Shown piece after piece: positions 1 through 64,000 of a DNA stretch of 64,000 nt; within the stretch, counting starts at the first letter, position 1; each line of letters opens with the position of its first letter. The notes beneath the pieces were generated by a model, which was not told where the DNA came from, ran no database searches, and saw nothing but the letters and a program-made list of their open reading frames with translations. This DNA is from Pseudomonadota bacterium (GTDB lineage Bacteria; Pseudomonadota; Gammaproteobacteria; Burkholderiales; Burkholderiaceae_C). Location of the stretch: assembly GCA_029780695.1 (NCBI GenBank), contig JAKOYD010000043.1, forward strand, positions 1 through 64,000. The letters run 5' to 3'. Both the position numbers and the translations under genes were made by a program.

Positions 1-1
1 G

Positions 2-181
2 CTCGCTTACGCGGCGATCGAACTGCCCGCGCGAGATGGGCTGGATGAGTTGGTGAATCCGGCTTATGCTGAACACGTTGCGCTTTCTTGGCGGAAATTG
101 AGTTGGCGCTCGGGGTATAGCCCCTTACGCCAAGCAGCGCAACAACTTAGCTGCAGGCAGCAAAAATTCCCCGGACAGTAG
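2..181 (+). CDS. C-terminal end of an unidentified protein (partial)
   Basis: An open frame enters from the left edge and ends at a TAG at 179-181, giving about 59 residues. Its composition (aromatic and hydrophobic residues well mixed, one Trp-rich stretch around residues 32-38) looks like real protein rather than GC-driven noise, but I recognise no motif and the start lies outside the window. A perfect 12-bp inverted repeat follows the stop almost at once. It may instead be a chance open frame. Confidence 0.35.
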   Translation, partial: LAYAAIELPARDGLDELVNPAYAEHVALSWRKLSWRSGYSPLRQAAQQLSCRQQKFPGQ

Positions 182-189
182 TGCGCGCA

Positions 190-290
190 GGCGGGAATCC
201 AGGAAGTGGCACGGCTACGGGTGATGGCGACATGGATTCCCGCCCCCGCCTTCGCGAGGGCAGGCTCTGCGCGGGAATGACGGGAGTCGG
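190..290. repeat. extragenic palindromic repeat
   Basis: Perfect 12-bp inverted arms, GGCGGGAATCCA at 190-201 and its complement at 233-244, are followed by a CCCGCCTTCGCG...GGCA.GCTCTG segment and a further GCGGGAATGACGGG half-site. The middle segment recurs near 21586-21612. This looks like a dispersed extragenic repeat. It and the partial ORF before it account for the stretch before the first complete gene. Confidence 0.6.
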
Positions 291-390
291 GGCTGCATTC
301 ACTGTCGCAACTAGCCGCCAGCGCTCGTCCCTAAAGCGCCGAAAGCTATCAATAACGTAGTAACGCCACGGCTTGCCCGCGCAGCGCCCG

Positions 391-1824
391 TCAATGCTCG
401 TCCACCGCTTTCGCCCCCGCCGCCTTCGTCGGCACGCCGCGATCCAGCTGCCAGAAGATGGCGGCCGACGCCATGGTCATGGCGCCGATCAGCACCAGTG
501 CGGTGCGAAACGCCGGCAGCGCCTCGGCGCCGGCGCCGGTGTGTAGCCAGGCGGTGAAGGCGTGCAGCAGCGCGGCGGCGCAGGTCACGCCCAGACTCAT
601 GCCCAGCATCTGCACCATCGAAAACAGGCTGTTGCCGCTGGCCGCGCGCGCGGGCGCCAGGTCTTTCAGCGTGACCGCGTTCATGGCCGTGAACTGCATC
701 GAGTTGACGGCGCCAAACAGCGCCAGCTGCACGATGCGCAGCGGCAGGGGCTGGCTGGGCGTCATCAGCGCAAAGCCGGCGATCATGGTGCCCAGCAGCA
801 GCGTGTTGGTGACCAGCACGCGCCGGTAGCCCCAGCGCGTGATGATGCGCGTGACCAGGCGCTTGGTGGCCATGCTGGCCATGGCCACCGGCAGCATCAG
901 CATGCCGGCCTGCGCGGGCGAAAAGCCCATGACCAGCTGCATCAGCAGCGGCAGCATGTAGGGCATGGCGCCCGAGCCGATGCGCGCGAACAGGTTGCCC
1001 AGCACGCCCACGCGGTAGCTGTGGATGCGAAACAGCGCCGGTGAAAACAGCGGCGCCGGGCTTTTCAGCGCGTGCAGCCAGTAGGCCGCCAGCGCGGCCA
1101 GGCCGACCACCATCAGCAGCACGACCAGAGTGCGTGCCCAACCCAGGCCGCCCATGCCGTCGAGCGAGAGCGAAATGGCCACCATCGCCACCGCCAGCAG
1201 CGCATAACCGCCCAGGTCGAAGCGGCCGACGTCGGGCGTGCGCAGGTTGGGCATCAGGCGCAGCGTGGCCAGCGCGCCCACCAGGCCGACCGGCAGGTTG
1301 ATGAGAAAGATCCAGTGCCATGAGGCCACTTCCACCAGCCAGCCGCCCAGCGTGGGGCCGATCAACGGGCCGACCAGGCCGGGGATGGCGACAAAGCTCA
1401 TCGCCGCCAGAAACTGTTCGTTGGGAAAGTGCCGCAGCACCGTCAGTCGCCCCACGGGCAGCAGCATGGCGCCGCCCATGCCCTGCAGCACGCGCGCGGC
1501 TGTCAGCTGCCCCAGGCTGCCCGACGCCGCGCAGGCCGCCGAGCCCAGCGTGAACAGCACGATCGCCAGCAGAAAGATGCGCTGCGTGCCAAAGCGGTCG
1601 GCCAGCCAGCCGCTGGCCGGAATGACCACCGCCATCGTCAGCGCGTAGGCCACCACCACCGCCTGCATGCGCAGCGGGCTTTCGCCCAGGCTGCGCGCCA
1701 TCGACGGCAGGGCGGTGTTGACGATGGTCGAGTCCAGCGTCTGCATGAAAAAGCCGATGGCCACCAGCCAGAGCAGGGCGCGCGGGTTGGCCGGCGCGGC
1801 ACGGGGTGTGGGCAGGGCGGGCAT
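391..1824 (-). CDS. DHA2-family MFS multidrug efflux transporter (MdtD-like)
   Basis: A 477-residue inner-membrane proton-driven exporter. The DHA2 signature is visible: LDSTIVNTALPSMA in helix 1 (about residues 29-42), the loop-2/3 motif GWLADRFGTQRIF, and GLVGPLIGPTLGGWL in helix 5 (motif C). Roughly 13-14 hydrophobic segments can be traced. The substrate is not readable. MdtD-like members are linked to drug or siderophore export. The open frame runs back to 2259, but that part is Arg/Cys-rich shadow of the MocR gene, so I chose the ATG at 1824, where the sequence becomes transporter-like. It lies 49 bp downstream of the MocR gene on the same strand and may be co-transcribed with it. Confidence 0.88.
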   Translation of the reverse strand: MPALPTPRAAPANPRALLWLVAIGFFMQTLDSTIVNTALPSMARSLGESPLRMQAVVVAYALTMAVVIPASGWLADRFGTQRIFLLAIVLFTLGSAACAASGSLGQLTAARVLQGMGGAMLLPVGRLTVLRHFPNEQFLAAMSFVAIPGLVGPLIGPTLGGWLVEVASWHWIFLINLPVGLVGALATLRLMPNLRTPDVGRFDLGGYALLAVAMVAISLSLDGMGGLGWARTLVVLLMVVGLAALAAYWLHALKSPAPLFSPALFRIHSYRVGVLGNLFARIGSGAMPYMLPLLMQLVMGFSPAQAGMLMLPVAMASMATKRLVTRIITRWGYRRVLVTNTLLLGTMIAGFALMTPSQPLPLRIVQLALFGAVNSMQFTAMNAVTLKDLAPARAASGNSLFSMVQMLGMSLGVTCAAALLHAFTAWLHTGAGAEALPAFRTALVLIGAMTMASAAIFWQLDRGVPTKAAGAKAVDEH

Positions 1825-1873
1825 GGGGCTGACGATGATACGCAGCGCGATGCCGCGGTGCTGACCTTCGGCG

Positions 1874-3370
1874 CTATGGGTTTTCGCGGCCACGACGGGC
1901 TTGCAGTGCGGTCGCCGCCAACCGCGCCAGCGCCGCAATGCCGTGGTCGATCTGAGGGGCGCTGACGGCGCCGCACGACAGGCGCATGAAGCGGTCAAAG
2001 CGCGCCTGGCTCGAAAACATCGGGCCGGGCGCGGTGCGGATGCCTTCGGCCAGAGCCGCCTCGGCCAGCCGCGTGGCGGATATGCCCGCGGGCAACTCCA
2101 GCCAAAGCAGCAGACCGCCGGTGGGCATGTGCAGGCGCACGGCGCCGGGCCCGAAGTGCTGGCCAAAGTGATGGCCGATCGCGTCTGCCATTTGCTGACG
2201 CCGCGTGCGCAGCACGGTTTGCAACTGGCGCAGGTGGCGGTCGAAGGCACCGCTGCCAAGGTAGCGCGCGGCGATGAGCTGGCCCAACTCCTCGGGAAAT
2301 CGCGTCTGCGTGTACTTGAGCATTTCCGCCCGCGCGTGCCAGCGGCCGGCGGCCATCCAGCCCAGCCGCAGGCCCGGCGCCAGAATCTTGTTGAGCGAGC
2401 TGCAGTGGATCACGGCACCGTCGGTGTCCCACGCCTTGAGCGGGCGCGTGAGCGCCTGCTCGGCATCCAGCGCGGCGTAGATGCTGTCCTCAATCAGCGG
2501 AACGCGGTGGCGCGCGCACAGCGCCACCAGCGCGGCCTTGTGCGCGTCGGGCATGGTGCAGCCGAGCGGGTTGTGCACGGTGGGCATCACCAGCACGGCG
2601 CGGATGGCGGGCGCGCGCTGCTCCAGCGCCATCTCCAGCGCGTCGATTGAGAGGCCGGTGGTGGCGCTGGTGGGCAATTCCACCGGCACCAGGCCCAGCG
2701 CCTCGACAATCTGCAGGATGCCGTAGAAGGTGGGCGATTCCACCGCCACCGCGTCACCCCGTTCGCACACCGCGCGCAGCGCCAGGTTGATGGCCTCGGT
2801 GCAGCCGCTGGTGACGATGATCTCGTGCGGCGCCAGCGTCAGCCCCTGCGACACCGCGCGCCGCGCCAGCACCTGCGTGAAATCGAGGTGGCCATAGCGC
2901 CGTGCCATGCGCGTCAGCACCTGCGGCTGCTGCCGCAGCACGCTGCTGGCGTGGCGCTGCAGCGCCTGCGTGGGGTACAGCTCGGGCGCGCCCACGGCGA
3001 TGGCGAAGTTGATCGGCAGCACCATGCGCTCGGTGCGCGCCAGCCATTGGCTGATGAAAGCTGGCAGCCCCTTGAAGTGCGCGCGGGTGTCGGCCAGGCG
3101 CGCCGGCTCATCGGCCGCCAGCCGCACCAGCGCGCGCGGCGCGGCCTGCACGTAATAGCCCGAGCGCGGGCGCGCCTGCACGTGGCCACGGTCTTCCAGC
3201 CAGTGGCAGGCCTGCACGGCGGTGCTCATGCTGACGTTTTGCGTCTGCATGATCTGCCGCACCGACGGAAAGCGCTGACCGGCGACCAGGGTGCCCGATT
3301 CGATGGCCGCCAGGTAGTGCTGGGCGATCTGGCGATAGCGCGGCGGCGGTGGTGCGGGCAGCGAGGACAC
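1874..3370 (-). CDS. MocR-family regulator: GntR HTH fused to aminotransferase-like domain
   Basis: A 498-residue PLP-binding transcription regulator. Residues about 10-75 form the GntR winged helix (PSVRQIMQTQNVSMSTAVQA). Residues about 110-490 are a fold-type I aminotransferase domain with the PLP lysine at Lys328 (SSLNKILAPGLRLGW), Asp295 and the HNPLG Asn near 267. Proteins of this type normally sense PLP or amino-group ligands and control a divergent gene. Here the divergent gene is the small DUF2917-like ORF that starts 175 bp away. The MFS gene downstream on the same strand is a possible second target. The ligand cannot be predicted from sequence. Confidence 0.9.
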   Translation of the reverse strand: MSSLPAPPPPRYRQIAQHYLAAIESGTLVAGQRFPSVRQIMQTQNVSMSTAVQACHWLEDRGHVQARPRSGYYVQAAPRALVRLAADEPARLADTRAHFKGLPAFISQWLARTERMVLPINFAIAVGAPELYPTQALQRHASSVLRQQPQVLTRMARRYGHLDFTQVLARRAVSQGLTLAPHEIIVTSGCTEAINLALRAVCERGDAVAVESPTFYGILQIVEALGLVPVELPTSATTGLSIDALEMALEQRAPAIRAVLVMPTVHNPLGCTMPDAHKAALVALCARHRVPLIEDSIYAALDAEQALTRPLKAWDTDGAVIHCSSLNKILAPGLRLGWMAAGRWHARAEMLKYTQTRFPEELGQLIAARYLGSGAFDRHLRQLQTVLRTRRQQMADAIGHHFGQHFGPGAVRLHMPTGGLLLWLELPAGISATRLAEAALAEGIRTAPGPMFSSQARFDRFMRLSCGAVSAPQIDHGIAALARLAATALQARRGRENP

Positions 3371-3545
3371 CGGGGCAGTGTGCCATCGACCACGTGGGTT
3401 GCCTCGATACAGATGGGCGTGTTTTCAGGCGCGACAGCGTGTGTGGGTCACCGTTGTGGCGCCAAAGTTTTCGCGCAGCTGCGTCTGGCGGGGAGGTGGG
3501 GGGTCTCGGAAAAATCACCTTACTCCCCCACCAAAACAATTGCCC

Positions 3546-3872
3546 ATGACCGCCGCGCCCGCCACCACCGTTTTGAAGCCGGATGAAAGCCTTTGCCGCA
3601 CTTTCGCGCCGCGCACCCAAATCACCGTGCTGAGTGGCGCTGTGGTGCTGGAAGGGCCGATGAGGTGGCTTGCTGAAACACCGTGGTGCCCGCGAATCGT
3701 GCTGCACGCGGGGCAATCGCACCGCGTGGCCAGCACGGGGTGGGTGCGGCTGCGGGCCATGCGCGGCGCCGAGGCGGTGATTGGCACCGTCGAGCCGCCC
3801 GATGTGCTGGCGCGGCTGTGGCTTTGGTGCCGCGGTCGCAAAAAAGCCCGCTCGGTGGCGGGCTGGCCATGA
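3546..3872 (+). CDS. DUF2917-like small protein
   Basis: A 108-residue protein divergent from the MocR gene. It has the compact beta-rich look of the DUF2917 family: a short lead, then LSGAVVLEGP, a Trp and a GQSHRV...GWVRLRAM segment. The family has no known biochemical role and in Burkholderiales often sits beside regulators and exporters. I chose the ATG at 3546. The open frame extends to 3378 but that part is less protein-like. The last eight or so codons run through the hairpin of a minus-strand terminator (3838-3866), so its C-terminus (KKARSVAGWP) is encoded by terminator DNA. Confidence 0.6.
   Translation: MTAAPATTVLKPDESLCRTFAPRTQITVLSGAVVLEGPMRWLAETPWCPRIVLHAGQSHRVASTGWVRLRAMRGAEAVIGTVEPPDVLARLWLWCRGRKKARSVAGWP
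3838..3866 (-). terminator. intrinsic terminator of the acyl-CoA dehydrogenase operon
   Basis: Read on the minus strand, the 7-bp arms AGCCCGC/GCGGGCT with a 6-nt loop are followed by six T. It lies 23 bp past the stop of the minus-strand dehydrogenase gene and inside the 3' end of the convergent DUF2917-like gene. Confidence 0.75.
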
Positions 3873-3888
3873 GGCGCGATGCTGCGTG

Positions 3889-5004
3889 TCAGGCGAACAC
3901 GCCGGCCGCCTCGTTCATGCGGGCCGACACCTCGCCCAGGTGGTGCAGCGTGTCGCCGTAGGTCATTTCAAGCTGCGTGAGCTTCTTGAAATAGTGGCTG
4001 CCGGCGTACTCGTCCGTCACGCCGATGCCGCCGTGCAGTTGCACCGATTGCTGGCCGACAAAGCGCATCGCGTTGCCCAGCTGCACTTTGGCGCGCGACA
4101 ACGCCTGGCGGCGCTCGGCCTCGGGCGCGTTCAGCTTGAGGGTGGCGTAGTAGCTCATGCTGCGCGCCAGTTCCAGCTGCATTTTCATGTCGGCCACGCG
4201 GTGGCGCAGCGCCTGGAAGCTGGCGATGACCACGCCGAACTGCTTGCGCTGGTTCATGTATTCGACGGTGAGCTGGAGCGTCTGGTCCATCGCGCCCACG
4301 GCTTCGGCGCACGCGCAGGCGATGCCCACGTCCACGGCAAAGGTCAACGCGGCCAGGCCGTCGGTGGTGATGAGGGTGGCGGGGGCGTTGTCGAGCTTGA
4401 CGTCGGCGGCGCGCGCTTCGTCCTGCGTCAGGTAACCGCGCGTGCTGACGCCCTTGGCCGAGCGTTCGACCAGAAACAGCGCCAGCTTGCCGTCCAGCAG
4501 GGCCGGCACGACGAAGGCGTCGGCCGCATCGCCGGCGGGCACCAGGTTCTTCTGGCCCGTCACGGTGTAGCCGTCGCCCGCCTTGGCGCCCGTGGCTTCG
4601 CACACGTCCAGCTGGTAGCGCGCCTTGCGCTCTTGCTGCGCCAACACCACCAGCGCCTCGCCGCTGGCGATCTTGGGCAGCCACGCGCTCTTTACTGCGC
4701 TGTCGCCGTAGGCCTGGATGACGGCGCTGGTGACGAAGGCCTGCATCAGGGGCTCAGCCACGATGCCGCGGCCCAGCTCTTCCATCACCACCATCGCCTC
4801 GACCGGGCCCATGCCCATGCCGCCGTGGTCTTCGGGCACATAGATGCCGGTCAGGCCCAGTTCGGCCAGTTCGTTGTACACCGCGCGGTCAAAGCCGCCG
4901 GCCTTGACGATCTGCTGGCGGCGCTCGAAGTCGTAGCTTTTTTCGACCCACTTGGCGACGGCTTCGCGCAGGGCCTGCTGGTCGTCGGAAAAATCGAAGT
5001 CCAT
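3889..5004 (-). CDS. acyl-CoA dehydrogenase, pimeloyl-CoA dehydrogenase small-subunit (PimD) type
   Basis: A 371-residue flavoprotein of the acyl-CoA dehydrogenase superfamily: N-terminal helical domain (DFSDDQQALREAV), middle beta domain (GYTVTGQKNLVPAGDAADAF) and C-terminal helical domain with YMNQRKQFG and QLHGGIGVTDEY. The pairing with a second, divergent dehydrogenase on the same strand matches PimC/PimD-type two-subunit enzymes that oxidise dicarboxylyl-CoA esters. The paired actinobacterial steroid FadE enzymes are built likewise. FAD-linked alpha,beta-dehydrogenation with electrons passed to ETF is the expected reaction. The ATG at 5004 was chosen because the frame upstream of it is repeat DNA. 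The true substrate is inferred only from family resemblance. Confidence 0.85.
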   Translation of the reverse strand: MDFDFSDDQQALREAVAKWVEKSYDFERRQQIVKAGGFDRAVYNELAELGLTGIYVPEDHGGMGMGPVEAMVVMEELGRGIVAEPLMQAFVTSAVIQAYGDSAVKSAWLPKIASGEALVVLAQQERKARYQLDVCEATGAKAGDGYTVTGQKNLVPAGDAADAFVVPALLDGKLALFLVERSAKGVSTRGYLTQDEARAADVKLDNAPATLITTDGLAALTFAVDVGIACACAEAVGAMDQTLQLTVEYMNQRKQFGVVIASFQALRHRVADMKMQLELARSMSYYATLKLNAPEAERRQALSRAKVQLGNAMRFVGQQSVQLHGGIGVTDEYAGSHYFKKLTQLEMTYGDTLHHLGEVSARMNEAAGVFA

Positions 5005-5024
5005 GGTTGTCTTCCTTAAATCTG

Positions 5025-5135
5025 TCTTGCTCCTTCCCCCATTGGGGGAAGGTGGGGATGGGGGCTGAGCGGGTTTCCAATCAACCGGGGTGGCCCTCAC
5101 CCCAACCCTCTCCCAGGGGGAGAGGGAGAAATACC
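5025..5135. repeat. extragenic CCCTCTCCC/GGGAGAGGG-type repeats
   Basis: Between the two dehydrogenase genes are two adjacent hairpins: CCTTCCCCC-att-GGGGGAAGG, and CCCTCACCCCAACCC followed by CTCTCCC-agg-GGGAGAG. The same CTCACCCCAACCC...CTCTCCC element recurs near 21576 and at 43321-43430, so this is a dispersed family. Confidence 0.75.
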
Positions 5136-5140
5136 GGCGC

Positions 5141-6349
5141 TCAGCCCAGCACCGTCTGTGCCACGATGTTGCGTTGCACCTCGTTGCTGCCGCCGTAGAT
5201 GGTGGTCTTGCGGTAGTTGAAATACGTCGGCGCCAGCGTGGCGTTGGCCACGTCGCCACCCGGAAAGCCCTGCAGCCCGGCCGCGGCGGCCTGGTCGCCC
5301 TGCCAGCCCGCGTCCATCGCCTCGTGGATGTAGGGCAGGCTGTAGGGGCCGGCGGCCAGCATCATCAGCTCGGTGTAGCGCTGCTGGATTTCGCTGCCCT
5401 TGATCTTGAGCAGACCGGCAATGTCCAGCGCGTTGCGGCCAGACTTTTCGGCCGACAGCACGCGCAGCACCATCATTTCCAGCGCCACGATGTCGACTTC
5501 AAGCAGCGCGATCTGGTCGCGGAAGCGCATGTCGTCGTACACGCCCTCGGCCTTGGCGATGCGCTTCAGCCGCTCCAGTTCGCGCTTGGCGCGGTTCACG
5601 TCGGCGATGTTGGTGCGCTCGTGGCTCAGCAGGTGCTTGGCGTAGGTCCAGCCCTTGTTCTCTTCGCCAATCAGGTTCTCGACCGGCACCTCGACGTTGT
5701 CGAAGAACACGTCATTCACTTCGTGGTCGCCGTCCAGCAGCTTGATGGGCCGCACGCTGACGCCGGGCGACTTCATGTCGATCAGCAGGAAGCTGATGCC
5801 GGTCTGCGGCTTGCCCTCGTTGCTGGTGCGCACCAGGTTGAACATCCAGTCGCCGTACTGGCCCAGCGTGGTCCAGGTTTTCTGGCCGTTGACGATGTAC
5901 TTGCCGCCCTGGCGTTCGGCCTTGGTGCGCACGCTGGCCAGGTCAGAGCCCGAACCCGGCTCGCTGTAGCCTTGGCTCCACCACACTTCGCCGCTGGCGA
6001 TGCCGGGCAGAAAACGTTCCTGCTGCTCCTTGTTGCCGTAAGCCATGATGACCGGCGCCACCATCACCGGGCCAAAGGGCACGATGCGCGGCGCGCCGGC
6101 CATGGCCAGTTCTTCCTCGAACAAATGCTTTTGCACGGCCGTCCAGCCGGGGCCGCCAAACTGCTGCGGCCAGCCGTAGCCCAGCCAGCCCTTCTTGCCC
6201 AGGATCTTGGCCCAGGTCTGCATGTCGTCACGCGTCAGGCGCTGCGCCTTGTGCACCTTGTCGGAAATCGCCTTGGGCAGCGCGCCTTTGACCCAGGCGC
6301 GAATCTCGTCGCGGAACGCCAGTTCCTCGGGGGTAAATGCCAGATCCAT
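5141..6349 (-). CDS. acyl-CoA dehydrogenase, pimeloyl-CoA dehydrogenase large-subunit (PimC) type
   Basis: A 402-residue acyl-CoA dehydrogenase: residues 1-120 helical domain (FTPEELAFRDEIRAWV), FAD contacts WWSQGYSEPGSGSDLAS and GQKTWTTLGQY in the middle domain, and the C-terminal IYGGSNEVQRNIVAQ that closes the flavin site. Together with the smaller homologue downstream (136 bp away) it probably forms a hetero-oligomer acting on dicarboxylyl- or other bulky acyl-CoA esters. Its start ATG overlaps the stop of yceH by one base (TGATG), which implies translational coupling. No thiolase or CoA ligase lies nearby, so the pathway is not visible here. Confidence 0.87.
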   Translation of the reverse strand: MDLAFTPEELAFRDEIRAWVKGALPKAISDKVHKAQRLTRDDMQTWAKILGKKGWLGYGWPQQFGGPGWTAVQKHLFEEELAMAGAPRIVPFGPVMVAPVIMAYGNKEQQERFLPGIASGEVWWSQGYSEPGSGSDLASVRTKAERQGGKYIVNGQKTWTTLGQYGDWMFNLVRTSNEGKPQTGISFLLIDMKSPGVSVRPIKLLDGDHEVNDVFFDNVEVPVENLIGEENKGWTYAKHLLSHERTNIADVNRAKRELERLKRIAKAEGVYDDMRFRDQIALLEVDIVALEMMVLRVLSAEKSGRNALDIAGLLKIKGSEIQQRYTELMMLAAGPYSLPYIHEAMDAGWQGDQAAAAGLQGFPGGDVANATLAPTYFNYRKTTIYGGSNEVQRNIVAQTVLG

Positions 6350-7059
6350 CAGTTCGTCTCCTTGTCAGCCGGGGTTTTAGCACGGTCGGTCTCTTTTTCG
6401 CGTCCGGCGGGCGACAGGCCCAGCTCGCCGCACAGCCACTGTACGGTGGCGCGCAGCGCGGCGACGTCGGCTTCCAGCGCTGCAATTCGGTCATTCTGGC
6501 CGCCAGCGCCGGTGGTGTGTGTGCTGGCAGCTATTAATTCAGTAGCTTCGGCGACCGGCCCGCACAGCAGGTGTGCCCAACGGTCCTCGCGCGTGCCCGG
6601 CGTGCGCGCCAGCCGCACCACCAGCGGGCCGCCCTTGTCGTCGGCGCGCTCGGCCAGTTCGTGCAAGAAACCCTCGACCGATGAAATGTCGGCAAAGCGG
6701 TGCCAGCGCTCGGCGTTGATGCGCAATTCGCCCGCCGTCTGCGGGCCGCGCAGCATCAGCAGGCCCAGCAGGGCGGCCGACTGGTCGGGCACGCCGTACA
6801 CGCGCTGAAAGTTGTGTTCGTACCGCGCCACGCGGCTGCCGTGCGACTCAACCACCAGGCTCGCCGCCTTCAGATCGTCCAGCGCCTCCTGCGCCTGCGC
6901 ATCGCTGAGCTGCATCACCGGCTCGCGGCTGGTTTTCTGGTTGCAGCCGGTGACGACCAGGTTGAGCGACAGCGGATAGGTGTCGGGCACCGTGCGGGCC
7001 TTTTCCATCAGCGTGCCCAGCACGCGGGCTTCTATGGGGGTGAGGGGGCGGGCAATCAT
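6349..7059 (-). CDS. yceH: YceH family protein (DUF480, paired winged helix)
   Basis: A 236-residue protein with the conserved N-terminus of the YceH/DUF480 family ([16 protein letters not shown], then [24 protein letters not shown]) and the second winged-helix part ([13 protein letters not shown]). A predicted coiled coil near the C-terminus ([17 protein letters not shown]) is also typical. The molecular role of the family is unsettled; E. coli YceH has been tied to virulence-gene control in relatives. I chose the ATG at 7059. An in-frame ATG at 7071 adds MLRS. Codons near 6525-6550 (ELIAAS) lie in a dispersed GCTATT repeat. Confidence 0.85.
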
Positions 7060-7211
7060 GGATCGGAGCATACCCATGCGCCCGCGCGCGTCGTGGTGAT
7101 CGTGAGAAATCGCCTTTTTGTGGATGGCGCAAAGGAAATATCCAAATACAATATGGATGCTGTGTTTTAGACTTTTAATCAATCCATTTCTGTCATGTTC
7201 GGGAGGTCAAT

Positions 7212-7778
7212 ATGCATGCATGGATTCGGTCGTTCGTCGCCACTTTGGCGCTTCTTGTCTTGTCCGCGGCGGCTCATGCCATCCCGGTGCGGTGGACGGT
7301 CACCAACCTCACGTTCACGGACGGCTCCATAGCGAGTGGGTCTTTTGTGTATGACGCCGATACCGGGGCCGTGAGCAACATCAACATAACGACCACCACT
7401 CCAGGCGTAGGGCCGTTTGTGATCAACGGCCCGTTGTCAGCGCCGCCTAACATTCTTCAGTTTGTTGAATCGCCTATGCAGAACGGGGCGGATTTTCTTT
7501 ACCTTGGGCTTCCTTCGCCTTTGACCAATGCTGGAGGCAGCATCGCTCTGCAACCACCGGCCTACCGGCAAGTGTGTGCCAGTACGCCCGGGTCGAACTG
7601 CAACACTGCTGCGGTGGGGAGCACCGTCGGTATAAATGCCGGTGCGACCCTGGTGGGCGTGCCGGTTCCGCCTGCCGTCACGTCGGTGCCCACGATGAGC
7701 GAATGGATGCTGCTGCTGACCGGCCTGCTCACGGCGGGCTTGGGTGCGCGCACCTTCCAGCGCCGCGCACAAGGGTAG
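7212..7778 (+). CDS. secreted IPTL-CTERM protein
   Basis: A 188-residue exported protein. A signal peptide occupies about residues 1-23 (hydrophobic core ATLALLVLSAAAHA), followed by a beta-rich Thr/Asn/Gly-rich body with two Cys near residues 122-130. The C-terminus is the IPTL-type sorting signal: VPTMSEWMLLL, a short hydrophobic stretch and then an Arg-rich end (FQRRAQG). Such signals are thought to be processed by the exosortase-like XrtH. A strong Shine-Dalgarno (GGGAGG at 7201-7206) supports the start. The AT-rich upstream region contains TACAAT at 7147-7152, a possible -10. Function unknown. Confidence 0.8.
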   Translation: MHAWIRSFVATLALLVLSAAAHAIPVRWTVTNLTFTDGSIASGSFVYDADTGAVSNINITTTTPGVGPFVINGPLSAPPNILQFVESPMQNGADFLYLGLPSPLTNAGGSIALQPPAYRQVCASTPGSNCNTAAVGSTVGINAGATLVGVPVPPAVTSVPTMSEWMLLLTGLLTAGLGARTFQRRAQG

Positions 7779-7899
7779 AACCCAGGGTGTGAGCCGCGCT
7801 GACTGCCGGGATGTCGGCTTCAGTCGGCGGCGTTCGGGGCCACCTCGCGCGGGCCGCAGCTGAAGGGCGATGTCGGCGCGCCGGATAATCACGGCCGCC

Positions 7900-8481
7900 A
7901 TGAAGCACATCGTCATCCTGATTTCCGGCACCGGTTCCAATATGGCCGCCATCTTGCGCGCTGCGGAGCGTGACCGCTGGGCCGAGCGCTTGGGCGCGCG
8001 CGTGGCGGCGGTTATCAGCAACCGGCCGGGCGCGAAAGGGCTGGATTTGGCGCGCCAGCACGGCATCGCTACCGGCGTGGTCGACCACAAGGCCTACGAC
8101 GGGCGCGAGGCGTTCGACGCCGCGCTGCAGGCGGCCATCGACGCGCATCAGCCGGCGCTGGTGGTGCTGGCCGGGTTCATGCGCATCCTCACGCCCGGGT
8201 TCGTGGCGCACTACGCGGGGCGGCTGGTCAACATCCACCCCAGCCTGCTGCCGGCGTTTCCGGGTCTGCACACCCACCAGCGCGCCATCGACGAAGGCTG
8301 CAAGCTGGCGGGCGCCACCGTGCACCAGGTCACGGCCGAACTGGACCACGGTCAGATTCTGGCGCAGGCGGCGGTGCCCGTGCTGCCGGGCGACACGGCC
8401 GATACGCTGGCCGCGCGCGTGTTGACGCAAGAGCACCTGATCTACCCCCGCGCCGTGGCCGATCTGCTGCGAAAAATGTAG
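7900..8481 (+). CDS. purN: phosphoribosylglycinamide formyltransferase
   Basis: A 193-residue GAR transformylase of de novo purine synthesis, which transfers a formyl group from 10-formyl-THF to GAR. Seen in the sequence: ISGTGSNMAAIL phosphate-binding loop near the N-terminus, catalytic Asn and His in LVNIHPSLLPAFPG, and the catalytic Asp in TAELDHGQILAQ. The length is typical. The open frame extends to 7870, but the ATG at 7900 (MKHIVILISG) matches family starts. It stands apart from other purine genes, as is common in Burkholderiales. Confidence 0.95.
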   Translation: MKHIVILISGTGSNMAAILRAAERDRWAERLGARVAAVISNRPGAKGLDLARQHGIATGVVDHKAYDGREAFDAALQAAIDAHQPALVVLAGFMRILTPGFVAHYAGRLVNIHPSLLPAFPGLHTHQRAIDEGCKLAGATVHQVTAELDHGQILAQAAVPVLPGDTADTLAARVLTQEHLIYPRAVADLLRKM

Positions 8482-8555
8482 CTGCTCGCGCCGACCCGAC
8501 AAGCGCTGGGGGCGCAATGAATGGCTGAACGAGCGCGCGATGCGACAATCGCCGC

Positions 8556-9842
8556 ATGCATCCCAAAGCCTTGCTCGATGCCGCGACCGAACTGGTGCGG
8601 CGTGTCCTGTTGCTCGACCATCCGGCCGACGCCGTGGTGTCGCGCTTTTTTCGCGAACACCGCGCGCTGGGCCCGCGCGAGCGCGCCACGCTGGCCGAGA
8701 CGGCGTATGCCGTGCTGCGCCGCAAGCCGATGTACGAGCATCTGGCGCGGTCGGGCAGCGGCTCGCGCGAGCGGCGGCTGGCGATCTTGGGCTTTCACGG
8801 TTCGCGCGACTTCCTGAAGGCGGCGCTGACCGGCCCCGAGCAGGCGTGGCTCGACGCGTGCGACGGCATCGACCGCGCCGCGCTGGCGCCCGAATACCGC
8901 CACAACCTGCCCGGCTGGCTGGTGGCGCCGCTGCGCGCGCAGGTGGGCGAGGGCTTCGACGCGCTGGCCGATGCGTTGCAGGACACCGCGCCGCTCGACC
9001 TGCGCGTCAACACATTGAAGGAAAAACGGGCGCAGGCGCAGGCTGCGCTTGAGCAGAGTGCTATTCAATCGATAGAAACGCCGTATTCGCCGTGGGGCCT
9101 GCGCATTGCCGGCAAGCCGGCGCTGCATAAGCTGGACGTGTTCACGCGCGGCGCCGTCGAGGTGCAGGACGAAGGCTCGCAACTGCTGGCCTTGCTGCTG
9201 GACGCGCGGCGCGGCGAGATGGTGACCGACTTCTGCGCCGGCGCGGGTGGCAAGACGCTGGCCATTGGCGCCACCATGCGCGGCACGGGGCGGTTGTACG
9301 CGTTCGACGTGTCGGCCCACCGGCTAGACAAGCTGGCGCCGCGCCTGGCGCGCAGCGGCCTGTCCAACGTGCACCCGGTGGCCATTGCCCACGAGCGCGA
9401 TGAGCGCATCAAGCGCCTGGCCGGCAAGATGGACCGCGTGCTGGTCGATGCGCCCTGTTCGGGCCTGGGCACGCTGCGCCGCAACCCCGACCTGAAATGG
9501 CGCCAGTCCGAAGCGGGCGTGCAGGAGCTGGTGGCCAAGCAGAACGCCATCCTGGACAGCGCGGCGCGGCTGCTCAAGCCGGGTGGCCGGCTGGTGTACG
9601 CCACCTGCAGCGTGCTGCGTGCCGAAAACGAGGACGTGGCGGCCAGCTTCGGCGCCCGCCACGCTGATTTCACGCCGCTGGTCGTGACGGACTTGTTGGC
9701 CGATCTGAAGGTGCCGTCGACCGCCGACTTGTGCGCGCCCGCGCAGGCCGCCGACGGCGTGGCCGCCGGCCAGTACCTGCGCCTGTGGCCGCACCGGCAC
9801 GGCACCGACGGCTTTTTTGCCGCGGTGTGGCAGCGGGTCTGA
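8556..9842 (+). CDS. RsmB/NOP-family SAM-dependent rRNA cytosine-C5 methyltransferase
   Basis: A 428-residue class I methyltransferase. Residues about 1-130 resemble the N-terminal NusB-like/accessory helices (LLDHPADAVVSRFFREH). The catalytic half has VTDFCAGAGGKTLAIG (SAM-binding motif I), VLVDAPCSGLGTLRRNPD with one catalytic Cys and YATCSVLRAEN with the second Cys, which is diagnostic of m5C RNA methyltransferases. The conserved RsmB N-terminus is only partly present, so it may modify another rRNA position. Codons near 9057-9077 (SAIQSIET) derive from a dispersed GCTATT...ATAG repeat. Confidence 0.88.
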   Translation: MHPKALLDAATELVRRVLLLDHPADAVVSRFFREHRALGPRERATLAETAYAVLRRKPMYEHLARSGSGSRERRLAILGFHGSRDFLKAALTGPEQAWLDACDGIDRAALAPEYRHNLPGWLVAPLRAQVGEGFDALADALQDTAPLDLRVNTLKEKRAQAQAALEQSAIQSIETPYSPWGLRIAGKPALHKLDVFTRGAVEVQDEGSQLLALLLDARRGEMVTDFCAGAGGKTLAIGATMRGTGRLYAFDVSAHRLDKLAPRLARSGLSNVHPVAIAHERDERIKRLAGKMDRVLVDAPCSGLGTLRRNPDLKWRQSEAGVQELVAKQNAILDSAARLLKPGGRLVYATCSVLRAENEDVAASFGARHADFTPLVVTDLLADLKVPSTADLCAPAQAADGVAAGQYLRLWPHRHGTDGFFAAVWQRV

Positions 9843-10046
9843 AAGGTGGCCTTTGCGCCACAAACAGGGCGCGCATGCACGCCGATCCGCGGCTACCTCG
9901 TGTTTCATTGACCTGTCGGCCGCACCATCCGTAGGTGCGTTCCTACAATGGGGGTTGACGAACGTTTGTGTACAGGGGTGGCTTCAAAGCCTGCTGCGTT
10001 GGTCGCTGCGCGCTGCCCCTGTTTGTTTGCCTGAAAGACACTGTCC

Positions 10047-11261
10047 TTGAACGCCTCGCTGCTTGATTCCTCGCTGTTCCAAACTGCCCTGAACTGGCTG
10101 GCCCACGGTGTGCTGGGCCTGGCCGGGTGGCAGGTGTTGCTGATCGGGCTGGTGCTGACGCACATCACCATCGTCAGCGTCACCTTGTATCTGCACCGGC
10201 ATTCGGCGCACCGCGCGCTCGATTTGCATCCGGTGGTGCAGCACTTCTTCCGATTCTGGCTGTGGATGACCACCGGCATGACCACCAAGGCGTGGACGGC
10301 CATCCACCGCAAGCACCACGCCAAGTGCGAGCGCGCCGAAGACCCGCACAGCCCGCAGATTTACGGCCTGCGCAAGGTGCTGTGGCAGGGCGCCGAGCTG
10401 TACCGCGCCGAAGCCAACAACGAAGACACGCTGCGCCGCTACGGCCACGGCACGCCCGACGACTGGGTCGAGCGCCACGTCTACAGCCGCTGGTCTGTGC
10501 TGGGCGTGAGCCTGATGCTGGTCATCGACCTGGTGCTGTTCGGCGCGCTGGGCGCCGCGCTGTGGGCCATGCAGATGGCGTGGATTCCGTTCTGGGCGGC
10601 CGGCGTGATCAACGGCGTGGGCCACTACTGGGGCTACCGCAACTTCGAGGCGCAGGACGCGTCCACCAACGTGTCGCCCTGGGGCATCCTCATTGGTGGC
10701 GAAGAACTGCACAACAACCACCATACTTACCCCACGTCGGCCAAGTTCTCGGTCAAGCCGTATGAGTTCGACGTGGGCTGGGTCTACATCACGCTGCTGG
10801 GCAAGCTGGGCCTGGCGTCACCCAAAAAGACGCCGCCGCGCCTGGCCTACGGCGCGGTGCGCCCGGTGGCCGACGACCAGACGCTGGAAGCGCTCATCGC
10901 CCACCGCTACGAAGTCATGGCCAGCTACGCGCGCCACATGCGCGCCGTGTTTCGCCAGCAGACCGAAAGCGCCGGCGCCGCCAACGGCACGCTGCGGTCG
11001 GCGCGCCGCTGGCTGCACCGCGATGCCGACAAGGTGCCCGCCGCCGCCGTGCCGCAACTGGCCGAGGCGCGCGCCGCCTACCCGGTGCTGGACAAGATGG
11101 TCACCATGCGCGAAGAACTGCGCCAGCTGTGGCTGAACACCGGCCGCACGCGCGAGCAGTTGGTGGCCGACCTGCAGGCCTGGTGCAAGCGCGCAGAAGA
11201 CAGCGGCATCGCCGCGCTGCGTGATTTTTCTCTGAAGCTGCGCGCGGTGCAGGTGGCCTGA
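10047..11261 (+). CDS. membrane acyl-CoA (delta-9) desaturase
   Basis: A 404-residue membrane di-iron desaturase that introduces a double bond into saturated acyl chains. The three His boxes are present: HRHSAHRA (about residues 49-56), HRKHH (about 87-91) and HNNHH (about 225-229), with paired transmembrane segments around residues 20-45 and 150-200. The C-terminal 120 residues form a helical soluble extension typical of the proteobacterial members. The reading frame begins at a TTG at 10047 with only a weak upstream GAAAGA. No ATG exists before the first His box, so a TTG start is the best choice. A clear terminator follows. Confidence 0.9.
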   Translation: MNASLLDSSLFQTALNWLAHGVLGLAGWQVLLIGLVLTHITIVSVTLYLHRHSAHRALDLHPVVQHFFRFWLWMTTGMTTKAWTAIHRKHHAKCERAEDPHSPQIYGLRKVLWQGAELYRAEANNEDTLRRYGHGTPDDWVERHVYSRWSVLGVSLMLVIDLVLFGALGAALWAMQMAWIPFWAAGVINGVGHYWGYRNFEAQDASTNVSPWGILIGGEELHNNHHTYPTSAKFSVKPYEFDVGWVYITLLGKLGLASPKKTPPRLAYGAVRPVADDQTLEALIAHRYEVMASYARHMRAVFRQQTESAGAANGTLRSARRWLHRDADKVPAAAVPQLAEARAAYPVLDKMVTMREELRQLWLNTGRTREQLVADLQAWCKRAEDSGIAALRDFSLKLRAVQVA

Positions 11262-11285
11262 GCTTTTTCGCACCTTCGCCCCACA

Positions 11286-11309
11286 GCCCGGCCGCGTGCC
11301 GGGCTTTTT
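11286..11309 (+). terminator. intrinsic terminator after the desaturase
   Basis: GCCCGGC and GCCGGGC arms (11286-11292 and 11298-11304) with a 5-nt loop are followed by TTTTT. It lies 25 bp past the desaturase stop and before the FAD oxidase gene. Confidence 0.85.
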
Positions 11310-11343
11310 CATGGCGCGCCGTGGCGTATGAAAGAATGGCCGC

Positions 11344-12498
11344 ATGCAAGCGTGTGACGTGCTCATCATCGGCGCCGGCATCGCGGGCGCATCGCTGGCG
11401 TGGCGGCTGGCGCAAGGCGGGCGCCGCGTGGTGTGGCTGGAGCGCGAGGCGCAACCCGGCATGCACAGCACGGGCCGGTCGGCCGCCATGTTCATGGAAA
11501 GCTACGGCCCGCCCGGCGTGCGCGCCCTCACGCGCGCTGGGCGCGACTTCTACCTTAACCCGCCGCCCGGCTTTGCCGACGTACCGCTGATGACGCCGCG
11601 CCGCGCGCTGTTCGTGGCCACGGCCGAGCAGCACGCCGCGCTGGTCGACATGGCGCGCACGCTGCAGGCCAGCGGCACGCGCCTGACGCTATTGAATGAG
11701 GAGCAAATGATCCGCATGGCGCCAGCGCTCAGGCCCGGTCTGTTTGCCGAGGCGCTGCTCGACGACAGCGGCTTCGACATGAACGTCGACGCGCTGCTGC
11801 AGGGCTTTGTGCGCGGCGCGCGGCAGGGTGGCGCGCCGCTGATGACGGGCGCCGAAGCCGTGTCGGCCGCGCGGCACAACGGGGGCTGGCGCGTCATGCT
11901 GTCCAGCGGCAACGTGGTGCAGGCCGCCGTGGTCGTCAACGCCGCCGGCGCCTGGGCCGACGCGGTGGGCGCGCTGTTTGGCGCGCGGCCGATCGGTCTG
12001 GAGCCGCGCCGCCGCAGCGCCTTCACCTTTCGTCCGCCTGCGGACGTGGACTGGGCCGCCACGGCGATGGTGTGCGACGTCGATGAGCAGTGGTACTTCA
12101 AGCCCGACGCCGGCCAGATGCTCGGATCACCCGCCAACGCCGATCCGGTGCCGCCGCACGACGTGCAGCCGGAGGAATTCGACATCGCCCTGGGCATCCA
12201 CCGCATCCAGGAAGCGACGACCTTCAGCATTGCGCGCCCGACGGCCACCTGGGCGGGCCTGCGCAGCTTCGTGCCCGACGGCGAAATCGTGATCGGCTTC
12301 GACCCGGTGCAGCCCGGCTTGTTCTGGCTGGCCGCGCAGGGCGGCTACGGCATCCAGAGCGCGGCCGGCGCCAGCCTGCTGGCCGCCAGCCTCATCGACG
12401 GCGCACCGCTGCCGGACGAACTGGCGCGGCATGGGGTCGATGCGGCCGTGGTGGCGCCCGCGCGTCTGTGCTCATCTGCCGCTGCCGGCGCAGCATGA
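11344..12498 (+). CDS. FAD-dependent D-amino-acid-oxidase-family oxidoreductase
   Basis: A 384-residue DAO-family flavoenzyme. The N-terminal Rossmann dinucleotide motif is VLIIGAGIAGASLAWRLA, followed by the acidic ribose-binding residue in VWLERE. The STGRSAAMF segment matches the FAD-contacting region of glycine-oxidase-like enzymes, and the C-terminal WLAAQGGYGIQSA motif closes the FAD site. It oxidises a C-N or C-O bond in an amino or hydroxy acid, and the substrate cannot be told. No quinone- or thiazole-linked partner sits nearby. Codons near 11690-11707 overlap a dispersed GCTATTGAAT repeat. Confidence 0.85.
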   Translation: MQACDVLIIGAGIAGASLAWRLAQGGRRVVWLEREAQPGMHSTGRSAAMFMESYGPPGVRALTRAGRDFYLNPPPGFADVPLMTPRRALFVATAEQHAALVDMARTLQASGTRLTLLNEEQMIRMAPALRPGLFAEALLDDSGFDMNVDALLQGFVRGARQGGAPLMTGAEAVSAARHNGGWRVMLSSGNVVQAAVVVNAAGAWADAVGALFGARPIGLEPRRRSAFTFRPPADVDWAATAMVCDVDEQWYFKPDAGQMLGSPANADPVPPHDVQPEEFDIALGIHRIQEATTFSIARPTATWAGLRSFVPDGEIVIGFDPVQPGLFWLAAQGGYGIQSAAGASLLAASLIDGAPLPDELARHGVDAAVVAPARLCSSAAAGAA

Positions 12499-12604
12499 AC
12501 AATCAATCCAGTGTGCCCGCGCGGCACACGTATGCTCTATAAATTATAGCAAACTATCGTTGCGCAATCAGCGGTGGGCGCTTTTTTATGCGCAAGCGGC
12601 TTGG

Positions 12605-13237
12605 CTAAACCCCGGCCAGCCGCCGCAACCCGTTCAAATCGACCAGATTCAACACGCGCCCCGATCCGCTGATTAGGCTGCGTTCGCGCAGGTGGCGCAG
12701 CACGCGCGACAGGGTTTCGGGCGCGATGCCCAGTTGCGCGGCGATCATGCGCTTGCGCTGGCGCAGCATCACGGCCAGCGCGCCGGGTTCGTCCTGCGCG
12801 GGTTCGGCGTGGCGCAGCAGCCATTCGGCGCAGCGGGCTTCGGCGTCCTTGGCCAGGCGGCTGACGGCCAGCTCGGCCTGCTGGCGGTGGGCCTGCGCCA
12901 TGTCGCGCAGCAGGTCCAGCGCCGGGGCCGGCAGCGTGCCCAAGCTGGCGGCAAACACCTTTTGCGGCACGCGGCGCACCTGCACCGGCGTGTCGGCAAT
13001 GGCATCGACCACCGGCGCGCGGCCCAGCACGGCGCAACTGGCGTTCAGCCAGGCCGGGCCTTCGATCACGCCCATCTGGTGCGCCAACGCGCCGTTTTCG
13101 ACCACGCCCAGCGCCACGCGGCCGCTGTCGATGTGCAGCACTTGGTCAACGGCCTGCGCGCGCTGCTGCAGCTGGGTGCCAGCGGCCAGCGTGCATGCGT
13201 CCTCGGGCCAGTCGAAGGCATGGGGGTCGGTGAGCAT
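12605..13237 (-). CDS. Crp/Fnr-family transcriptional regulator
   Basis: A 210-residue regulator with an N-terminal cyclic-nucleotide-binding-like beta roll, a long dimer helix (LPAPALDLLRDMAQAHRQQ) and a C-terminal winged helix (KRMIAAQLGIAPETLSRVL). The N-terminal Cys cluster of oxygen-sensing FNR is missing (only two Cys before the dimer helix), so it is not an iron-sulfur FNR. The ligand is unknown. I chose the ATG at 13237. The frame opens at 13285, but that extension is weak. It is transcribed away from the FAD oxidase gene's 3' end (convergent). Confidence 0.85.
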   Translation of the reverse strand: MLTDPHAFDWPEDACTLAAGTQLQQRAQAVDQVLHIDSGRVALGVVENGALAHQMGVIEGPAWLNASCAVLGRAPVVDAIADTPVQVRRVPQKVFAASLGTLPAPALDLLRDMAQAHRQQAELAVSRLAKDAEARCAEWLLRHAEPAQDEPGALAVMLRQRKRMIAAQLGIAPETLSRVLRHLRERSLISGSGRVLNLVDLNGLRRLAGV

Positions 13238-13321
13238 CGGGGCACTGTGCCGCGCCAAGGCCCGCGCGGCATTGATGCACATCAACGGAACAGGCGGTCG
13301 CCCGCCCAGCGGCGGCGGCGC

Positions 13322-14653
13322 CTACAGCACCAGCAGGGCGCGAAAGTCGTTGACGTTGGTGTGCGTCGGCCCGGTCACCACCAGATCGCCCAGCGCGCCG
13401 AAAAAACCGTGCGCATCGTGCCGTGCCACGTGGTCGGCCAGGCCGATGCCGGCCGCCGCGGCGCGTGCCAGCGTGTCGGGTGCCACCAGCGCGCCGGCGT
13501 TGTCTTCGGCGCCGTCGATGCCATCGGTGTCGGCCGCCAGGCCCCACACGCCGGGCTGCGCCTGCAGCGCCTGCGCCAGGCCCAGGCAGAACTCGCCGGC
13601 GCGCCCGCCGCGGCCAGGCGCGGTGCCTGCGGGCAGGCGACCCAGCGTCACCGTGGTTTCGCCGCCGCTCAGGATCACGCACGGCGCCGTGAACGCGCCG
13701 CGGCGCTGCGCCACCGCCCGCGCCAGCGCGCCGTGCATGCCGCCGATGTCGCGCGATTCACCTTCGATCTCGTCGCTGAGCACGTGTGCCGCCAGCCCGG
13801 CGGCGCGCACGGCGTCGGCGGCGGCCTGCAGCGACTGGGCGGGGGTGGCGATCAGTTGAACCGTCTGGCGCGCAAACACCGGGTCGCCGGGCTTAGGCGT
13901 TTCCAGCGTGCCGTTTTCCAGCGCGGCGATCACCGAGGGGGGCAGCGCGATGCCGTGGCGCCGCGCAATCGACAGCGCCTCATCGCAGGTGCCGGCGTCC
14001 GGCACCGTGGGGCCGCTGGCGATCACCGACAGGTCATCGCCCGGCACGTCGCTGATGGCCAGCGTCAGCACGCGCGCCGGCCCGCAGGCGGCCGCCAGGC
14101 GCCCCCCCTTGATGCGCGACAGGTGCTTGCGCAGCGTGTTCATCTCGTGAATGCTGGCGCCGCTGGCCAGCAGTTCGCGGTTGATGCGCTGCTTGTCCGC
14201 CAGCGTCAGGCCCTCGGCCGGCAGCGTCAGCAGCGCCGAGCCGCCGCCCGAAATCAGGCAGATCACCAGGTCGTCCGCCGTCAGCCCCTCGGTCAGTGCC
14301 AGCAGCCGCCGCGCAGCGCCTTCGCCCGCGGCATCGGGCACGGGGTGCGCCGCCTCCACGACCTCGACGCGCGCCGCCACGCCCGGCGGGCGCGGCGGCG
14401 TGTGGCCATAACGCGTGACCACCAGGCCGCCCAGCGGCGCGCCGGCTGGCCACGCGGCTTCGAGCGCATGGGCCATGGCCCCGGCTGCCTTGCCCGCGCC
14501 CAGCACCACGGTGCGGCCCGCGGGCGGCGCCGGCACGAACCGGGCCAACACCGCGCTGGGCTGCGCGCGCGCCACGGCGACACCAAACAGATGCTGCAAA
14601 AACGCGCGCGGCTGGGCGGCGGGGTCGGGCAGGGGGCGATCAGCCAAGGTCAT
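13322..14653 (-). CDS. glycerate 2-kinase (DUF4147/MOFRL family; often labelled TtuD hydroxypyruvate reductase)
   Basis: A 443-residue protein. The N-terminal DUF4147 domain has VVLGAGKAAGAMAHALE, LISGGGSALLTLP and KQRINRELLASGASIHEMN; the C-terminal MOFRL domain has LSGGETTVTL and the GLAADTDGIDG segment. Members phosphorylate D-glycerate at C2 and feed it into lower glycolysis, and the old name hydroxypyruvate reductase is misleading. The start at the ATG 14653 follows a clear protein-like boundary. The tRNA-Thr terminator lies just upstream, so it probably has its own promoter or relies on readthrough. Confidence 0.9.
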   Translation of the reverse strand: MTLADRPLPDPAAQPRAFLQHLFGVAVARAQPSAVLARFVPAPPAGRTVVLGAGKAAGAMAHALEAAWPAGAPLGGLVVTRYGHTPPRPPGVAARVEVVEAAHPVPDAAGEGAARRLLALTEGLTADDLVICLISGGGSALLTLPAEGLTLADKQRINRELLASGASIHEMNTLRKHLSRIKGGRLAAACGPARVLTLAISDVPGDDLSVIASGPTVPDAGTCDEALSIARRHGIALPPSVIAALENGTLETPKPGDPVFARQTVQLIATPAQSLQAAADAVRAAGLAAHVLSDEIEGESRDIGGMHGALARAVAQRRGAFTAPCVILSGGETTVTLGRLPAGTAPGRGGRAGEFCLGLAQALQAQPGVWGLAADTDGIDGAEDNAGALVAPDTLARAAAAGIGLADHVARHDAHGFFGALGDLVVTGPTHTNVNDFRALLVL

Positions 14654-14673
14654 GGACGCCACTTTACGCAAAG

Positions 14674-14710
14674 AAAAAAGGCCACACGCTTGAAAAAGCA
14701 TGTGGCCTTT
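14674..14710 (-). terminator. terminator of tRNA-Thr
   Basis: On the minus strand, AAAGGCCACATGCTT pairs with AAGCGTGTGGCCTTT (one mismatch) and is followed by a T run. It starts 5 bp past the CCA end of the tRNA. Confidence 0.85.
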
Positions 14711-14714
14711 GGAG

Positions 14715-14790
14715 TGGTGCCGGCTGCCGGAATCGAACTGGCGACCTACGCGTTACGAGTGCGTTGCTCTACCAACTGAGCTAAGCCGGC
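14715..14790 (-). tRNA. tRNA-Thr (anticodon CGT)
   Basis: A 76-nt cloverleaf with encoded CCA end. The acceptor arms GCCGGCT/AGCCGGC pair perfectly. The D-arm is GCTC...GAGC and the T-loop is GTTCGATTC. The anticodon loop CTCGTAA gives CGT (reads ACG, Thr). The base of the anticodon stem next to the loop is an A-C mismatch if the stem is ACGCA/CGCGT. Confidence 0.95.
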
Positions 14791-14926
14791 GAAATCGTAA
14801 TCCAGCATTATAGCGTTGGTCTGCCGCCGTGCAGCCTGAATGAACGCGCCTGGCGCTGAGCGGGCGGCCCGGGCCAAAGCGATCTAGACTGGCTGGTCCG
14901 AGACCCGCCACAGGAGCGCTACACCC

Positions 14927-15838
14927 ATGCTGAAGTCCCACCACATCCTGGATACGCAAGCGTTGCTGCACATGACGGCCACGCCGACGGCACCGTCGCG
15001 CCGCGCCGCGCTCAAGCTGGGCCTGGGCGCCGGCTATGCCGCGGCGGCGCTGCCCATCATGGCGCAAACGGCCATCAAGACGCCGGCCGACGGCCTGACG
15101 GCGGGCGAAGTGTCGATCGACGTGGGCGGCTTCAAGATGCCCGCGTATCGCGCGCAACCCGCGGGCAAGACAGGCTTGCCGGTGGTGCTGGTGCTGTCCG
15201 AAATCTTCGGCGTGCACGAATACATCGCCGACACGGCGCGCCGCCTGGCCAGTGCCGGCTACCTGGCCATCGCGCCCGAGCTGTTCGTGCGCCAGGGCGA
15301 CGCCCAAAGCTACGGCGAAGTCGGCAAGCTGATGAGCGAAGTGATCGCCAAGGTGCCCGACGCCCAGGTGATGGGCGACCTGGACGCCGCCGTGGCCTGG
15401 GCCGCGGCCAACGGCGGCAACACCGACCAGCTGGGCGTCACCGGCTTTTGCTGGGGCGGCCGGCAGGTGTGGCTGTATGCGGCGCACAACCCCAAGGTCA
15501 AGGCCGGCGTGGCGTGGTACGGCCGCCTGGTGGGCGACGGCACGCCGCTGACGCCCCGGCACCCGGTCGATCTGGCGGCGCAGCTGAAAGGCCCTGTGCT
15601 GGGCCTGTACGGCGGCGCGGACACGGGCATTCCGCTGCTAACCGTGGACAAGATGAAGGCGGCGCTGGCCGAAGCGGGCGGGCAGGGCCATGCCGCCGCC
15701 AAAGCGTCCCAATTCGTGGTGTACCCGGACGCGCCGCACGCCTTTCATGCCGACTACCGACCCAGCTACCGCAAGCAAGCGGCAGACGACGGCTGGCAGC
15801 GCGCCTTGGCCTGGTTCAGGCAACACGGCGTGGGCTGA
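14927..15838 (+). CDS. Tat-exported dienelactone hydrolase family protein
   Basis: A 303-residue alpha/beta hydrolase. A twin-arginine type leader is seen (SRRAALKLGLGAGYAAAALP, about residues 24-43). The catalytic triad of dienelactone hydrolases is recognisable: Cys in GFCWGG, Asp in YGGADTGIP and His in DAPHAFHADY. The family opens dienelactones or related esters; the export signal suggests a periplasmic role rather than chloroaromatic breakdown, and no catechol genes are nearby. A GGAG Shine-Dalgarno supports 14927. An internal ATG at 14972 would give a shorter n-region before the RR. A strong terminator follows. Confidence 0.88.
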   Translation: MLKSHHILDTQALLHMTATPTAPSRRAALKLGLGAGYAAAALPIMAQTAIKTPADGLTAGEVSIDVGGFKMPAYRAQPAGKTGLPVVLVLSEIFGVHEYIADTARRLASAGYLAIAPELFVRQGDAQSYGEVGKLMSEVIAKVPDAQVMGDLDAAVAWAAANGGNTDQLGVTGFCWGGRQVWLYAAHNPKVKAGVAWYGRLVGDGTPLTPRHPVDLAAQLKGPVLGLYGGADTGIPLLTVDKMKAALAEAGGQGHAAAKASQFVVYPDAPHAFHADYRPSYRKQAADDGWQRALAWFRQHGVG

Positions 15839-15860
15839 CCGGCCTGCCGCACATCGCGCC

Positions 15861-15883
15861 GCCGCCCCGGGGCGGCTTTTTTT
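15861..15883 (+). terminator. intrinsic terminator after dienelactone hydrolase
   Basis: A perfect palindrome, GCCGCCCC directly followed by GGGGCGGC (15861-15876), and then seven T. Confidence 0.85.
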
Positions 15884-16224
15884 CCATGCGACCGCAACGG
15901 CACGGGGTGGCCCGCGAGCGCGCGTCCAAAGATGCCTACCAAATGCCCCATCGGCGCCGGGGCGGGGGCATCCAATGTCGCCTATGTGCGACGAATAACG
16001 CACTACTTGTTGCGGCTATTCGTATCCTATAGTTCCAAATGCTCGTAGCATGTCGACGCAAGTGTTTACGCCACGGGGTACCGGTGCGTAACGTCGCCGT
16101 GACGGGGGCCACCGTGGTTCACCGATGCAGCGCGGGCTTGCCCCGACAGGCGCGGAGACCGCTGGGCAGGCGCGCCGCCCATCATCTCAACACACTGACT
16201 ATATTTTTTTGAGGGGGGTTTGGA
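15884..16224. other. intergenic region with promoter-like DNA, no gene seen
   Basis: I find no convincing coding frame here. There is an inverted repeat with 7-bp arms ACGAATA/TATTCGT (15991-15997 and 16017-16023), a TATAGT-like hexamer near 16029, and a purine-rich GAGGGGGG run ending about 8 bp before the next ATG that can serve as ribosome binding site. It probably holds the promoter of the IPTL-CTERM gene. Confidence 0.4.
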
Positions 16225-17610
16225 ATGGCGATATTGGTATCGAACCAGCAGCGCGCTGTCATCACGGCGCTGGTCAACGCCATGGTGTGGGCGCCCCTGG
16301 CGGCCATGGCGGCACCCCCCGATCCGCCCAATGCGTTCAACGTGGGGCAGTTCAACAATCTCGACATTGCAGGCACGCAGAACATATTTTCTGCGGGCCG
16401 GACCCAGCCATGGGGACCCAACTGTCAAATTACAGCCAAGGACCAGAATGCTTTGGCTGCCGGCACGCTGCCGACCGAGATTGCCGTGCCCTCCAATGCG
16501 GTCTGGGTGAGCTTTGAAACGGTGGCGGAGTCGCAGCCTATTGGCAGCGTCAATTTCAAGGTGGATTCCAATTACTACTCGGGCGATGGCTGGTCTGCGG
16601 AGGGTGCGGACTCTACCACCATTTTTGGCCCTTACCGGACGTACGCCCCCGACAACACCGGCGCATGGAAGCTGCAAATGGTCAACATGGATGTCGACGT
16701 GTCGGGAATCAAGGCGCCTGGCACCATGTTTTTGACAGGCGTTTTTCGCGACTCCACTGCCGCTACCTCGCAGACGAATACAAACATTCGTAATTATTAT
16801 CCCGCAGGTTGGACGGCAGGGACTATTTACAAAAATCTTCAAGCTCCCGCTTTTGGTTGGGATATTCAGAAAATATTCGCCGAAACCAACAAGCCCACGT
16901 ATGAAGATTTGATGCTGAACCAGAGCTACTGGATCGGCGACGGGCGCGATAAATTTGAAGTGATGGATGGAGTGATCTACAGGTCTGAGAGCAATTTCTA
17001 TTCGCTGGGCACGGCAACCCGGGGGAATGTGCAGTATTTCAAGATTCCGCAAGGTGCCACACGCCTGTATCTCGGTTTCTCGGATGCCAACGGGTTTTAT
17101 GGGGTGCCGGGGTGCTATTGGGACAACCCCGGTGCCCTGAAGGTATCGGGCACCTTCTGGGGGCCCAAGCCCCCCACCGTGACGGTGGCGTGCAACCCGG
17201 CGGCCTTGGTCGATTCCGCCGGCAGTTCGGCAATCTGCACGGTTACCTCAGACCAGGCTGCCCCCGCAGGTGGTTTGCCCATTACCCTGACCCCACCGGC
17301 CACCAACCCGCGCTACACCACCACCTGCACCTCGCCATTGACGATTGAAGCAGGCAAGACCTCCGCGCAATGCACCATCACCGCCACCGCCAACACCGTG
17401 GTGGGCGATGGCGACGTGACCGCCACGCTGGCACTGGTAGCCGGCAACGGCTACGCACTGGGCACGCCCGCCAGCGCCGACGTCGTCGTGCGTGACGACG
17501 ACAAGCCCGCAGCCGCCCCCACCGCGGTGCCCACGCTCAATGAGTGGGCGCTGATGTTGCTGGGCTTGGGCGTTGCGGGCTTCGCGGCGCGGCGGGTGCG
17601 GCGCGCGTGA
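16225..17610 (+). CDS. secreted IPTL-CTERM protein with one four-Cys beta module
   Basis: A 461-residue surface protein. A signal-peptide-like N-terminus (about residues 11-30) is followed by an Asn/Tyr/Gly-rich beta domain (about 35-312) of unknown function. Then comes a module at about 317-426 with Cys323, 338, 368 and 383, ending in an Asp run (VRDDD) like a Calx-beta or cadherin-like repeat. The IPTL sorting signal follows (VPTLNEWALMLLGLG at 435-449, then AARRVRR). The same module occurs twice in the next gene, 56 bp downstream. The body contains a GCYW near residues 296-299. Base composition is lower in GC than the neighbours, which may reflect surface-protein turnover or transfer. Confidence 0.8.
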   Translation: MAILVSNQQRAVITALVNAMVWAPLAAMAAPPDPPNAFNVGQFNNLDIAGTQNIFSAGRTQPWGPNCQITAKDQNALAAGTLPTEIAVPSNAVWVSFETVAESQPIGSVNFKVDSNYYSGDGWSAEGADSTTIFGPYRTYAPDNTGAWKLQMVNMDVDVSGIKAPGTMFLTGVFRDSTAATSQTNTNIRNYYPAGWTAGTIYKNLQAPAFGWDIQKIFAETNKPTYEDLMLNQSYWIGDGRDKFEVMDGVIYRSESNFYSLGTATRGNVQYFKIPQGATRLYLGFSDANGFYGVPGCYWDNPGALKVSGTFWGPKPPTVTVACNPAALVDSAGSSAICTVTSDQAAPAGGLPITLTPPATNPRYTTTCTSPLTIEAGKTSAQCTITATANTVVGDGDVTATLALVAGNGYALGTPASADVVVRDDDKPAAAPTAVPTLNEWALMLLGLGVAGFAARRVRRA

Positions 17611-17666
17611 ATGCGGACGGGGAGGCGGATCGATTCAGTCGCCACCGATTTTACGAGCACATTTCA

Positions 17667-19577
17667 ATGGTAAATAAAATGAAGAAAACGTGGCGAATTT
17701 GGAAACGACGGCTGACCAACGCCTTGTTGGGAATCGGCGTGCTGGTGGCAAGTTCACCGGCGTGGAGCGATGCAGGCGAGCCGCTGCCGCGATGCGCTGT
17801 GGCTGACAATGCGTTTTACGTGTTTCGGTTTACCGAAGGCAATCCTGCAAAAGTCGCATTGTCCAGCGTGAAAGTGCTGCCAAGTGGGGCGCCCACGACA
17901 CCCTTCGCCCAAGATCCGGTACTGTCTGGCGCCACACCCGGGACTGTAGCTGCGGGCATGAACCCGAAAGATGGTTACATTTACGCCCTTCGCGGAGTGT
18001 CGGGAGACACGTTTGATGCGCCGTCGCCGATTTATTACCAGGACTTTCGGGCGTTTCAGGTGCTTCGGTACGGTTCGGCAGGGGTCGATAATCTAGGTGT
18101 GATTGATGCAAGCAGTTTTCCTATGACTGGCACTTCGCCGCCACACAGCATTTTTGACCCTTCTCCCAATCCCAACTTTAATGCAGCAGACATTGATCCG
18201 AAAACAGGAAATTTGATTGTTGGACTGTTGCGAACGGGGAATTACGGCGATAGCAAGACGCGTCAATCGCGGCTACTCCGAATCGACATCACAACCACTC
18301 CACCGAAGCTGATTAGCGTTTTAACGCTGAGTCCCGACATTCCTCTGAATCAGTCGGGCGATTTTGCGATCGATGCGACCGGCACTTACGCTTATGGCAT
18401 TGGGTACAAGGCTGCGACCCTGACACCACCCGTTTCGCCACCCAGTTCCATTTTTTGGCGTGTTGATCTCACAAGCGGTGTGGTCACCACTGTTGCGACT
18501 CTACCGTCGAGCAGCCTGCTTCAATTGGGTGCTGCTTATGCAGGTGGCGCTGCATCATTGGCTACGGAAATGAATAGCAAGGCGGGAAATTTGCCCTTTG
18601 GAGGCGCAGCGTTGCTGCCCGACGGAACGTTTGCGTTTTATGCCAACCAAACGGCTGATTCAAGCTTCATGACCACACGTGCGCTTTCTTCGGCCGTGGG
18701 AAAGGTGCTCAACATCAAGAGTGATGGCACGATTTTGGGATTCTTGAATATCACACCCGGGTCCGATAGTGCGGATGGCACGCAATGTCTTCCTCCTTTG
18801 CCGGTCGTCACCTTGTCTTGCGATCCCGCGACGCTGGTCGACGCCGCCAGCAACGTGTCCACCTGCACCGTCACGTCCGACACGGCAGCGCCTACCGGTG
18901 GTCTCAGCGTGGCGCTGACCTTGCCGACGGCGAACCCGACGCGCTACACGACCACTTGCGAAACGCCGATCATGATCAAAGCGGGTGAAAAAACCGCGCA
19001 GTGCACCATTACTGCCGTCGAGAACACGGTGCCCGGCGACGGTTCGGTCACCGCCACGCTGGCGCTGGCCACACCCGCGGCGGGCGCAGCATACACGCTG
19101 GGCACGCCCACATCGGCCAACGTGACGGTCAACAACGACGATGCCTACGTGGCTAACCTGACCTGCACGCCGACCACGCTGGTGGATGCGCCCAACAACG
19201 TGTCCACTTGCACGTTGACGTTGAATGGGCCGGCGCCGACGGGGGGCTTGACGCTCGGCATCACGCCGCCGGTGGCCAGTACCCGTTACACCACGACCTG
19301 TGGCACGTCGTTGACGGTGCCCGAAGGGCAGACCACGACCACATGCACCATCACCGCCACACCCAACACGACCCCGGGCGACGGCAATGTGCAGGCCGTG
19401 GTGAAGATTAACCCGGCTGATGCCTATCAGGTAGGCCCCAATGGCACCGCCACGGTGGCGGTCAACAATGACGACGTGGCGACAGCCGCTGTGCCGGTGC
19501 CTACGCTCAGCCAGTGGGCGCTGATGTTGCTGGGCCTGGGCGTGGCCGGACTGGCAGCGCGCCGCCGCGTGCGCTGA
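17667..19577 (+). CDS. secreted IPTL-CTERM protein with two four-Cys beta modules
   Basis: A 636-residue surface protein. A positively charged N-terminus (KKTWRIWKRR) and hydrophobic core lead to a cleavage region near residue 34. Residues about 40-375 read like a propeller or choice-of-anchor domain (IDPKTGNLIVGLL, FAIDATGTYAYGIGY). Two tandem modules follow at about 380-492 and 493-603, each with four Cys (385/400/431/446 and 500/515/545/560) and ending in NNDD. The IPTL signal VPTLSQWALMLLGLG and AARRRVR end the chain. I chose ATG 17667 (an in-frame ATG at 17679 is possible); the frame upstream of it is tail of the previous gene. A good terminator lies 25 bp downstream. Confidence 0.8.
   Translation: MVNKMKKTWRIWKRRLTNALLGIGVLVASSPAWSDAGEPLPRCAVADNAFYVFRFTEGNPAKVALSSVKVLPSGAPTTPFAQDPVLSGATPGTVAAGMNPKDGYIYALRGVSGDTFDAPSPIYYQDFRAFQVLRYGSAGVDNLGVIDASSFPMTGTSPPHSIFDPSPNPNFNAADIDPKTGNLIVGLLRTGNYGDSKTRQSRLLRIDITTTPPKLISVLTLSPDIPLNQSGDFAIDATGTYAYGIGYKAATLTPPVSPPSSIFWRVDLTSGVVTTVATLPSSSLLQLGAAYAGGAASLATEMNSKAGNLPFGGAALLPDGTFAFYANQTADSSFMTTRALSSAVGKVLNIKSDGTILGFLNITPGSDSADGTQCLPPLPVVTLSCDPATLVDAASNVSTCTVTSDTAAPTGGLSVALTLPTANPTRYTTTCETPIMIKAGEKTAQCTITAVENTVPGDGSVTATLALATPAAGAAYTLGTPTSANVTVNNDDAYVANLTCTPTTLVDAPNNVSTCTLTLNGPAPTGGLTLGITPPVASTRYTTTCGTSLTVPEGQTTTTCTITATPNTTPGDGNVQAVVKINPADAYQVGPNGTATVAVNNDDVATAAVPVPTLSQWALMLLGLGVAGLAARRRVR
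18804..19475 (+). repeat. tandem duplicated coding module (four-Cys beta repeat)
   Basis: Two consecutive protein modules of about 111-113 codons with the same spacing of cysteines (C-x14-C-x29/30-C-x14-C), the same GGL, RYTTTC and QCTITA/TCTITA blocks and the same NNDD end. A third copy lies in the upstream gene at 17173-17502. Confidence 0.8.
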
Positions 19578-19601
19578 TCGCTGGGGTTTGCTCTCGGCCG
19601 A

Positions 19602-19637
19602 ACCGCCTGACGCTGGGGCCAGCTCAGGCGGTTTTTC
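19602..19637 (+). terminator. intrinsic terminator after the IPTL-CTERM pair
   Basis: ACCGCCTGA at 19602-19610 pairs with TCAGGCGGT at 19624-19632 and is followed by a T-rich run. Confidence 0.8.
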
Positions 19638-19679
19638 TTTGTCTGCGATGGCCGGCGCGGTGGCGCGGCGGGGTCTTGA

Positions 19680-20540
19680 TCAACCCTTGGCGACCGGCAG
19701 CCCGGGTGTGCGGCTCCACTCGCTCCAGCTGCCGGCGTACAGCGCAGCGGGCGGGTAGCCGGCCAGTTCCATGGCCAGCACGTTGGGCACGGCGCTGACG
19801 CCGCTGCCACAGTGGTGCACCACGCCAGCGGGGTCGCGCCCGGCCAGCAGCTGGTCAAATTCAGCGCGAAGTTGCTGGCGCGGTTTGAAGCGCCCGTCGG
19901 CGCCCAGGTTGTCGGTGAAAGGGCGGTTCAGCGCGCCGGGGATGTGGCCGGCCACGGGGTCCAGCGGCTCGACCTCGCCGCGATAGCGCGGGCCGCCGCG
20001 GGCGTCGATCAGCGTTTGCGCGGGCTGGGTCAGCCGGGCCGCGACTTCGCTGGTGTGGGCCAGTGCGCGCAGCGCGGGCCGCAGGGTGAAATCGCCGCGC
20101 GGGCGAGCCATTGGCGGGCCGGACTCGACGGCGCCGCCGGCCGCTTGCCAAGCCTGCAGGCCACCGTCGAGCACGGCGACGGCATCGTGGCCGGCCCATT
20201 TCAGCATCCACCACAGGCGGCCGCAGTAGTTGGCGCCCTGGCGGTCGTAGACCACGGCCTGCATGGCGTTATTGAAGCCCAGCGCTTGCAGGGTCTGCGC
20301 AAACAGCTCTCTTTTTGGTAGCGGATGGCGACCGCCGTTGACGGCGTTGGTGGGGTCGTGGGCGCTCAGGTCGCGCTCCAGGTGCGCCTGTTGGGCGCCG
20401 GCCACATGCTGGTCGGCAAACATTTCGTCGGCCTTGGCCGGGTTGCCCAGTTCAGCGCTGCAGTCGAACACCATCAGCGGCGCACCGCTGGCTTGCAGGG
20501 TCTTCAGCTGGTCGGCGGAGATCAGGTGCGTGTAGGTCAT
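19680..20540 (-). CDS. sulfurtransferase (3-mercaptopyruvate/thiosulfate type)
   Basis: A 286-residue protein with two rhodanese domains. The inactive N-terminal domain spans about residues 1-150 and contains ARG/DRQG-type turns (VVYDRQGANYCGRLWW). The catalytic C-terminal domain carries CGSGVSAVPN, with the persulfide Cys near residue 241. CGSGV is closer to mercaptopyruvate sulfurtransferases (CG[ST]GV) than to thiosulfate rhodaneses (CRxGxR). It moves sulfane sulfur to cyanide or thiol acceptors in the cytoplasm. One base separates its start from the stop of the upstream EamA gene, so the two are probably co-transcribed. Confidence 0.9.
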   Translation of the reverse strand: MTYTHLISADQLKTLQASGAPLMVFDCSAELGNPAKADEMFADQHVAGAQQAHLERDLSAHDPTNAVNGGRHPLPKRELFAQTLQALGFNNAMQAVVYDRQGANYCGRLWWMLKWAGHDAVAVLDGGLQAWQAAGGAVESGPPMARPRGDFTLRPALRALAHTSEVAARLTQPAQTLIDARGGPRYRGEVEPLDPVAGHIPGALNRPFTDNLGADGRFKPRQQLRAEFDQLLAGRDPAGVVHHCGSGVSAVPNVLAMELAGYPPAALYAGSWSEWSRTPGLPVAKG

Positions 20541-20541
20541 G

Positions 20542-21429
20542 TCAGTGCGATTCGGCAGGTGGATTGGGCAGCGCGCGGGCGCGCAGGAAGGTGGCGGTCA
20601 TGCCGCTGGCGATGATGGTGGCCATGCCCAGCCATCCGATCAGCGGTATCTGGTCGCCAAACAGCACCAGCCCGAACAGCGCCGCGAAGATGATGCCGGA
20701 ATATTGCAGGTTGGCCACCACCATGGTGGCGCCGCGGGTGTAAGCGCGCGTCATGCACAGCTGCCCCAACGCGGCCAGAAGGCCCACCGGCAACAACCAC
20801 AGCGCCTGCGGGGTGTTCAGCGGATGCCGGTCGAAAAATTGCATGCCCACGCCGCCGGCCAGCGTGGCACCCAGCGAAAAATAGAACACGGTGCGCGCCT
20901 CAGGTTCACCCACGCGGCCCAGCGCCGCCACCTGGATGTACGCCAGCGCCGACATCAGGCCCGACAGCAGCCCGATCAAGCCGGCAAACAGCTGGTTCTG
21001 TTCCAGCGTGGGGCGCAGCATCATCACCACGCCGGCAAAGCCGGCCATCACCGCCATCACCAGCGGGCCCTGGCGGCGGATGTCGGCGATGCGGCCCAGC
21101 AGCAGCGTGCCGCCGATGAGAAAGGCAGCCACCCACACGCCGCTCATGTAGTTCAGCGTCATGGCGGTGGCCAGCGGCAGATGGGCGATGGCGTAGAACC
21201 AGGCCACCAGCGCGCTGACGCCGACCACGTTGCGCCAGACGTGCATCATCGGCACGCGGGTAGCAAGGCTGACGCCACGCGAGCGCGCCAGCGCCCACAT
21301 GAATACGATGCCGATGGCGCCGCGGTAGCAGACGATCTCCAGCGGGCCGAAGTGGGGCGATGCATATTTGATGCACACGCTCATCAGCGCGAAGAACAGC
21401 GAGGCGGCAATCATCCAGGCAGCTTGCAT
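20542..21429 (-). CDS. EamA/DMT-family permease
   Basis: A 295-residue inner-membrane protein with ten hydrophobic segments arranged as two five-helix EamA halves (first half contains VCYRGAIGIVFMWAL, second half ends with GDQIPLIGWLGMATIIASGM). The family exports or exchanges small metabolites. Nothing in the sequence fixes the substrate. It lies directly upstream of, and on the same strand as, the sulfurtransferase gene (gap of one base). Confidence 0.85.
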   Translation of the reverse strand: MQAAWMIAASLFFALMSVCIKYASPHFGPLEIVCYRGAIGIVFMWALARSRGVSLATRVPMMHVWRNVVGVSALVAWFYAIAHLPLATAMTLNYMSGVWVAAFLIGGTLLLGRIADIRRQGPLVMAVMAGFAGVVMMLRPTLEQNQLFAGLIGLLSGLMSALAYIQVAALGRVGEPEARTVFYFSLGATLAGGVGMQFFDRHPLNTPQALWLLPVGLLAALGQLCMTRAYTRGATMVVANLQYSGIIFAALFGLVLFGDQIPLIGWLGMATIIASGMTATFLRARALPNPPAESH

Positions 21430-21488
21430 GGGCCGCGATTATGAATCAAATTGGCCTGCAGCGCGCGACAGATAAGCGCGAGGCGCTA

Positions 21489-21526
21489 CAAAAATAAAAG
21501 CGCCGACTGATGTGTCAGCCGGCGCT
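21489..21526 (-). terminator. terminator downstream of the Rieske oxygenase gene
   Basis: On the minus strand a 12-bp hairpin with one mismatch (AGCGCCGGCTGA/TCAGTCGGCGCT, 4-nt loop) is followed by TTTTATTTTT. It is about 200 bp past the Rieske stop and just upstream of the EamA gene. Confidence 0.75.
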
Positions 21527-21727
21527 CAGTGCCGCAACGGTCGACGGCGTGGTCGCTCAGGATGCGCTGTCGGGCCTCACCCCAACCCCCGCCTTCGCGG
21601 AGGCAAGCTCTGTCCGACAGGGAGAGGGGCCTCGTTCAGACGCACGCAAATCGAGTGATCGCCGTGGAAGGGCTCGGCCCGCCCACTGGCGATGTGTTCC
21701 CTCGCGCAGCAGAGGGGTGAAGCGCCG
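21527..21727. repeat. intergenic region with dispersed repeat
   Basis: No gene is seen. At about 21576-21632 lies a CTCACCCCAACCCCCGCC copy that combines both repeat types of this window: the CCCCGCCTTCGCGG.GGCA.GCTCTG block of 244-270 and a GGGAGAGGG half-site as at 5110-5130. Confidence 0.55.
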
Positions 21728-22864
21728 TCAGACGCTCAGGGGGGTCGCACCCAACTTTTTCCGATACCACTCATGGAAGTGCTGCATGCCGTCTTCCATC
21801 GGGCTCTGGTACGGGCCGACTTCGTTGTCGCCGCGCAGCATCAGGGCCTTGCGGCCAGCGTCCATGCGCTCGGCGATCTCGTCGTCCTCGATGCAGGTTT
21901 CCATGTAGGCGGCACGCTGCGCCTCGACAAATTCGCGCTCGAAGGCGACGATTTCCTCGGGGTAGTAGAACTCCACCATGTTCAGCGTCTTGTCAGGGCT
22001 GACCGGGTGCAGCGTGCTGACGGTGAGCACGTGCGGATACCACTCGACCATGATGTGCGGGTAGTACGTCAGCCAGATGGCGCCGCGCTGCGGCTTTGCG
22101 CCGCCCTGGTAGGCCAGCAGCACCTCGTGCCACTTTTTATACACGTCGCTGCCGGGCTTGAAGGCCGGTGCCACGCCCACGGTCTGCACCGAAAACTCTT
22201 GCCCGAACTGCCAGCGCAGGTCGTCGCAGGTGACGAAGTTGCCCAGGCCGGGGTGGAACGGGCCGACGTGGTAGTCCTCCAGATAGACCTCGATGAAGGT
22301 CTTCCAGTTGTAGTTGCACTCGTGCAGCTCGACGTGGTCGAGCGCGTAGCCGTCGAACGACAGGTTATTGGCCTCGGCCATGCCGGCCAGGTCAGCCAGG
22401 ATGTCGCGGCCGTTGTCCTGAAACAGCAGGCCGTTCCATTCACGCAGCTTGTAGTTGTTCAGGTTCAGGCAGGGGTCGTGCTGGAAATGCGGCGCACCCA
22501 GCAGCTCGCCCTGGGGCGAATACGTCCAGCGGTGCAGCGGGCACACGATGTTGCCGCCCGCATGGCCCTTGCCCTGGCCATGCAGCGAGCCGCGGCCCTT
22601 CAGCATGACGGCCTGGCGGTGCCGGCAGACGTTGGAAATCAGCTCGACCTGGCCTTGCGCGTTGCGCACCAGGGCGCGCCCCTCGGCTTCTTGCGGCAAG
22701 GCGAAGTAGTCGCCCGCGTTGGGCACGGCGAGCGAATGCCCGACGTAGCGCGGGCCAGACTCGAAGATGAGCCTCGTCTCGCGCTCGAACAGCGCTGGGT
22801 CGAAATAGGATTGGACGGGAAGTTGACTTGCCGCCTGCTGTAACTGAAGACTCAAATCAGACAT
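21728..22864 (-). CDS. Rieske non-haem iron oxygenase, alpha subunit
   Basis: A 378-residue ring-hydroxylating-oxygenase-type protein. The Rieske ligands are Cys80-x-His82 and Cys108-x2-His111 (CPLHRWTY), and the mononuclear iron motif is EVYLEDYHVGPFHPGL at about residues 190-205. The linker between the two Rieske half-motifs is 25 residues, longer than the usual 15-17. Relatives include choline/carnitine monooxygenases, but the substrate here is unknown and no reductase gene is adjacent. In related genomes it is found next to xseB, which starts divergently 231 bp away. The start was set at the MSDL ATG; an in-frame ATG five codons upstream exists. Confidence 0.87.
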   Translation of the reverse strand: MSDLSLQLQQAASQLPVQSYFDPALFERETRLIFESGPRYVGHSLAVPNAGDYFALPQEAEGRALVRNAQGQVELISNVCRHRQAVMLKGRGSLHGQGKGHAGGNIVCPLHRWTYSPQGELLGAPHFQHDPCLNLNNYKLREWNGLLFQDNGRDILADLAGMAEANNLSFDGYALDHVELHECNYNWKTFIEVYLEDYHVGPFHPGLGNFVTCDDLRWQFGQEFSVQTVGVAPAFKPGSDVYKKWHEVLLAYQGGAKPQRGAIWLTYYPHIMVEWYPHVLTVSTLHPVSPDKTLNMVEFYYPEEIVAFEREFVEAQRAAYMETCIEDDEIAERMDAGRKALMLRGDNEVGPYQSPMEDGMQHFHEWYRKKLGATPLSV

Positions 22865-23095
22865 GGTGTTCCGATCCAAAGACTCCCCCTATGAAGGGGC
22901 AGGAAGTAAGCGCTGTGGCATCCGAGGATATTGGGCGCATGAACCCAGCGCCATATTTGGCGAAGGGAACCTTTGATTATAGTTGATTGGGCATCACGGC
23001 GCGAGTTCCGCGGCCGGGCGCGCCACCGGGTTTACCGCGGGACGAGGCAGTCCGCTCGCGGGGGCGACCTAAAATAGCCCCTTTGCCCATTGCGA

Positions 23096-23335
23096 ATGTC
23101 CAAGAAACCCCCCGCAGGCCCCGTCACGCCCGCCAGCTATGGAGAGGCGGTGCAGCACCTTGAGGAGCTCATCGCCGGGCTGGAGTCGGGCCAGCTGCCG
23201 CTGGAGCGCCTGCTGGCGCAATACCAGCGTGGCACCGAGCTGCTGAAATACTGCCGCGACAGCCTGCAAGCGGTGGAGGACCAGGTCAAGGTGCTCGACC
23301 AGCAGGGCGCGCTCAAGCCGTGGATGCCCGAGTGA
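23096..23335 (+). CDS. xseB: exodeoxyribonuclease VII small subunit
   Basis: A 79-residue helical protein with the XseB core [23 protein letters not shown] and [15 protein letters not shown]. It forms the multi-subunit ExoVII nuclease with XseA, which degrades single-stranded DNA. It is the first gene of the xseB-ispA-dxs operon common in proteobacteria. The ATG at 23096 was preferred to an upstream TTG. Its stop overlaps the GTG start of ispA (GTGA). Confidence 0.93.
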
Positions 23336-24228
23336 GCGCCGCTGACTTCCGTGCCTGGTCGGCGGCGCAGCTGGCCAGGGTCGAACAAGCGCTATCGGAC
23401 TGGGTGCCGCAGGGCGCCCCGGCCGGGCTGGGGGAGGCCATGCGCTACGCGGTGCTCGACGGCGGCAAGCGGCTGCGCCCGCTGCTGGCGCTGGCCGCCG
23501 CCGACGCCGTGGACGGTCACGCCGAAGCCGCGTTGCGCGCGGCTTGCGCCGCCGAACTGATCCACGCCTATTCGCTGGTGCACGACGACATGCCGTGCAT
23601 GGACAACGACGTGCTGCGGCGCGGCAAGCCCACCGTGCACGTGCAGTACGGCGAAGCCCGCGCGCTGCTGGCCGGCGACGCCTTGCAGGCGCTGGCGTTC
23701 GAGCTGCTCACCCCCTCTGCCGACCGGGTGCCGGCGGCCATGCAGGGCGACCTGTGCCGCGCCCTGGCGCAGGCGGCGGGCGCCAACGGCATGGCCGGCG
23801 GCCAGGCGATTGACTTGGCCAGCGTGGGCAAGCCGCTGACCGAGCCTGAGCTGCGCGCCATGCATGCCCTGAAGACCGGCGCCTTGCTGCAGGGCAGTGT
23901 GCGCATGGGCGCGGCCTGCGCCGCGCGCCCGTTGCCTGGTGGCGTACGCCAGGCGCTGGACGACTATGGCGCGGCCATCGGCCTGGCGTTTCAGGTGGTG
24001 GACGACATGCTCGACGTGACGGCCGATGCCGCCCAACTGGGCAAGACGCCCGGCAAGGACGCCGCCGCCGACAAGCCCACCTACGTGTCGCTGCTCGGCC
24101 TGGAATCGTCCCGCGCCCTGGCCGACCAACTGTGCGCCCAGGCGCACGCCGCGCTCGACGCCAGCGGGCTGGCGCGCGTTCACTACCTGCGCGCGTTGGC
24201 CGACATGGTGGTGCACCGAAAAAGCTGA
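23332..24228 (+). CDS. ispA: farnesyl diphosphate synthase / polyprenyl synthetase
   Basis: A 298-residue trans-isoprenyl diphosphate synthase that condenses DMAPP/GPP with IPP. Seen: GGKRLRPLL, the first Asp-rich motif [12 protein letters not shown] and the second [12 protein letters not shown], with the two-residue insertion in the first motif typical of bacterial FPP synthases. The GTG at 23332 overlaps the xseB stop as GTGA and gives the family's usual length, although the frame is open from GTG 23320. Confidence 0.93.
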
Positions 24229-24230
24229 TC

Positions 24231-26135
24231 ATGGCCACGAACCTGCTTGAATCCATCCACAGCCCCGCCGACCTGCGCCGCCTGACGGTGGCGCAGCTCA
24301 AGGGCCTGGCCGACGAACTGCGCGAATGCGTGTTGCAGAACGTGGCCAAGACCGGCGGCCACCTCAGCTCCAACCTCGGCACGGTGGAACTGACCATCGC
24401 GCTGCATTACGTCTTCAACACGCCGCACGACCGGGTGGTGTGGGACGTGGGCCACCAGACGTATCCGCACAAGATCCTCACTGGCCGGCGCGAGCGCATG
24501 CCCACGCTGCGCCAGCTGGGCGGCATGTCGGGCTTTCCGCGCCGCGACGAAAGCGAGTACGACACCTTCGGCACCGCGCATTCGTCCACCAGCATCTCGG
24601 CCGCCCTGGGCATGGCGGTGGCCGCGCGGCAGAAGGGCGAGGACCGCAAGGCGGTCGCGGTCATTGGCGACGGCGCCATGACGGCCGGCATGGCCTTCGA
24701 GGCGCTCAACAACGCCGGCGTCGAGCGCGACGCGCGCCTGCTGGTGGTGCTGAACGACAACGACATGTCCATCAGCCCGCCGGTGGGCGCGCTCAACCGC
24801 TACCTGGCGCAGCTGATGAGCGGCCAGTTCTATGCCACCGCCAAGAGCGTGGGCAAGACGGTGCTGGGCCCCGTGCCGCCGCTGTTCGAATTGGCCAAGC
24901 GCATCGAACAGGGCGCCAAGGGCATGGTGGTGCCAGCCACGCTGTTCGAGAAGTTCGGCTTCAACTACATCGGCCCCATCGACGGGCACGACCTCGACTC
25001 GCTCATCCCCACGCTCGAAAACATCCGCGAACTGATGGCCCGCCAGGCTGGCCCGCAGTTTCTGCACGTCGTCACCAAGAAGGGGCAGGGCTACAAGCTG
25101 GCCGAGGCCGACCCCGTGGCCTACCACGGCCCCGGCAAGTTCGACCCGGCGGTGGGCCTGGTGCCGCCGGCCATGCCGCCCAAGCCCACCTTCACGCAGG
25201 TGTTCGGTCAGTGGCTGTGCGACATGGCGGCGCACGACAAGCGGCTGGTCGGCATCACCCCCGCCATGCGCGAAGGCTCCGGCATGGTCGAATTCCACCG
25301 GCGCTTTCCGGACCGCTATTACGACGTCGGCATTGCCGAGCAGCACGCCGTCACCTTTGCCGCCGGCCTGGCCTGCGAGGGGCTGAAGCCCGTCGTGGCG
25401 ATCTATTCCACCTTTTTGCAGCGCGCGTACGACCAGTTGATCCATGACGTGGCGATCCAGAAGCTGCCCATGGTGCTGGCGCTCGACCGTGCCGGCCTGG
25501 TGGGCGCCGACGGCGCCACGCACGCGGGCAATTACGACATCGCCTTTTTGCGCTGCATTCCCAACGTCAGCCTGGCCTGCCCGGCCGATGAACGCGAATG
25601 CCGTCAACTGCTGACCACCGCCTTCGAGCAGGATCACCCGGTGGCGGTGCGCTACCCGCGCGGCGCGGGGGCCGGCGTTGCGCCGCTGACCGATCTGAGC
25701 GCTCTGCCGTTCGGCAAAGGCGACGTGCGTTTCGCGGGCCAACGCATTGCCATCCTGGCCTTCGGCACGTTGCTGTACCCCGCGATGCAGGCGGGCGAAC
25801 GGCTGGGCGCCACGGTGGTCAACATGCGTTGGGTCAAACCGCTGGACACCGAATTGCTGCTGCGCGTGGCGGCGACGCACGACGCGCTGGTCACGGTGGA
25901 AGAGGGCGCCCTCATGGGCGGTGCCGGCAGCGCCGTCGCCGAAGCGTTGGCGGCGGCCGGGGTGGTACGGCCGGTGCTGCACCTGGGCCTGCCGGACGCG
26001 TTCATCGAACACGGTGACCCGGCGCGCCTGCTCAGTTTGCAAGGGCTGGATGCCGCCGGCATCGAAGCATCGGTGCGCCAACGCTTTGGCGACCTGGCGC
26101 CGGCCGCGGCGGCGGTGCTGAAGGTCGTCGGCTGA
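24231..26135 (+). CDS. dxs: 1-deoxy-D-xylulose-5-phosphate synthase
   Basis: A 634-residue thiamine-diphosphate enzyme that joins pyruvate and glyceraldehyde 3-phosphate, the first step of the MEP isoprenoid pathway. The [18 protein letters not shown] catalytic-His region, the TPP motif GDGAMTAG...LNDNDMSIS, and the transketolase pyrimidine and C-terminal domains ([30 protein letters not shown]) are all present. It starts 2 bp after ispA and shares its operon. I see no thiamine riboswitch upstream. Confidence 0.96.
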
Positions 26136-26259
26136 GGTGCGCGGCAGCGCGCCTGTCCGGGCCGCCCGTCCCGGTGTGGACAGGTGAATCCCTAGGTCGC
26201 GTCGTGGCGCCCACCCTTACACTTGGCGATTCTCATCAGTAACCAAGGAGTATTCGCTC

Positions 26260-27342
26260 ATGGATCGCCGTTCCCTCATCAAGCGCACCGGCATTGCCGG
26301 CGTCCTGGCTGCTGGCGTCGCGCCCGCGGTGCACGCGCAGGCCGCCGTGCGCTGGCGCCTGGCGTCGAGCTTTCCGAAGTCGCTCGACACCATCTTCGGC
26401 AGCGCCGAGAAGTTTTCCCAGACCGTGAAAGCGTTGTCCGGCGGCAAGTTCGAGGTGTCGGTGCACCCGGCGGGCGAATTGATGCCCGCTTTCGGCGTTG
26501 TTGACGCGCTGGAGAAGGACACCATCGAGATGGCGCAGACGGCGGCGTACTATTTCGCCGGCAAGGATCCCATCTTCTCGATGAGCTGCGCCGTGCCCTT
26601 CGGCTTCACGACCTTGCAGATGAATGCCTGGAAGGACCATGGCAACGGCCGCAAGCTGCTGGACGCCTTTTTCGCCAAGTACAACTTCCGCACGCTGAGC
26701 GCCGGCAACACCACCACCCAGATGGGCGGCTGGTACCGCAAGGAGATCAAGACCCCGGCCGACCTGAAGGGGCTGAAGATGCGCCTGGGCGGCGGCGTGT
26801 TCGGCGAAGCCATGGCCAAACTGGGCGTGGTGGCGCAAAGCCTGCCGGCCGGCGAGATTTACCAGGCGCTGGAAAAAGGCACGCTTGACGCGGCCGAGTT
26901 CGTGGGCCCCTACGACGATGAAAAGCTGGGCTTCAACAAGGTTGCGCCGTACTACTACTACCCCGGCTGGTGGGAAGGCGGCGCCGACCTGGAGTTCTTC
27001 ATCAACAACAAGGCTTTCGAGAAGCTTTCCGCCGAAAACAAGGCCATCGTGCATGCCGCCGCGGCGGTGGCTGCGGCCGACATGACGGGCAAGTACGGCG
27101 CCATGAACCCGCCAGCGCTCAAGCGACTGGTGGCCAGCGGCACCAAGCTGACGCTGTTCCCGAAATCGGTCATGGACGCAGGCTTCAAGTCCTCCATGGA
27201 GGTGTTTGCCGAGCACGAGGCCAAATCGGCCGACTTCAAGAAAATCCATCAGGACATGCGCGCGTTCCAGCGTGACCAGGTGCTGTGGAACCGCTTCTCC
27301 GAATTCCCGTTCAACCAGTACATGAACTCGGTGAAGATCTGA
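26260..27342 (+). CDS. TRAP transporter solute-binding protein (DctP family, TakP-like)
   Basis: A 360-residue periplasmic binding protein. An RR-containing leader (MDRRSLIKRTG plus hydrophobic core ending AVHAQ) suggests Tat or Sec export. The mature part shows WRLASSFPKSLDT, SAGNTTTQMGGWYRKEI and LKMRLGGGVFGE, the pattern of the TakP/mannitol-chloroaromatic subgroup that binds 2-oxo acids or other organic carboxylates. It is convergent with dctM and dctQ on the other strand, with a bidirectional terminator between them, and probably works with them. A strong AAGGAG lies at about 26246-26251. Confidence 0.88.
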   Translation: MDRRSLIKRTGIAGVLAAGVAPAVHAQAAVRWRLASSFPKSLDTIFGSAEKFSQTVKALSGGKFEVSVHPAGELMPAFGVVDALEKDTIEMAQTAAYYFAGKDPIFSMSCAVPFGFTTLQMNAWKDHGNGRKLLDAFFAKYNFRTLSAGNTTTQMGGWYRKEIKTPADLKGLKMRLGGGVFGEAMAKLGVVAQSLPAGEIYQALEKGTLDAAEFVGPYDDEKLGFNKVAPYYYYPGWWEGGADLEFFINNKAFEKLSAENKAIVHAAAAVAAADMTGKYGAMNPPALKRLVASGTKLTLFPKSVMDAGFKSSMEVFAEHEAKSADFKKIHQDMRAFQRDQVLWNRFSEFPFNQYMNSVKI

Positions 27343-27385
27343 CGTCGGATGCAAGCGGGGCGCCCGCCGCGTCGCCTGCCGCCAC

Positions 27386-27419
27386 AAAAAAGCCCGCTGA
27401 TGCAGCGGGCTTTTTTTTG
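27386..27419. terminator. bidirectional terminator
   Basis: AGCCCGCTGATGCAGCGGGCT (27391-27411) has 8-bp arms flanked by an A run on the left and a run of eight T on the right, so it can stop transcription from dctP and from the minus strand. Confidence 0.85.
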
Positions 27420-27539
27420 TGCGCGGGGCTGGCGCATCCGGGGTTGGGCGAGGGTTTTTTAAGCTACTTATATCGTAGCGAAGAACGGCGCCACGCCTGC
27501 GGCGGCAGCCCTTTTGGGTGGTTTTTCACCTGGGCAATA

Positions 27540-29405
27540 TCATTTGCCGCCTTGCTTGAGTGCCTCGTTGAGTGCCTTGGCCGGGTCGTCCTGGCCCCAG
27601 GCGCCGCCCGCGGCAGCCGGCTCGGCGGCGCTGGCGGGCGCTTCAGGCGATGACGCTGGCGCCACAGTGCCGCCAGCGGCCGGCGCTGCACCGCCGTATG
27701 CCGAATCATTGCCCCAGGTGTCGCCGCCCGAGGCGGCGCCCGGCTCGGCCGAGCCACCGGTGAGGCTGTCGCGCATCTGCGCGCCGATCGCATCCATGTC
27801 GACGGCCGTTGCCTTGTCCAGCGCGCCGGTCACCAGGCCCGGGAAGCTGATCAGTGCCGCCACCATCACCAACTGCATCAGCACGAACGGAATCGCGCCC
27901 TTGTAGATCTGCATGGTGGTGACCGGCTCCATCACCTTGCCGGTGACCCGATCGACATAGGCTTTTTCGGGCGCCACCGAGCGCAGGTAGAACAGCGCAA
28001 AGCCAAACGGCGGATGCATGAAAGAGGTCTGCATGTTGACGGCCAGCAGCACGCCGAACCAGATCAGGTCAACGCCCAGCTTTTGCGCCACCGGCGCCAG
28101 CAACGGCACGACGATGAACGACAGCTCGAAGAAGTCGAGGAAGAACGCCAGGAAGAAGATCATGACGTTGACGAAAATCAGAAAACCCACCTGGCCGCCG
28201 GGCAGGTCGGCCAGCAGGTGTTCCACCCACTTGGGGCCGTCGGCCGCCTGAAACACCATGCTGAACACCGTCGCGCCGATCAGGATGAACATCACGAAGG
28301 ACGACAGCTTGGTGGTGGACGCCAGTGCCTGCTTGAGCAGCGCGAGGTTGATGCGCCCCCGCGCGGCGGCCATGATGAGCGCACCCATGGCGCCCATGGC
28401 ACCGCCCTCGGTGGGGGTGGCCACGCCCAGAAAGATGGTGCCCAGCACCAGGAAGATCAGCAGCAGCGGCGGGATCAGCACGAAGGTGACGCGCTCGGCC
28501 AGCCGCGACAGCAGGCCCAGGCGCGTGACGCGGTTGAAGATGGCGATGATCAGCGCCACCGTGACGCCGCCGCACATGGCGACGACGATTTTCTCGTCGG
28601 TCGGCACCGATTCGACCAGCTTGCCTTCCCACCAGGTGTGTACGTCGGCCATGTGGCGCGCCAGGAAAACCGCCACCAGCGTGGACAGCACCACCAGCAC
28701 GATCAGCGATGGGTATCCACCGCTGCCATTGGGCTCGCGATAGGTGCGCGCCTCGGGCGGCAGCGCGGGCACCATCTGGGGCTTGAAGATGGCGAGCGCC
28801 ACGACCCACAGCACGTACAGGCCCGTCAGCATGAAGGCGGGGATGAAGGCGCCCTTGTACATGTCGCCCACGCTGCGACCCAGCTGGTCGGCCATGATGA
28901 TCAGCACCAGCGAGGGCGGAATGATTTGCGCCAGCGTGCCCGAGGCCGCGATCACGCCGCTGGCCAGGCGCCGGTCGTAGCCGTAGCGCAGCATGATGGG
29001 CAGCGAGATCAGGCCCATCGAGATGACGGAAGCCGCCACCACCCCGGTGGTGGCGGCCAGCAGCGCGCCGACGAAGATCACCGCCAGCGCCAGGCCGCCG
29101 CGCATGGGGCCGAACACCTGGCCCACCGAGTCCAGCAAGTCCTCGGCCATGCCGCTGCGCTCCAGGATCAGGCCCATGAAGGTGAAGAAAGGCACCGCCA
29201 GCAGGGTGTCGTTGGCCATGATGCCGATCAGTCGCTGCGGCAGCCAGGCGACGATGCTGGAAGGGAAGATGCCCAGTTCGATGCCCAGAAAGCCGAACGC
29301 CAGCCCGCAGGCACCCAGGCTGAAGGCGACCGGAAAGCCCAGCAGCAGAAAGCAGATCAGCCCCGCGAACATGATGGGGGCGTAGTTGGCGGTGAGAAAT
29401 TCCAT
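27540..29405 (-). CDS. TRAP transporter large permease (DctM) with low-complexity C-terminal tail
   Basis: A 621-residue inner-membrane protein with about 12-14 membrane segments, containing FTFMGLILERSGMAEDLLD and the ATPTEGGAMGAMGALIMA re-entrant type loop of DctM. It catalyses sodium-driven uptake of the ligand delivered by the binding protein. Two features stand out: a hydrophilic insertion near residues 220-280, and a roughly 75-residue Ala/Gly/Pro/Ser-rich tail after the last helix that contains two similar GG(D/A)(T/W)WG.(N/D)D patches. The tail is not part of the standard fold. It lies 20 bp downstream of dctQ. Confidence 0.88.
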   Translation of the reverse strand: MEFLTANYAPIMFAGLICFLLLGFPVAFSLGACGLAFGFLGIELGIFPSSIVAWLPQRLIGIMANDTLLAVPFFTFMGLILERSGMAEDLLDSVGQVFGPMRGGLALAVIFVGALLAATTGVVAASVISMGLISLPIMLRYGYDRRLASGVIAASGTLAQIIPPSLVLIIMADQLGRSVGDMYKGAFIPAFMLTGLYVLWVVALAIFKPQMVPALPPEARTYREPNGSGGYPSLIVLVVLSTLVAVFLARHMADVHTWWEGKLVESVPTDEKIVVAMCGGVTVALIIAIFNRVTRLGLLSRLAERVTFVLIPPLLLIFLVLGTIFLGVATPTEGGAMGAMGALIMAAARGRINLALLKQALASTTKLSSFVMFILIGATVFSMVFQAADGPKWVEHLLADLPGGQVGFLIFVNVMIFFLAFFLDFFELSFIVVPLLAPVAQKLGVDLIWFGVLLAVNMQTSFMHPPFGFALFYLRSVAPEKAYVDRVTGKVMEPVTTMQIYKGAIPFVLMQLVMVAALISFPGLVTGALDKATAVDMDAIGAQMRDSLTGGSAEPGAASGGDTWGNDSAYGGAAPAAGGTVAPASSPEAPASAAEPAAAGGAWGQDDPAKALNEALKQGGK

Positions 29406-29425
29406 GGTGATCGGTCCTCGCCGCG

Positions 29426-30052
29426 TCAGTGCGTGTGATGGCCCGTGCCGCTGGCCGGCACGGACGACTTGAGCTCGGCTTCGCGGCGCAGGGCCTCGGC
29501 CAGTTCTTCCTCGGCCGATTTATCGCCCAGGCGGCCCATTGGATCAGGGCCTTCGCCGCGCAGGTAGGCCATGCGCTTGACGAGTTCGGACAGTCCCTGC
29601 AGCAGCAGCAGCATGAAGCCCAGGGGCAGGGCCAGCCACACGGGCCAGCGGATCAGCCCGCCGGGGTTGCCCGACATTTCGCCCGACTGGAATTTCTCGA
29701 TCACCATGGGTGCGCCCAGATACAGCACGACCAGGCACAGGGGAGTCAGGAAAAACGCGAAGCCAATGATGTCGATCCACACCTGCGTGCGCTTGGACAG
29801 GCGGCTGTTGATGACGTCGATGCGCACGTGCTCGCGGTGCAGCAGGGTGTAGCCGGCGGCCAGCAGGAACGACCAGGCAAACAGATACCACTGCACTTCG
29901 AGGAAGCCGTTGGAGCTGTAGTTGAATGCCTTGCGAACGACGGCGTTGAGCGCGCTGATCAAGGTGGCCGCGAAGATCAGCCAGATCACGTATTTGCCTA
30001 CCTGGGCATTGAGCCAGTCGACGGCTCGTGAAAACTTCAGCAGCGCTTGCAT
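29426..30052 (-). CDS. TRAP transporter small permease (DctQ)
   Basis: A 208-residue membrane protein with four hydrophobic helices (for example YVIWLIFAATLISALNAVV and GFAFFLTPLCLVVLYLGAP) and the REHVRIDVI segment of DctQ proteins. It is required with DctM for TRAP transport. It is the first gene of the dctQM pair. The C-terminus is charged and ends in GTGHHTH. Confidence 0.87.
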   Translation of the reverse strand: MQALLKFSRAVDWLNAQVGKYVIWLIFAATLISALNAVVRKAFNYSSNGFLEVQWYLFAWSFLLAAGYTLLHREHVRIDVINSRLSKRTQVWIDIIGFAFFLTPLCLVVLYLGAPMVIEKFQSGEMSGNPGGLIRWPVWLALPLGFMLLLLQGLSELVKRMAYLRGEGPDPMGRLGDKSAEEELAEALRREAELKSSVPASGTGHHTH

Positions 30053-30192
30053 CGGGGTCTCCGTGTTTTACGCGGCGCGCGGTGGCGCGACAAAAAAAGC
30101 GCTCGGACCATCAGGGCATGCACGCTGCCCGGCGCTGCAAGTGAACGATTGTAATGAGCGGGTGCCTGGCCGAACACCCGGGGTTGCCCGCC

Positions 30193-31317
30193 TTACCGCG
30201 GCGCCTTGGCCCGCTGCCGCCTGGCTTGAGGAAACCGCCACCACGGCAGCACCTGGGTCAGTGACCGCACCTGGCCGCTGTGCGACGGCTGGTAGCCGGG
30301 CAACGCACCCAGCGCCTGCTGCCAGGCGGCGCTGGCCAGCACCGCGCGCAGCGCCGCCACGGGCGGCTCGTCCAGCGCCGATTTCAGGCACACGAAGTGG
30401 TAGTCCTCCGTCAGCAGCGGCACGAAGTCCAGCCCCCGCGCCCGCGCCGCCGCCTCGATGCCCAGGCCCGCGTCGGCCTGGCCCGACGCGATGGCCTGCG
30501 CCACCGCGGCGTGCGAGGGCTCGGTCGTGGCGTGCCCGACGATGCGCGATGCCGCGATGCCGTCCCTTGCCAGCAATTCGTCCAGCAGCAGCCGCGTGCC
30601 GGTGCCGCGCGCGCGGTTGACGAAGCGCGCGTGCGTGCGCGCCAGGTCCGACAGCGACGCGATGCCCAGCGGGTTGCCGGACCGCACCATCAGCCCCTGC
30701 GTGCGCGTGGCAAAGCCGATCAGCTTGTGCTGGCCCGGCTGCAGCAGCGGCTTGTAGGTGCGCTCGGCCAGCGAGCCGACGCCCGCGTCAGGCAGCGTGT
30801 GAAAACCGGCCATGATGCAGCGGCCCTCGTTCAAGGCCGCGATGGCGTCAACGCTGCCCACGAAGCGGATGTCCAGGTGCAGCGTGGCGGTGTCTGGCGC
30901 GGCGCCGACGTGCTCGCGCAAGGTACTCAGCGCATCGTCGTGGCTGGCGTGAAACGTCAGCACGTGCGCCTGCTCGTCGAAGGCGATGGCAAAGCTGCGC
31001 TGCAGCGCGGCGCGCAGCGCCTCGATCTGCGGCGCCAGCCGCGCCTGCGCCTGGCGCTCGGACCACAGCAGCTTGTCACCGAATTCGGACAGGCGCGCGC
31101 GCTGGCCCTTTTCCCAGTGCAGCAGCGGCTGGCCCAGCTCCTGTTCCCAGCGCTTGAGTTCGCCCCACACGTGGCGGTACGAAAGCTGCAGCGCCTTGGC
31201 CGCGCCGGAAATGGAGCCCTGGCTGCGCACCGCCTGCAGCAGGTCCAGCAAGGGGTTGCGGATCAGCGGGCCAGCGCCGTCCGCGTCCAGTGAATACGAC
31301 AGTCCGATCTTGTACAC
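30193..31317 (-). CDS. ModE-type HTH fused to molybdate/tungstate-binding-protein-like domain; probable tungstate-responsive regulator
   Basis: A 374-residue regulator. Residues about 20-90 match the ModE winged helix (LLQAVRSQGSISGAAKALQLSYRHVW split over the helix pair). Residues about 110-345 form a periplasmic-binding-protein-like domain (VGSVDAIAALNEGRCIMAGFH, FVNRARGTGTRLLLDEL, AVAQAIASGQADAGLGIEA) in place of the TOBE domains of ModE. The gene is divergent from tupBCA, and a perfect TATGCA-N6-TGCATA palindrome lies between them at 31382-31401. I infer that the C-terminal domain binds tungstate (or the W/Mo cofactor) and the HTH binds that palindrome. It is not a transporter protein, since it has no signal peptide. 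Direct proof is lacking. Confidence 0.8.
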   Translation of the reverse strand: MYKIGLSYSLDADGAGPLIRNPLLDLLQAVRSQGSISGAAKALQLSYRHVWGELKRWEQELGQPLLHWEKGQRARLSEFGDKLLWSERQAQARLAPQIEALRAALQRSFAIAFDEQAHVLTFHASHDDALSTLREHVGAAPDTATLHLDIRFVGSVDAIAALNEGRCIMAGFHTLPDAGVGSLAERTYKPLLQPGQHKLIGFATRTQGLMVRSGNPLGIASLSDLARTHARFVNRARGTGTRLLLDELLARDGIAASRIVGHATTEPSHAAVAQAIASGQADAGLGIEAAARARGLDFVPLLTEDYHFVCLKSALDEPPVAALRAVLASAAWQQALGALPGYQPSHSGQVRSLTQVLPWWRFPQARRQRAKAPR

Positions 31318-31381
31318 AGGCCAGAGTGTGCCGCATCAAGCCGCGGCGCCGGTCGCCAACGCGGCGCGCTGCAACGCTTGG

Positions 31382-31401
31382 GTATGCAATCAATTGCATA
31401 G
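31382..31401. promoter_or_regulatory. candidate operator TATGCA-N6-TGCATA upstream of tupB
   Basis: The perfect palindrome TATGCA(31383-31388)-ATCAAT-TGCATA(31395-31400) is flanked by G on each side. Its right arm ends 42 bp before the tupB ATG. The same palindrome with the same spacer length and the same distance to the start codon occurs upstream of the aldehyde oxidoreductase operon (40879-40898). Confidence 0.7.
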
Positions 31402-31442
31402 CTCACCATCCCCAATGCAAGGGCCTGGTGGCGCGGTATAGC

Positions 31443-32195
31443 ATGGCGACCACCGTGAACACCTTCGCCGACAGCGCCCGCACCGCGCTGCGCCTCGTTT
31501 CTTCGTTCGACCCCGCGTTGTGGACCATCGTGGCGCGCTCGCTGGCCGTCAGCGCCACTGCTTGCGCCATCGCCTACGGCATCGGGCTGGCCGCGGGCGC
31601 CTGGCTGGGCGTGGCGCGCTTTCGTGGCCGGGGCCTGGTGCTGACGCTGCTCAACACGCTGCTGGCGCTGCCGTCGGTGGTGGTGGGGCTGCTGGTGTAC
31701 CTGCTGCTGTCGCGCAGCGGGCCGCTGGGTTTTCTGGGCTGGATGTTCACCTTCCAGGCCATGGTGGTGGCGCAGGTGGTGCTGGTGGTGCCCGTGGTGA
31801 CGGCCCTCACGCGCCAGACCGTGGAAGACGCCGACGTGCAGCATGGCGAGCAACTGGCCTCGCTGGGCGCGGGCCGCTTCACGCGTGGGCTGCTGCTGGC
31901 CTGGGACGAGCGCTACGCATTGCTGACGGTGCTGATGGCCGCCTTCGGCCGCGCCGTGTCCGAAGTGGGCGCGGTGATGATCGTCGGCGGCAACATCGAC
32001 GGCTTTACCCGCGTGATGACCACCGCCATCGCGCTGGAAACCAGCAAGGGCGACCTGCCGCTGGCGCTGGGGTTGGGCATCGTGCTGCTGGCGGTGGTGC
32101 TGCTGCTCAACGCGCTGATGGCCGTTGTGCGGGGCTGGCGCGAGCGGGTCGACGGCATCACCACGGCGGCCACGCGCGGGCTGGTGGCAACGTGA
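31443..32195 (+). CDS. tupB: tungstate ABC transporter permease
   Basis: A 250-residue inner-membrane permease with five to six helices and the ABC-permease cytoplasmic loop (DADVQHGEQLASLGAGRFTRG, with EAA-like A...LGAG). GRAVSEVGAVMIVGGNI follows, which is typical of the TupB/molybdate-like permeases. It forms the channel for tungstate. The ATG at 31443 is 42 bp after the shared palindrome. The Shine-Dalgarno is weak. The stop overlaps the GTG of tupC (GTGA), implying coupled translation. Confidence 0.88.
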   Translation: MATTVNTFADSARTALRLVSSFDPALWTIVARSLAVSATACAIAYGIGLAAGAWLGVARFRGRGLVLTLLNTLLALPSVVVGLLVYLLLSRSGPLGFLGWMFTFQAMVVAQVVLVVPVVTALTRQTVEDADVQHGEQLASLGAGRFTRGLLLAWDERYALLTVLMAAFGRAVSEVGAVMIVGGNIDGFTRVMTTAIALETSKGDLPLALGLGIVLLAVVLLLNALMAVVRGWRERVDGITTAATRGLVAT

Positions 32196-32998
32196 ACGCG
32201 CCCGACGCGTCGCTGATTCTGCCAGGCGCGGCGCTGCGGGCCGCGGCCCGGCACGCGCAAGCCTCGGCGGTCGACGCGCCGCCTCTGATCGCGCTGCACG
32301 ACGTCGGCATGCGCTTTGGCGCCGTGCAGGCGCTGCAGGGCGTCACGCTGCAGGTGCGCGCCGGCGAAAGCGTTGCGCTGATCGGTGGCAACGGCTGTGG
32401 CAAAAGCACGCTGCTGCGCGTGGTGCACGGGCTGGTGGCGCCCACCGACGGCCAATTGCAGGCGCCGCCGCGCGCGGCGCAGGCCATGCTATTTCAGCGG
32501 CCGTGGATGCTGCGCACCACCGTGGCGCGCAATATCGCCATCGGCCTGTGGTTGCGCGGCGCGCGCTGGACCGACGCCAGCGCGCGCGCCATGCAGGCAC
32601 TGGAGCGCGTGCAACTGGCGCCGCTGGCCGGGCGCGGCGCGCGCGGCCTGTCGGGCGGCCAGCAGCAGCGGCTGGCGCTGGCGCGCGCCTGGGCGCAGCG
32701 GCCGCGCTTGCTGCTGCTTGACGAGCCCACCGCCAGCCTTGACCCGCACGCCAAGCACGAGGTCGAGACGTTGATGCATGAATTCACCCACGCGCCCGCC
32801 GCGGCCGGCCAGCCGCCGCTGACCATGCTGTTCGCCAGCCACAACCTGGGCCAGGTCAAGCGGCTGGCGCGCCGCGTGGTCTACCTGGAGCAAGGCCGCG
32901 TGCTGGCCGATTTGCCGGTCGATGACTTCTTCGACCGCGAGCGGCTGCGCGCTGTTTCACCCCAGGCCGATTTGTTTCTGAAAGGAGAGTTGTTGTGA
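32192..32998 (+). CDS. tupC: tungstate ABC transporter ATP-binding protein
   Basis: A 268-residue ABC ATPase: Walker A GGNGCGKST, signature LSGGQQQRLALARA, Walker B LLLLDEPTASLD and the switch His in FASHNLGQVKRLA. The N-terminus carries about 30 residues before the Walker A domain that are unlike the core. It starts with GTG overlapping the tupB stop and ends overlapping the GTG of tupA. It has no TOBE domain, in contrast with ModC in the same island. Confidence 0.88.
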   Translation: MNAPDASLILPGAALRAAARHAQASAVDAPPLIALHDVGMRFGAVQALQGVTLQVRAGESVALIGGNGCGKSTLLRVVHGLVAPTDGQLQAPPRAAQAMLFQRPWMLRTTVARNIAIGLWLRGARWTDASARAMQALERVQLAPLAGRGARGLSGGQQQRLALARAWAQRPRLLLLDEPTASLDPHAKHEVETLMHEFTHAPAAAGQPPLTMLFASHNLGQVKRLARRVVYLEQGRVLADLPVDDFFDRERLRAVSPQADLFLKGELL

Positions 32999-33822
32999 GC
33001 GTTTTCAAGACTTTCAAGCCGCTGGCGCATGCCAGATATGCGTTTGCAGCTACGCTATTGGTAGCGTCCGTGGCGGCGTCGGCGCAGTCCATCGTCATGG
33101 CCTCGACCACTTCGACCGAGCAGTCGGGCCTGTTTTCGTACCTGCTGCCCGAGTTCAAGAAGGCCAACGGCATCGATATCAAGGTGGTGGCGCTGGGCAC
33201 CGGCCAGGCGCTTGACATGGCGCGGCGCGGCGACGCCGACGTGGTGTTCGTGCACGACCAGAAGGCCGAGGAAAAATTCATCGCCGACGGCTTTGGCGTC
33301 AAGCGCTACCCGGTCATGTACAACGACTTCATCCTGGTCGGGCCGAAGGCCGACCCGGCCGGCGCGCGCGGCAAGGACATCGTTGACGGCCTGAAGAAGC
33401 TGGCCGCTTCCCATGCGCCCTTCGTTTCGCGCGGCGACAAAAGCGGCACGCACGCGGCCGAACTGCGCTTTTGGGAACAGGCGGGCCTGCAGAACGCCAA
33501 GGGCAGCGGTTACAAGGAATGCGGCTGCGGCATGGGCCCGGCGCTGAACATGGCGGCATCCACCGGCGCCTACGTGCTGGCCGACCGCGGCACCTGGCTC
33601 AACTTCAAGAACCGCGCCGACTTGGGCGTCCTGGTCGAAGGCGACAAGCGCCTGTTCAACCAGTACGGCGTGATGGTGGTCAACCCGGCCAAGCACCCGC
33701 AGGTCAAGCAGGCCGAGGCGCAGAAGTTCGTCGACTGGATCACCTCGCCCGCCGGGCAGAACGTCATCGCCAGCTACAAGATTGGCGGCGAGCAGCTGTT
33801 CTTTCCCAATGCCGACAAATGA
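32995..33822 (+). CDS. tupA: tungstate-binding periplasmic protein
   Basis: A 275-residue binding protein with a signal peptide (cleavage probably after ASA near residue 30) and the TupA oxyanion motifs STTSTEQSGL (about 37-46) and SRGDKSGTH (about 142-150), which distinguish it from ModA. It captures tungstate with high affinity for the TupBC transporter. GTG start overlaps the tupC stop; AAAGGAGA at 32981-32988 is a strong ribosome binding site. Part of the signal peptide core (FAATLLVAS) is encoded by a dispersed GCTACGCTATTGGTAGC repeat. Confidence 0.9.
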   Translation: MSVFKTFKPLAHARYAFAATLLVASVAASAQSIVMASTTSTEQSGLFSYLLPEFKKANGIDIKVVALGTGQALDMARRGDADVVFVHDQKAEEKFIADGFGVKRYPVMYNDFILVGPKADPAGARGKDIVDGLKKLAASHAPFVSRGDKSGTHAAELRFWEQAGLQNAKGSGYKECGCGMGPALNMAASTGAYVLADRGTWLNFKNRADLGVLVEGDKRLFNQYGVMVVNPAKHPQVKQAEAQKFVDWITSPAGQNVIASYKIGGEQLFFPNADK

Positions 33823-33844
33823 CGCGGCGCTGCTGCCGGGGCTG

Positions 33845-33868
33845 GCTATGCGCTCCTTGATGCATAGC
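33845..33868. repeat. GCTATGC-N10-GCATAGC hairpin in the tupA/modC convergent gap
   Basis: Perfect 7-bp arms with a 10-nt loop that contains GCTCCTTGAT. The loop matches the reverse complement of the dispersed GCTATTG...AGGAGC repeats in this window, so it is probably a member of that family. It may still act as a terminator stem. Confidence 0.5.
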
Positions 33869-33920
33869 GCGTCACTGGCTCGGCGCAAGCGTTGCGCGGC
33901 ATCGGGCCGCCGCGAACGCC

Positions 33921-35093
33921 TCAGTCCAGCACCGCCACGCCCTTGATCTGCGCGAACACGCGCTGCCCCGGCGCCAGCCGCAGCGCGTCGGCCGACTTGC
34001 GCGTGACGCGCGCCAGCAACGGCGTGTCGCCCGCGTGCAATGCCACCAGCACCTGCGCGGGGCCATCGTCGGCCAGCGCGTCGACGGTGGCCGGCAACAT
34101 GTTGAGGATGCTGGTGTCGCGCGCCGCGCTCAACGTCAGGCTGACGTCGCGCGCCTGCACGCGCAGGCGCACGCGCTGCCCGGGCCGCCGCGCGGGCGCG
34201 CCGGGGGCCGGCACGCACTGAATGGTGCCGCCGGCAAAGCGCACGTGCAGCAGGTGGTAGGCGGCGTCAAAGTGATCGACCACGCCGTCGATCAGCGCGC
34301 CGGCGGCGTCGCCATGCGCTTGGGCGACGTCGAGCCGCGCCAGCAAACCGGCCACCGGGCCTTGCGCCACCGCCTGGCCGCCGTGCAGCAACAGCAGGTG
34401 GTCGGCCAGACGCGCCACTTCGTCCAGCGAATGGGTGACGTACAGCACGGGGATGCGCAGCTCGCGCGCCAGCCGCTCGAACCAGGGCAGCACCTCGGCC
34501 TTGCGCGCGGCGTCCAGCGCGGCCAGCGGCTCGTCCAGCAACAGCAGGCGCGGGCTGGTGGCCAGCGCGCGCGCGATGGCCACCCGCTGGCGTTCGCCGC
34601 CCGACAGTTGCGCCGGTCGGCGGTTCAACAGGTGGCCGATGCCGAGCAGCTCGATGGCCTGCGCCAATGGCACGCGGCGTTGCGCGGCGGGCACGCGCCT
34701 GAGGCCGAAGTCCAGGTTGCCCCGCGCGCTCAGGTGATCGAACAGGCTGGCTTCCTGAAACACCATGCCCAGCGCGCGCTGGTGCGTCGGGCGCCATACG
34801 CCGGCGGCGTCGTCCTGCCACACGTCGCCGGCGACGACCACGCGCCCGGGCGCGGGCCGCGTCAGCCCGGCGACGGCGCGCAGCAGCGTGGTCTTGCCGC
34901 AGCCCGAGGGGCCAAACACGGCGGTGACGCCGCGGCCCGGCAGGCGCAGGTCGACGTCGAGCCTGAAGCCCGCGCCATGGTCCACGCGCGCGCGCAGCGC
35001 CACGGGCAACGATTCCTGGTCATCAAATCGGCCGCCAGCGCTGAGTGGGTCAGCCCGTGCAGCTATCGAATCAGTAGTTTCAGGCGCTGTCAT
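33921..35093 (-). CDS. modC: molybdate ABC transporter ATP-binding protein
   Basis: A 390-residue ABC ATPase with Walker [10 protein letters not shown], signature [15 protein letters not shown], Walker [13 protein letters not shown], and a C-terminal TOBE/Mop domain ([19 protein letters not shown]...[12 protein letters not shown]) that senses molybdate in ModC proteins. It powers ModAB uptake. The start ATG overlaps the modB stop as ATGA. The first 35 or so residues are an extension absent from typical ModC; part of it is encoded by a dispersed GCTATCGAATCAGTAG repeat (35060-35080). Confidence 0.92.
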
Positions 35094-35764
35094 GGCCGGC
35101 CCTTGCGCGCCTGCAGCAAATGCAGCGCCAGCAACACGCCAAAGCTGAACACCAGCATGCCGCCGGCCAGCCAGTGCGCCTGCGCGTATTCCAGCGCCTC
35201 GACGTGGTCGTAGATCTGTACCGAAATCACCCGCGTGGCGCCGGGGATGTTGCCGCCGATCATCAGCACCACGCCGAATTCGCCCAGTGTGTGCGCGAAG
35301 CCCATCACCGCCCCGGTCAGGTAGCCGGGCCGCGCCAGCGGCAGCGCAACGTGCCAGAAGGTGTCGAGCGGACTGGCGCGCAGGGTGGCGGCGGCTTCCA
35401 GTGGACGGTCGCCAATGGCTTCGAACGCGTTGACGAGCGGCTGCACCACAAAAGGCAGCGAATAGATGATCGAGCCCAGCAGCAGTCCCCAGAAGGTGAA
35501 CGACAGCAGGCCCCAGCCCAACGCCTGAGTCAACTGCCCCAGCGGCCCATTCGGCCCCAGCGCCACCAGCAGATAGAAGCCCAGCACCGACGGCGGCAAC
35601 ACCAGCGGCAGGGCCACCAGCGCGCGCACCGGCACGCGCCAGCGCGAACGCCCACGCGCCAGCCACCAGGCCAGCGGCGTGCCCCCGATCAGCAGGAGCA
35701 GCGTGGTCGCCAGCGCCAGTTCAACCGAAAGGCGAACGGCGGCAAGGCTGGTGGGGTCGAGCAT
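35090..35764 (-). CDS. modB: molybdate ABC transporter permease
   Basis: A 224-residue inner-membrane permease with five to six helices and the ModB signatures [36 protein letters not shown] (EAA loop) and [18 protein letters not shown]. It pairs with ModC, with which it overlaps by four bases. It lies 195 bp downstream of modA on the same strand. That gap contains GC-rich repeat-like DNA and no gene. Confidence 0.93.
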
Positions 35765-35959
35765 GGTGGGGGACGGTGAAGCACGGGCGCGGGCAAATCT
35801 GGGCGGCAGGCGTTGTTTCAGGGGTGCGCGATGCGGGATTTTCTCCTTCGCCCGCGGGGCAAACGCCGGCAGGGGGGCGGCCCTGTGGGCATGGCACGCG
35901 CGGTCGGCTCCTGCCCCAACCGCGGCCCAGCACGGGAAGGGGAAGGACAGCTTGCGTGT

Positions 35960-36715
35960 TCACTTCAGGCTGTAGCCGTACCCACGGATCAACTCTTTTA
36001 CCTTGGGCGTGCGCAGCAACGCCATCCACGCCGTGGCGGCTGGGTTGGCCTGCGCGCGCTTGAGGATCACGGCGTCCTGGATGATTGGTGCGTGCAGGTG
36101 GGCCGGCACGACCCACCACGAGCCGCCCTTGATCGCACCCGCTTCCTGGATTTGCGCCAGCGCCACAAAGCCCAGTTCGGCGTTGCCGGTGGCGACGAAG
36201 TTGTAGGTCTGGCCGATGCTTTCGCCCGTCACCAGCTTGGGTTGAACGGCGGCGTACACGCCCAGCTTGTTCATCGCCTCCACCGCCGCCGCGCCGTAGG
36301 GAGCCAGCTTGGGGTTGGCAATTGCCAGCTTGTTGAAGGCGCCGCTTCTCAGCACCGCGCCCTGGTTGTCGACCACGCCAGGCCTGGCCGACCACAGCAC
36401 CAGCTGGCCCACGGCGTAGGTGAAGCGCGAGCCGGGCAGGGCGTCGCCTTCCTTCTCCAGCCTGGTCGGCCGTTCGTCGTCGGCGGCCAGCAGCACGTCG
36501 AATGGCGCGCCGTTCTTGATCTGCGTGTAGAACGCCCCGGTGGCGCCGAACGACAGCCTGGCCGTGTGGCCGGTGGTCTTCTCGAAAATAGCGGCCAGCA
36601 CCTTGGCCGGCGCGGTGAAGTTGGCGGCGACGGCGATGTGAACCTCGTCGGCGTGCGCGGCCATAGAGACGAGCCAGGCGGCCAGCGGGGCCAGCAAGCG
36701 TGGGTTCAGACGCAT
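35960..36715 (-). CDS. modA: molybdate-binding periplasmic protein
   Basis: A 251-residue binding protein with a signal peptide cleaved near AHA (residue 22), the ModA N-terminal core VHIAVAANFTAPAKVLAAIFE and GATGAFYTQIKNGAPFDVLLAADDERP oxyanion-binding loops. The ATG at 36715 has a GGAG upstream, and the frame is open to 36745. A ModE-like box is centred 78 bp upstream of the start (36780-36806), so it is likely repressed by ModE when molybdate is plentiful. Confidence 0.93.
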   Translation of the reverse strand: MRLNPRLLAPLAAWLVSMAAHADEVHIAVAANFTAPAKVLAAIFEKTTGHTARLSFGATGAFYTQIKNGAPFDVLLAADDERPTRLEKEGDALPGSRFTYAVGQLVLWSARPGVVDNQGAVLRSGAFNKLAIANPKLAPYGAAAVEAMNKLGVYAAVQPKLVTGESIGQTYNFVATGNAELGFVALAQIQEAGAIKGGSWWVVPAHLHAPIIQDAVILKRAQANPAATAWMALLRTPKVKELIRGYGYSLK

Positions 36716-36779
36716 GGGTAAGACTCCTTGAAAAGATCGTGTCATTCGCGCTTTCAGGGCAATGACGGAAATGGGCTGT

Positions 36780-36806
36780 ATCGCTGTTCAAAAAAAGAAT
36801 AGCGAA
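36780..36806. promoter_or_regulatory. ModE-like box upstream of modA
   Basis: ATCGCTGTTC-N7-GAATAGCGAA is an imperfect palindrome with the layout of known ModE operators (ATCG.TATATA-N6/7-TATATAACGAT). The spacer is seven A. The modE gene lies 2.2 kb away and the operator faces modA. Confidence 0.7.
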
Positions 36807-36823
36807 ATTGTAGTGGCCATGCC

Positions 36824-37984
36824 TCACGGCACCGGCGGCGCGAACCTCGGGTTGTGGGTAAAGCTTGCATCCGTCAGCGTTTTCAAGAATGCCAACAGAT
36901 CGCTCTTGTCCTGCGCGGCCAATCGAATCTGCCCGATCAGCGGATCCTTGAACGGATTCGCGCGCCCGTCGCCCGCATACAGGCCATTGCCCACGTCGCG
37001 CCCACCGGCGGCATAGAAGTCGATCACCGCTTCCAGTGTGCCGATGCTGCCGTCGTGCATGTACGGCGCGGTCAACTCAATATTGCGCAGGCTGGCGGCG
37101 CGGAACTTGCCCATGTCGGCGGCTTGCTTGGTCACCTCGAAAATGCCCCGGTTCGGCTCGGGGTAGGCCCCGGTGCTGCCGATGTTGAACAGGCCGGTGT
37201 TGTGAAACGGTGCTTCGGCGGGCGCGGCGGCGCTGCTGACGAACTGGTCATTGAAATTGGGGCTGCCATGGCATCGCGCGCACAGTGCCTGGTTGCCGAA
37301 GAAAAGCGCGCGACCGCGCTCCTCGGCCGCGGTCAGCGTCGCCTGGCCAGCCTGCCATTGGTCGAACTTGCTGCTGGCGGAAATCAAGGTGCGCTCGAAC
37401 GTGGCGATGGCGCGAATGATGTTGTCCCAGCTCACGGCGTCAGCCTGCCCGGCAAAGGCGGCGCCAAAGCGCGCGCGATAGTCGGCATCGCCCGCGATGC
37501 GGGCCAGCACGGCAGCGCGGTTGGCTTCGTTCACGCCCATCTCGACCGGCGCGGTGTTGAACAGCGGCGCGGCCATTTGCTGCTCCAGCGTGCGCACGTC
37601 GGGCCGTGCCCAATTGAAGGTGGTGTTGTAGGCCACGTTGGTCAGCGGTTGTGCATTGCGCGGATGCACCTCGCCGGTGGCGCCGCGCGCCAGCGCGCGG
37701 TCGTCGGTGAAGGCGCTGGCCTGAGCGTGGCAGCCGCTGCACGCCAACGTGCCGTTGCCCGACAGGCGCGGTTCATGAAACAGGCGCCGGCCCAGTTCGA
37801 CCTTGGCGTCGTTCATCGGGTTGTCGGCCGGCACCAGCGGCGGCGCCCAACCGGCGGGCAGGCTCCATTGCCAGGGTGTGGGGTCGGGCGTGGGTGCGGC
37901 GGTGTTGGCGCCGCCGCCACATGCGGCCAGCCACACGACGCTCGCCAGGGCGACAGGGATCGATGTTGTGCCAATGCGCCGCAT
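36824..37984 (-). CDS. diheme cytochrome c peroxidase-like lipoprotein (MbnH/MauG type)
   Basis: A 386-residue exported protein. A lipobox (VVWLAAC, Cys22) indicates a lipoprotein. Two haem c sites, CSGCH (about residue 82) and CARCH (about residue 237), with the YMHDGSIGTLEAVIDFY segment of diheme peroxidases near the C-terminus. The start of the mature part (SLPAGWAPPLVPADNPM, KVELGRRLF) is the pattern of MbnH-type enzymes, which oxidise a protein or metal-bound partner through a bis-Fe(IV) state. No MbnP partner gene is present. A ModE-like box lies 27 bp upstream of the ATG. The physiological substrate is unknown. Confidence 0.85.
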   Translation of the reverse strand: MRRIGTTSIPVALASVVWLAACGGGANTAAPTPDPTPWQWSLPAGWAPPLVPADNPMNDAKVELGRRLFHEPRLSGNGTLACSGCHAQASAFTDDRALARGATGEVHPRNAQPLTNVAYNTTFNWARPDVRTLEQQMAAPLFNTAPVEMGVNEANRAAVLARIAGDADYRARFGAAFAGQADAVSWDNIIRAIATFERTLISASSKFDQWQAGQATLTAAEERGRALFFGNQALCARCHGSPNFNDQFVSSAAAPAEAPFHNTGLFNIGSTGAYPEPNRGIFEVTKQAADMGKFRAASLRNIELTAPYMHDGSIGTLEAVIDFYAAGGRDVGNGLYAGDGRANPFKDPLIGQIRLAAQDKSDLLAFLKTLTDASFTHNPRFAPPVP

Positions 37985-38010
37985 GTGTGGTCCTCTTTTC
38001 TTCTCGAGTC

Positions 38011-38037
38011 ATCGCTATTCATTTGTAGAATAACGAT
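38011..38037. promoter_or_regulatory. ModE-like box between peroxidase and lipoprotein genes
   Basis: ATCGCTATTC-N7-GAATAACGAT is palindromic except at one position. It fits the ModE consensus better than the modA copy. It sits 27 bp from the minus-strand peroxidase start and 37 bp from the plus-strand lipoprotein start, so one site could govern both directions. Confidence 0.75.
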
Positions 38038-38073
38038 TGTATCGACCACCCAGATCCAGAAAGCGAGGGCGAC

Positions 38074-39018
38074 ATGCGTTCCAACTTTTCCTCTTCCACC
38101 ACGGCGTCGCTCGCCTCGCGTCTGCGGCGAGCGCTGCTGACCGGCGCGGCGCTGGTGCTGCTGGGGCTGTCGGCCTGCGGCGGCAGCGACGAGCTCGACC
38201 GCGGCCCGACCACGTTGCCGGTATCGGCCGCGCTCAATGGTCTGTACTGGGACGTCGGCACATCCAGGTTGTATCTGACCGACGATGCCACCAACACCAT
38301 CCGCGTGTGGGATGGCGACAAGAGCTTCGCGTCATCGATGGCGTTGCCCTCGCCGCCGGCCAGCGGAGTCACGCTGGGGCAGATCGCCGGTGGCAAGGAC
38401 GGCACGCTGTACGTCACGCGCTTCGGTTTTGGCACCGACGGCACCGTGATCGCGGTACCGAAGATGGGCGCAGCCGTCAACCTGAAGGGGCTGGACGCCA
38501 CGCGCCGGCGCATTGGCCTGGCCATTGCACCCGACGGCGCGCTGATAGACGGCTGGTTCATCAAGGGCGGCGCGGGCGCGCTCAGCTTGTTGACGGTAAA
38601 CGGTGTGCAGGCAAGCGAGACGGAACTGGTCACCGGTCTGGGCAAACCCGTGGGCGTGGCGGTGGCGGGCGATCAACTTTTTGTCAGCGACCAGAACACC
38701 GGCAACGTGCTGTCGTATTCGCTCAGCCGGGTGCGTGCCAAGCCAGCCACGCTGGCCGATGGCAAGGTACTGGCCACCTTCACCACGCTCGACGGCATCG
38801 ACCTGATGACCGCCGCCAGCGACGGCACGCTGTTCTTCGGCGGCAGCGGCGGGCGGCTGTTTCAGCTCAGCCCCAAGGGCGAGGTCAAGGTGCTGGCCAC
38901 AGGCTGGCCGAAGGTGCGCGGAGTCGCGTATGACGAGGCCAACCGGCGCTTGTTTGTCGCCGTGGTTGCCGCCGACGCGAGCAGTCAGTCAAGCATCCGC
39001 ATCGTCCCGATCAATTGA
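38074..39018 (+). CDS. beta-propeller (NHL/SMP-30-like) lipoprotein of unknown function
   Basis: A 314-residue protein. A lipobox-type signal (LLGLSAC, about residues 29-35, followed by GGS) indicates a lipoprotein. The rest is a repeat of propeller-type strands (LYWDVGTSRLYLTDDATNTI, GVAVAGDQLFVSDQNTGNV, GVAYDEANRRLFVAVV), as in NHL or SMP-30-like domains, which bind partners or metal. It lies 31 bp upstream of modE on the same strand and is divergent from the diheme peroxidase across the ModE-like box. The shared site suggests that the peroxidase and propeller work together in the periplasm. No enzyme motif is visible. Confidence 0.7.
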   Translation: MRSNFSSSTTASLASRLRRALLTGAALVLLGLSACGGSDELDRGPTTLPVSAALNGLYWDVGTSRLYLTDDATNTIRVWDGDKSFASSMALPSPPASGVTLGQIAGGKDGTLYVTRFGFGTDGTVIAVPKMGAAVNLKGLDATRRRIGLAIAPDGALIDGWFIKGGAGALSLLTVNGVQASETELVTGLGKPVGVAVAGDQLFVSDQNTGNVLSYSLSRVRAKPATLADGKVLATFTTLDGIDLMTAASDGTLFFGGSGGRLFQLSPKGEVKVLATGWPKVRGVAYDEANRRLFVAVVAADASSQSSIRIVPIN

Positions 39019-39049
39019 GGGCGATGTTGGCGGCGTCGTCGGCCTCACA

Positions 39050-39817
39050 ATGGCCGACATGGTTAAACGATTGTTGTCCACGCGGGCCATGGGCTATGCC
39101 CAGGCCGACAAGCGCATTCAGATCTTGCATCTGGTGGGCCGCCATGGCTCCATCTCACAGGCCGCGCGCGCGGCCGGCGTCAGCTACAAGGCGGCGTGGC
39201 AAGCCATTCATACGCTGACCAACCTGGCGGGCGAGCCGCTGGTGGACAGCAGCGTGGGCGGCGCCGGTGGCGGCGGCGCGCGGCTGACGCCCGCAGGCCA
39301 GCGGCTGCTGGCGGCGGCCGAGCAACTGGACGCCGCCCGCCGCGGTGTGCTGGCGCGTGTCAACGGCGCTGACAGCCCGGCGCTGGCGGGGCCGCGCACC
39401 AGCATGCGCAACCACCTGCGCGCCAGCGTGGTGGCGCTGCAAAGCGACGGCGCGCGCGACCCCATGGTGCGCGTGTCGCTGGCGCTGGCTGGCGGGGGCG
39501 CGCTGGCGTCGCTGATCACGCGCGAAAGCGCCGAGCTGCTGGGCCTGTCGCCGGGCCTGGCCGTGCTGGCGCTGTGCAAGGCGACGGCGGTGCGCGTGCA
39601 GGCGCCGGACGGCGCGGTGCCCGCGGCGGCAACCAACGGCCTGCCGGGCCGCGTGCAGCGCGTGGCGCGCGGCGTGCAGCGCGACGAGGTGGTGGTCACC
39701 GTGGCGGACGACATGCAACTGGTGGGCTTTGCCGCGCGGCCCAACCGCCTGCGCGCCGGCAGCCGCGCGCAGGCATGGGTGGATGAAACCGCGGTGGTGC
39801 TGGCGCTGGCGGGCTGA
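39050..39817 (+). CDS. modE: molybdate-responsive regulator ModE
   Basis: A 255-residue protein with the ModE winged helix (ILHLVGRHGSISQAARAAGVSYKAAWQAI, read as helix-turn-helix at about residues 25-55) and two C-terminal TOBE/Mop domains (about residues 120-190 and 195-255, the first beginning SMRNHLRASVV). It binds molybdate and usually represses mod genes. Probable targets in the window are the two ModE-like boxes. ATG 39050 was chosen over an in-frame ATG at 39059. It follows the propeller lipoprotein gene by 31 bp, so it may regulate its own operon. Confidence 0.88.
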   Translation: MADMVKRLLSTRAMGYAQADKRIQILHLVGRHGSISQAARAAGVSYKAAWQAIHTLTNLAGEPLVDSSVGGAGGGGARLTPAGQRLLAAAEQLDAARRGVLARVNGADSPALAGPRTSMRNHLRASVVALQSDGARDPMVRVSLALAGGGALASLITRESAELLGLSPGLAVLALCKATAVRVQAPDGAVPAAATNGLPGRVQRVARGVQRDEVVVTVADDMQLVGFAARPNRLRAGSRAQAWVDETAVVLALAG

Positions 39818-39924
39818 GCGCGCGGCGCGCAGCCCGTCGTGTGACGGTCGGCTGAGTGCCGCCCTAAAAAAAGCCGCCTGCGCTTGTCCAGAAAGCAAGT
39901 CTAGCTATATAAAACGCAGCAAAC

Positions 39925-40764
39925 TCAGTCCGCCGACCACAGCAGCGGAAACAGCGCATCGGCCATCGGCGCGCCCGCCGGCAGCCGGTCGGCCAGGCCC
40001 GGAAAGGGCGGCGACGTGACCCAGTTGCGCGGCGCGTGCGTGATGTCGTCGCCCAGCATGCGCACCGAGAACACGCGCCGCCGCGCATCGCCGTCCACCC
40101 CGCCCGCCGCGTGCAGGCTGAGCATGTGAAAGGCGATCACGTCGCCCGGCTCCACCGCCCAGCCGAGGATGGGGAAGTCATCGCGCGCCGCCTCGATATC
40201 GGGCAGGTCGGCCAGGCTGCCTTCGGGGAACCACTTGGCCTGGTGGTCCATGAAGCTGCGCGGCATCAGCCACGGGCCGGTGTGCGAGCCGGCCACGAAT
40301 TCGAGCGTGGAATGGCGCCGCACCGGGTCGACGGGGATCCAGAAGCTGATGTTCTGCCGCCCTTCGATGTTGTAGTAGGGCTGGTCCTGGTGCCACGGCG
40401 TGCGCTGGCGCGTGCCGGGCTCCTTGGTCAGCATGTGGTCGTGGTACAGGCGCACGCCGTGGCTTTGCATCAGCAAGCCGGCGGCGGCGGCCAGCGGCGA
40501 ATCGAAGATGACGCGGCGGTAAGCGTCGTTGTCCTGCCAGCAGCAGAAGTCCTCGATGAAGAAACCGGGGTCGTCGGGGCGGCTGGCGACCTTGGCGCGC
40601 GGGCTGGGGGTGGCGATGTTGGCGTTGATGCCATCGCGCAACAGGGCCACTTCGTCCGCGTTCAGCAGTTGACGCAGGCACACCGCGCCGTCGCGCGCGA
40701 AAGCCCCCACCAGATCGGGCGTGACCACCGCCTGCGCGCGGCGCGTGAATTCAAGGGTTTGCAT
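39925..40764 (-). CDS. phytanoyl-CoA dioxygenase (PhyH) family protein
   Basis: A 279-residue Fe(II)/2-oxoglutarate oxygenase of the PhyH family. The iron ligands are visible in WHQDQPYYNI (His-x-Asp) and the distal FHMLSLHAAGG His. The NAAISFW-like ISFWIPVDPV strand and the Arg of RRVFSVRMLG (2-oxoglutarate) fit the fold. The substrate is unknown. The ATG at 40764 (MQTLEF) was chosen. It sits between modE and the aldehyde oxidoreductase operon, with the aor operator in its upstream region. Confidence 0.82.
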   Translation of the reverse strand: MQTLEFTRRAQAVVTPDLVGAFARDGAVCLRQLLNADEVALLRDGINANIATPSPRAKVASRPDDPGFFIEDFCCWQDNDAYRRVIFDSPLAAAAGLLMQSHGVRLYHDHMLTKEPGTRQRTPWHQDQPYYNIEGRQNISFWIPVDPVRRHSTLEFVAGSHTGPWLMPRSFMDHQAKWFPEGSLADLPDIEAARDDFPILGWAVEPGDVIAFHMLSLHAAGGVDGDARRRVFSVRMLGDDITHAPRNWVTSPPFPGLADRLPAGAPMADALFPLLWSAD

Positions 40765-40878
40765 GTCCCACATTGTGCGCGCCGCGCCGGGGCTGGCCGG
40801 CGGGGCTCTCCCGGACCGCCGAATACCTGATTAGGGTTTCCCCGGGGCAACCCTTGGGGTCGGCATTGCGCACAATTC

Positions 40879-40898
40879 CTATGCAAACGAATGCATAG
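40879..40898. promoter_or_regulatory. candidate operator TATGCA-N6-TGCATA upstream of the aldehyde oxidoreductase operon
   Basis: The perfect palindrome CTATGCA(40879-40885)-AACGAA-TGCATAG(40892-40898). Its TATGCA...TGCATA core ends 42 bp before the aorA ATG, exactly as in front of tupB. The spacers differ in sequence but are both 6 nt, which argues for a real protein-binding site. Confidence 0.7.
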
Positions 40899-40939
40899 AG
40901 AAGGCGCGTCCCGCGCCAGCATCACGAGGAGAACGATCC

Positions 40940-41425
40940 ATGCAAAAGGTGTTGCACATCAACGCCGACAAGTGCACCGGCTGTCTGCAATGCGAGATGG
41001 CGTGTTCTTACGAGCATTACGGCGTCTACGCCACGGCCAAGTCGCGCATCAAGGTGTTCGACTTCCACACCACCGGCAAGAAGGTGCCCTACACCTGCAC
41101 GCAGTGCGACGAGGCCTGGTGCCTGCACGCCTGCCCGGTGGAGGCCATCACGGTGGACAAGGGCACGGGCGCAAAAATAGTGTCGGACGCCACTTGCGTG
41201 GGCTGCAAGGTCTGCACCATCGCCTGCCCGTTTGGCACCATCAACTACGTGGCCGAAACCGGCAAGGTGCAGAAGTGCGACCTGTGCCATGACCGCGCCG
41301 AAGGCCCCGCCTGCGTGGAAGCCTGCCCCACCGCCGCCATCACCTATATCGACGCCAACTGGACCGGCTTGGACCGCATGAGGCAGTGGGCCGACAAACT
41401 GGGCAACCAGCCTTCCGCCGCTTGA
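40940..41425 (+). CDS. aorA: polyferredoxin subunit of tungsten aldehyde oxidoreductase
   Basis: A 161-residue electron-transfer subunit with sixteen cysteines in four groups: 12/15/18/22, 53/56/61/65, 86/89/92/96 and 113/116/125/129, enough for four [4Fe-4S] clusters, in the style of the DmsB/HycB family. In the aldehyde oxidoreductase of Aromatoleum a subunit of this size links the W-pterin and FAD subunits. A GAGGAG ribosome binding site precedes the ATG. It is followed 40 bp later by the catalytic subunit gene. Confidence 0.88.
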   Translation: MQKVLHINADKCTGCLQCEMACSYEHYGVYATAKSRIKVFDFHTTGKKVPYTCTQCDEAWCLHACPVEAITVDKGTGAKIVSDATCVGCKVCTIACPFGTINYVAETGKVQKCDLCHDRAEGPACVEACPTAAITYIDANWTGLDRMRQWADKLGNQPSAA

Positions 41426-41465
41426 CGCATCAGCGCAGGAAGCTATCAATCAAGGAGCACACATC

Positions 41466-43313
41466 ATGTCCTGGGCTGGAAAAATTCTCCGCGTCAACCT
41501 GACCGAAGGCACCGTCAAATCCGAACCGCTGAACATGGACTGGGCGCGCGCGTACATCGGCTCGCGCGGGCTGGGCACCAAATACCTCACCAGCGAGATC
41601 GATCCTAAGGTCGATCCGCTGTCGGCCGACAACAAGATCATCTGGGCCACCGGGCCGCTGACGGGCACCATGGCCTCGACCGGCGGGCGCTACACCGTCA
41701 TCACCAAGGGGCCGCTCACGGGGGCCATTGCCTGCTCCAACTCGGGCGGCTACTGGGGCGCCGAGCTGAAGATGGCCGGCTGGGACATGGTGATCTTCGA
41801 AGGCAAGAGCCCGAAGCCCGTGTACCTGTACATCAACGACGACACCGCCGAGCTGCGCGACGCCGCCGACATCTGGGGCAAGAGCGTGTGGGAAACCGAG
41901 GAGCACCTCAAGAAAACGCTGCAAGACCCGCTGACGCGCGTGTCCAGCATCGGCAAGGCGGGCGAGAACCAGGTGCTGTTCGCGGCGGTGGTCAACGACT
42001 TGCACCGCGCAGCCGGCCGCTCCGGCGTGGGCGCCGTGATGGGCAGCAAGAACCTGAAAGCCATTGCCGTGCGCGGCACCAAGGGCGTGGGCAACATCCG
42101 CGACCCCAAGGCCTTCATGGCCGAGACCTTTGCGCGCAAGAAGATCCTGCACGAGCACCCCGTCACCGGCCAGGGCCTGCCCACGTTTGGCACGCAGGTG
42201 CTGATGAACGTGATCAACGAAGTCGGCGCGCTGCCCACGCGCAACCACCGCGACGTGCAGTTTGAGGGCGCCAAGGACATTTCCGCCGAAGCCATGGCCA
42301 CGCCGCGCAAGACCGACGGCAAGAAGCACCTGGTCACCAACCAGGCCTGTTTTGGCTGCACCATCGCCTGCGGGCGCATCAGCAAGATCGACGAGACGCA
42401 CTTCACCGTGCAGACCAAGCCGCAGTACTGGGGCGCGAGCGGCGGGTTGGAGTACGAAGCCGCCTGGGCGCTGGGCGCTGCCAACGGCGTGAACGACCTG
42501 GAGGCGCTGCAATACGTCAACCTGCTGTGCAACGAAGAAGGCATCGACCCGATCAGCTTTGGCGCCACCGTGGGCCTGGTGATGGAACTGTATGAGATGG
42601 GCGTGCTCACCAAAGAGCAGATCGGCGTCGAGGCCCCGTTTGGCTCGGCCCAGGCGCTGGCGTTTCTGGCTGAAGAAACGGTGAACGGCCGCGGCTTTGG
42701 CAAGGAGATCGGCACCGGCTCCAAGCGGCTGGCGGCCAAGTACGGCCACCCCGATCTGTCGATGTCGTCCAAGGGCCAGGAGTTTCCGGCCTACGACGGT
42801 CGCGCGATCCAGGGCATTGGCCTGGCCTACGCCACCAGCAACCGCGGCGGCTGCCACCTGCGCGGCTATACGATTGCGTCGGAAGTGCTGGGCATTCCGG
42901 TCAAGACGGAACCCACGGCGACCGAGGGCAAGCCGGAACTGGTCAAAGCCTTTCAGGACGCCACGGCGGCGTTCGATTCGGCGGGTGTGTGCGTGTTCAC
43001 CACCTTTGCCTGGAGCCTGCCCGACCTGGCGCCGCAACTGGCGGCCGCGTGCGACGAAGGCTACACGGTGGAAGAGGTCGAGAAGATCGGCGAGCGCATC
43101 TGGAACATGGAGCGCGAGTTCAACAACGCCGCCGGCTTCACCAAGGCCGACGACAGCCTGCCCAAGCGGCTGAAGACGGAAGCGGCAAAGTCGGGCGGCT
43201 CGAAAGGCGCCGTCAGCCATGTGGACGAGATGCTGCCCAAGTACTACGAAGTGCGCGGCTGGGACGCGGAAGGCCGGCCGACGGCGGCCACGCGCGAGCG
43301 GCTGGGTCTTTGA
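41466..43313 (+). CDS. aorB: tungsten-dependent aldehyde:ferredoxin oxidoreductase, catalytic subunit
   Basis: A 615-residue AOR-family enzyme that oxidises aldehydes to carboxylates at a W-bis-pterin. Cluster ligands are Cys295-x2-Cys298-x3-Cys302 and distal Cys509 (compare Cys288/291/295/494 of the Pyrococcus enzyme). GGLEYEAAWALG with the acidic pair and GGCHLRG with His464 match the active-site Glu and His. AGRSGVGAVMGSKNLKAI is a pterin-phosphate motif. The tungstate importer tupBCA 8 kb away, under a matching operator, supports tungsten rather than molybdenum. Likely roles are detoxification of aldehydes or reverse reduction of acids. Confidence 0.92.
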   Translation: MSWAGKILRVNLTEGTVKSEPLNMDWARAYIGSRGLGTKYLTSEIDPKVDPLSADNKIIWATGPLTGTMASTGGRYTVITKGPLTGAIACSNSGGYWGAELKMAGWDMVIFEGKSPKPVYLYINDDTAELRDAADIWGKSVWETEEHLKKTLQDPLTRVSSIGKAGENQVLFAAVVNDLHRAAGRSGVGAVMGSKNLKAIAVRGTKGVGNIRDPKAFMAETFARKKILHEHPVTGQGLPTFGTQVLMNVINEVGALPTRNHRDVQFEGAKDISAEAMATPRKTDGKKHLVTNQACFGCTIACGRISKIDETHFTVQTKPQYWGASGGLEYEAAWALGAANGVNDLEALQYVNLLCNEEGIDPISFGATVGLVMELYEMGVLTKEQIGVEAPFGSAQALAFLAEETVNGRGFGKEIGTGSKRLAAKYGHPDLSMSSKGQEFPAYDGRAIQGIGLAYATSNRGGCHLRGYTIASEVLGIPVKTEPTATEGKPELVKAFQDATAAFDSAGVCVFTTFAWSLPDLAPQLAAACDEGYTVEEVEKIGERIWNMEREFNNAAGFTKADDSLPKRLKTEAAKSGGSKGAVSHVDEMLPKYYEVRGWDAEGRPTAATRERLGL

Positions 43314-43320
43314 GCGGCAT

Positions 43321-43430
43321 TTCACCCTCTCCCTCTGGGAGAGGGCAGGGGTGAGGGCTGCCCACGTTTGTGCTGATCAGCGCTTCACCCTCACCCCAAC
43401 CCTCTCCCGCGTGCGGGAGAGAGTCTGTAG
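43321..43430. repeat. extragenic CTCACCCCAACCC / CTCTCCC-GGGAGAG repeats
   Basis: Two copies in opposite directions between aorB and aorC: CCCTCTCCCTCTGGGAGAGGG (its arms pair directly) and CCTCACCCCAACCC with CTCTCCCGC...GCGGGAGAG. They are the same family as at 5025-5135. Confidence 0.75.
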
Positions 43431-43436
43431 AAAAGC

Positions 43437-43484
43437 GCTGCTTGCGCTTGTCGGATAAGCGCAAGCAGCTATTGTTTAAATAGC
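43437..43484. repeat. double hairpin repeat between aorB and aorC
   Basis: Perfect 13-bp arms, GCTGCTTGCGCTT (43437-43449) and its complement (43457-43469), are followed by GCTATT-gttta-AATAGC (43468-43484). This is the complete form of the GCTAT...ATAGC family found in fragments elsewhere. As RNA it would form two stable stems 17 bp before aorC. Confidence 0.75.
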
Positions 43485-43500
43485 AAACGCCGCTGCCACC

Positions 43501-44781
43501 ATGCACCACCTCATCCTCGGCGCCGGCCCGGCCGGCGTCATCGCAGCGGAGACGATCCGCAAGCACGCGCCTGGCGACCAGATAACCCTCGTGGGCGACG
43601 AGAAGGAACCGCCGTACTCGCGCATGGCGATTCCCTACCTGCTGGTGGGCGACATCGGCGAGCCCGGCACTTATCTGCGCAAGGGCGCGGACCACTTCGC
43701 CCAGCAGCGCATCGAGTTGACCCACGCACAGGCGACGAAGGTCGATGCGCAGGGCAAGACAGTCACGCTGGACAACGGGCAGACGCTGGCCTTTGACCGC
43801 CTGCTCATCGCCACCGGATCGCACCCCGTGCGGCCGCCGATTCCGGGGCTGGACCTGCCGGGCGTCGAAACCTGCTGGACGCTGCAGGACGCGCGCAACA
43901 TCGCCACCCGCGCCGTGAAGGGCGCGCGCGTGCTGCAGATGGGCGCGGGCTTCATCGGCTGCATCATCATGGAAGCGCTGCAAAAGCGCGGCGTGCAGCT
44001 CAGCGTGGTCGAAATGGGCGACCGCATGGTGCCGCGCATGATGGGCGAGGTGGCGGGCGGCATGATCCGCGACTGGTGTGAGCGCCAGGGCGTTCGCGTG
44101 CACACCGGCCACAAGGTCGAGCGCATCGAACAAGGCGAGGGCGACGCGCTGAAGGTGCACCTGTCGGGTGGCACCGTGCTCGATGCCGATCTGGTCATCA
44201 GCGCCACCGGCGTGCGCCCGGCCATCGGGTTTCTGGAGGGCAGCGGCGTGCAGTGTCTGCTGGGCGTGCTAACGGACGACCGCATGCAGACCAACGTGCC
44301 GGGCATCTACGCCGCGGGCGATTGCGCCGAGGCGTTCGACCCCTTCACCGGCAAGACCATCGTCAGCGCCATCCAGCCCAATGCGGCCGATCAGGCGCGC
44401 GTGGCCGCGCTCAACATGGTGGGGCAGCGCGCGGCGCTCAAGCTGGTCACGCAGATCAACGTGCTCGACACGCTGGGCCTCATTTCCACCAGCTTTGGCA
44501 ACTGGCAGGGCGTGCCCGGTGGCGAACACGCCGAGCTGACCGACACGGCGGCGTGCCGGCACCTCAGCCTGCAGTTCAAGGACGACGTGCTGGTCGGCTG
44601 CAACTCGGTCGGCCTGACCGACCATGTGGGCGTGATGCGGGGCCTGGTCGAAGGCCAGGTCAAACTGGGTGCGTGGAAAGACCGCCTGCTGAGCGACCCG
44701 ACGCTGCTGCCGCAGGCCTACCTGGCCTGCGCGCAGGCGCAGGGCCAGTGGAGCGGGGCGGCCGATACGCGGCGGCGCTGA
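43501..44781 (+). CDS. aorC: FAD-dependent NAD(P)H oxidoreductase subunit of the aldehyde oxidoreductase
   Basis: A 426-residue pyridine nucleotide-disulfide-reductase-fold flavoprotein: N-terminal FAD motif LILGAGPAGVIAAETI, an internal NAD motif (VLQMGAGFIGCIIMEAL) and the FAD-contacting GIYAAGDCAEA. No redox-active CxxxxC is present, as expected for a ferredoxin/NAD-linked subunit like that of Aromatoleum AorC, which lets the enzyme use NAD+. It begins 187 bp after aorB, beyond two repeat hairpins, so its translation may be set apart from aorAB. It ends 21 bp before the MoaD-like gene. Confidence 0.87.
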   Translation: MHHLILGAGPAGVIAAETIRKHAPGDQITLVGDEKEPPYSRMAIPYLLVGDIGEPGTYLRKGADHFAQQRIELTHAQATKVDAQGKTVTLDNGQTLAFDRLLIATGSHPVRPPIPGLDLPGVETCWTLQDARNIATRAVKGARVLQMGAGFIGCIIMEALQKRGVQLSVVEMGDRMVPRMMGEVAGGMIRDWCERQGVRVHTGHKVERIEQGEGDALKVHLSGGTVLDADLVISATGVRPAIGFLEGSGVQCLLGVLTDDRMQTNVPGIYAAGDCAEAFDPFTGKTIVSAIQPNAADQARVAALNMVGQRAALKLVTQINVLDTLGLISTSFGNWQGVPGGEHAELTDTAACRHLSLQFKDDVLVGCNSVGLTDHVGVMRGLVEGQVKLGAWKDRLLSDPTLLPQAYLACAQAQGQWSGAADTRRR

Positions 44782-44802
44782 TCGTTACGGGCCGACACCA
44801 CC

Positions 44803-45057
44803 ATGCGCATCACCTTCAAGCTTTTTGCCCAGCTGGCCGACCACCTGCCGCCGCAGGTGCGGCCGGGCAACGAGATGGCGCTGGACGTTGCCCCCGCGCA
44901 GACCATCGCGCAGATCATCGAGCCGTTTCACTTGCCGCCCGCGTTGGTGCACCTGGTGCTGGTCAACGGCAAATACATTGCGCCCGAAGCCCGCGCCAGC
45001 ACCACGCTGCAAGAGGGCGACGCACTGGCCATCTGGCCGCCCATTGCGGGGGGGTGA
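44803..45057 (+). CDS. MoaD/ThiS-like ubiquitin-fold protein
   Basis: An 84-residue protein with a beta-grasp pattern (MRITFKLFAQLADHL, LVLVNGKYI, EGDALAIWPPIAGG) and the essential C-terminal Gly-Gly used for thiocarboxylation. It is probably a sulfur carrier for the dithiolene of the tungsten cofactor, dedicated to the aldehyde oxidoreductase, as in other aor operons. No other cofactor-synthesis gene is in the window, so it depends on MoaE, MoeB and related proteins elsewhere. Confidence 0.88.
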   Translation: MRITFKLFAQLADHLPPQVRPGNEMALDVAPAQTIAQIIEPFHLPPALVHLVLVNGKYIAPEARASTTLQEGDALAIWPPIAGG

Positions 45058-45069
45058 AGCCGGGCCGTT

Positions 45070-45582
45070 TTACCAAGGCGCCGCGCCATCACGCCAGCGC
45101 CGCCAAACGCGCCCCACCCCGCGCCGCGTGCGCCGCAGCACCACGCTGGCCGCGCGCCCATACCACGACGCGTGAACCTGCGCGATGATGCCGTTCTTCC
45201 AACTCACCCAGCGCGGGTACCACGTGGCGAACCAACGCAATCGCATCAGCGCCGGCTGTGTCAACGCGAACAGGCGCGCCACGATGGCCGTGCCCACCAC
45301 TTTGGCAACCAGCACCACGCCCGCGCCCACCGCCACGTGCCCGTGGCCGATCCACTACAGCGCAAGCAGCTTGAGCGGAAACAGCAGCAGCATCGGCGTA
45401 CCCAAGGTCATCAGCGCGGCCCAAGGCGGCAGGCGGGCGATGCAGGCTTCCAGTCGCGCCCAGACGGCCAGGCGCGCCAACTGCCCCAGCGCGCGCTGCA
45501 GCGGCTACCAACCCCATTCCTCGAAGATCAGCGCCAGCCCGACCAGGGGCACCAGCAGGGCACGCAGCAGGCGTCTCAACAT
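45070..45582 (-). pseudogene. membrane-protein gene with two in-frame amber (TAG) codons
   Basis: A 171-codon minus-strand frame starts at ATG 45582 (MLRRLLRALLVPLVGLAL) and ends at 45070. It is interrupted by TAG at 45505-45507 (after EEWGW) and again at 45355-45357 (after LKLLAL), with no frameshift. The parts together form one coherent protein: N-terminal helix, LPPWAALMTLGTPMLLLFPLKLL helix region, VGAGVVLVAKVVGTAIVARLFALTQPALM helix, and a basic tail. This agrees with a conserved small inner-membrane family in Burkholderiales. Other genes in the window end in TAG and no suppressor or pyrrolysine genes are seen, so loss of function by two point mutations is the simplest reading. Confidence 0.75.
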
Positions 45583-45614
45583 GGCGCGCAGTGTGCCGCA
45601 AGAATGCTGACGCC

Positions 45615-45920
45615 ATGAAGCCGCCGCCCGACTGCCCGCCCGTGTTCGAGCGCGACATGGCGTGCAGTGACGCCGAATGGCGTCGCTTGCTGGCGCAGGC
45701 GCTGGCCGGTGCGCGCTGGCGCATCTCAGGCGACGGCGCCGCGGTGGCGGTGGGCGAGGGCTGTTTGCACATCACCTGGCAACTGCTGGCGCCGCGCCAG
45801 ATCGCGCTGCTGCGCTTGCCCATGCTGCGCGCGCGCTTCGTGTTCGAGGGTGTGTCAGCCGAAGGGCGCGCGGCGTTCATGCGGCACCTGGATCTGTACA
45901 CGCATCGGGGTGGCGGATAG
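45615..45920 (+). CDS. small conserved protein of unknown function
   Basis: A 101-residue cytoplasmic protein with FERDMACSDAEWRRLL near the N-terminus and LLAPRQIALLRLPMLRARFVFEG followed by FMRHLDLYTHRGGG at the C-terminus. I recall this pattern (PRQIAL.R.P.L...F.FEG, FMR..DLY..RGGG) from unnamed Burkholderiales proteins, but know no function. It is divergent from the amber-disrupted membrane gene, 33 bp away, so the two may have been linked. The frame opens at 45591; ATG 45615 was chosen. Confidence 0.7.
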   Translation: MKPPPDCPPVFERDMACSDAEWRRLLAQALAGARWRISGDGAAVAVGEGCLHITWQLLAPRQIALLRLPMLRARFVFEGVSAEGRAAFMRHLDLYTHRGGG

Positions 45921-45991
45921 GCCCCGGCCACCGAAGCGCGGCTTTGAGGCGGGCCAGCCCTCTGCGGCCAGCGCGCGCCGGTCGTGCGTCT

Positions 45992-47260
45992 TCAGCGCAG
46001 TTCAAACGCTTCGGAATGCACGCGCCGCGGCCGCTGCCCCATGGCCTTGAGGCCCGACACGATGGCGTCGCGCAAACCGCTCGGGCCGCAATAGAACAGC
46101 GCGGCGTCGCGCAGCGCAAACGGCACCAGGCCCGCCAGTCGCTCGGCCGTCAGGCGTCCATCCTCGGCGCTGGCGACGACGTGCAACGTGAGGTTCGGGT
46201 GGCGCGCGGCGATGCCGGCCAGCCGCTCGGCGGCAAAGGCTTCGGCGCGCGTGGTCACGGCCCAGACCAACGCAATCTGCTGCTGGTCGGCATCGGTCAG
46301 CGCCTCGGCCCAGGCCAGAAACGGCGTGATGCCGATGCCGCCAGCCAGCCACACCTGGCGCGGCACGCGCGGGCGGAACACGAAGCGACCGTAAGGTCCG
46401 TCCATCTTTACCCGTTGCCCGGGCGCCAGACGCGCGGGCAGGCGCCGTGTCCAGTCGCCCAGGGCCTTGATACCCAAGCGCAGGCTGCCGTCGGCTGCCG
46501 GCGCGCTGGCAATGGTGAAAGGGTGCGGCTCGCCCATGCCCGCGCCGGGGGCCGACACGAAGGCGAACTGCCCTGCTTGCCAGTGCATCGCCCGGCCTTG
46601 GGGGCGCAACGTCAGCTCAGTCACCGCGCCGTGGCGCTCGATGCGCTCCAGCACGAAGTGGCGCGGACGCAGAAACGGCGCCACGAATTGCGTGAACAGC
46701 CATGCCGCCAGCCCCGCAAGGCAAAGTGCGTTCAACACCAGGCTGAGCGTGCCGTCCACGTCCGCGGGCTTGTCGATGGCCAACTGGTGAAACGCCGCCA
46801 CCGCGAACAGCAGTCCGGTAAAGCGATGGGTAAAGCGCCAGATCGGCCACGGCAGCTCCAGCCGCGTGAAAGGAATGCGCTTGATCCAGCTGATCAGCAG
46901 CAACCCGATGAAGCCGTTGAGGGCAATCTCGCCAACGTCGGCCGCGAATTCGCCCACCCGTGTTTCGCGCACAAAGCCTTCCAGGTCCGGCTCGATGGTG
47001 TTGTGGCCAATCATCAGCGCCAGCGCCGCAATGCCCAGCCACTTGTGCACGCCGTACATCCGGTCCAGTCCGCCGAACAGACGCTCGACCCGCGGCGGGC
47101 GCGCCGACAGCATCAGCGCCAGGCTCATGGCGGTGATCGAACCCGCGCCCAAGGCAACCCCGACCGCCGTGGTGGTGCCGTAGGGCGCATAGGTTTGCAG
47201 GCCCAGCGCCGCGGTGGCAAGCACGGCCAAGGTGGCCAGAATCGGGCCGGTCCAGCTCAT
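45992..47260 (-). CDS. ferric-reductase-like transmembrane flavoprotein
   Basis: A 422-residue protein. About six to seven N-terminal membrane helices carry haem-binding-type His residues (YGVHKWLGIAALALMIGH and RFTHRFTGLLFAVAAFHQ). The C-terminal half is a ferredoxin-reductase module with an FAD-binding HPFTIAS (about residue 255) and NAD-binding VWLAGGIGITPFL and FYCGPSGLRD. It moves electrons from NAD(P)H across or within the membrane to a metal or protein acceptor. It is the only gene on its strand in this stretch, and the acceptor cannot be deduced. Confidence 0.85.
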   Translation of the reverse strand: MSWTGPILATLAVLATAALGLQTYAPYGTTTAVGVALGAGSITAMSLALMLSARPPRVERLFGGLDRMYGVHKWLGIAALALMIGHNTIEPDLEGFVRETRVGEFAADVGEIALNGFIGLLLISWIKRIPFTRLELPWPIWRFTHRFTGLLFAVAAFHQLAIDKPADVDGTLSLVLNALCLAGLAAWLFTQFVAPFLRPRHFVLERIERHGAVTELTLRPQGRAMHWQAGQFAFVSAPGAGMGEPHPFTIASAPAADGSLRLGIKALGDWTRRLPARLAPGQRVKMDGPYGRFVFRPRVPRQVWLAGGIGITPFLAWAEALTDADQQQIALVWAVTTRAEAFAAERLAGIAARHPNLTLHVVASAEDGRLTAERLAGLVPFALRDAALFYCGPSGLRDAIVSGLKAMGQRPRRVHSEAFELR

Positions 47261-47498
47261 GGGTTGCTCCTCGGTCGTGCGGTTTGGCGCGGTGAGGCCG
47301 CGGTCGTGAGTGCAAGGTGATGGGCTTCAGGGCGGGCTGGCGTCATGCGCGCAGTCTGACGCGCCCCGATGAACCCTGTCTTAAGCCCGACGCCGGCCAG
47401 CGCCGCACGTTGGGCGGACGAGGCGGCGAGTGGCGCTGCTTCACGCTTGCCGGCGCTTCGGAATTTTGATCAATGCATGCCCTGGCGCAGGTCCATGC

Positions 47499-47882
47499 TC
47501 AATGGTTAGCTATGAATAAAGTAGCTGTCTTGATGCCCAGCAGCGTCAGCGCCAGCGACCCCAGCAGATGCAACGCCGCCGTGCCCAGAGCCTGCATGTA
47601 ACGCTGCGCCATCAGCATCTCCACCACCTCGGCGCTGAAGCTGGAGAACGTGGTCAGCGCGCCCAAAAAGCCGGTGACCAGCAGCAGCCGCCAGGCGGGG
47701 TCGATGTCGGCATGGTGCTGGAACACCGCCACTGCCAGGCCCACCAGATAGCCGCCGATCAGGTTGGCGGCCAGCGTGCCCCAGGGCATCCACGCGCCGG
47801 CGTGGTTCAGCGCCATCCCCAGCCGCCAGCGCAGCAGCGCGCCAGCGCAGGCGCCCAGGCAGATGGCGAGCACGGCGTGCAT
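47499..47882 (-). CDS. crcB: fluoride exporter CrcB/Fluc
   Basis: A 127-residue membrane protein with four helices and the Fluc core GALLRW near the N-terminus, GTLAANLIGGYLVG (the Asn of the pore) and TGFLGALTTFSSFS, which lines the fluoride channel. It works as a dual-topology homodimer. It starts 32 bp after rdgC, so a fluoride riboswitch cannot fit, and transcription probably comes from rdgC. Confidence 0.93.
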   Translation of the reverse strand: MHAVLAICLGACAGALLRWRLGMALNHAGAWMPWGTLAANLIGGYLVGLAVAVFQHHADIDPAWRLLLVTGFLGALTTFSSFSAEVVEMLMAQRYMQALGTAALHLLGSLALTLLGIKTATLFIANH

Positions 47883-47914
47883 GGTGCGTCAGATGGGTGG
47901 GCCAGGAACGCCCG

Positions 47915-48931
47915 CTAGAACGGTGGCCCTTCGTCCTGGTCGGCGCCGACGGTGGCTGGCGCGCCCTGCGGGGCGGGCGTGCGGGCAGCGCCCGCGGCGG
48001 CTGGCGCTTGATCGGTCACGGCCGTCGAATCGGCCTCGCCGCCCAGCGCTTCGATCAGGTCACCGATCAGGCCGACCAGCTCGCCCGTGGCCAGCGCCAC
48101 GTCGGCGTCGAAGCGGTCGTCTTCGCCGGGCTTCGCGCCTTTATCGAACACGCCTTCCTCGAACGTCACTTTCTTGATCTGAAGCGCTTGTGTCAGCACG
48201 AAGCCCACGCGCCCGGCCCAGCCCAGCGCCAGCTTGGTCGGCAGCTTGCCTTCGGCGATGTGCTGGCGCACTTCGTCGGTCAGCAAGGGGTGGCGCGCGA
48301 ATTTGACCACGGCCGGCTCGTCGCCACTGCCTTTCAGTTCGCACTCGCGTTCGACGTTGAAGGCGTGCGGCAGTGCGTCGCCACTCTCGTCGGCCAGCCA
48401 GGCGGCCATCGCGCCTTGCGGCGATTGCGCGGTCTGCAGCAGGCCGACCTCGAAGCCGCGCCCGGCCACGCGCGCTAGGCTGGTGATCAGCTCGTCGGCC
48501 TTGCCTTGCGCGCCCGTGTCCAGCACCAGCCAGCGGCGCTGCGGATCGATCCACAGCGTGATGTGGCTGCGGCGCGGAAAGGCTTGCGGCAGCAGCGCCA
48601 GCAACGCGTCGTCGCGCAGGTCGCGCACTTCCTTCTTGCCCGGCTTGCGGCCGGTGGTTTTTTCGATCTGCTCGACCGCTTCCTGCGTCTTGCGGCGCAC
48701 GGCATCGCCGGGCACCGGCTTGGTTTCGAGGCAAAAACGCGCGATCCACTGGCCGTCCACGCTTTCGACCAGCGCACCGTGGGCGTCACCGCGCGGCGGC
48801 ACCCAGCCGGTGGATTTTTGCTGCGAGGCGCCGCATTCGGCAAATGGCTCGCCCGCCAAGGCTTCTTCCAATTGCTCGGCGGAGCGCGGCCAGTCGGCGC
48901 CGATCCGGTAGAGCATCACATTCTTGAACAA
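47915..48931 (-). CDS. rdgC: recombination-associated protein RdgC
   Basis: A 338-residue DNA-binding protein with the RdgC start MFKNVMLYRI, the RDLRDDALLALLPQAFPRRS segment and LALGWAGRVGFVLTQALQIKKV. It forms a ring on DNA and limits RecA activity. Residues about 300-338 are a Pro/Ala-rich tail, longer than in E. coli. It is followed by crcB on the same strand. Confidence 0.93.
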   Translation of the reverse strand: MFKNVMLYRIGADWPRSAEQLEEALAGEPFAECGASQQKSTGWVPPRGDAHGALVESVDGQWIARFCLETKPVPGDAVRRKTQEAVEQIEKTTGRKPGKKEVRDLRDDALLALLPQAFPRRSHITLWIDPQRRWLVLDTGAQGKADELITSLARVAGRGFEVGLLQTAQSPQGAMAAWLADESGDALPHAFNVERECELKGSGDEPAVVKFARHPLLTDEVRQHIAEGKLPTKLALGWAGRVGFVLTQALQIKKVTFEEGVFDKGAKPGEDDRFDADVALATGELVGLIGDLIEALGGEADSTAVTDQAPAAAGAARTPAPQGAPATVGADQDEGPPF

Positions 48932-49017
48932 GGCGATCCTTTATGACACGACGGCAAAATCGGGCCGCCATCTTAGTGGATCGCCAGGCGCGCGTTGAGG
49001 TGGCGCGTCGATGCGCG

Positions 49018-50325
49018 TCAGCCCTTGCCCATGACCATGTCGGGGAGGCTGGTCACGATCTGCGGAAATGCCGTGATCAGCACGATGCAGATCACCAGGC
49101 AGACGAAGAAGGGGATGGCGGCGCGGGCGATGGTGTTGCTGTCCTTGCCGGTCATGTTCTGTAGCACGAACAGGTTGAAGCCCACAGGCGGCGTGACTTC
49201 GGCGATCTCGACCAGCAGCACGATGAAGATGCCGAACCAGATCAGGTCGAAGCCGGCTTTCTGGATCATGGGCAGCACCACGGCGCTGGTCAACACGATC
49301 ATGCTGATGCCGTCGAGCGCCGTGCCCAGCACCAGGTAGACCAGCGTCAGCACGCCGATCAGCGCGAACGGCGACAGGTGCATGGCGTTGACCCACTCGG
49401 CCAGCTCGCGCGGAATGCCGGTGAAGGCCATGGTCTTGGTGAGGAAAGCCGCGCCTGCCAGGATGAACATGATCATGCAGCTGGTGCGCGTGGTGCCCAT
49501 CACGCCTTCCTTGAAGTTTTTCCAGGTCAGGCTCTTGCTCCACCAGGCCAGCCCCAGCGAGCCGGCCACGCCATACGCCGCGCATTCGGTGGCCGTCGCC
49601 CAGCCGGCCACCAGCACCCACACGATGAAGACGATCAGCACGGTGACGGGGATCAGGTTGCCCGACTGGCGAATCTTTTCGCGGAACGAGGTGGGCGGGT
49701 CGGCCGCGGGCACCTGGTCGGGGTGGCGAATGCTCCACCACATGATGTAGCCCGAAAACAGCGCCATCAGCAGGAAGCCCGGCAGAAACCCGGCCAGAAA
49801 GATGCGGATGATGGAGGCGTCGGCGGCCACGGCGTACACCACCATGGTGATCGACGGCGGGATCAGGATGCCCAACGTGCCCGCCGTGGCCAGCGACCCC
49901 AGCGCGATCTTCTCGCTGTAGCCGCGCTTGATGAGTTCAGGCAGCGCGACCTTGCTGATGGTGGCGCAGGTGGCCGCCGACGAGCCGGACACCGAGCCGA
50001 AGATGCCGCAGCCCAGGATCGTGGTGTGCATCAGCCGCCCCGGCACGCGATTCAGCCAGGGGCGCAGGCCCTCGAACATCTCTTCGCTCAGCCGGGTGCG
50101 AAACAGGATTTCGCCCATCCAGATGAACAGCGGCAACGCTGCCAGCTCCCAGCTGGCGTTGCTTTCCCAGAAGGCCGAGAACAGGTTGTTGCCCGGCGAC
50201 GTGTTGGTGAAGAAGGCCTGGCCGACCCAGCCGCAAATGGCCAGCGTCATGGCGATCCAGACGCCGCCGGAGAGCAGCAGCAGCATGATGAACAGCAGCA
50301 GGCCGCCGACGAGCAGAATATCCAT
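49018..50325 (-). CDS. TRAP transporter large permease (DctM)
   Basis: A 435-residue inner-membrane protein of standard DctM length with about 12 helices and the motifs GCGIFGSVSGSSAATCATIS and GTLGILIPPSITMVVYAV, the permease-conserved repeats. It mediates sodium-coupled uptake together with the small permease and the binding protein directly upstream. All three genes run divergently from the regulator-racemase-oxoprolinase operon and may import one of their substrates. Confidence 0.9.
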   Translation of the reverse strand: MDILLVGGLLLFIMLLLLSGGVWIAMTLAICGWVGQAFFTNTSPGNNLFSAFWESNASWELAALPLFIWMGEILFRTRLSEEMFEGLRPWLNRVPGRLMHTTILGCGIFGSVSGSSAATCATISKVALPELIKRGYSEKIALGSLATAGTLGILIPPSITMVVYAVAADASIIRIFLAGFLPGFLLMALFSGYIMWWSIRHPDQVPAADPPTSFREKIRQSGNLIPVTVLIVFIVWVLVAGWATATECAAYGVAGSLGLAWWSKSLTWKNFKEGVMGTTRTSCMIMFILAGAAFLTKTMAFTGIPRELAEWVNAMHLSPFALIGVLTLVYLVLGTALDGISMIVLTSAVVLPMIQKAGFDLIWFGIFIVLLVEIAEVTPPVGFNLFVLQNMTGKDSNTIARAAIPFFVCLVICIVLITAFPQIVTSLPDMVMGKG

Positions 50326-50345
50326 GGTAGGGCCGGAGTTGACGG

Positions 50346-50879
50346 TCAGACGTCGGACGAGAAATCACCGTGGGCGTGGCGTTCTTCCACCGCGACCACG
50401 TAGGTCGGGCGCGCACCGCGCAGCACCAGAATCAGTTCATCGACCATGGCCACCAGCAGCAGCAGCGCGCCCAGCGCGAAGCTGCTTTGCGGGATCCAGA
50501 TCGGAATGGGGAGCAGACCCTGCGCCAGTTCGTTGAACTGCCAGCTCTCGTACGTGAACCGCACCGCCCAGAACGCCAGGTAGCCGACGCTGACGGTGCC
50601 GATCAGCAGCGCTGCGATTTCCAGCACACGGCGTTTGCGCTCGGACAGGTGTTCGAGCAGCAGCGTGACGCGGACGAAGTCGCCGTGCTTGAACGCATGC
50701 GCCATGGCGAAGAAGGACGCGGCGGCGCACATCCACGCCACCACGTCGTTCACCGCGCCGGTGCGCACGCCGAATTCGCGCAGGATGCTCTGGCCGATCA
50801 TCGCCACGCAGATGAGCACGATGAAGCAGCCCCCGAGCGCCCCCGAGGCCAGGTACAGGCGATCCAGAAACCGGCGCAC
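50346..50879 (-). CDS. TRAP transporter small permease (DctQ)
   Basis: A 177-residue membrane protein with four helices (YLASGALGGCFIVLICVAMIG and FALGALLLLVAMVDELILVL) and the typical AHAFKHGDFVRVTLLLEHL segment between helices 2 and 3. I chose the GTG at 50879, 8 bp after the stop of the binding-protein gene. The frame is open to an ATG at 50930, but that would overlap the upstream gene by 44 bp. Confidence 0.8.
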   Translation of the reverse strand: MRRFLDRLYLASGALGGCFIVLICVAMIGQSILREFGVRTGAVNDVVAWMCAAASFFAMAHAFKHGDFVRVTLLLEHLSERKRRVLEIAALLIGTVSVGYLAFWAVRFTYESWQFNELAQGLLPIPIWIPQSSFALGALLLLVAMVDELILVLRGARPTYVVAVEERHAHGDFSSDV

Positions 50880-50886
50880 GGGCGGA

Positions 50887-51870
50887 TCAGTTCTTGCGGA
50901 AGGCGGAGACCACCGCCGCGCCATCGGCACCGGCTTTTTTCTCCCAGTCGGCCAGCATGATGGAGCCGACCTGCTTGAGGTCGCCCATCAGCTTGGGCGA
51001 GGGCTTCATGATCTTCATGCCCTTCTCGGCGAGCGCCTTGGAATACCACTCGTTCTTTTCCTGGCTGATCTTCCAGCCGCGCGTTTCCGCTTCGGCCGCG
51101 GCCTTCAGCACGGCGGCCTGCGTCGTGGCATCCAGCGCGGCAAAGGCCTTCTGGTTCACGATGATGGCGTTCTTGGGCAGCCAGGCCTGGGTGTCGTACC
51201 AGTACTTGATGCTCTCGTAGGTCTTGGTGTCGTAACCCGTCGAGCCGGAGCTCATGTAGCTGTTGATCACGCCGGTGGCCAGCGCCTGCGACAGTTCGGC
51301 CGCCTGGATGGTGACCGGCTGGGCGCCGACCAGCTCGGCGATCTTGGCGGTGGCGGGGCTGTAGGCGCGCCACTTCAGCCCGCGCATTTCGGCCACCGAG
51401 CCGATTTCCTTGTTGACATAGATGCCCTGCGGCGGCCAGGGCACGGTGAACAGCACCTTCATGCCTTGCCCGCCCAGCAGCTTTTCAAGCACCGGCTTCT
51501 GCGCCGTGGCCAGCTTGCGTGCCTCGGCATAGCTGGTGGCCAGGAAAGGAATGCCGTCGGCGCCGTAAATCGGGTTTTCGTTCTCGAAGTTGACCAGCAG
51601 CACTTCGCCGGCCTGGGCCTGGCCGCTTTGCACGGCGCGCTTGATCTCGTTGGCCTTGAACAGTGACGCGTTGGCGTGAACCGTGATCTTGAGCTTGCCG
51701 CCCGTGGCCGCGTCCACGTCCTTGGCGAACTGCACCAGGTTTTCGGTGTGGAAGTTGGTCGCGGGGTAGGCCGAGGGCAGATCCCACTTGGTCTGAGCGC
51801 TGGCGCCAGCGGCAAAACCGATGAAGGAAAGGCCCAGCACCGTGCTGGTGGCGCGTCGGGTGAACGTCAT
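50887..51870 (-). CDS. TRAP transporter solute-binding protein (DctP family)
   Basis: A 327-residue periplasmic binding protein with a signal peptide (RRATSTVLGLSFIGFAAGASAQ) and the DctP pattern WDLPSAYPATNFHTENL, GLKWRAYSPATAKI and the AELSQALATGVINSYMSS ligand-loop. It differs from the first TRAP binding protein in the window. The ligand is unknown; the divergent oxoprolinase and racemase genes suggest an amino-acid-derived carboxylate, which is inference only. Confidence 0.87.
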   Translation of the reverse strand: MTFTRRATSTVLGLSFIGFAAGASAQTKWDLPSAYPATNFHTENLVQFAKDVDAATGGKLKITVHANASLFKANEIKRAVQSGQAQAGEVLLVNFENENPIYGADGIPFLATSYAEARKLATAQKPVLEKLLGGQGMKVLFTVPWPPQGIYVNKEIGSVAEMRGLKWRAYSPATAKIAELVGAQPVTIQAAELSQALATGVINSYMSSGSTGYDTKTYESIKYWYDTQAWLPKNAIIVNQKAFAALDATTQAAVLKAAAEAETRGWKISQEKNEWYSKALAEKGMKIMKPSPKLMGDLKQVGSIMLADWEKKAGADGAAVVSAFRKN

Positions 51871-51997
51871 GCGAACTCCTTGAACAAGATTGACGGTGCG
51901 CGGAGCATAGGGGTTTGCTCTTGCGACGCAGAGGGTGAAAACCAGAATCCGGCCGTGGCCGCGCGACGTGTGCGGGATTGAAGTCTACGAGTCGATT

Positions 51998-52036
51998 CGA
52001 TAAAGTGTCAATAAATTATCGTCAAATTGATATTGA
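51998..52036. promoter_or_regulatory. AT-rich nested inverted repeats in the TRAP/oxoprolinase divergent promoter
   Basis: In a high-GC genome this stretch stands out. It holds CGATAA (51998-52003) paired with TTATCG (52016-52021), and TCAATA (52008-52013) paired with TATTGA (52031-52036). The two interleaved palindromes overlap the start region of the divergent regulator gene and are good candidates for the operator of that MarR-like protein and for promoter elements. Confidence 0.5.
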
Positions 52037-52051
52037 TTCGGGGTTACCCTG

Positions 52052-52585
52052 GTGGGCGTCAAAAGCAGTGCAAGCGGTTCGAAGCTGAAGCGGTCGGGCA
52101 TTGTCTCGTCGTCGCACTTGGTGTCGCCGCGCAGCGTCGAGGCTTCGGAATTCGAGTTCGGCATGATCGTCGCGTGGAACGCTTTCAGCCGCTGGATGGT
52201 GCGCTGCATGGCCGCTGCCGGCGTGCCCGACCTGACGGTGACCGACGTGCTGGTGTTGCACCACGTCAACCACCGCGCGCGCAACAAGAAGCTGGCCGAC
52301 ATCTGCTTCGTGCTGAACTACGAGGACACGCACGTGGTGGCCTACGCGCTCAAGAAGCTGGTGGCCGCCGGCTTGCTGCGCACCGAGCGGCAGGGCAAGG
52401 AGGTGTTCTACCTGCCCACCGAGGCTGGCGAGGCGGCCGTGAAGAGCTATCGCGCGGTGCGGGAAGCCTGCCTGATGGACAACATCGATCCACAACTCAA
52501 CCCCAACCTGGGCGAGCTCGCGCGGCTGCTGCGGGTGATGTCGGGCGTTTACGACCAGGCCGCTCGCGCGGCGGCGTCTCTGTGA
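52052..52585 (+). CDS. MarR-like winged-helix regulator
   Basis: A 177-residue DNA-binding protein: a winged helix at about residues 60-125 (LTVTDVLVLHHVNHRARNKKL, FVLNYEDTHVVAYALKKLVAAGLL and the wing EVFYLPTEAGEAAV). It probably controls the adjacent racemase-oxoprolinase genes and the divergent TRAP genes. It starts at a GTG 52052 without a clear Shine-Dalgarno; the first 35 residues are disordered-looking, so a later start is possible. Its stop overlaps the racemase-like GTG (GTGA). Confidence 0.75.
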   Translation: MGVKSSASGSKLKRSGIVSSSHLVSPRSVEASEFEFGMIVAWNAFSRWMVRCMAAAGVPDLTVTDVLVLHHVNHRARNKKLADICFVLNYEDTHVVAYALKKLVAAGLLRTERQGKEVFYLPTEAGEAAVKSYRAVREACLMDNIDPQLNPNLGELARLLRVMSGVYDQAARAAASL

Positions 52586-53328
52586 TCGCGGCTGCCGGGG
52601 TGCCCGCGTCAGTGGCTGCTTTGGGGCTGGTGATGCTGGATACGGGCTTTCATCGCCCGCCTGGGGATCTTGGCCTGCCTTCAAGTTACCCGTGTCCCGT
52701 GCGGCAATGGGTGGTGCCGGGGGCTGCGCCCGCCAGTGTGGTGTGTCACGCCGAGGCGCTGCGCGCGTCTCCACTGCGTACAGGGTTCGAGCAAGCGGTG
52801 CGCGCGTTGGTGGCGCAAGGTTGCACGGCCATCACGACCAGTTGCGGCTTTCTGGTGCTGCTGCAGGCTGAACTGCAGGCAGTGGCCTATCCTGCGCCGC
52901 TGGTGTCGTCCAGTTTGCTGGCCTTGCCGTCGTTGCTGGTCACTTTGCCGCAGGTGGGTGTGCTCACCATTTCGGCCGAGCGTCTGGGTCGGGATCATTT
53001 GCGTGCCGCAGGCGTGCCGTCGGATCGGCTCGGCGATGTGTGGATTCAGGGCATGCCGGAGCGCAGCCATTTCGTGCAGGCCATCCTGGGCGCCGGCGTG
53101 ACGCTGGATCCGCTTCGGGCTGAGCACGAAGTGGTGGCCGCCGCCCTGGCCTTCCGCGCACGGGCCCCCCAGTTGCGTGCGCTGGTGCTGGAATGCACCA
53201 ACCTGCCGCCTTATGCAGCGGCGCTGCGCCACGCCACGGGCTGGCCCGTGCTGTCTTTGCTTCATTCCAGACGCCTGCTGGGTGATCTGGCCCTTCACGA
53301 GCCCGCGCTCAAGATGTTGGATTTTTGA
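52582..53328 (+). CDS. Asp/Glu/hydantoin racemase-superfamily protein
   Basis: A 248-residue protein with two catalytic-type cysteines in symmetric positions, TTSCGFL (about residue 88) and LECTNLPPY (about residue 206), as in cofactor-independent amino-acid racemases. The start GTG overlaps the regulator stop, and its stop overlaps the next gene region by a few bases, so the three genes form a tight operon. Linkage to a 5-oxoprolinase/hydantoinase enzyme suggests it interconverts isomers of oxoproline- or hydantoin-type substrates, but AroM- or decarboxylase-like functions are possible. Confidence 0.75.
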
Positions 53329-53330
53329 CC

Positions 53331-57017
<3,687 letters not shown>

Positions 57018-57026
57018 CGCACCATG

Positions 57027-57054
57027 AAAAACGGCGCACCCCAAGGTGCGCCGT
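57027..57054 (-). terminator. terminator of the helix-hairpin-helix gene
   Basis: Minus-strand hairpin ACGGCGCACC/GGTGCGCCGT with a 4-nt loop, followed by five T. It lies 37 bp past the stop of the minus-strand gene at 57091 and 10 bp from the end of the convergent oxoprolinase gene. Confidence 0.75.
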
Positions 57055-57090
57055 GTTCACGAGGGGCGACCGAGCGGTCGCCGTCCGCGA

Positions 57091-57621
57091 TTACTTGGCC
57101 TGTCCGGACATGCCCGACATGCCGCTCATGCCCTTTTGGCCAGCCATGCCGCTCATGCCAGACATACCCGACATGCCGGACATACCGCTCATGCCTTTCT
57201 GGCCCGACATGCCCGACATACCCGACATACCCGACATACCGCCCATGCCTTGCTGACCGGCCATGCCGCTCATGCCAGACATACCACTCATCCCCGACAT
57301 GCCCGACATGCCGGTGGCCTTTTCTTTCTTGGCCTTGGGGGCCGCTGCCGGTGCGCCCGCGTAGGCGGCGCCGTTCACGGTCATGCCGTTGGCAGAAAAC
57401 TTGGCGGCATTCTTGTTGCCCACGCCCTTGACGCGGGTGATCAGGTCATTCCAGTCCTTGAACTGACCTTTCTGGCGCTCGGCAATGATCTTGCCCGACA
57501 GGCCGGGACCAATGCCCTTGACGCTGTCCAGGTCGGCGGCACTGCCGGTGTTGACGTCCACGGCGGCAAACGCGATGGCGGCATAGAACATGGCCAGAAT
57601 GGCCAGGAGTTTTTTCAGCAT
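57091..57621 (-). CDS. exported helix-hairpin-helix (ComEA-like) protein with Met-rich Gly-X-Y tail
   Basis: A 176-residue protein. Signal peptide about residues 1-20 (LLAILAMFYAAIAFA). Residues about 21-80 form two helix-hairpin-helix motifs (VDVNTGSAADLDSVKGIGPG and LITRVKGVGNKNAAKF), as in ComEA-type DNA-binding proteins. A linker with Lys (PKAKKEK) leads to 23 collagen-like triplets at residues 105-173, of which 17 are Met-Ser-Gly. Export and HhH suggest periplasmic DNA binding; the tail is not known from ComEA. It lies alone on its strand, convergent with the oxoprolinase gene. Confidence 0.8.
   Translation of the reverse strand: MLKKLLAILAMFYAAIAFAAVDVNTGSAADLDSVKGIGPGLSGKIIAERQKGQFKDWNDLITRVKGVGNKNAAKFSANGMTVNGAAYAGAPAAAPKAKKEKATGMSGMSGMSGMSGMSGMAGQQGMGGMSGMSGMSGMSGQKGMSGMSGMSGMSGMSGMAGQKGMSGMSGMSGQAK
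57103..57309 (-). repeat. 9-bp tandem coding repeat, (Met-Ser-Gly)n
   Basis: A run of 23 nine-base units coding Met-Ser-Gly (17 copies), Met-Ala-Gly (2), Gln-Lys/Gln-Gly (3) and Met-Gly-Gly (1), ordered MSG5-MAG-QQG-MGG-MSG4-QKG-MSG5-MAG-QKG-MSG3. Synonymous Ser and Gly codons differ between units, so the array is being held at protein level and may be prone to copy-number change. Confidence 0.9.
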
Positions 57622-57757
57622 GGAAACTACCTTCCTCTAGGTTGAACACCGGCTGAAGCCGCCGGCACGGCACTGTCGTAACGGCGCGCGTGCCTGCCGC
57701 GTTGACGCGGGCAGCCGCTGGTGCGCCGGCGCTGATTGTGCACCTTCGCCAGGGGGC

Positions 57758-58918
57758 TTAAAGCTCCTCGATGCGCTTGGGCGGAAAACTTTCCCACGCC
57801 TGGCAGCCGGGACATTGCCAGAAATAGCCTTGTGCTTCGAAGCCGCAGGCCGCACAGCGGTAGCGCGCCAGCGGGCGCGCGGCGTGCTCGACCGAGCGCT
57901 GCACGACCGGGTGCGCGCCTTCCTGCGCGAAGGCTTCATGGCTCAGCCAGCGTGCGGCCGCGATCAGCGAAGGCTCCTGCGCCATATGCCGCACGTAGCC
58001 TTCGCGCGCCTGCAAGGGCGGCACGCCACCGGCGGTCTCGGACTGCACCAAGGCGTCCGCCACGTCGATCGAAGGGGTGGCGGCGTAGCTGCGCTGTAGC
58101 ATGGCTCGGGCGCGGGCCTGCTGGCCGCTGGCCTGGCCGATGCGCACCAGCTCGCTGGCCACCAGCGCAATGGCTTGCGGCGCGTGCTGCTCCAGGCTGG
58201 CCAGCTGCTCAAACGCCGCCGCCCAGTCGCCGCGCCCAGTCAGCAGGCCCGCCAACTGAATGCGCGGGCGGGCCGCGCTGGGGGCGCCGTCAATTGCCCG
58301 GCGCAGCAGTTCTTCGGCGGTTGCGGGGTCTTTTTTCTTGTTGAAAGCGTCGGCAGCCTGTTCGCACAGGTAGTGCGATAGCCGCGCGCTGAAGTCGCCC
58401 TGTCCGGCCTGCTGCAGTTGTCGCGCGACTTCGGTGGCTTGCGGCCAGTCGCGCGCCCGCTCGTGCAACGTCAGCAGCGTCAGCCAGGCCTGATCCTGGT
58501 AGCGTGTGCCTTCGAGCTTGCGCAGTGCGTCTTCGGCGCGGTCGAGCAGACCGGCCTTCAGAAAGTCGAGCGACAGCGCGTGCTGCGCGCGGTCGCGGTC
58601 GGCACGGCTCAGGTCGGCGCGCGACAGCAAGTGCTGGTGCACGCGCACGGCGCGCTCGTACTCACCCCGGCGGCGAAACAGGTTGCCCAGCGCAAAGTGC
58701 AGCTCGGACGTGTCAGGGTCTTTCTGCACCGCTTCGATGAAAGCGTCGATGGCCTGGTCCTGCTGCTCGTTCAGCAGGTAGTTCAGACCCTTGAAATAGG
58801 CCTTGGGCGCGTGCCGGTTCTCGATGCGCAGCTGGCGCAGATCGAGCCGCGACGCCAGCCAGCCGAGCGCGAACACGACCGGCACGCCCAGCAAAATCCA
58901 GCTGAGGTCAAACTCCAT
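57758..58918 (-). CDS. lapB: lipopolysaccharide assembly protein LapB
   Basis: A 386-residue protein: one N-terminal membrane helix (LSWILLGVPVVFALGWLAS), TPR-type repeats through about residues 40-340 (YFKGLNYLLNEQQDQAIDAF), and a C-terminal rubredoxin-like zinc ribbon (YRCAACGF...WQCPGCQAWE). LapB guides FtsH-dependent control of LpxC and so LPS synthesis. Its start lies inside the end of lapA (11-bp overlap), so the two are translationally coupled. Confidence 0.93.
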   Translation of the reverse strand: MEFDLSWILLGVPVVFALGWLASRLDLRQLRIENRHAPKAYFKGLNYLLNEQQDQAIDAFIEAVQKDPDTSELHFALGNLFRRRGEYERAVRVHQHLLSRADLSRADRDRAQHALSLDFLKAGLLDRAEDALRKLEGTRYQDQAWLTLLTLHERARDWPQATEVARQLQQAGQGDFSARLSHYLCEQAADAFNKKKDPATAEELLRRAIDGAPSAARPRIQLAGLLTGRGDWAAAFEQLASLEQHAPQAIALVASELVRIGQASGQQARARAMLQRSYAATPSIDVADALVQSETAGGVPPLQAREGYVRHMAQEPSLIAAARWLSHEAFAQEGAHPVVQRSVEHAARPLARYRCAACGFEAQGYFWQCPGCQAWESFPPKRIEEL

Positions 58919-59207
58919 GGGGTGAATCCGGCAACCGGTCGTCCGGTGCGGCAATATCCGAATGCGGCGCGATCTGCTCGTTGGCGTGCTTGCGGCGCTC
59001 CCGCCAGCCCGGCAGCATGCCCAGCACACCGACGACCATGCCCAGCACGAAGGCAACCAGGACGATCAGCGTCATCGGTGCGCGCCACTGACGGCCGAAC
59101 AGCAAGTGCACGGTGGCATCCTGCTGATTGTTCAGGGCGAAGGCGAAAAGGGCAAAAAAAACGGCTGCCTTCAGTATCCACGTCAGCAGCCGGGTGAGCT
59201 TGGTCAT
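58908..59207 (-). CDS. lapA: lipopolysaccharide assembly protein LapA
   Basis: A 99-residue inner-membrane protein with two helices (LLTWILKAAVFFALFAFAL and LIVLVAFVLGMVVGVLGML) separated by NNQQDATVHLLFG, the LapA/YciS pattern. It interacts with LapB in LPS control. It follows ihfB on the same strand and overlaps the lapB start. Confidence 0.92.
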   Translation of the reverse strand: MTKLTRLLTWILKAAVFFALFAFALNNQQDATVHLLFGRQWRAPMTLIVLVAFVLGMVVGVLGMLPGWRERRKHANEQIAPHSDIAAPDDRLPDSPHGV

Positions 59208-59248
59208 GCGTCTTCTTCAGGTCGAAGACGATTCTAGCGGTGATGCCG

Positions 59249-59551
59249 TCAAGGCTTGGCGTCGCCGACGGGCTGCGCACCCACCGCTTCGCGCAGGGCC
59301 TTGCCCGGCTTGAAGTGCGGCACGCGCCGCTCGGGGATGCGCACACTCTCGCCGGTGCGCGGGTTGCGGCCCAGACGGGGTGGGCGGTGGTTGATCGAAA
59401 AACTGCCAAAGCCGCGGATCTCGATGCGATGGCCACGCGTCAACGCGTCGCTCATGGCGTCAAGAATCGTCTTGACGGCCGCGTCGGCGTCGCGCTGGGT
59501 CAGTTGGCCAAAGCGCTCGGCCAGCAGTTCGACCAGATCGGAACGGGTCAT
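59249..59551 (-). CDS. ihfB: integration host factor subunit beta
   Basis: A 100-residue DNA-bending protein of the HU/IHF family: [40 protein letters not shown] and [12 protein letters not shown], with the Pro that intercalates DNA. It is part of the conserved rpsA-ihfB-lapAB gene order and is read from the same strand as rpsA, 148 bp downstream of it. Confidence 0.95.
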
Positions 59552-59629
59552 TACAGCAATGGACGGAAGGCAGAAGGCGTTGACCCGAGGTGCGCTGCGT
59601 GGCTGCCCCTCTTCAAGGGCACCCGTGCA

Positions 59630-59697
59630 GCGGGCTTGGCCCGGCCACTGGGTGCGCCCCTTGAGGGGGAAGCGCCGTCGGCGCCTCGGGGGGTGGA
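59630..59697. repeat. extragenic repeat in the rpsA-ihfB gap
   Basis: CCCCTTGAGGGGGAAGCGCC GTCGGCGCCTC is a GC-rich palindromic unit (CCCCTTGAGGGG and GCGCCgtcGGCGC) often seen after genes in this family of bacteria. It lies just downstream of the rpsA stop and could work as a terminator-like structure. Confidence 0.55.
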
Positions 59698-59699
59698 CC

Positions 59700-61379
59700 T
59701 TACTTGTCGCTGTTGTCCAGCTTCGCACGCAGCAGGGCGCCCAGGCTGGTCGTGCCGGCGTTGCCGCTGTTCTGGCTCAGGCTGGCCATGGCTTCCTGCT
59801 GGTCGGCAGCGTCCTTGGCGCGCACCGACAGCTGGATGTTGCGCGTCTTGCGGTCGACGTTGGTCACCACGGCGGTCACTTCGTCGCCCACCTTCAGCAC
59901 CTGGCTGGCGTCCTCGACGCGGTCACGGCTGATTTCAGAGGCGCGCAGGTAGCCCACCACGTCGTTACCCAGGTCGATCTCGGCGCCACGGGCGTCGACG
60001 GTCTTGACCTTGCCGGTGACCGACTGGCCCTTGTCGTTGACGGTGACGAAAGTGGTGAACGGATCCTGGTCAAGCTGCTTGATGCCCAGGCTGATGCGCT
60101 CGCGGTCCACGTCAACCGCCAGCACGATCGCTTCGACATCCTGGCCCTTCTTGTAGTTGCGCACGGCGGCTTCGCCCGGCTCGTTCCACGACAGGTCGGA
60201 CAGGTGTACCAGGCCGTCGATGCCGGCAGCCAGGCCGACGAACACGCCGAAGTCGGTGATCGACTTGATCGGGCCCTTGACGCGGTCGCCGCGCTTGGTG
60301 TTCTGCGCAAACTCTTGCCACGGGTTGGCACGGCACTGCTTCATGCCCAGGGAGATGCGGCGCTTGTCTTCGTCGATCTCGAGCACCATGACCTCGACCT
60401 CGTCGCCCAGCGACACGATCTTGTTGGGGGCGATGTTCTTGTTGGTCCAGTCCATCTCGGACACGTGGACCAAGCCTTCGATGCCCGGCTCCAGCTCGAC
60501 GAAGGCGCCATAGTCGGCGATGTTGGTGACCTTGCCGAACATGCGCGTGCCCTGCGGGTAGCGGCGCGACACGCCCATCCAGGGGTCGTCGCCCATCTGC
60601 TTGAGGCCCAGCGATACGCGGTTCTTTTCGGTGTCGAACTTGAGGATCTTTGCGGTGATCTCTTGACCCGCCTGCACCACCTCGGACGGGTGGCGCACGC
60701 GGCGCCAAGCCATGTCGGTGATGTGCAGCAGGCCGTCGATGCCGCCCAGGTCGACAAACGCGCCGTATTCGGTGATGTTCTTGACCACGCCGTTGACGAC
60801 GGCGCCTTCCTTCAGCGTCTCCATCAGCTTGGCGCGCTCTTCGCCCATGCTGGCTTCGACCACGGCGCGGCGCGACAGCACCACGTTGTTGCGCTTGCGG
60901 TCGAGCTTGATGACCTTGAATTCGAGCGTCTTGTTCTCGTAGGGCGTCAGGTCCTTGGTCGGACGGGTGTCGACCAGCGAGCCGGGCAGGAAGGCGCGGA
61001 TGCCGTTGACCAGCACCGTCAGGCCGCCCTTGACCTTGCCGGCGGTGGTGCCGGTGACGAAGTCGCCCGATTCCAGGGCTTTTTCCAGCGCCAGCCACGA
61101 GGCCAGGCGCTTGGCGGTGTCGCGGCTCAGGATGGTGTCGCCGTAGCCGTTTTCGATGGAGCCGATGGCCACGGGCACGAAGGCGCCGGGCTCGACCTCG
61201 ACCTCGCCCTGGTCGTTCTTGAATTCCTCGATCGGGATGTAGGCTTCGGACTTCAGGCCGGCATTCACGACGACGAAGTTGTGCTCGACGCGCACGACTT
61301 CGGCGGTGATGACTTCACCCGGGCGCATTTCGGTGCGGCGCAGGGATTCTTCGAACAACTGGGCAAAAGATTCAGACAT
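59700..61379 (-). CDS. rpsA: 30S ribosomal protein S1
   Basis: A 559-residue RNA-binding protein with six S1 OB-fold repeats (recognisable as [41 protein letters not shown] and [21 protein letters not shown]). It binds mRNA to the small ribosomal subunit. The ATG at 61379 has an AAGGA Shine-Dalgarno. The upstream frame to 61436 is not needed. It follows aroA/cmk by 212 bp in the conserved gene order. Confidence 0.96.
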
Positions 61380-61590
61380 GAAAGATTCCTTCTCTGCACG
61401 CACAGGTTGACGACAGCACCATTGCGATCGTTTCAAAGGCTGGCGGCAGAGGCTTGGGTGGCGGATGAACCGCGGTTAAGGTGAAACCACCAGACGGCTC
61501 GATGCGCTTCGACGCGCGGAGGGAAGCCGGCTGGACCAAAAACCGGCTGCGGACGTGGTGTCGTGACCGGGTGGGCGACCGCCCAGCCCT

Positions 61591-63597
61591 TCAGGAAGAG
61601 CGAAACGGCTGCCTTGCCTGCCACCAGCCCAGCACCTGATCCACCGATTGCTCGACGGTCAGCTGCGAGTTGTCCAGCAGCAGGGCATCTTGCGCGGGCT
61701 TCAGCGGCGACGCGGCGCGGTTTTCATCCCGCGCATCGCGCGCTTCCAAGTCAGCGCGAAGGTCGGCGAGTTTAGCAGAAATTCCCTTGGAAATCAATTG
61801 CTTATGGCGCCTTTCGGCGCGCTGCGCGGCGCCCGCCGTCAGGTACACCTTGAGCGCGGCGTGCGGAAAGATGGCCGTGCCCATGTCGCGCCCATCGGCC
61901 ACCAGCCCAGGCAGGCGGGCGAAGTCGCGCTGCAGATTCAGTAGCGCCTCACGCACGCCAGGCAAGGCCGACACGCGGGAAGCGTCCATGCCCGCGGCTT
62001 CGGTGCGAATGGCGTCGCTGACGTCTTCGTCGCCCAGGCAGACGCCATCTGCGGTAAAGCGCACCGGCAGGCAGCGGGCAAGGGCGCTGAGGGTCGCCTC
62101 ATTTGCAGCGTCCAGTTCATGCCCGGCGCGGCGCGCGGCCAGCCCGGTCAGGCGGTACAGCGAACCTGAGTCGAGATAATGGTAGCCCAGCCGGCGCGCC
62201 ACCGCGCTGGCCAGCGTGCCCTTGCCGGACGCCGTGGGTCCGTCGATGCAGATCACCGGCACGTCGACCGCCGGCTGCGCGAGGGCGAACAGCGTCTCGA
62301 AATAGTCCGGGAAGGTCTTGGCCACGCACTTGGGGTCTTCGATGCGCACCGGCAGGCCGGCCGGATTGAAGGCCGCCAGGGAGCCGCACATGGCCATGCG
62401 GTGGTCGTCGTAGGTGTGGAGCGACGCCGCTTGCCACGCCGTGGCGCCAGCGGGCGGTGTGACGCGGATGAAGTCCGCGCCTTCGTCCACCGTGGCGCCC
62501 AGCTTGCGCAATTCGGTGGCCATGGCAGCGATGCGGTCGGTTTCCTTGACGCGCCACGACGCGATGTTGCGCAGCGTGCTCGCGCCGTCGGCATACAAGG
62601 CCATCACGGCCAAGGTCATGGCGGCGTCGGGGATGTGGTTGCAGTCGAGGTCAATGGCCTTGAGCGGCCAGGCGCCGCGCGCCACGCGCAGCCAGTTGGG
62701 GCCGCTTTCGATGCGCGCGCCCATCTGTCGGGCCGCGTCGACGAAGCGGATGTCGCCCTGGATCGAAGCTTCGCCCACGCCTTCAATCTTCAGGCCATTT
62801 TGGCCCGCAGCGCTTTCTGACAAAGCGCCGGCAGCTATGAAATAGCTAGCAGACGAGGCGTCTGCCTCGACGTGGATTTCGCCTGGCGTGCTATAGCGGC
62901 TGCCGGCCGGGATGGTGAAGCGCGCCCATTCGTCGCGCCGCACAGCCACGCCGAAGCGTGCCAGCAATTTCAGCGTGATGTCGATGTACGGCTTGGAGAT
63001 CAGCTCGCCCACTACCTCAATCACCACATCCTGCTGGCGTGCTGCCAGCGGCAGCGCCATCAGCAGTGCGGTGAGGAACTGGCTGGACACGTCGCCCCGC
63101 ACGGGAATGGGCTGGTCGAGCTGCAGGCGCGGCTGGCCGATGTGCAGCGGCGGGTAGCCTTCCTGGCCCAAATATTGCACGCTGCAACCCAGCGCCCGCA
63201 GCGCATCGACCAAGTCGCCGATGGGCCGTTCGTGCATGCGTGGGATGCCGCTCAAGCGATAGTCGCCGCCCAGCACCGCGAGTGCAGCGGCAAGCGGCCG
63301 CATCGCCGTGCCGGCATTGCCCAGGAAAAGCTCGGCCTGCGGTTGGCGCACACGGTCGCCCAGCCCGTCGATGATCGCCGTCGTGCCCTCAACGACGACG
63401 CCGCAACCCAGCTGGCGCAGCGCCTGCAGCATGACGCGCGTGTCGTCCGAATCGAGCAGGTCGCGCACCACAGTGCGTCCCTCGCACAGCGCGGCCAGCA
63501 GCAGAACGCGGTTGGAAATGCTCTTGGAGCCGGGCAGGCGCACGGTGCCTGACGCCGAGCGCAGGGCGGGAAGGTCGAGGAATGCGGTGTCGAACAC
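61591..63597 (-). CDS. aroA: bifunctional EPSP synthase / cytidylate kinase
   Basis: A 668-residue fusion. Residues about 1-440 are 3-phosphoshikimate 1-carboxyvinyltransferase ([37 protein letters not shown]); residues about 445-660 are CMP/dCMP kinase with the P-loop [12 protein letters not shown] and a [13 protein letters not shown] region. It serves aromatic amino-acid synthesis and nucleotide recycling. GTG 63597 ([10 protein letters not shown]) was chosen as start, since an ATG at 63660 would overlap tyrA by 41 bp. A dispersed hairpin repeat lies in the aroA half at 62810-62847. Fusion of the two genes is known in Burkholderiales. Confidence 0.92.
62810..62847. repeat. dispersed double-hairpin repeat inside aroA
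   Basis: GCGCTTT/AAAGCGC (62810-62816, 62822-62828) and AGCTAT-gaa-ATAGCT (62833-62847) follow each other exactly as in the repeat at 43437-43484. In the EPSP synthase they code [12 protein letters not shown], a loop segment with no family-conserved residues. Confidence 0.75.
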
Positions 63598-63619
63598 GGG
63601 GATGAAGCGGAGCAACGGT

Positions 63620-64000
63620 TCAGCGCACGCCGGGCGATACCCGCCAGCTCGCGCGCGCATGGCTGGCGCGGTGGATCAGGCGCTCCAGCTCGTCGGCGTG
63701 GCCGCCGTCGATGAGGCGCTGAAATTCGGCCAGCGCGCGCTGGAAGTGCGCGGTCTGGCGCGCCAGTTCTTCGCGATTGGCGATCAGCACGTCGCGCCAC
63801 ATCTGCGGATCGGACGCGGCAATGCGGCTGAAGTCGCGAAAGCCCGGGCCGGCCATGGACAGGTAGTCTTGGCCTTCGGGCTGGCCGGTGATGCCGTTCA
63901 TCAGCGCAAAGGCCAGCAGATGCGGCAAGTGGCTGACGGCGGCAAAGGCCGCGTCGTGCGCCTCGGGCGACATGGTGATCACCTCGCAACCCAGCGCACG
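63620..64000 (-). CDS. tyrA: prephenate dehydrogenase (C-terminal part)
   Basis: The last 126 or so codons of a gene that enters from the right edge. [27 protein letters not shown], with the DxxxAxxSHLPH motif, followed by [22 protein letters not shown] is characteristic of the TyrA helical dimer domain. It converts prephenate to 4-hydroxyphenylpyruvate in tyrosine synthesis. It lies upstream of aroA/cmk in the conserved order, 22 bp away. Confidence 0.9.

Follow-up and report, generated by a model that had tools for sequence, protein, structure and literature searches.

Two copies of one palindrome, TATGCA-N6-TGCATA, stand before the tungstate importer genes and the genes of a tungsten aldehyde oxidoreductase in the 64,000-nucleotide stretch of DNA analysed here (the window), and the best explanation, to which we give a probability of about 0.8, is a small tungsten regulon made up of the regulator encoded at 30193-31317 and its operators. 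Its members would be the regulator's own gene, the importer tupBCA and the aor operon, joined in some relatives by that of the formate dehydrogenase, fds. Judged from sequence, the palindromes are very probably the operators of such a regulon and, with slightly less confidence, the regulator is the factor acting at them. Tungstate is its likely effector, and a reciprocal direction of control, in which the tungstate-free form keeps tup on and aor off, stands at even odds. A tungsten regulon linking uptake to the enzyme had already been proposed from the window's letters (hereafter the sequence-only reading), and it is supported by conserved sites at both tup and aor that follow the regulator.

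Operator 1, before tupB, lies at 31383..31400 on the forward strand (TATGCAATCAATTGCATA, spacer ATCAAT) and operator 2, before aorA, at 40880..40897 on the same strand (TATGCAAACGAATGCATA, spacer AACGAA); both are exact copies conserved in relatives. The sequence-only reading had both palindromes right, but its coordinates were one base too long on each side. The genome assembly (3.9 Mb, 84% complete) contains these two exact copies and no others, against an expectation of 0.026 from base composition; the abundance at random sites that was to speak against the proposal is thus not seen for exact copies. At the one-mismatch level the genome holds three places (the two exact copies and one with a single mismatch) versus two for a reversed control pattern, and since the control is almost as frequent, only the exact copies stand out. 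Within the window alone the pair is not striking, as two matches with up to two mismatches were reached in 30 of 100 shuffles. Look-alike palindromes also occur in relatives, where 43 of the 110 listed pattern places fall elsewhere. The sequence TATGCAACCAGTTGCATA, in either orientation, is shared by several genomes, and at one locus (L186) the ORF of an FMN oxidoreductase begins 17 bp downstream of it; it is also present in three genomes with no regulator match (G125, G159, G026) and was therefore treated as the site of another factor. Other extra sites lie inside ORFs, or beside ORFs with no match or an unrelated one (L180, L187-L193).

Conservation was evaluated in 200 genomes of the same family, with the operator scored at up to two mismatches and regulator orthologs defined by a cut-off of 320 bits, which keeps 82 of 101 homologues and was chosen after the matches had been seen. 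Of the 114 genomes with tupB, 10 were left out as the start was not located; of the 57 with aor, one (G008) was left out for having no upstream sequence, and another (G082) carries a second, more distant aorB (L090) with no aorA match. The palindrome proved to be conserved across the family before both genes, and its presence follows the regulator, as anticipated: among scored genomes with a regulator ortholog, 67 of 75 have a site before tupB, versus 3 of 29 others, and 36 of 46 have one before aorA, versus 2 of 10; shuffled upstream regions yield one in about 0.5%. Ortholog genomes scored at both genes have both sites in 33 of 44 cases. When one genome per genus is counted, the site is found at tup in 49/55 with the ortholog and 1/19 without (p 3e-11), and at aor in 26/34 and 0/6, respectively (p 8e-4). 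By locus, the site is found at 45 of the 46 scored regulators that diverge from tupB and in 60 of 76 scored aorA upstreams at named loci, and where tupB lies away from the regulator the site stays with tupB (G133, G011, G076, G146, G113). In relatives the palindrome frequently overlaps the start codon of the regulator gene itself; a scan only outside that start missed most of these sites, which were recovered by scanning from 45 bp inside the gene (83 regulator loci, 17 of them left unscored). The association extends beyond the family: in two others of the order, five of six tupB-adjacent regulators have a site. The site is absent from 8 of 75 tup promoters and 10 of 46 aor promoters in ortholog genomes, although three of the eight genomes without a tup site carry one at the regulator start (G130, G031, G157). 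Two genomes of one genus (G037, G161) have the tup site yet no PF12727 match above the cut-off, and, instead of a regulator, the ORFs read beside tup encode acyl-CoA dehydrogenases.

The regulator gene (30193..31317, reverse strand) encodes 374 residues in which a LysR/ModE-type helix-turn-helix (HTH_1, 43 bits, cut-off 26.6) is followed by a long linker helix and a PBP_like effector domain (PF12727, 199 bits, cut-off 27). The latter stands in place of the LysR substrate domain, no PF03466 match being found at E 0.001; the same Pfam search returned neither HTH_17 at that threshold nor a TOBE domain. In the AlphaFold model (mean pLDDT 85.9) the linker helix spans residues 78-112, and the third helix of the HTH contains LSYRHVWG, which is invariant in 18/18 orthologs. 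All 50 Foldseek matches listed are LysR-type regulators, with TM scores of 0.32-0.43 by query length. Thus, both domains named in the sequence-only reading, a ModE-type HTH and a periplasmic-binding-protein-like domain, are indeed present, but the protein is LysR-like overall and its HTH, at 38.4 bits, is under the cut-off of the ModE model TIGR00637 (98.5).

All tup and aor genes lie on the forward strand. The tup locus comprises the tungstate permease gene tupB (31455..32195; ABC_perm1 229 bits, over the cut-off; TupB NF041773 169 bits, cut-off 320 not reached), a tupC-like ABC ATPase domain with the remainder of the ORF 31520-32998 (32333..32998; ABC_tran 103 bits) and the tungstate-binding protein gene tupA (32995..33822; PBP_like_2 over the cut-off; TupA NF041772 239 bits, cut-off 400 not reached). 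The start of tupB is probably GTG 31455 instead of ATG 31443: in aligned homologues the start codon matches the former, most matches begin at query residues 3-6, and ATG 31443 is overlapped by a -10-like hexamer, TAGCAT (31439..31444, forward strand), predicted from the spacing in relatives and located 38 nt after operator 1. Indeed, 68 of 70 tup promoters have such a hexamer 23-24 or 36-39 nt past the site (exceptions G114 and G133), compared with 7% of shuffles. Both palindromes had been noted to end 42 bp before a start codon, which is true of ATG 31443 and ATG 40940, but the tupB half of this coincidence is probably an artefact of start choice and was set aside because tupB probably starts at GTG.

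The aor locus includes aorA for the 4Fe-4S protein (40940..41425; Fer4_11 and related matches), aorB for the large subunit of an AFOR-family (tungsten) aldehyde oxidoreductase (41466..43313; AFOR_C 443 bits, AFOR_N 275 bits) and aorC for the FAD/NAD subunit (43501..44781; Pyr_redox_2 199 bits; NF045765 284 bits, cut-off 475 not reached); four ORFs at 44-47 kb have no Pfam match. Here the predicted -10-like hexamer, again from the spacing in relatives, is CACAAT (40871..40876, forward strand), 3 nt before operator 2. Of the 38 aor promoters with a site, 19 have a hexamer NA[CA]AAT 2-3 nt upstream of it and the other 19 lack one. A further box, TAGGGTTTCCCC (40832..40843, forward strand), appears in relatives as GGG(T/A)(T/A), 35 nt ahead of the hexamer in 15 of the 19 hexamer-bearing promoters, and is possibly the site of a separate aor activator. 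In 10 of 38 cases a second palindrome (up to three mismatches) lies exactly 16 bp from the first. From this geometry, aor would be repressed and tup activated. The regulator would bind the palindrome as a dimer and sense tungstate through its PBP_like domain; when free of tungstate it would activate tup through a site whose centre falls near -45 or -60, repress aor from a site on the aor start region and repress its own gene, and tungstate binding would reverse all of these, with uptake going down and the enzyme up.

The alternative that survives best, though unlikely, is a classical co-repressor, in which the tungstate-bound form shuts tup, and aor and the regulator gene respond in the same direction. 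In its favour, tup sites of the nearer class adjoin the -35 region, where they could obstruct polymerase, and ModE, a repressor of modABCD, offers a precedent (PMC11980592). However, this scheme would turn off the tungsten enzyme while tungsten is plentiful, and the tup distances group into two discrete classes, in the farther of which the site edge is near -51, so that the site leaves the promoter uncovered.

Somewhat less probable is an effector other than tungstate, such as formate, molybdate or a cofactor precursor, which is brought up by formate dehydrogenase loci. In some relatives the palindrome also precedes fds (49 fdsG matches, 30 of them scored), and regulator homologues about 40% identical, FdsR-like, adjoin fdsG-type genes and bear the same kind of operator, often as two copies 75-80 bp apart; the same arrangement occurs in a Halomonas replicon. 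The regulator has its HTH_1 and PBP_like architecture in common with the L183 protein and with L417 of Halomonas. Its nearest characterised relative is probably FdsR of Ralstonia eutropha / Cupriavidus necator, reportedly described by Oh and Bowien (1999; cited in PMC8808070); the FdsR label of the homologues rests on gene neighbourhood. In C. necator, FdsR responds to formate (PMC7057948). Against such an effector, the regulator and site remain with tup where no aorB was found (e.g. G003, G085), and formate would hardly be expected to govern a tungstate importer. The genome of the window has no fdsG match at E 1e-20 (assembly 84% complete), the regulator's neighbour being tup.

It is very improbable that the ModE-like protein also encoded in the window (38930-39817, HTH_1 and TOBE; 89.5 bits, also under the TIGR00637 cut-off of 98.5) is the one acting at the sites. 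The Mo-box of ModE is a palindrome with the same N6 geometry, but its consensus differs from operator 2 by eight mismatches at best, the modA-like ORF is preceded by a different palindrome, a ModE-like box (36781-36805), and two genomes with ModE-type HTH matches of 81-82 bits (G106, G165) have no site upstream of aorA. Fragments of GCTAT...ATAGC repeats or terminators, which the sequence-only reading held to be the main rival, can be practically dismissed: one such palindrome, GCTATGC-N10-GCATAGC, does lie between two convergent genes (33845-33868), but the three window copies have spacers of 14, 7 and 3, and the N6 sites are kept before genes in many genera.

The tungsten regulon favoured here would be a concrete and testable candidate, separate from ModE, for facultative and aerobic betaproteobacteria. 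Numerous Comamonadaceae show it, and so do other families of the order at their tup and fds loci; its operator could serve as a sequence marker from which additional tungsten-dependent operons, fds of certain genera among them, might be predicted.

The regulator apparently represents a differently built counterpart of TaoR (DVU3193, also tupR) of Desulfovibrio vulgaris, reportedly studied by Rajeev et al. (2019). TaoR is said to control tup and aor in opposite directions and to act positively on aor, whereas the geometry described above points to aor repression and tup activation. It is conceivable, at a little under even odds, that the regulator is a mirror image of TaoR, its tungstate-free form turning uptake on and tungsten enzymes off; the direction would be set purely by the position of the palindrome relative to the promoter, and the regulator would have evolved by joining a PBP_like sensor to a LysR/ModE-type HTH. 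Should this be true, the operator-bearing formate dehydrogenases of some relatives would be candidate tungsten enzymes. Papers citing the Desulfovibrio study link TaoR to tungstate uptake by tupABC (PMC10102598) and, with an HTH_17 DNA-binding domain and a PBP-like effector domain, to a tungsten aldehyde oxidoreductase (PMC11980592). The two regulators share the PBP-like effector domain and the (candidate) link to tup and aor, but differ in the DNA-binding domain, HTH_17 in one and LysR/ModE-type with a TATGCA-N6-TGCATA operator in the other. Of the claim of a regulon separate from ModE, the distinct box holds, but TaoR had already provided the regulatory logic of a single regulator serving both tup and aor; what differs is the DNA-binding domain and the operator, of which no description was found among the literature matches listed, in line with the sequence-only reading. 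FdsR has another target operon and perhaps another effector. ModE shares with the regulator an HTH of the same Pfam family and an N6-spaced palindrome, but the regulator has no TOBE domain, is under the ModE model cut-off and has a different half-site. TunR of sulfate reducers resembles the regulator in tungstate-responsive control of transport, which would hold for the latter by inference, but combines a recombinase-like DNA-binding domain with a ModE-like sensor domain. Collectively, these comparisons suggest that tungstate uptake became coupled to a tungsten enzyme on more than one occasion, through different DNA-binding domains.

The sequence-only reading had placed one palindrome, TATGCA-N6-TGCATA, before both the tungstate importer gene tupB and aorA of the tungsten aldehyde oxidoreductase operon, and both sites are indeed present as exact copies (31383-31400 and 40880-40897). 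When the window's genome was scanned (3,915,284 bases, 84% complete), the exact palindrome was found in these 2 places and nowhere else, with 0.026 copies expected from composition alone; one more place appeared at the one-mismatch level, and a reversed control gave 2 places with up to one mismatch. Since 30 of 100 shuffles also reached 2 matches when the window was scanned with 2 mismatches allowed, it is the exactness and the conservation of the sites that give the finding its weight.

Conservation was assessed in 200 genomes of the family, with a site defined by at most 2 mismatches. A homologue of the regulator (30193-31317, minus strand, divergent from tupB) was detected at E 1e-20 in 101 genomes, in 82 of which it scored at least 320 bits and was termed an ortholog; tupB was found in 114 genomes and aorB in 57, leaving 104 tupB and 56 aorA upstreams scorable. 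The palindrome is retained in relatives and tracks the regulator: the tupB site occurs in 67/75 ortholog genomes versus 3/29 others and the aorA site in 36/46 versus 2/10, with about 0.5% in shuffled upstreams, and the association is kept with one genome per genus. Of the ortholog genomes, 44 could be scored for tupB as well as aorA, and 33 of these carry both sites; four genomes that carry tup and aor without an ortholog (G024, G064, G106, G151) have neither. Three genomes have a tup site and no ortholog. In one of them, G163, a partial HTH beside the site, where the contig ends, is read as the cut regulator. In the other two, G037 and G161, of one genus (loci L184, L185), the tup operator is present and the regulator was not found; it may have diverged or been lost recently. 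Among 80 named loci, 60 of 76 scored upstreams have the aorA site, including loci of Diaphorobacter, Limnohabitans, Polaromonas, Rhodoferax, Hydrogenophaga and Ottowia; it is absent from two Tepidimonas loci and Tibeticola.

The site is also linked to the regulator gene. Of the scored regulators that are transcribed divergently from tupB, 45 of 46 have it, and in many of these it spans the regulator's own GTG start, because TATGCAC reads GTGCATA on the opposite strand. It is likewise found at L012 and L032, whose regulators diverge from tupA instead; of the 20 scored loci in which no tupB is divergent from the regulator, 17 lack it, the exceptions being these two and L092. Where tupB is separated from the regulator (G133, G011, G076, G146, G113), the site sits before tupB. 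TATGCA-N6-TKCATA was matched in 83/200 genomes and its reversed control in 7, including G000; among 110 distinct places listed, 67 fall at the regulator or a paralogue of it, at tupB, at aorA or at fdsG, and the other 43 in different places. One palindrome, TATGCAACTGGTTGCATA (L186, 2491-2508), precedes an ORF for an FMN oxidoreductase by 17 bp and recurs in several genomes; as some of these are without the regulator, it seems to be a look-alike used by another factor.

The regulator combines HTH_1 and PBP_like domains with a long linker helix in an overall LysR-like fold. To its right lie tupB, which probably starts at GTG 31455 and not at ATG 31443, an ABC ATPase and tupA. A -10-like hexamer about 9-10 nt ahead of the tup start codon in many relatives suggests a nearly leaderless mRNA. 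The genes aorA (Fe-S protein), aorB (AFOR family) and aorC (FAD protein) match the three-subunit order described for Aromatoleum aromaticum (PMC6365974). A ModE-like protein with a TOBE domain, separate from the regulator, is encoded at 38930-39817, and an imperfect palindrome, TCGCTGTTC-N7-GAATAGCGA (36781-36805), 36-60 bp before the modA-like ORF 35960-36745, is likely a ModE box. A GCTATGC-N10-GCATAGC hairpin without a T run (33845-33868) separates the convergent ends of tupA and an ABC/TOBE ORF.

In tup promoters, a -10-like hexamer (TACGAT, GAGAAT, TAGCAT or similar) follows the site at offset 23-24 in 51/70 and at 36-39 in 17/70, with neither in two; shuffled sequence gives 3% and 4%, respectively, for offsets that were picked after the sequences were inspected. 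This centres the site near -45 in the first class and near -60 in the second, which includes the window. Activators typically have a phased site ahead of the promoter. In aor promoters, an NA[CA]AAT hexamer lies 2-3 nt upstream of the site in 19/38, so that the palindrome covers the likely transcription start in these; a GGG(T/A)(T/A) box stands 35 nt further upstream in 15 of the 19, and a promoter was not recognised in the other 19/38. In the window the box upstream of aor is TAGGGTTTCCCC (40832-40843), and in many relatives it has the form CTAGGGTT-N2/3-CCCTAG-like; in 10/38 aor promoters, another copy of the palindrome with up to 3 mismatches lies exactly 16 bp from the site. The box's fixed distance before the -10-like hexamer would make it possibly the site of a separate activator.

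The activator position at tup, the repressor position at aor and the overlap with the regulator's own start codon suggest a scheme, of which we infer direction, ligand and binding alike: the free regulator would keep uptake on and the enzyme and its own gene off, and tungstate would reverse these effects. At the nearer class of tup sites, the regulator could block polymerase instead of activating.

A candidate third target is the formate dehydrogenase operon. In G163, the gene beside the site is 2Fe-2S thioredoxin-like and scores 190.8 bits for formate dehydrogenase gamma, for which the cut-off is 198; next come a gene of the 51-kDa flavoprotein type and one for the alpha subunit of formate dehydrogenase, which makes this an fds operon. 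In G145 the check covered the first two genes, and in the other genomes only the first, by similarity. The site occurs at 7 of 30 scored fdsG-type genes, and in 5/7 genomes with a tup-type regulator and no FdsR-like neighbour (G163, counted as regulator-bearing by its fragment, G145, G002, G014, G099), being absent in G121 and G058. Outside the family but within its order, taken to be Burkholderiales from named loci, two families have it at 5/6 tupB-adjacent regulators and at nine FdsR-like loci beside fdsG, with at most 1 mismatch in six and 2 in three. At the Halomonas locus L417, two copies spaced by 77 bp are flanked by an HTH_1 + PBP_like gene on one side and a 2Fe-2S thioredoxin-like gene on the other. 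The sites at fds, in other families and in Halomonas therefore point to an operator that belongs to a wider regulator family. Seven loci (L294, L295, L298, L299, L305, L306, L417) have an intergenic region common to an FdsR-like regulator and an fdsG-type gene; it holds two palindrome copies (at most 2 mismatches) 75-80 bp apart, a spacing that would suit a tetrameric LysR-type regulator. A Diaphorobacter sp. HDW4B plasmid (L418) has a regulator homologue next to genes for a substrate-binding protein and for an FDH3-type formate dehydrogenase cluster; both are preceded by variant sites, TATGCTC...TCATA (12913-12930, 19664-19681), which are within chance expectation for that scan.

No description of the TATGCA-N6-TGCATA operator was found in the literature searched. 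Judged from its fds neighbourhood only, FdsR (PMC7057948; a 1999 study cited in PMC8808070) is probably the nearest characterised relative. TaoR of D. vulgaris, according to papers that cite work on it (PMC10102598, PMC11980592), is tied to tungstate uptake and aldehyde oxidoreductase and has HTH_17 and PBP-like domains. The regulator would thus work like TaoR, but it falls outside the TaoR family because the DNA-binding domain of the latter is HTH_17.
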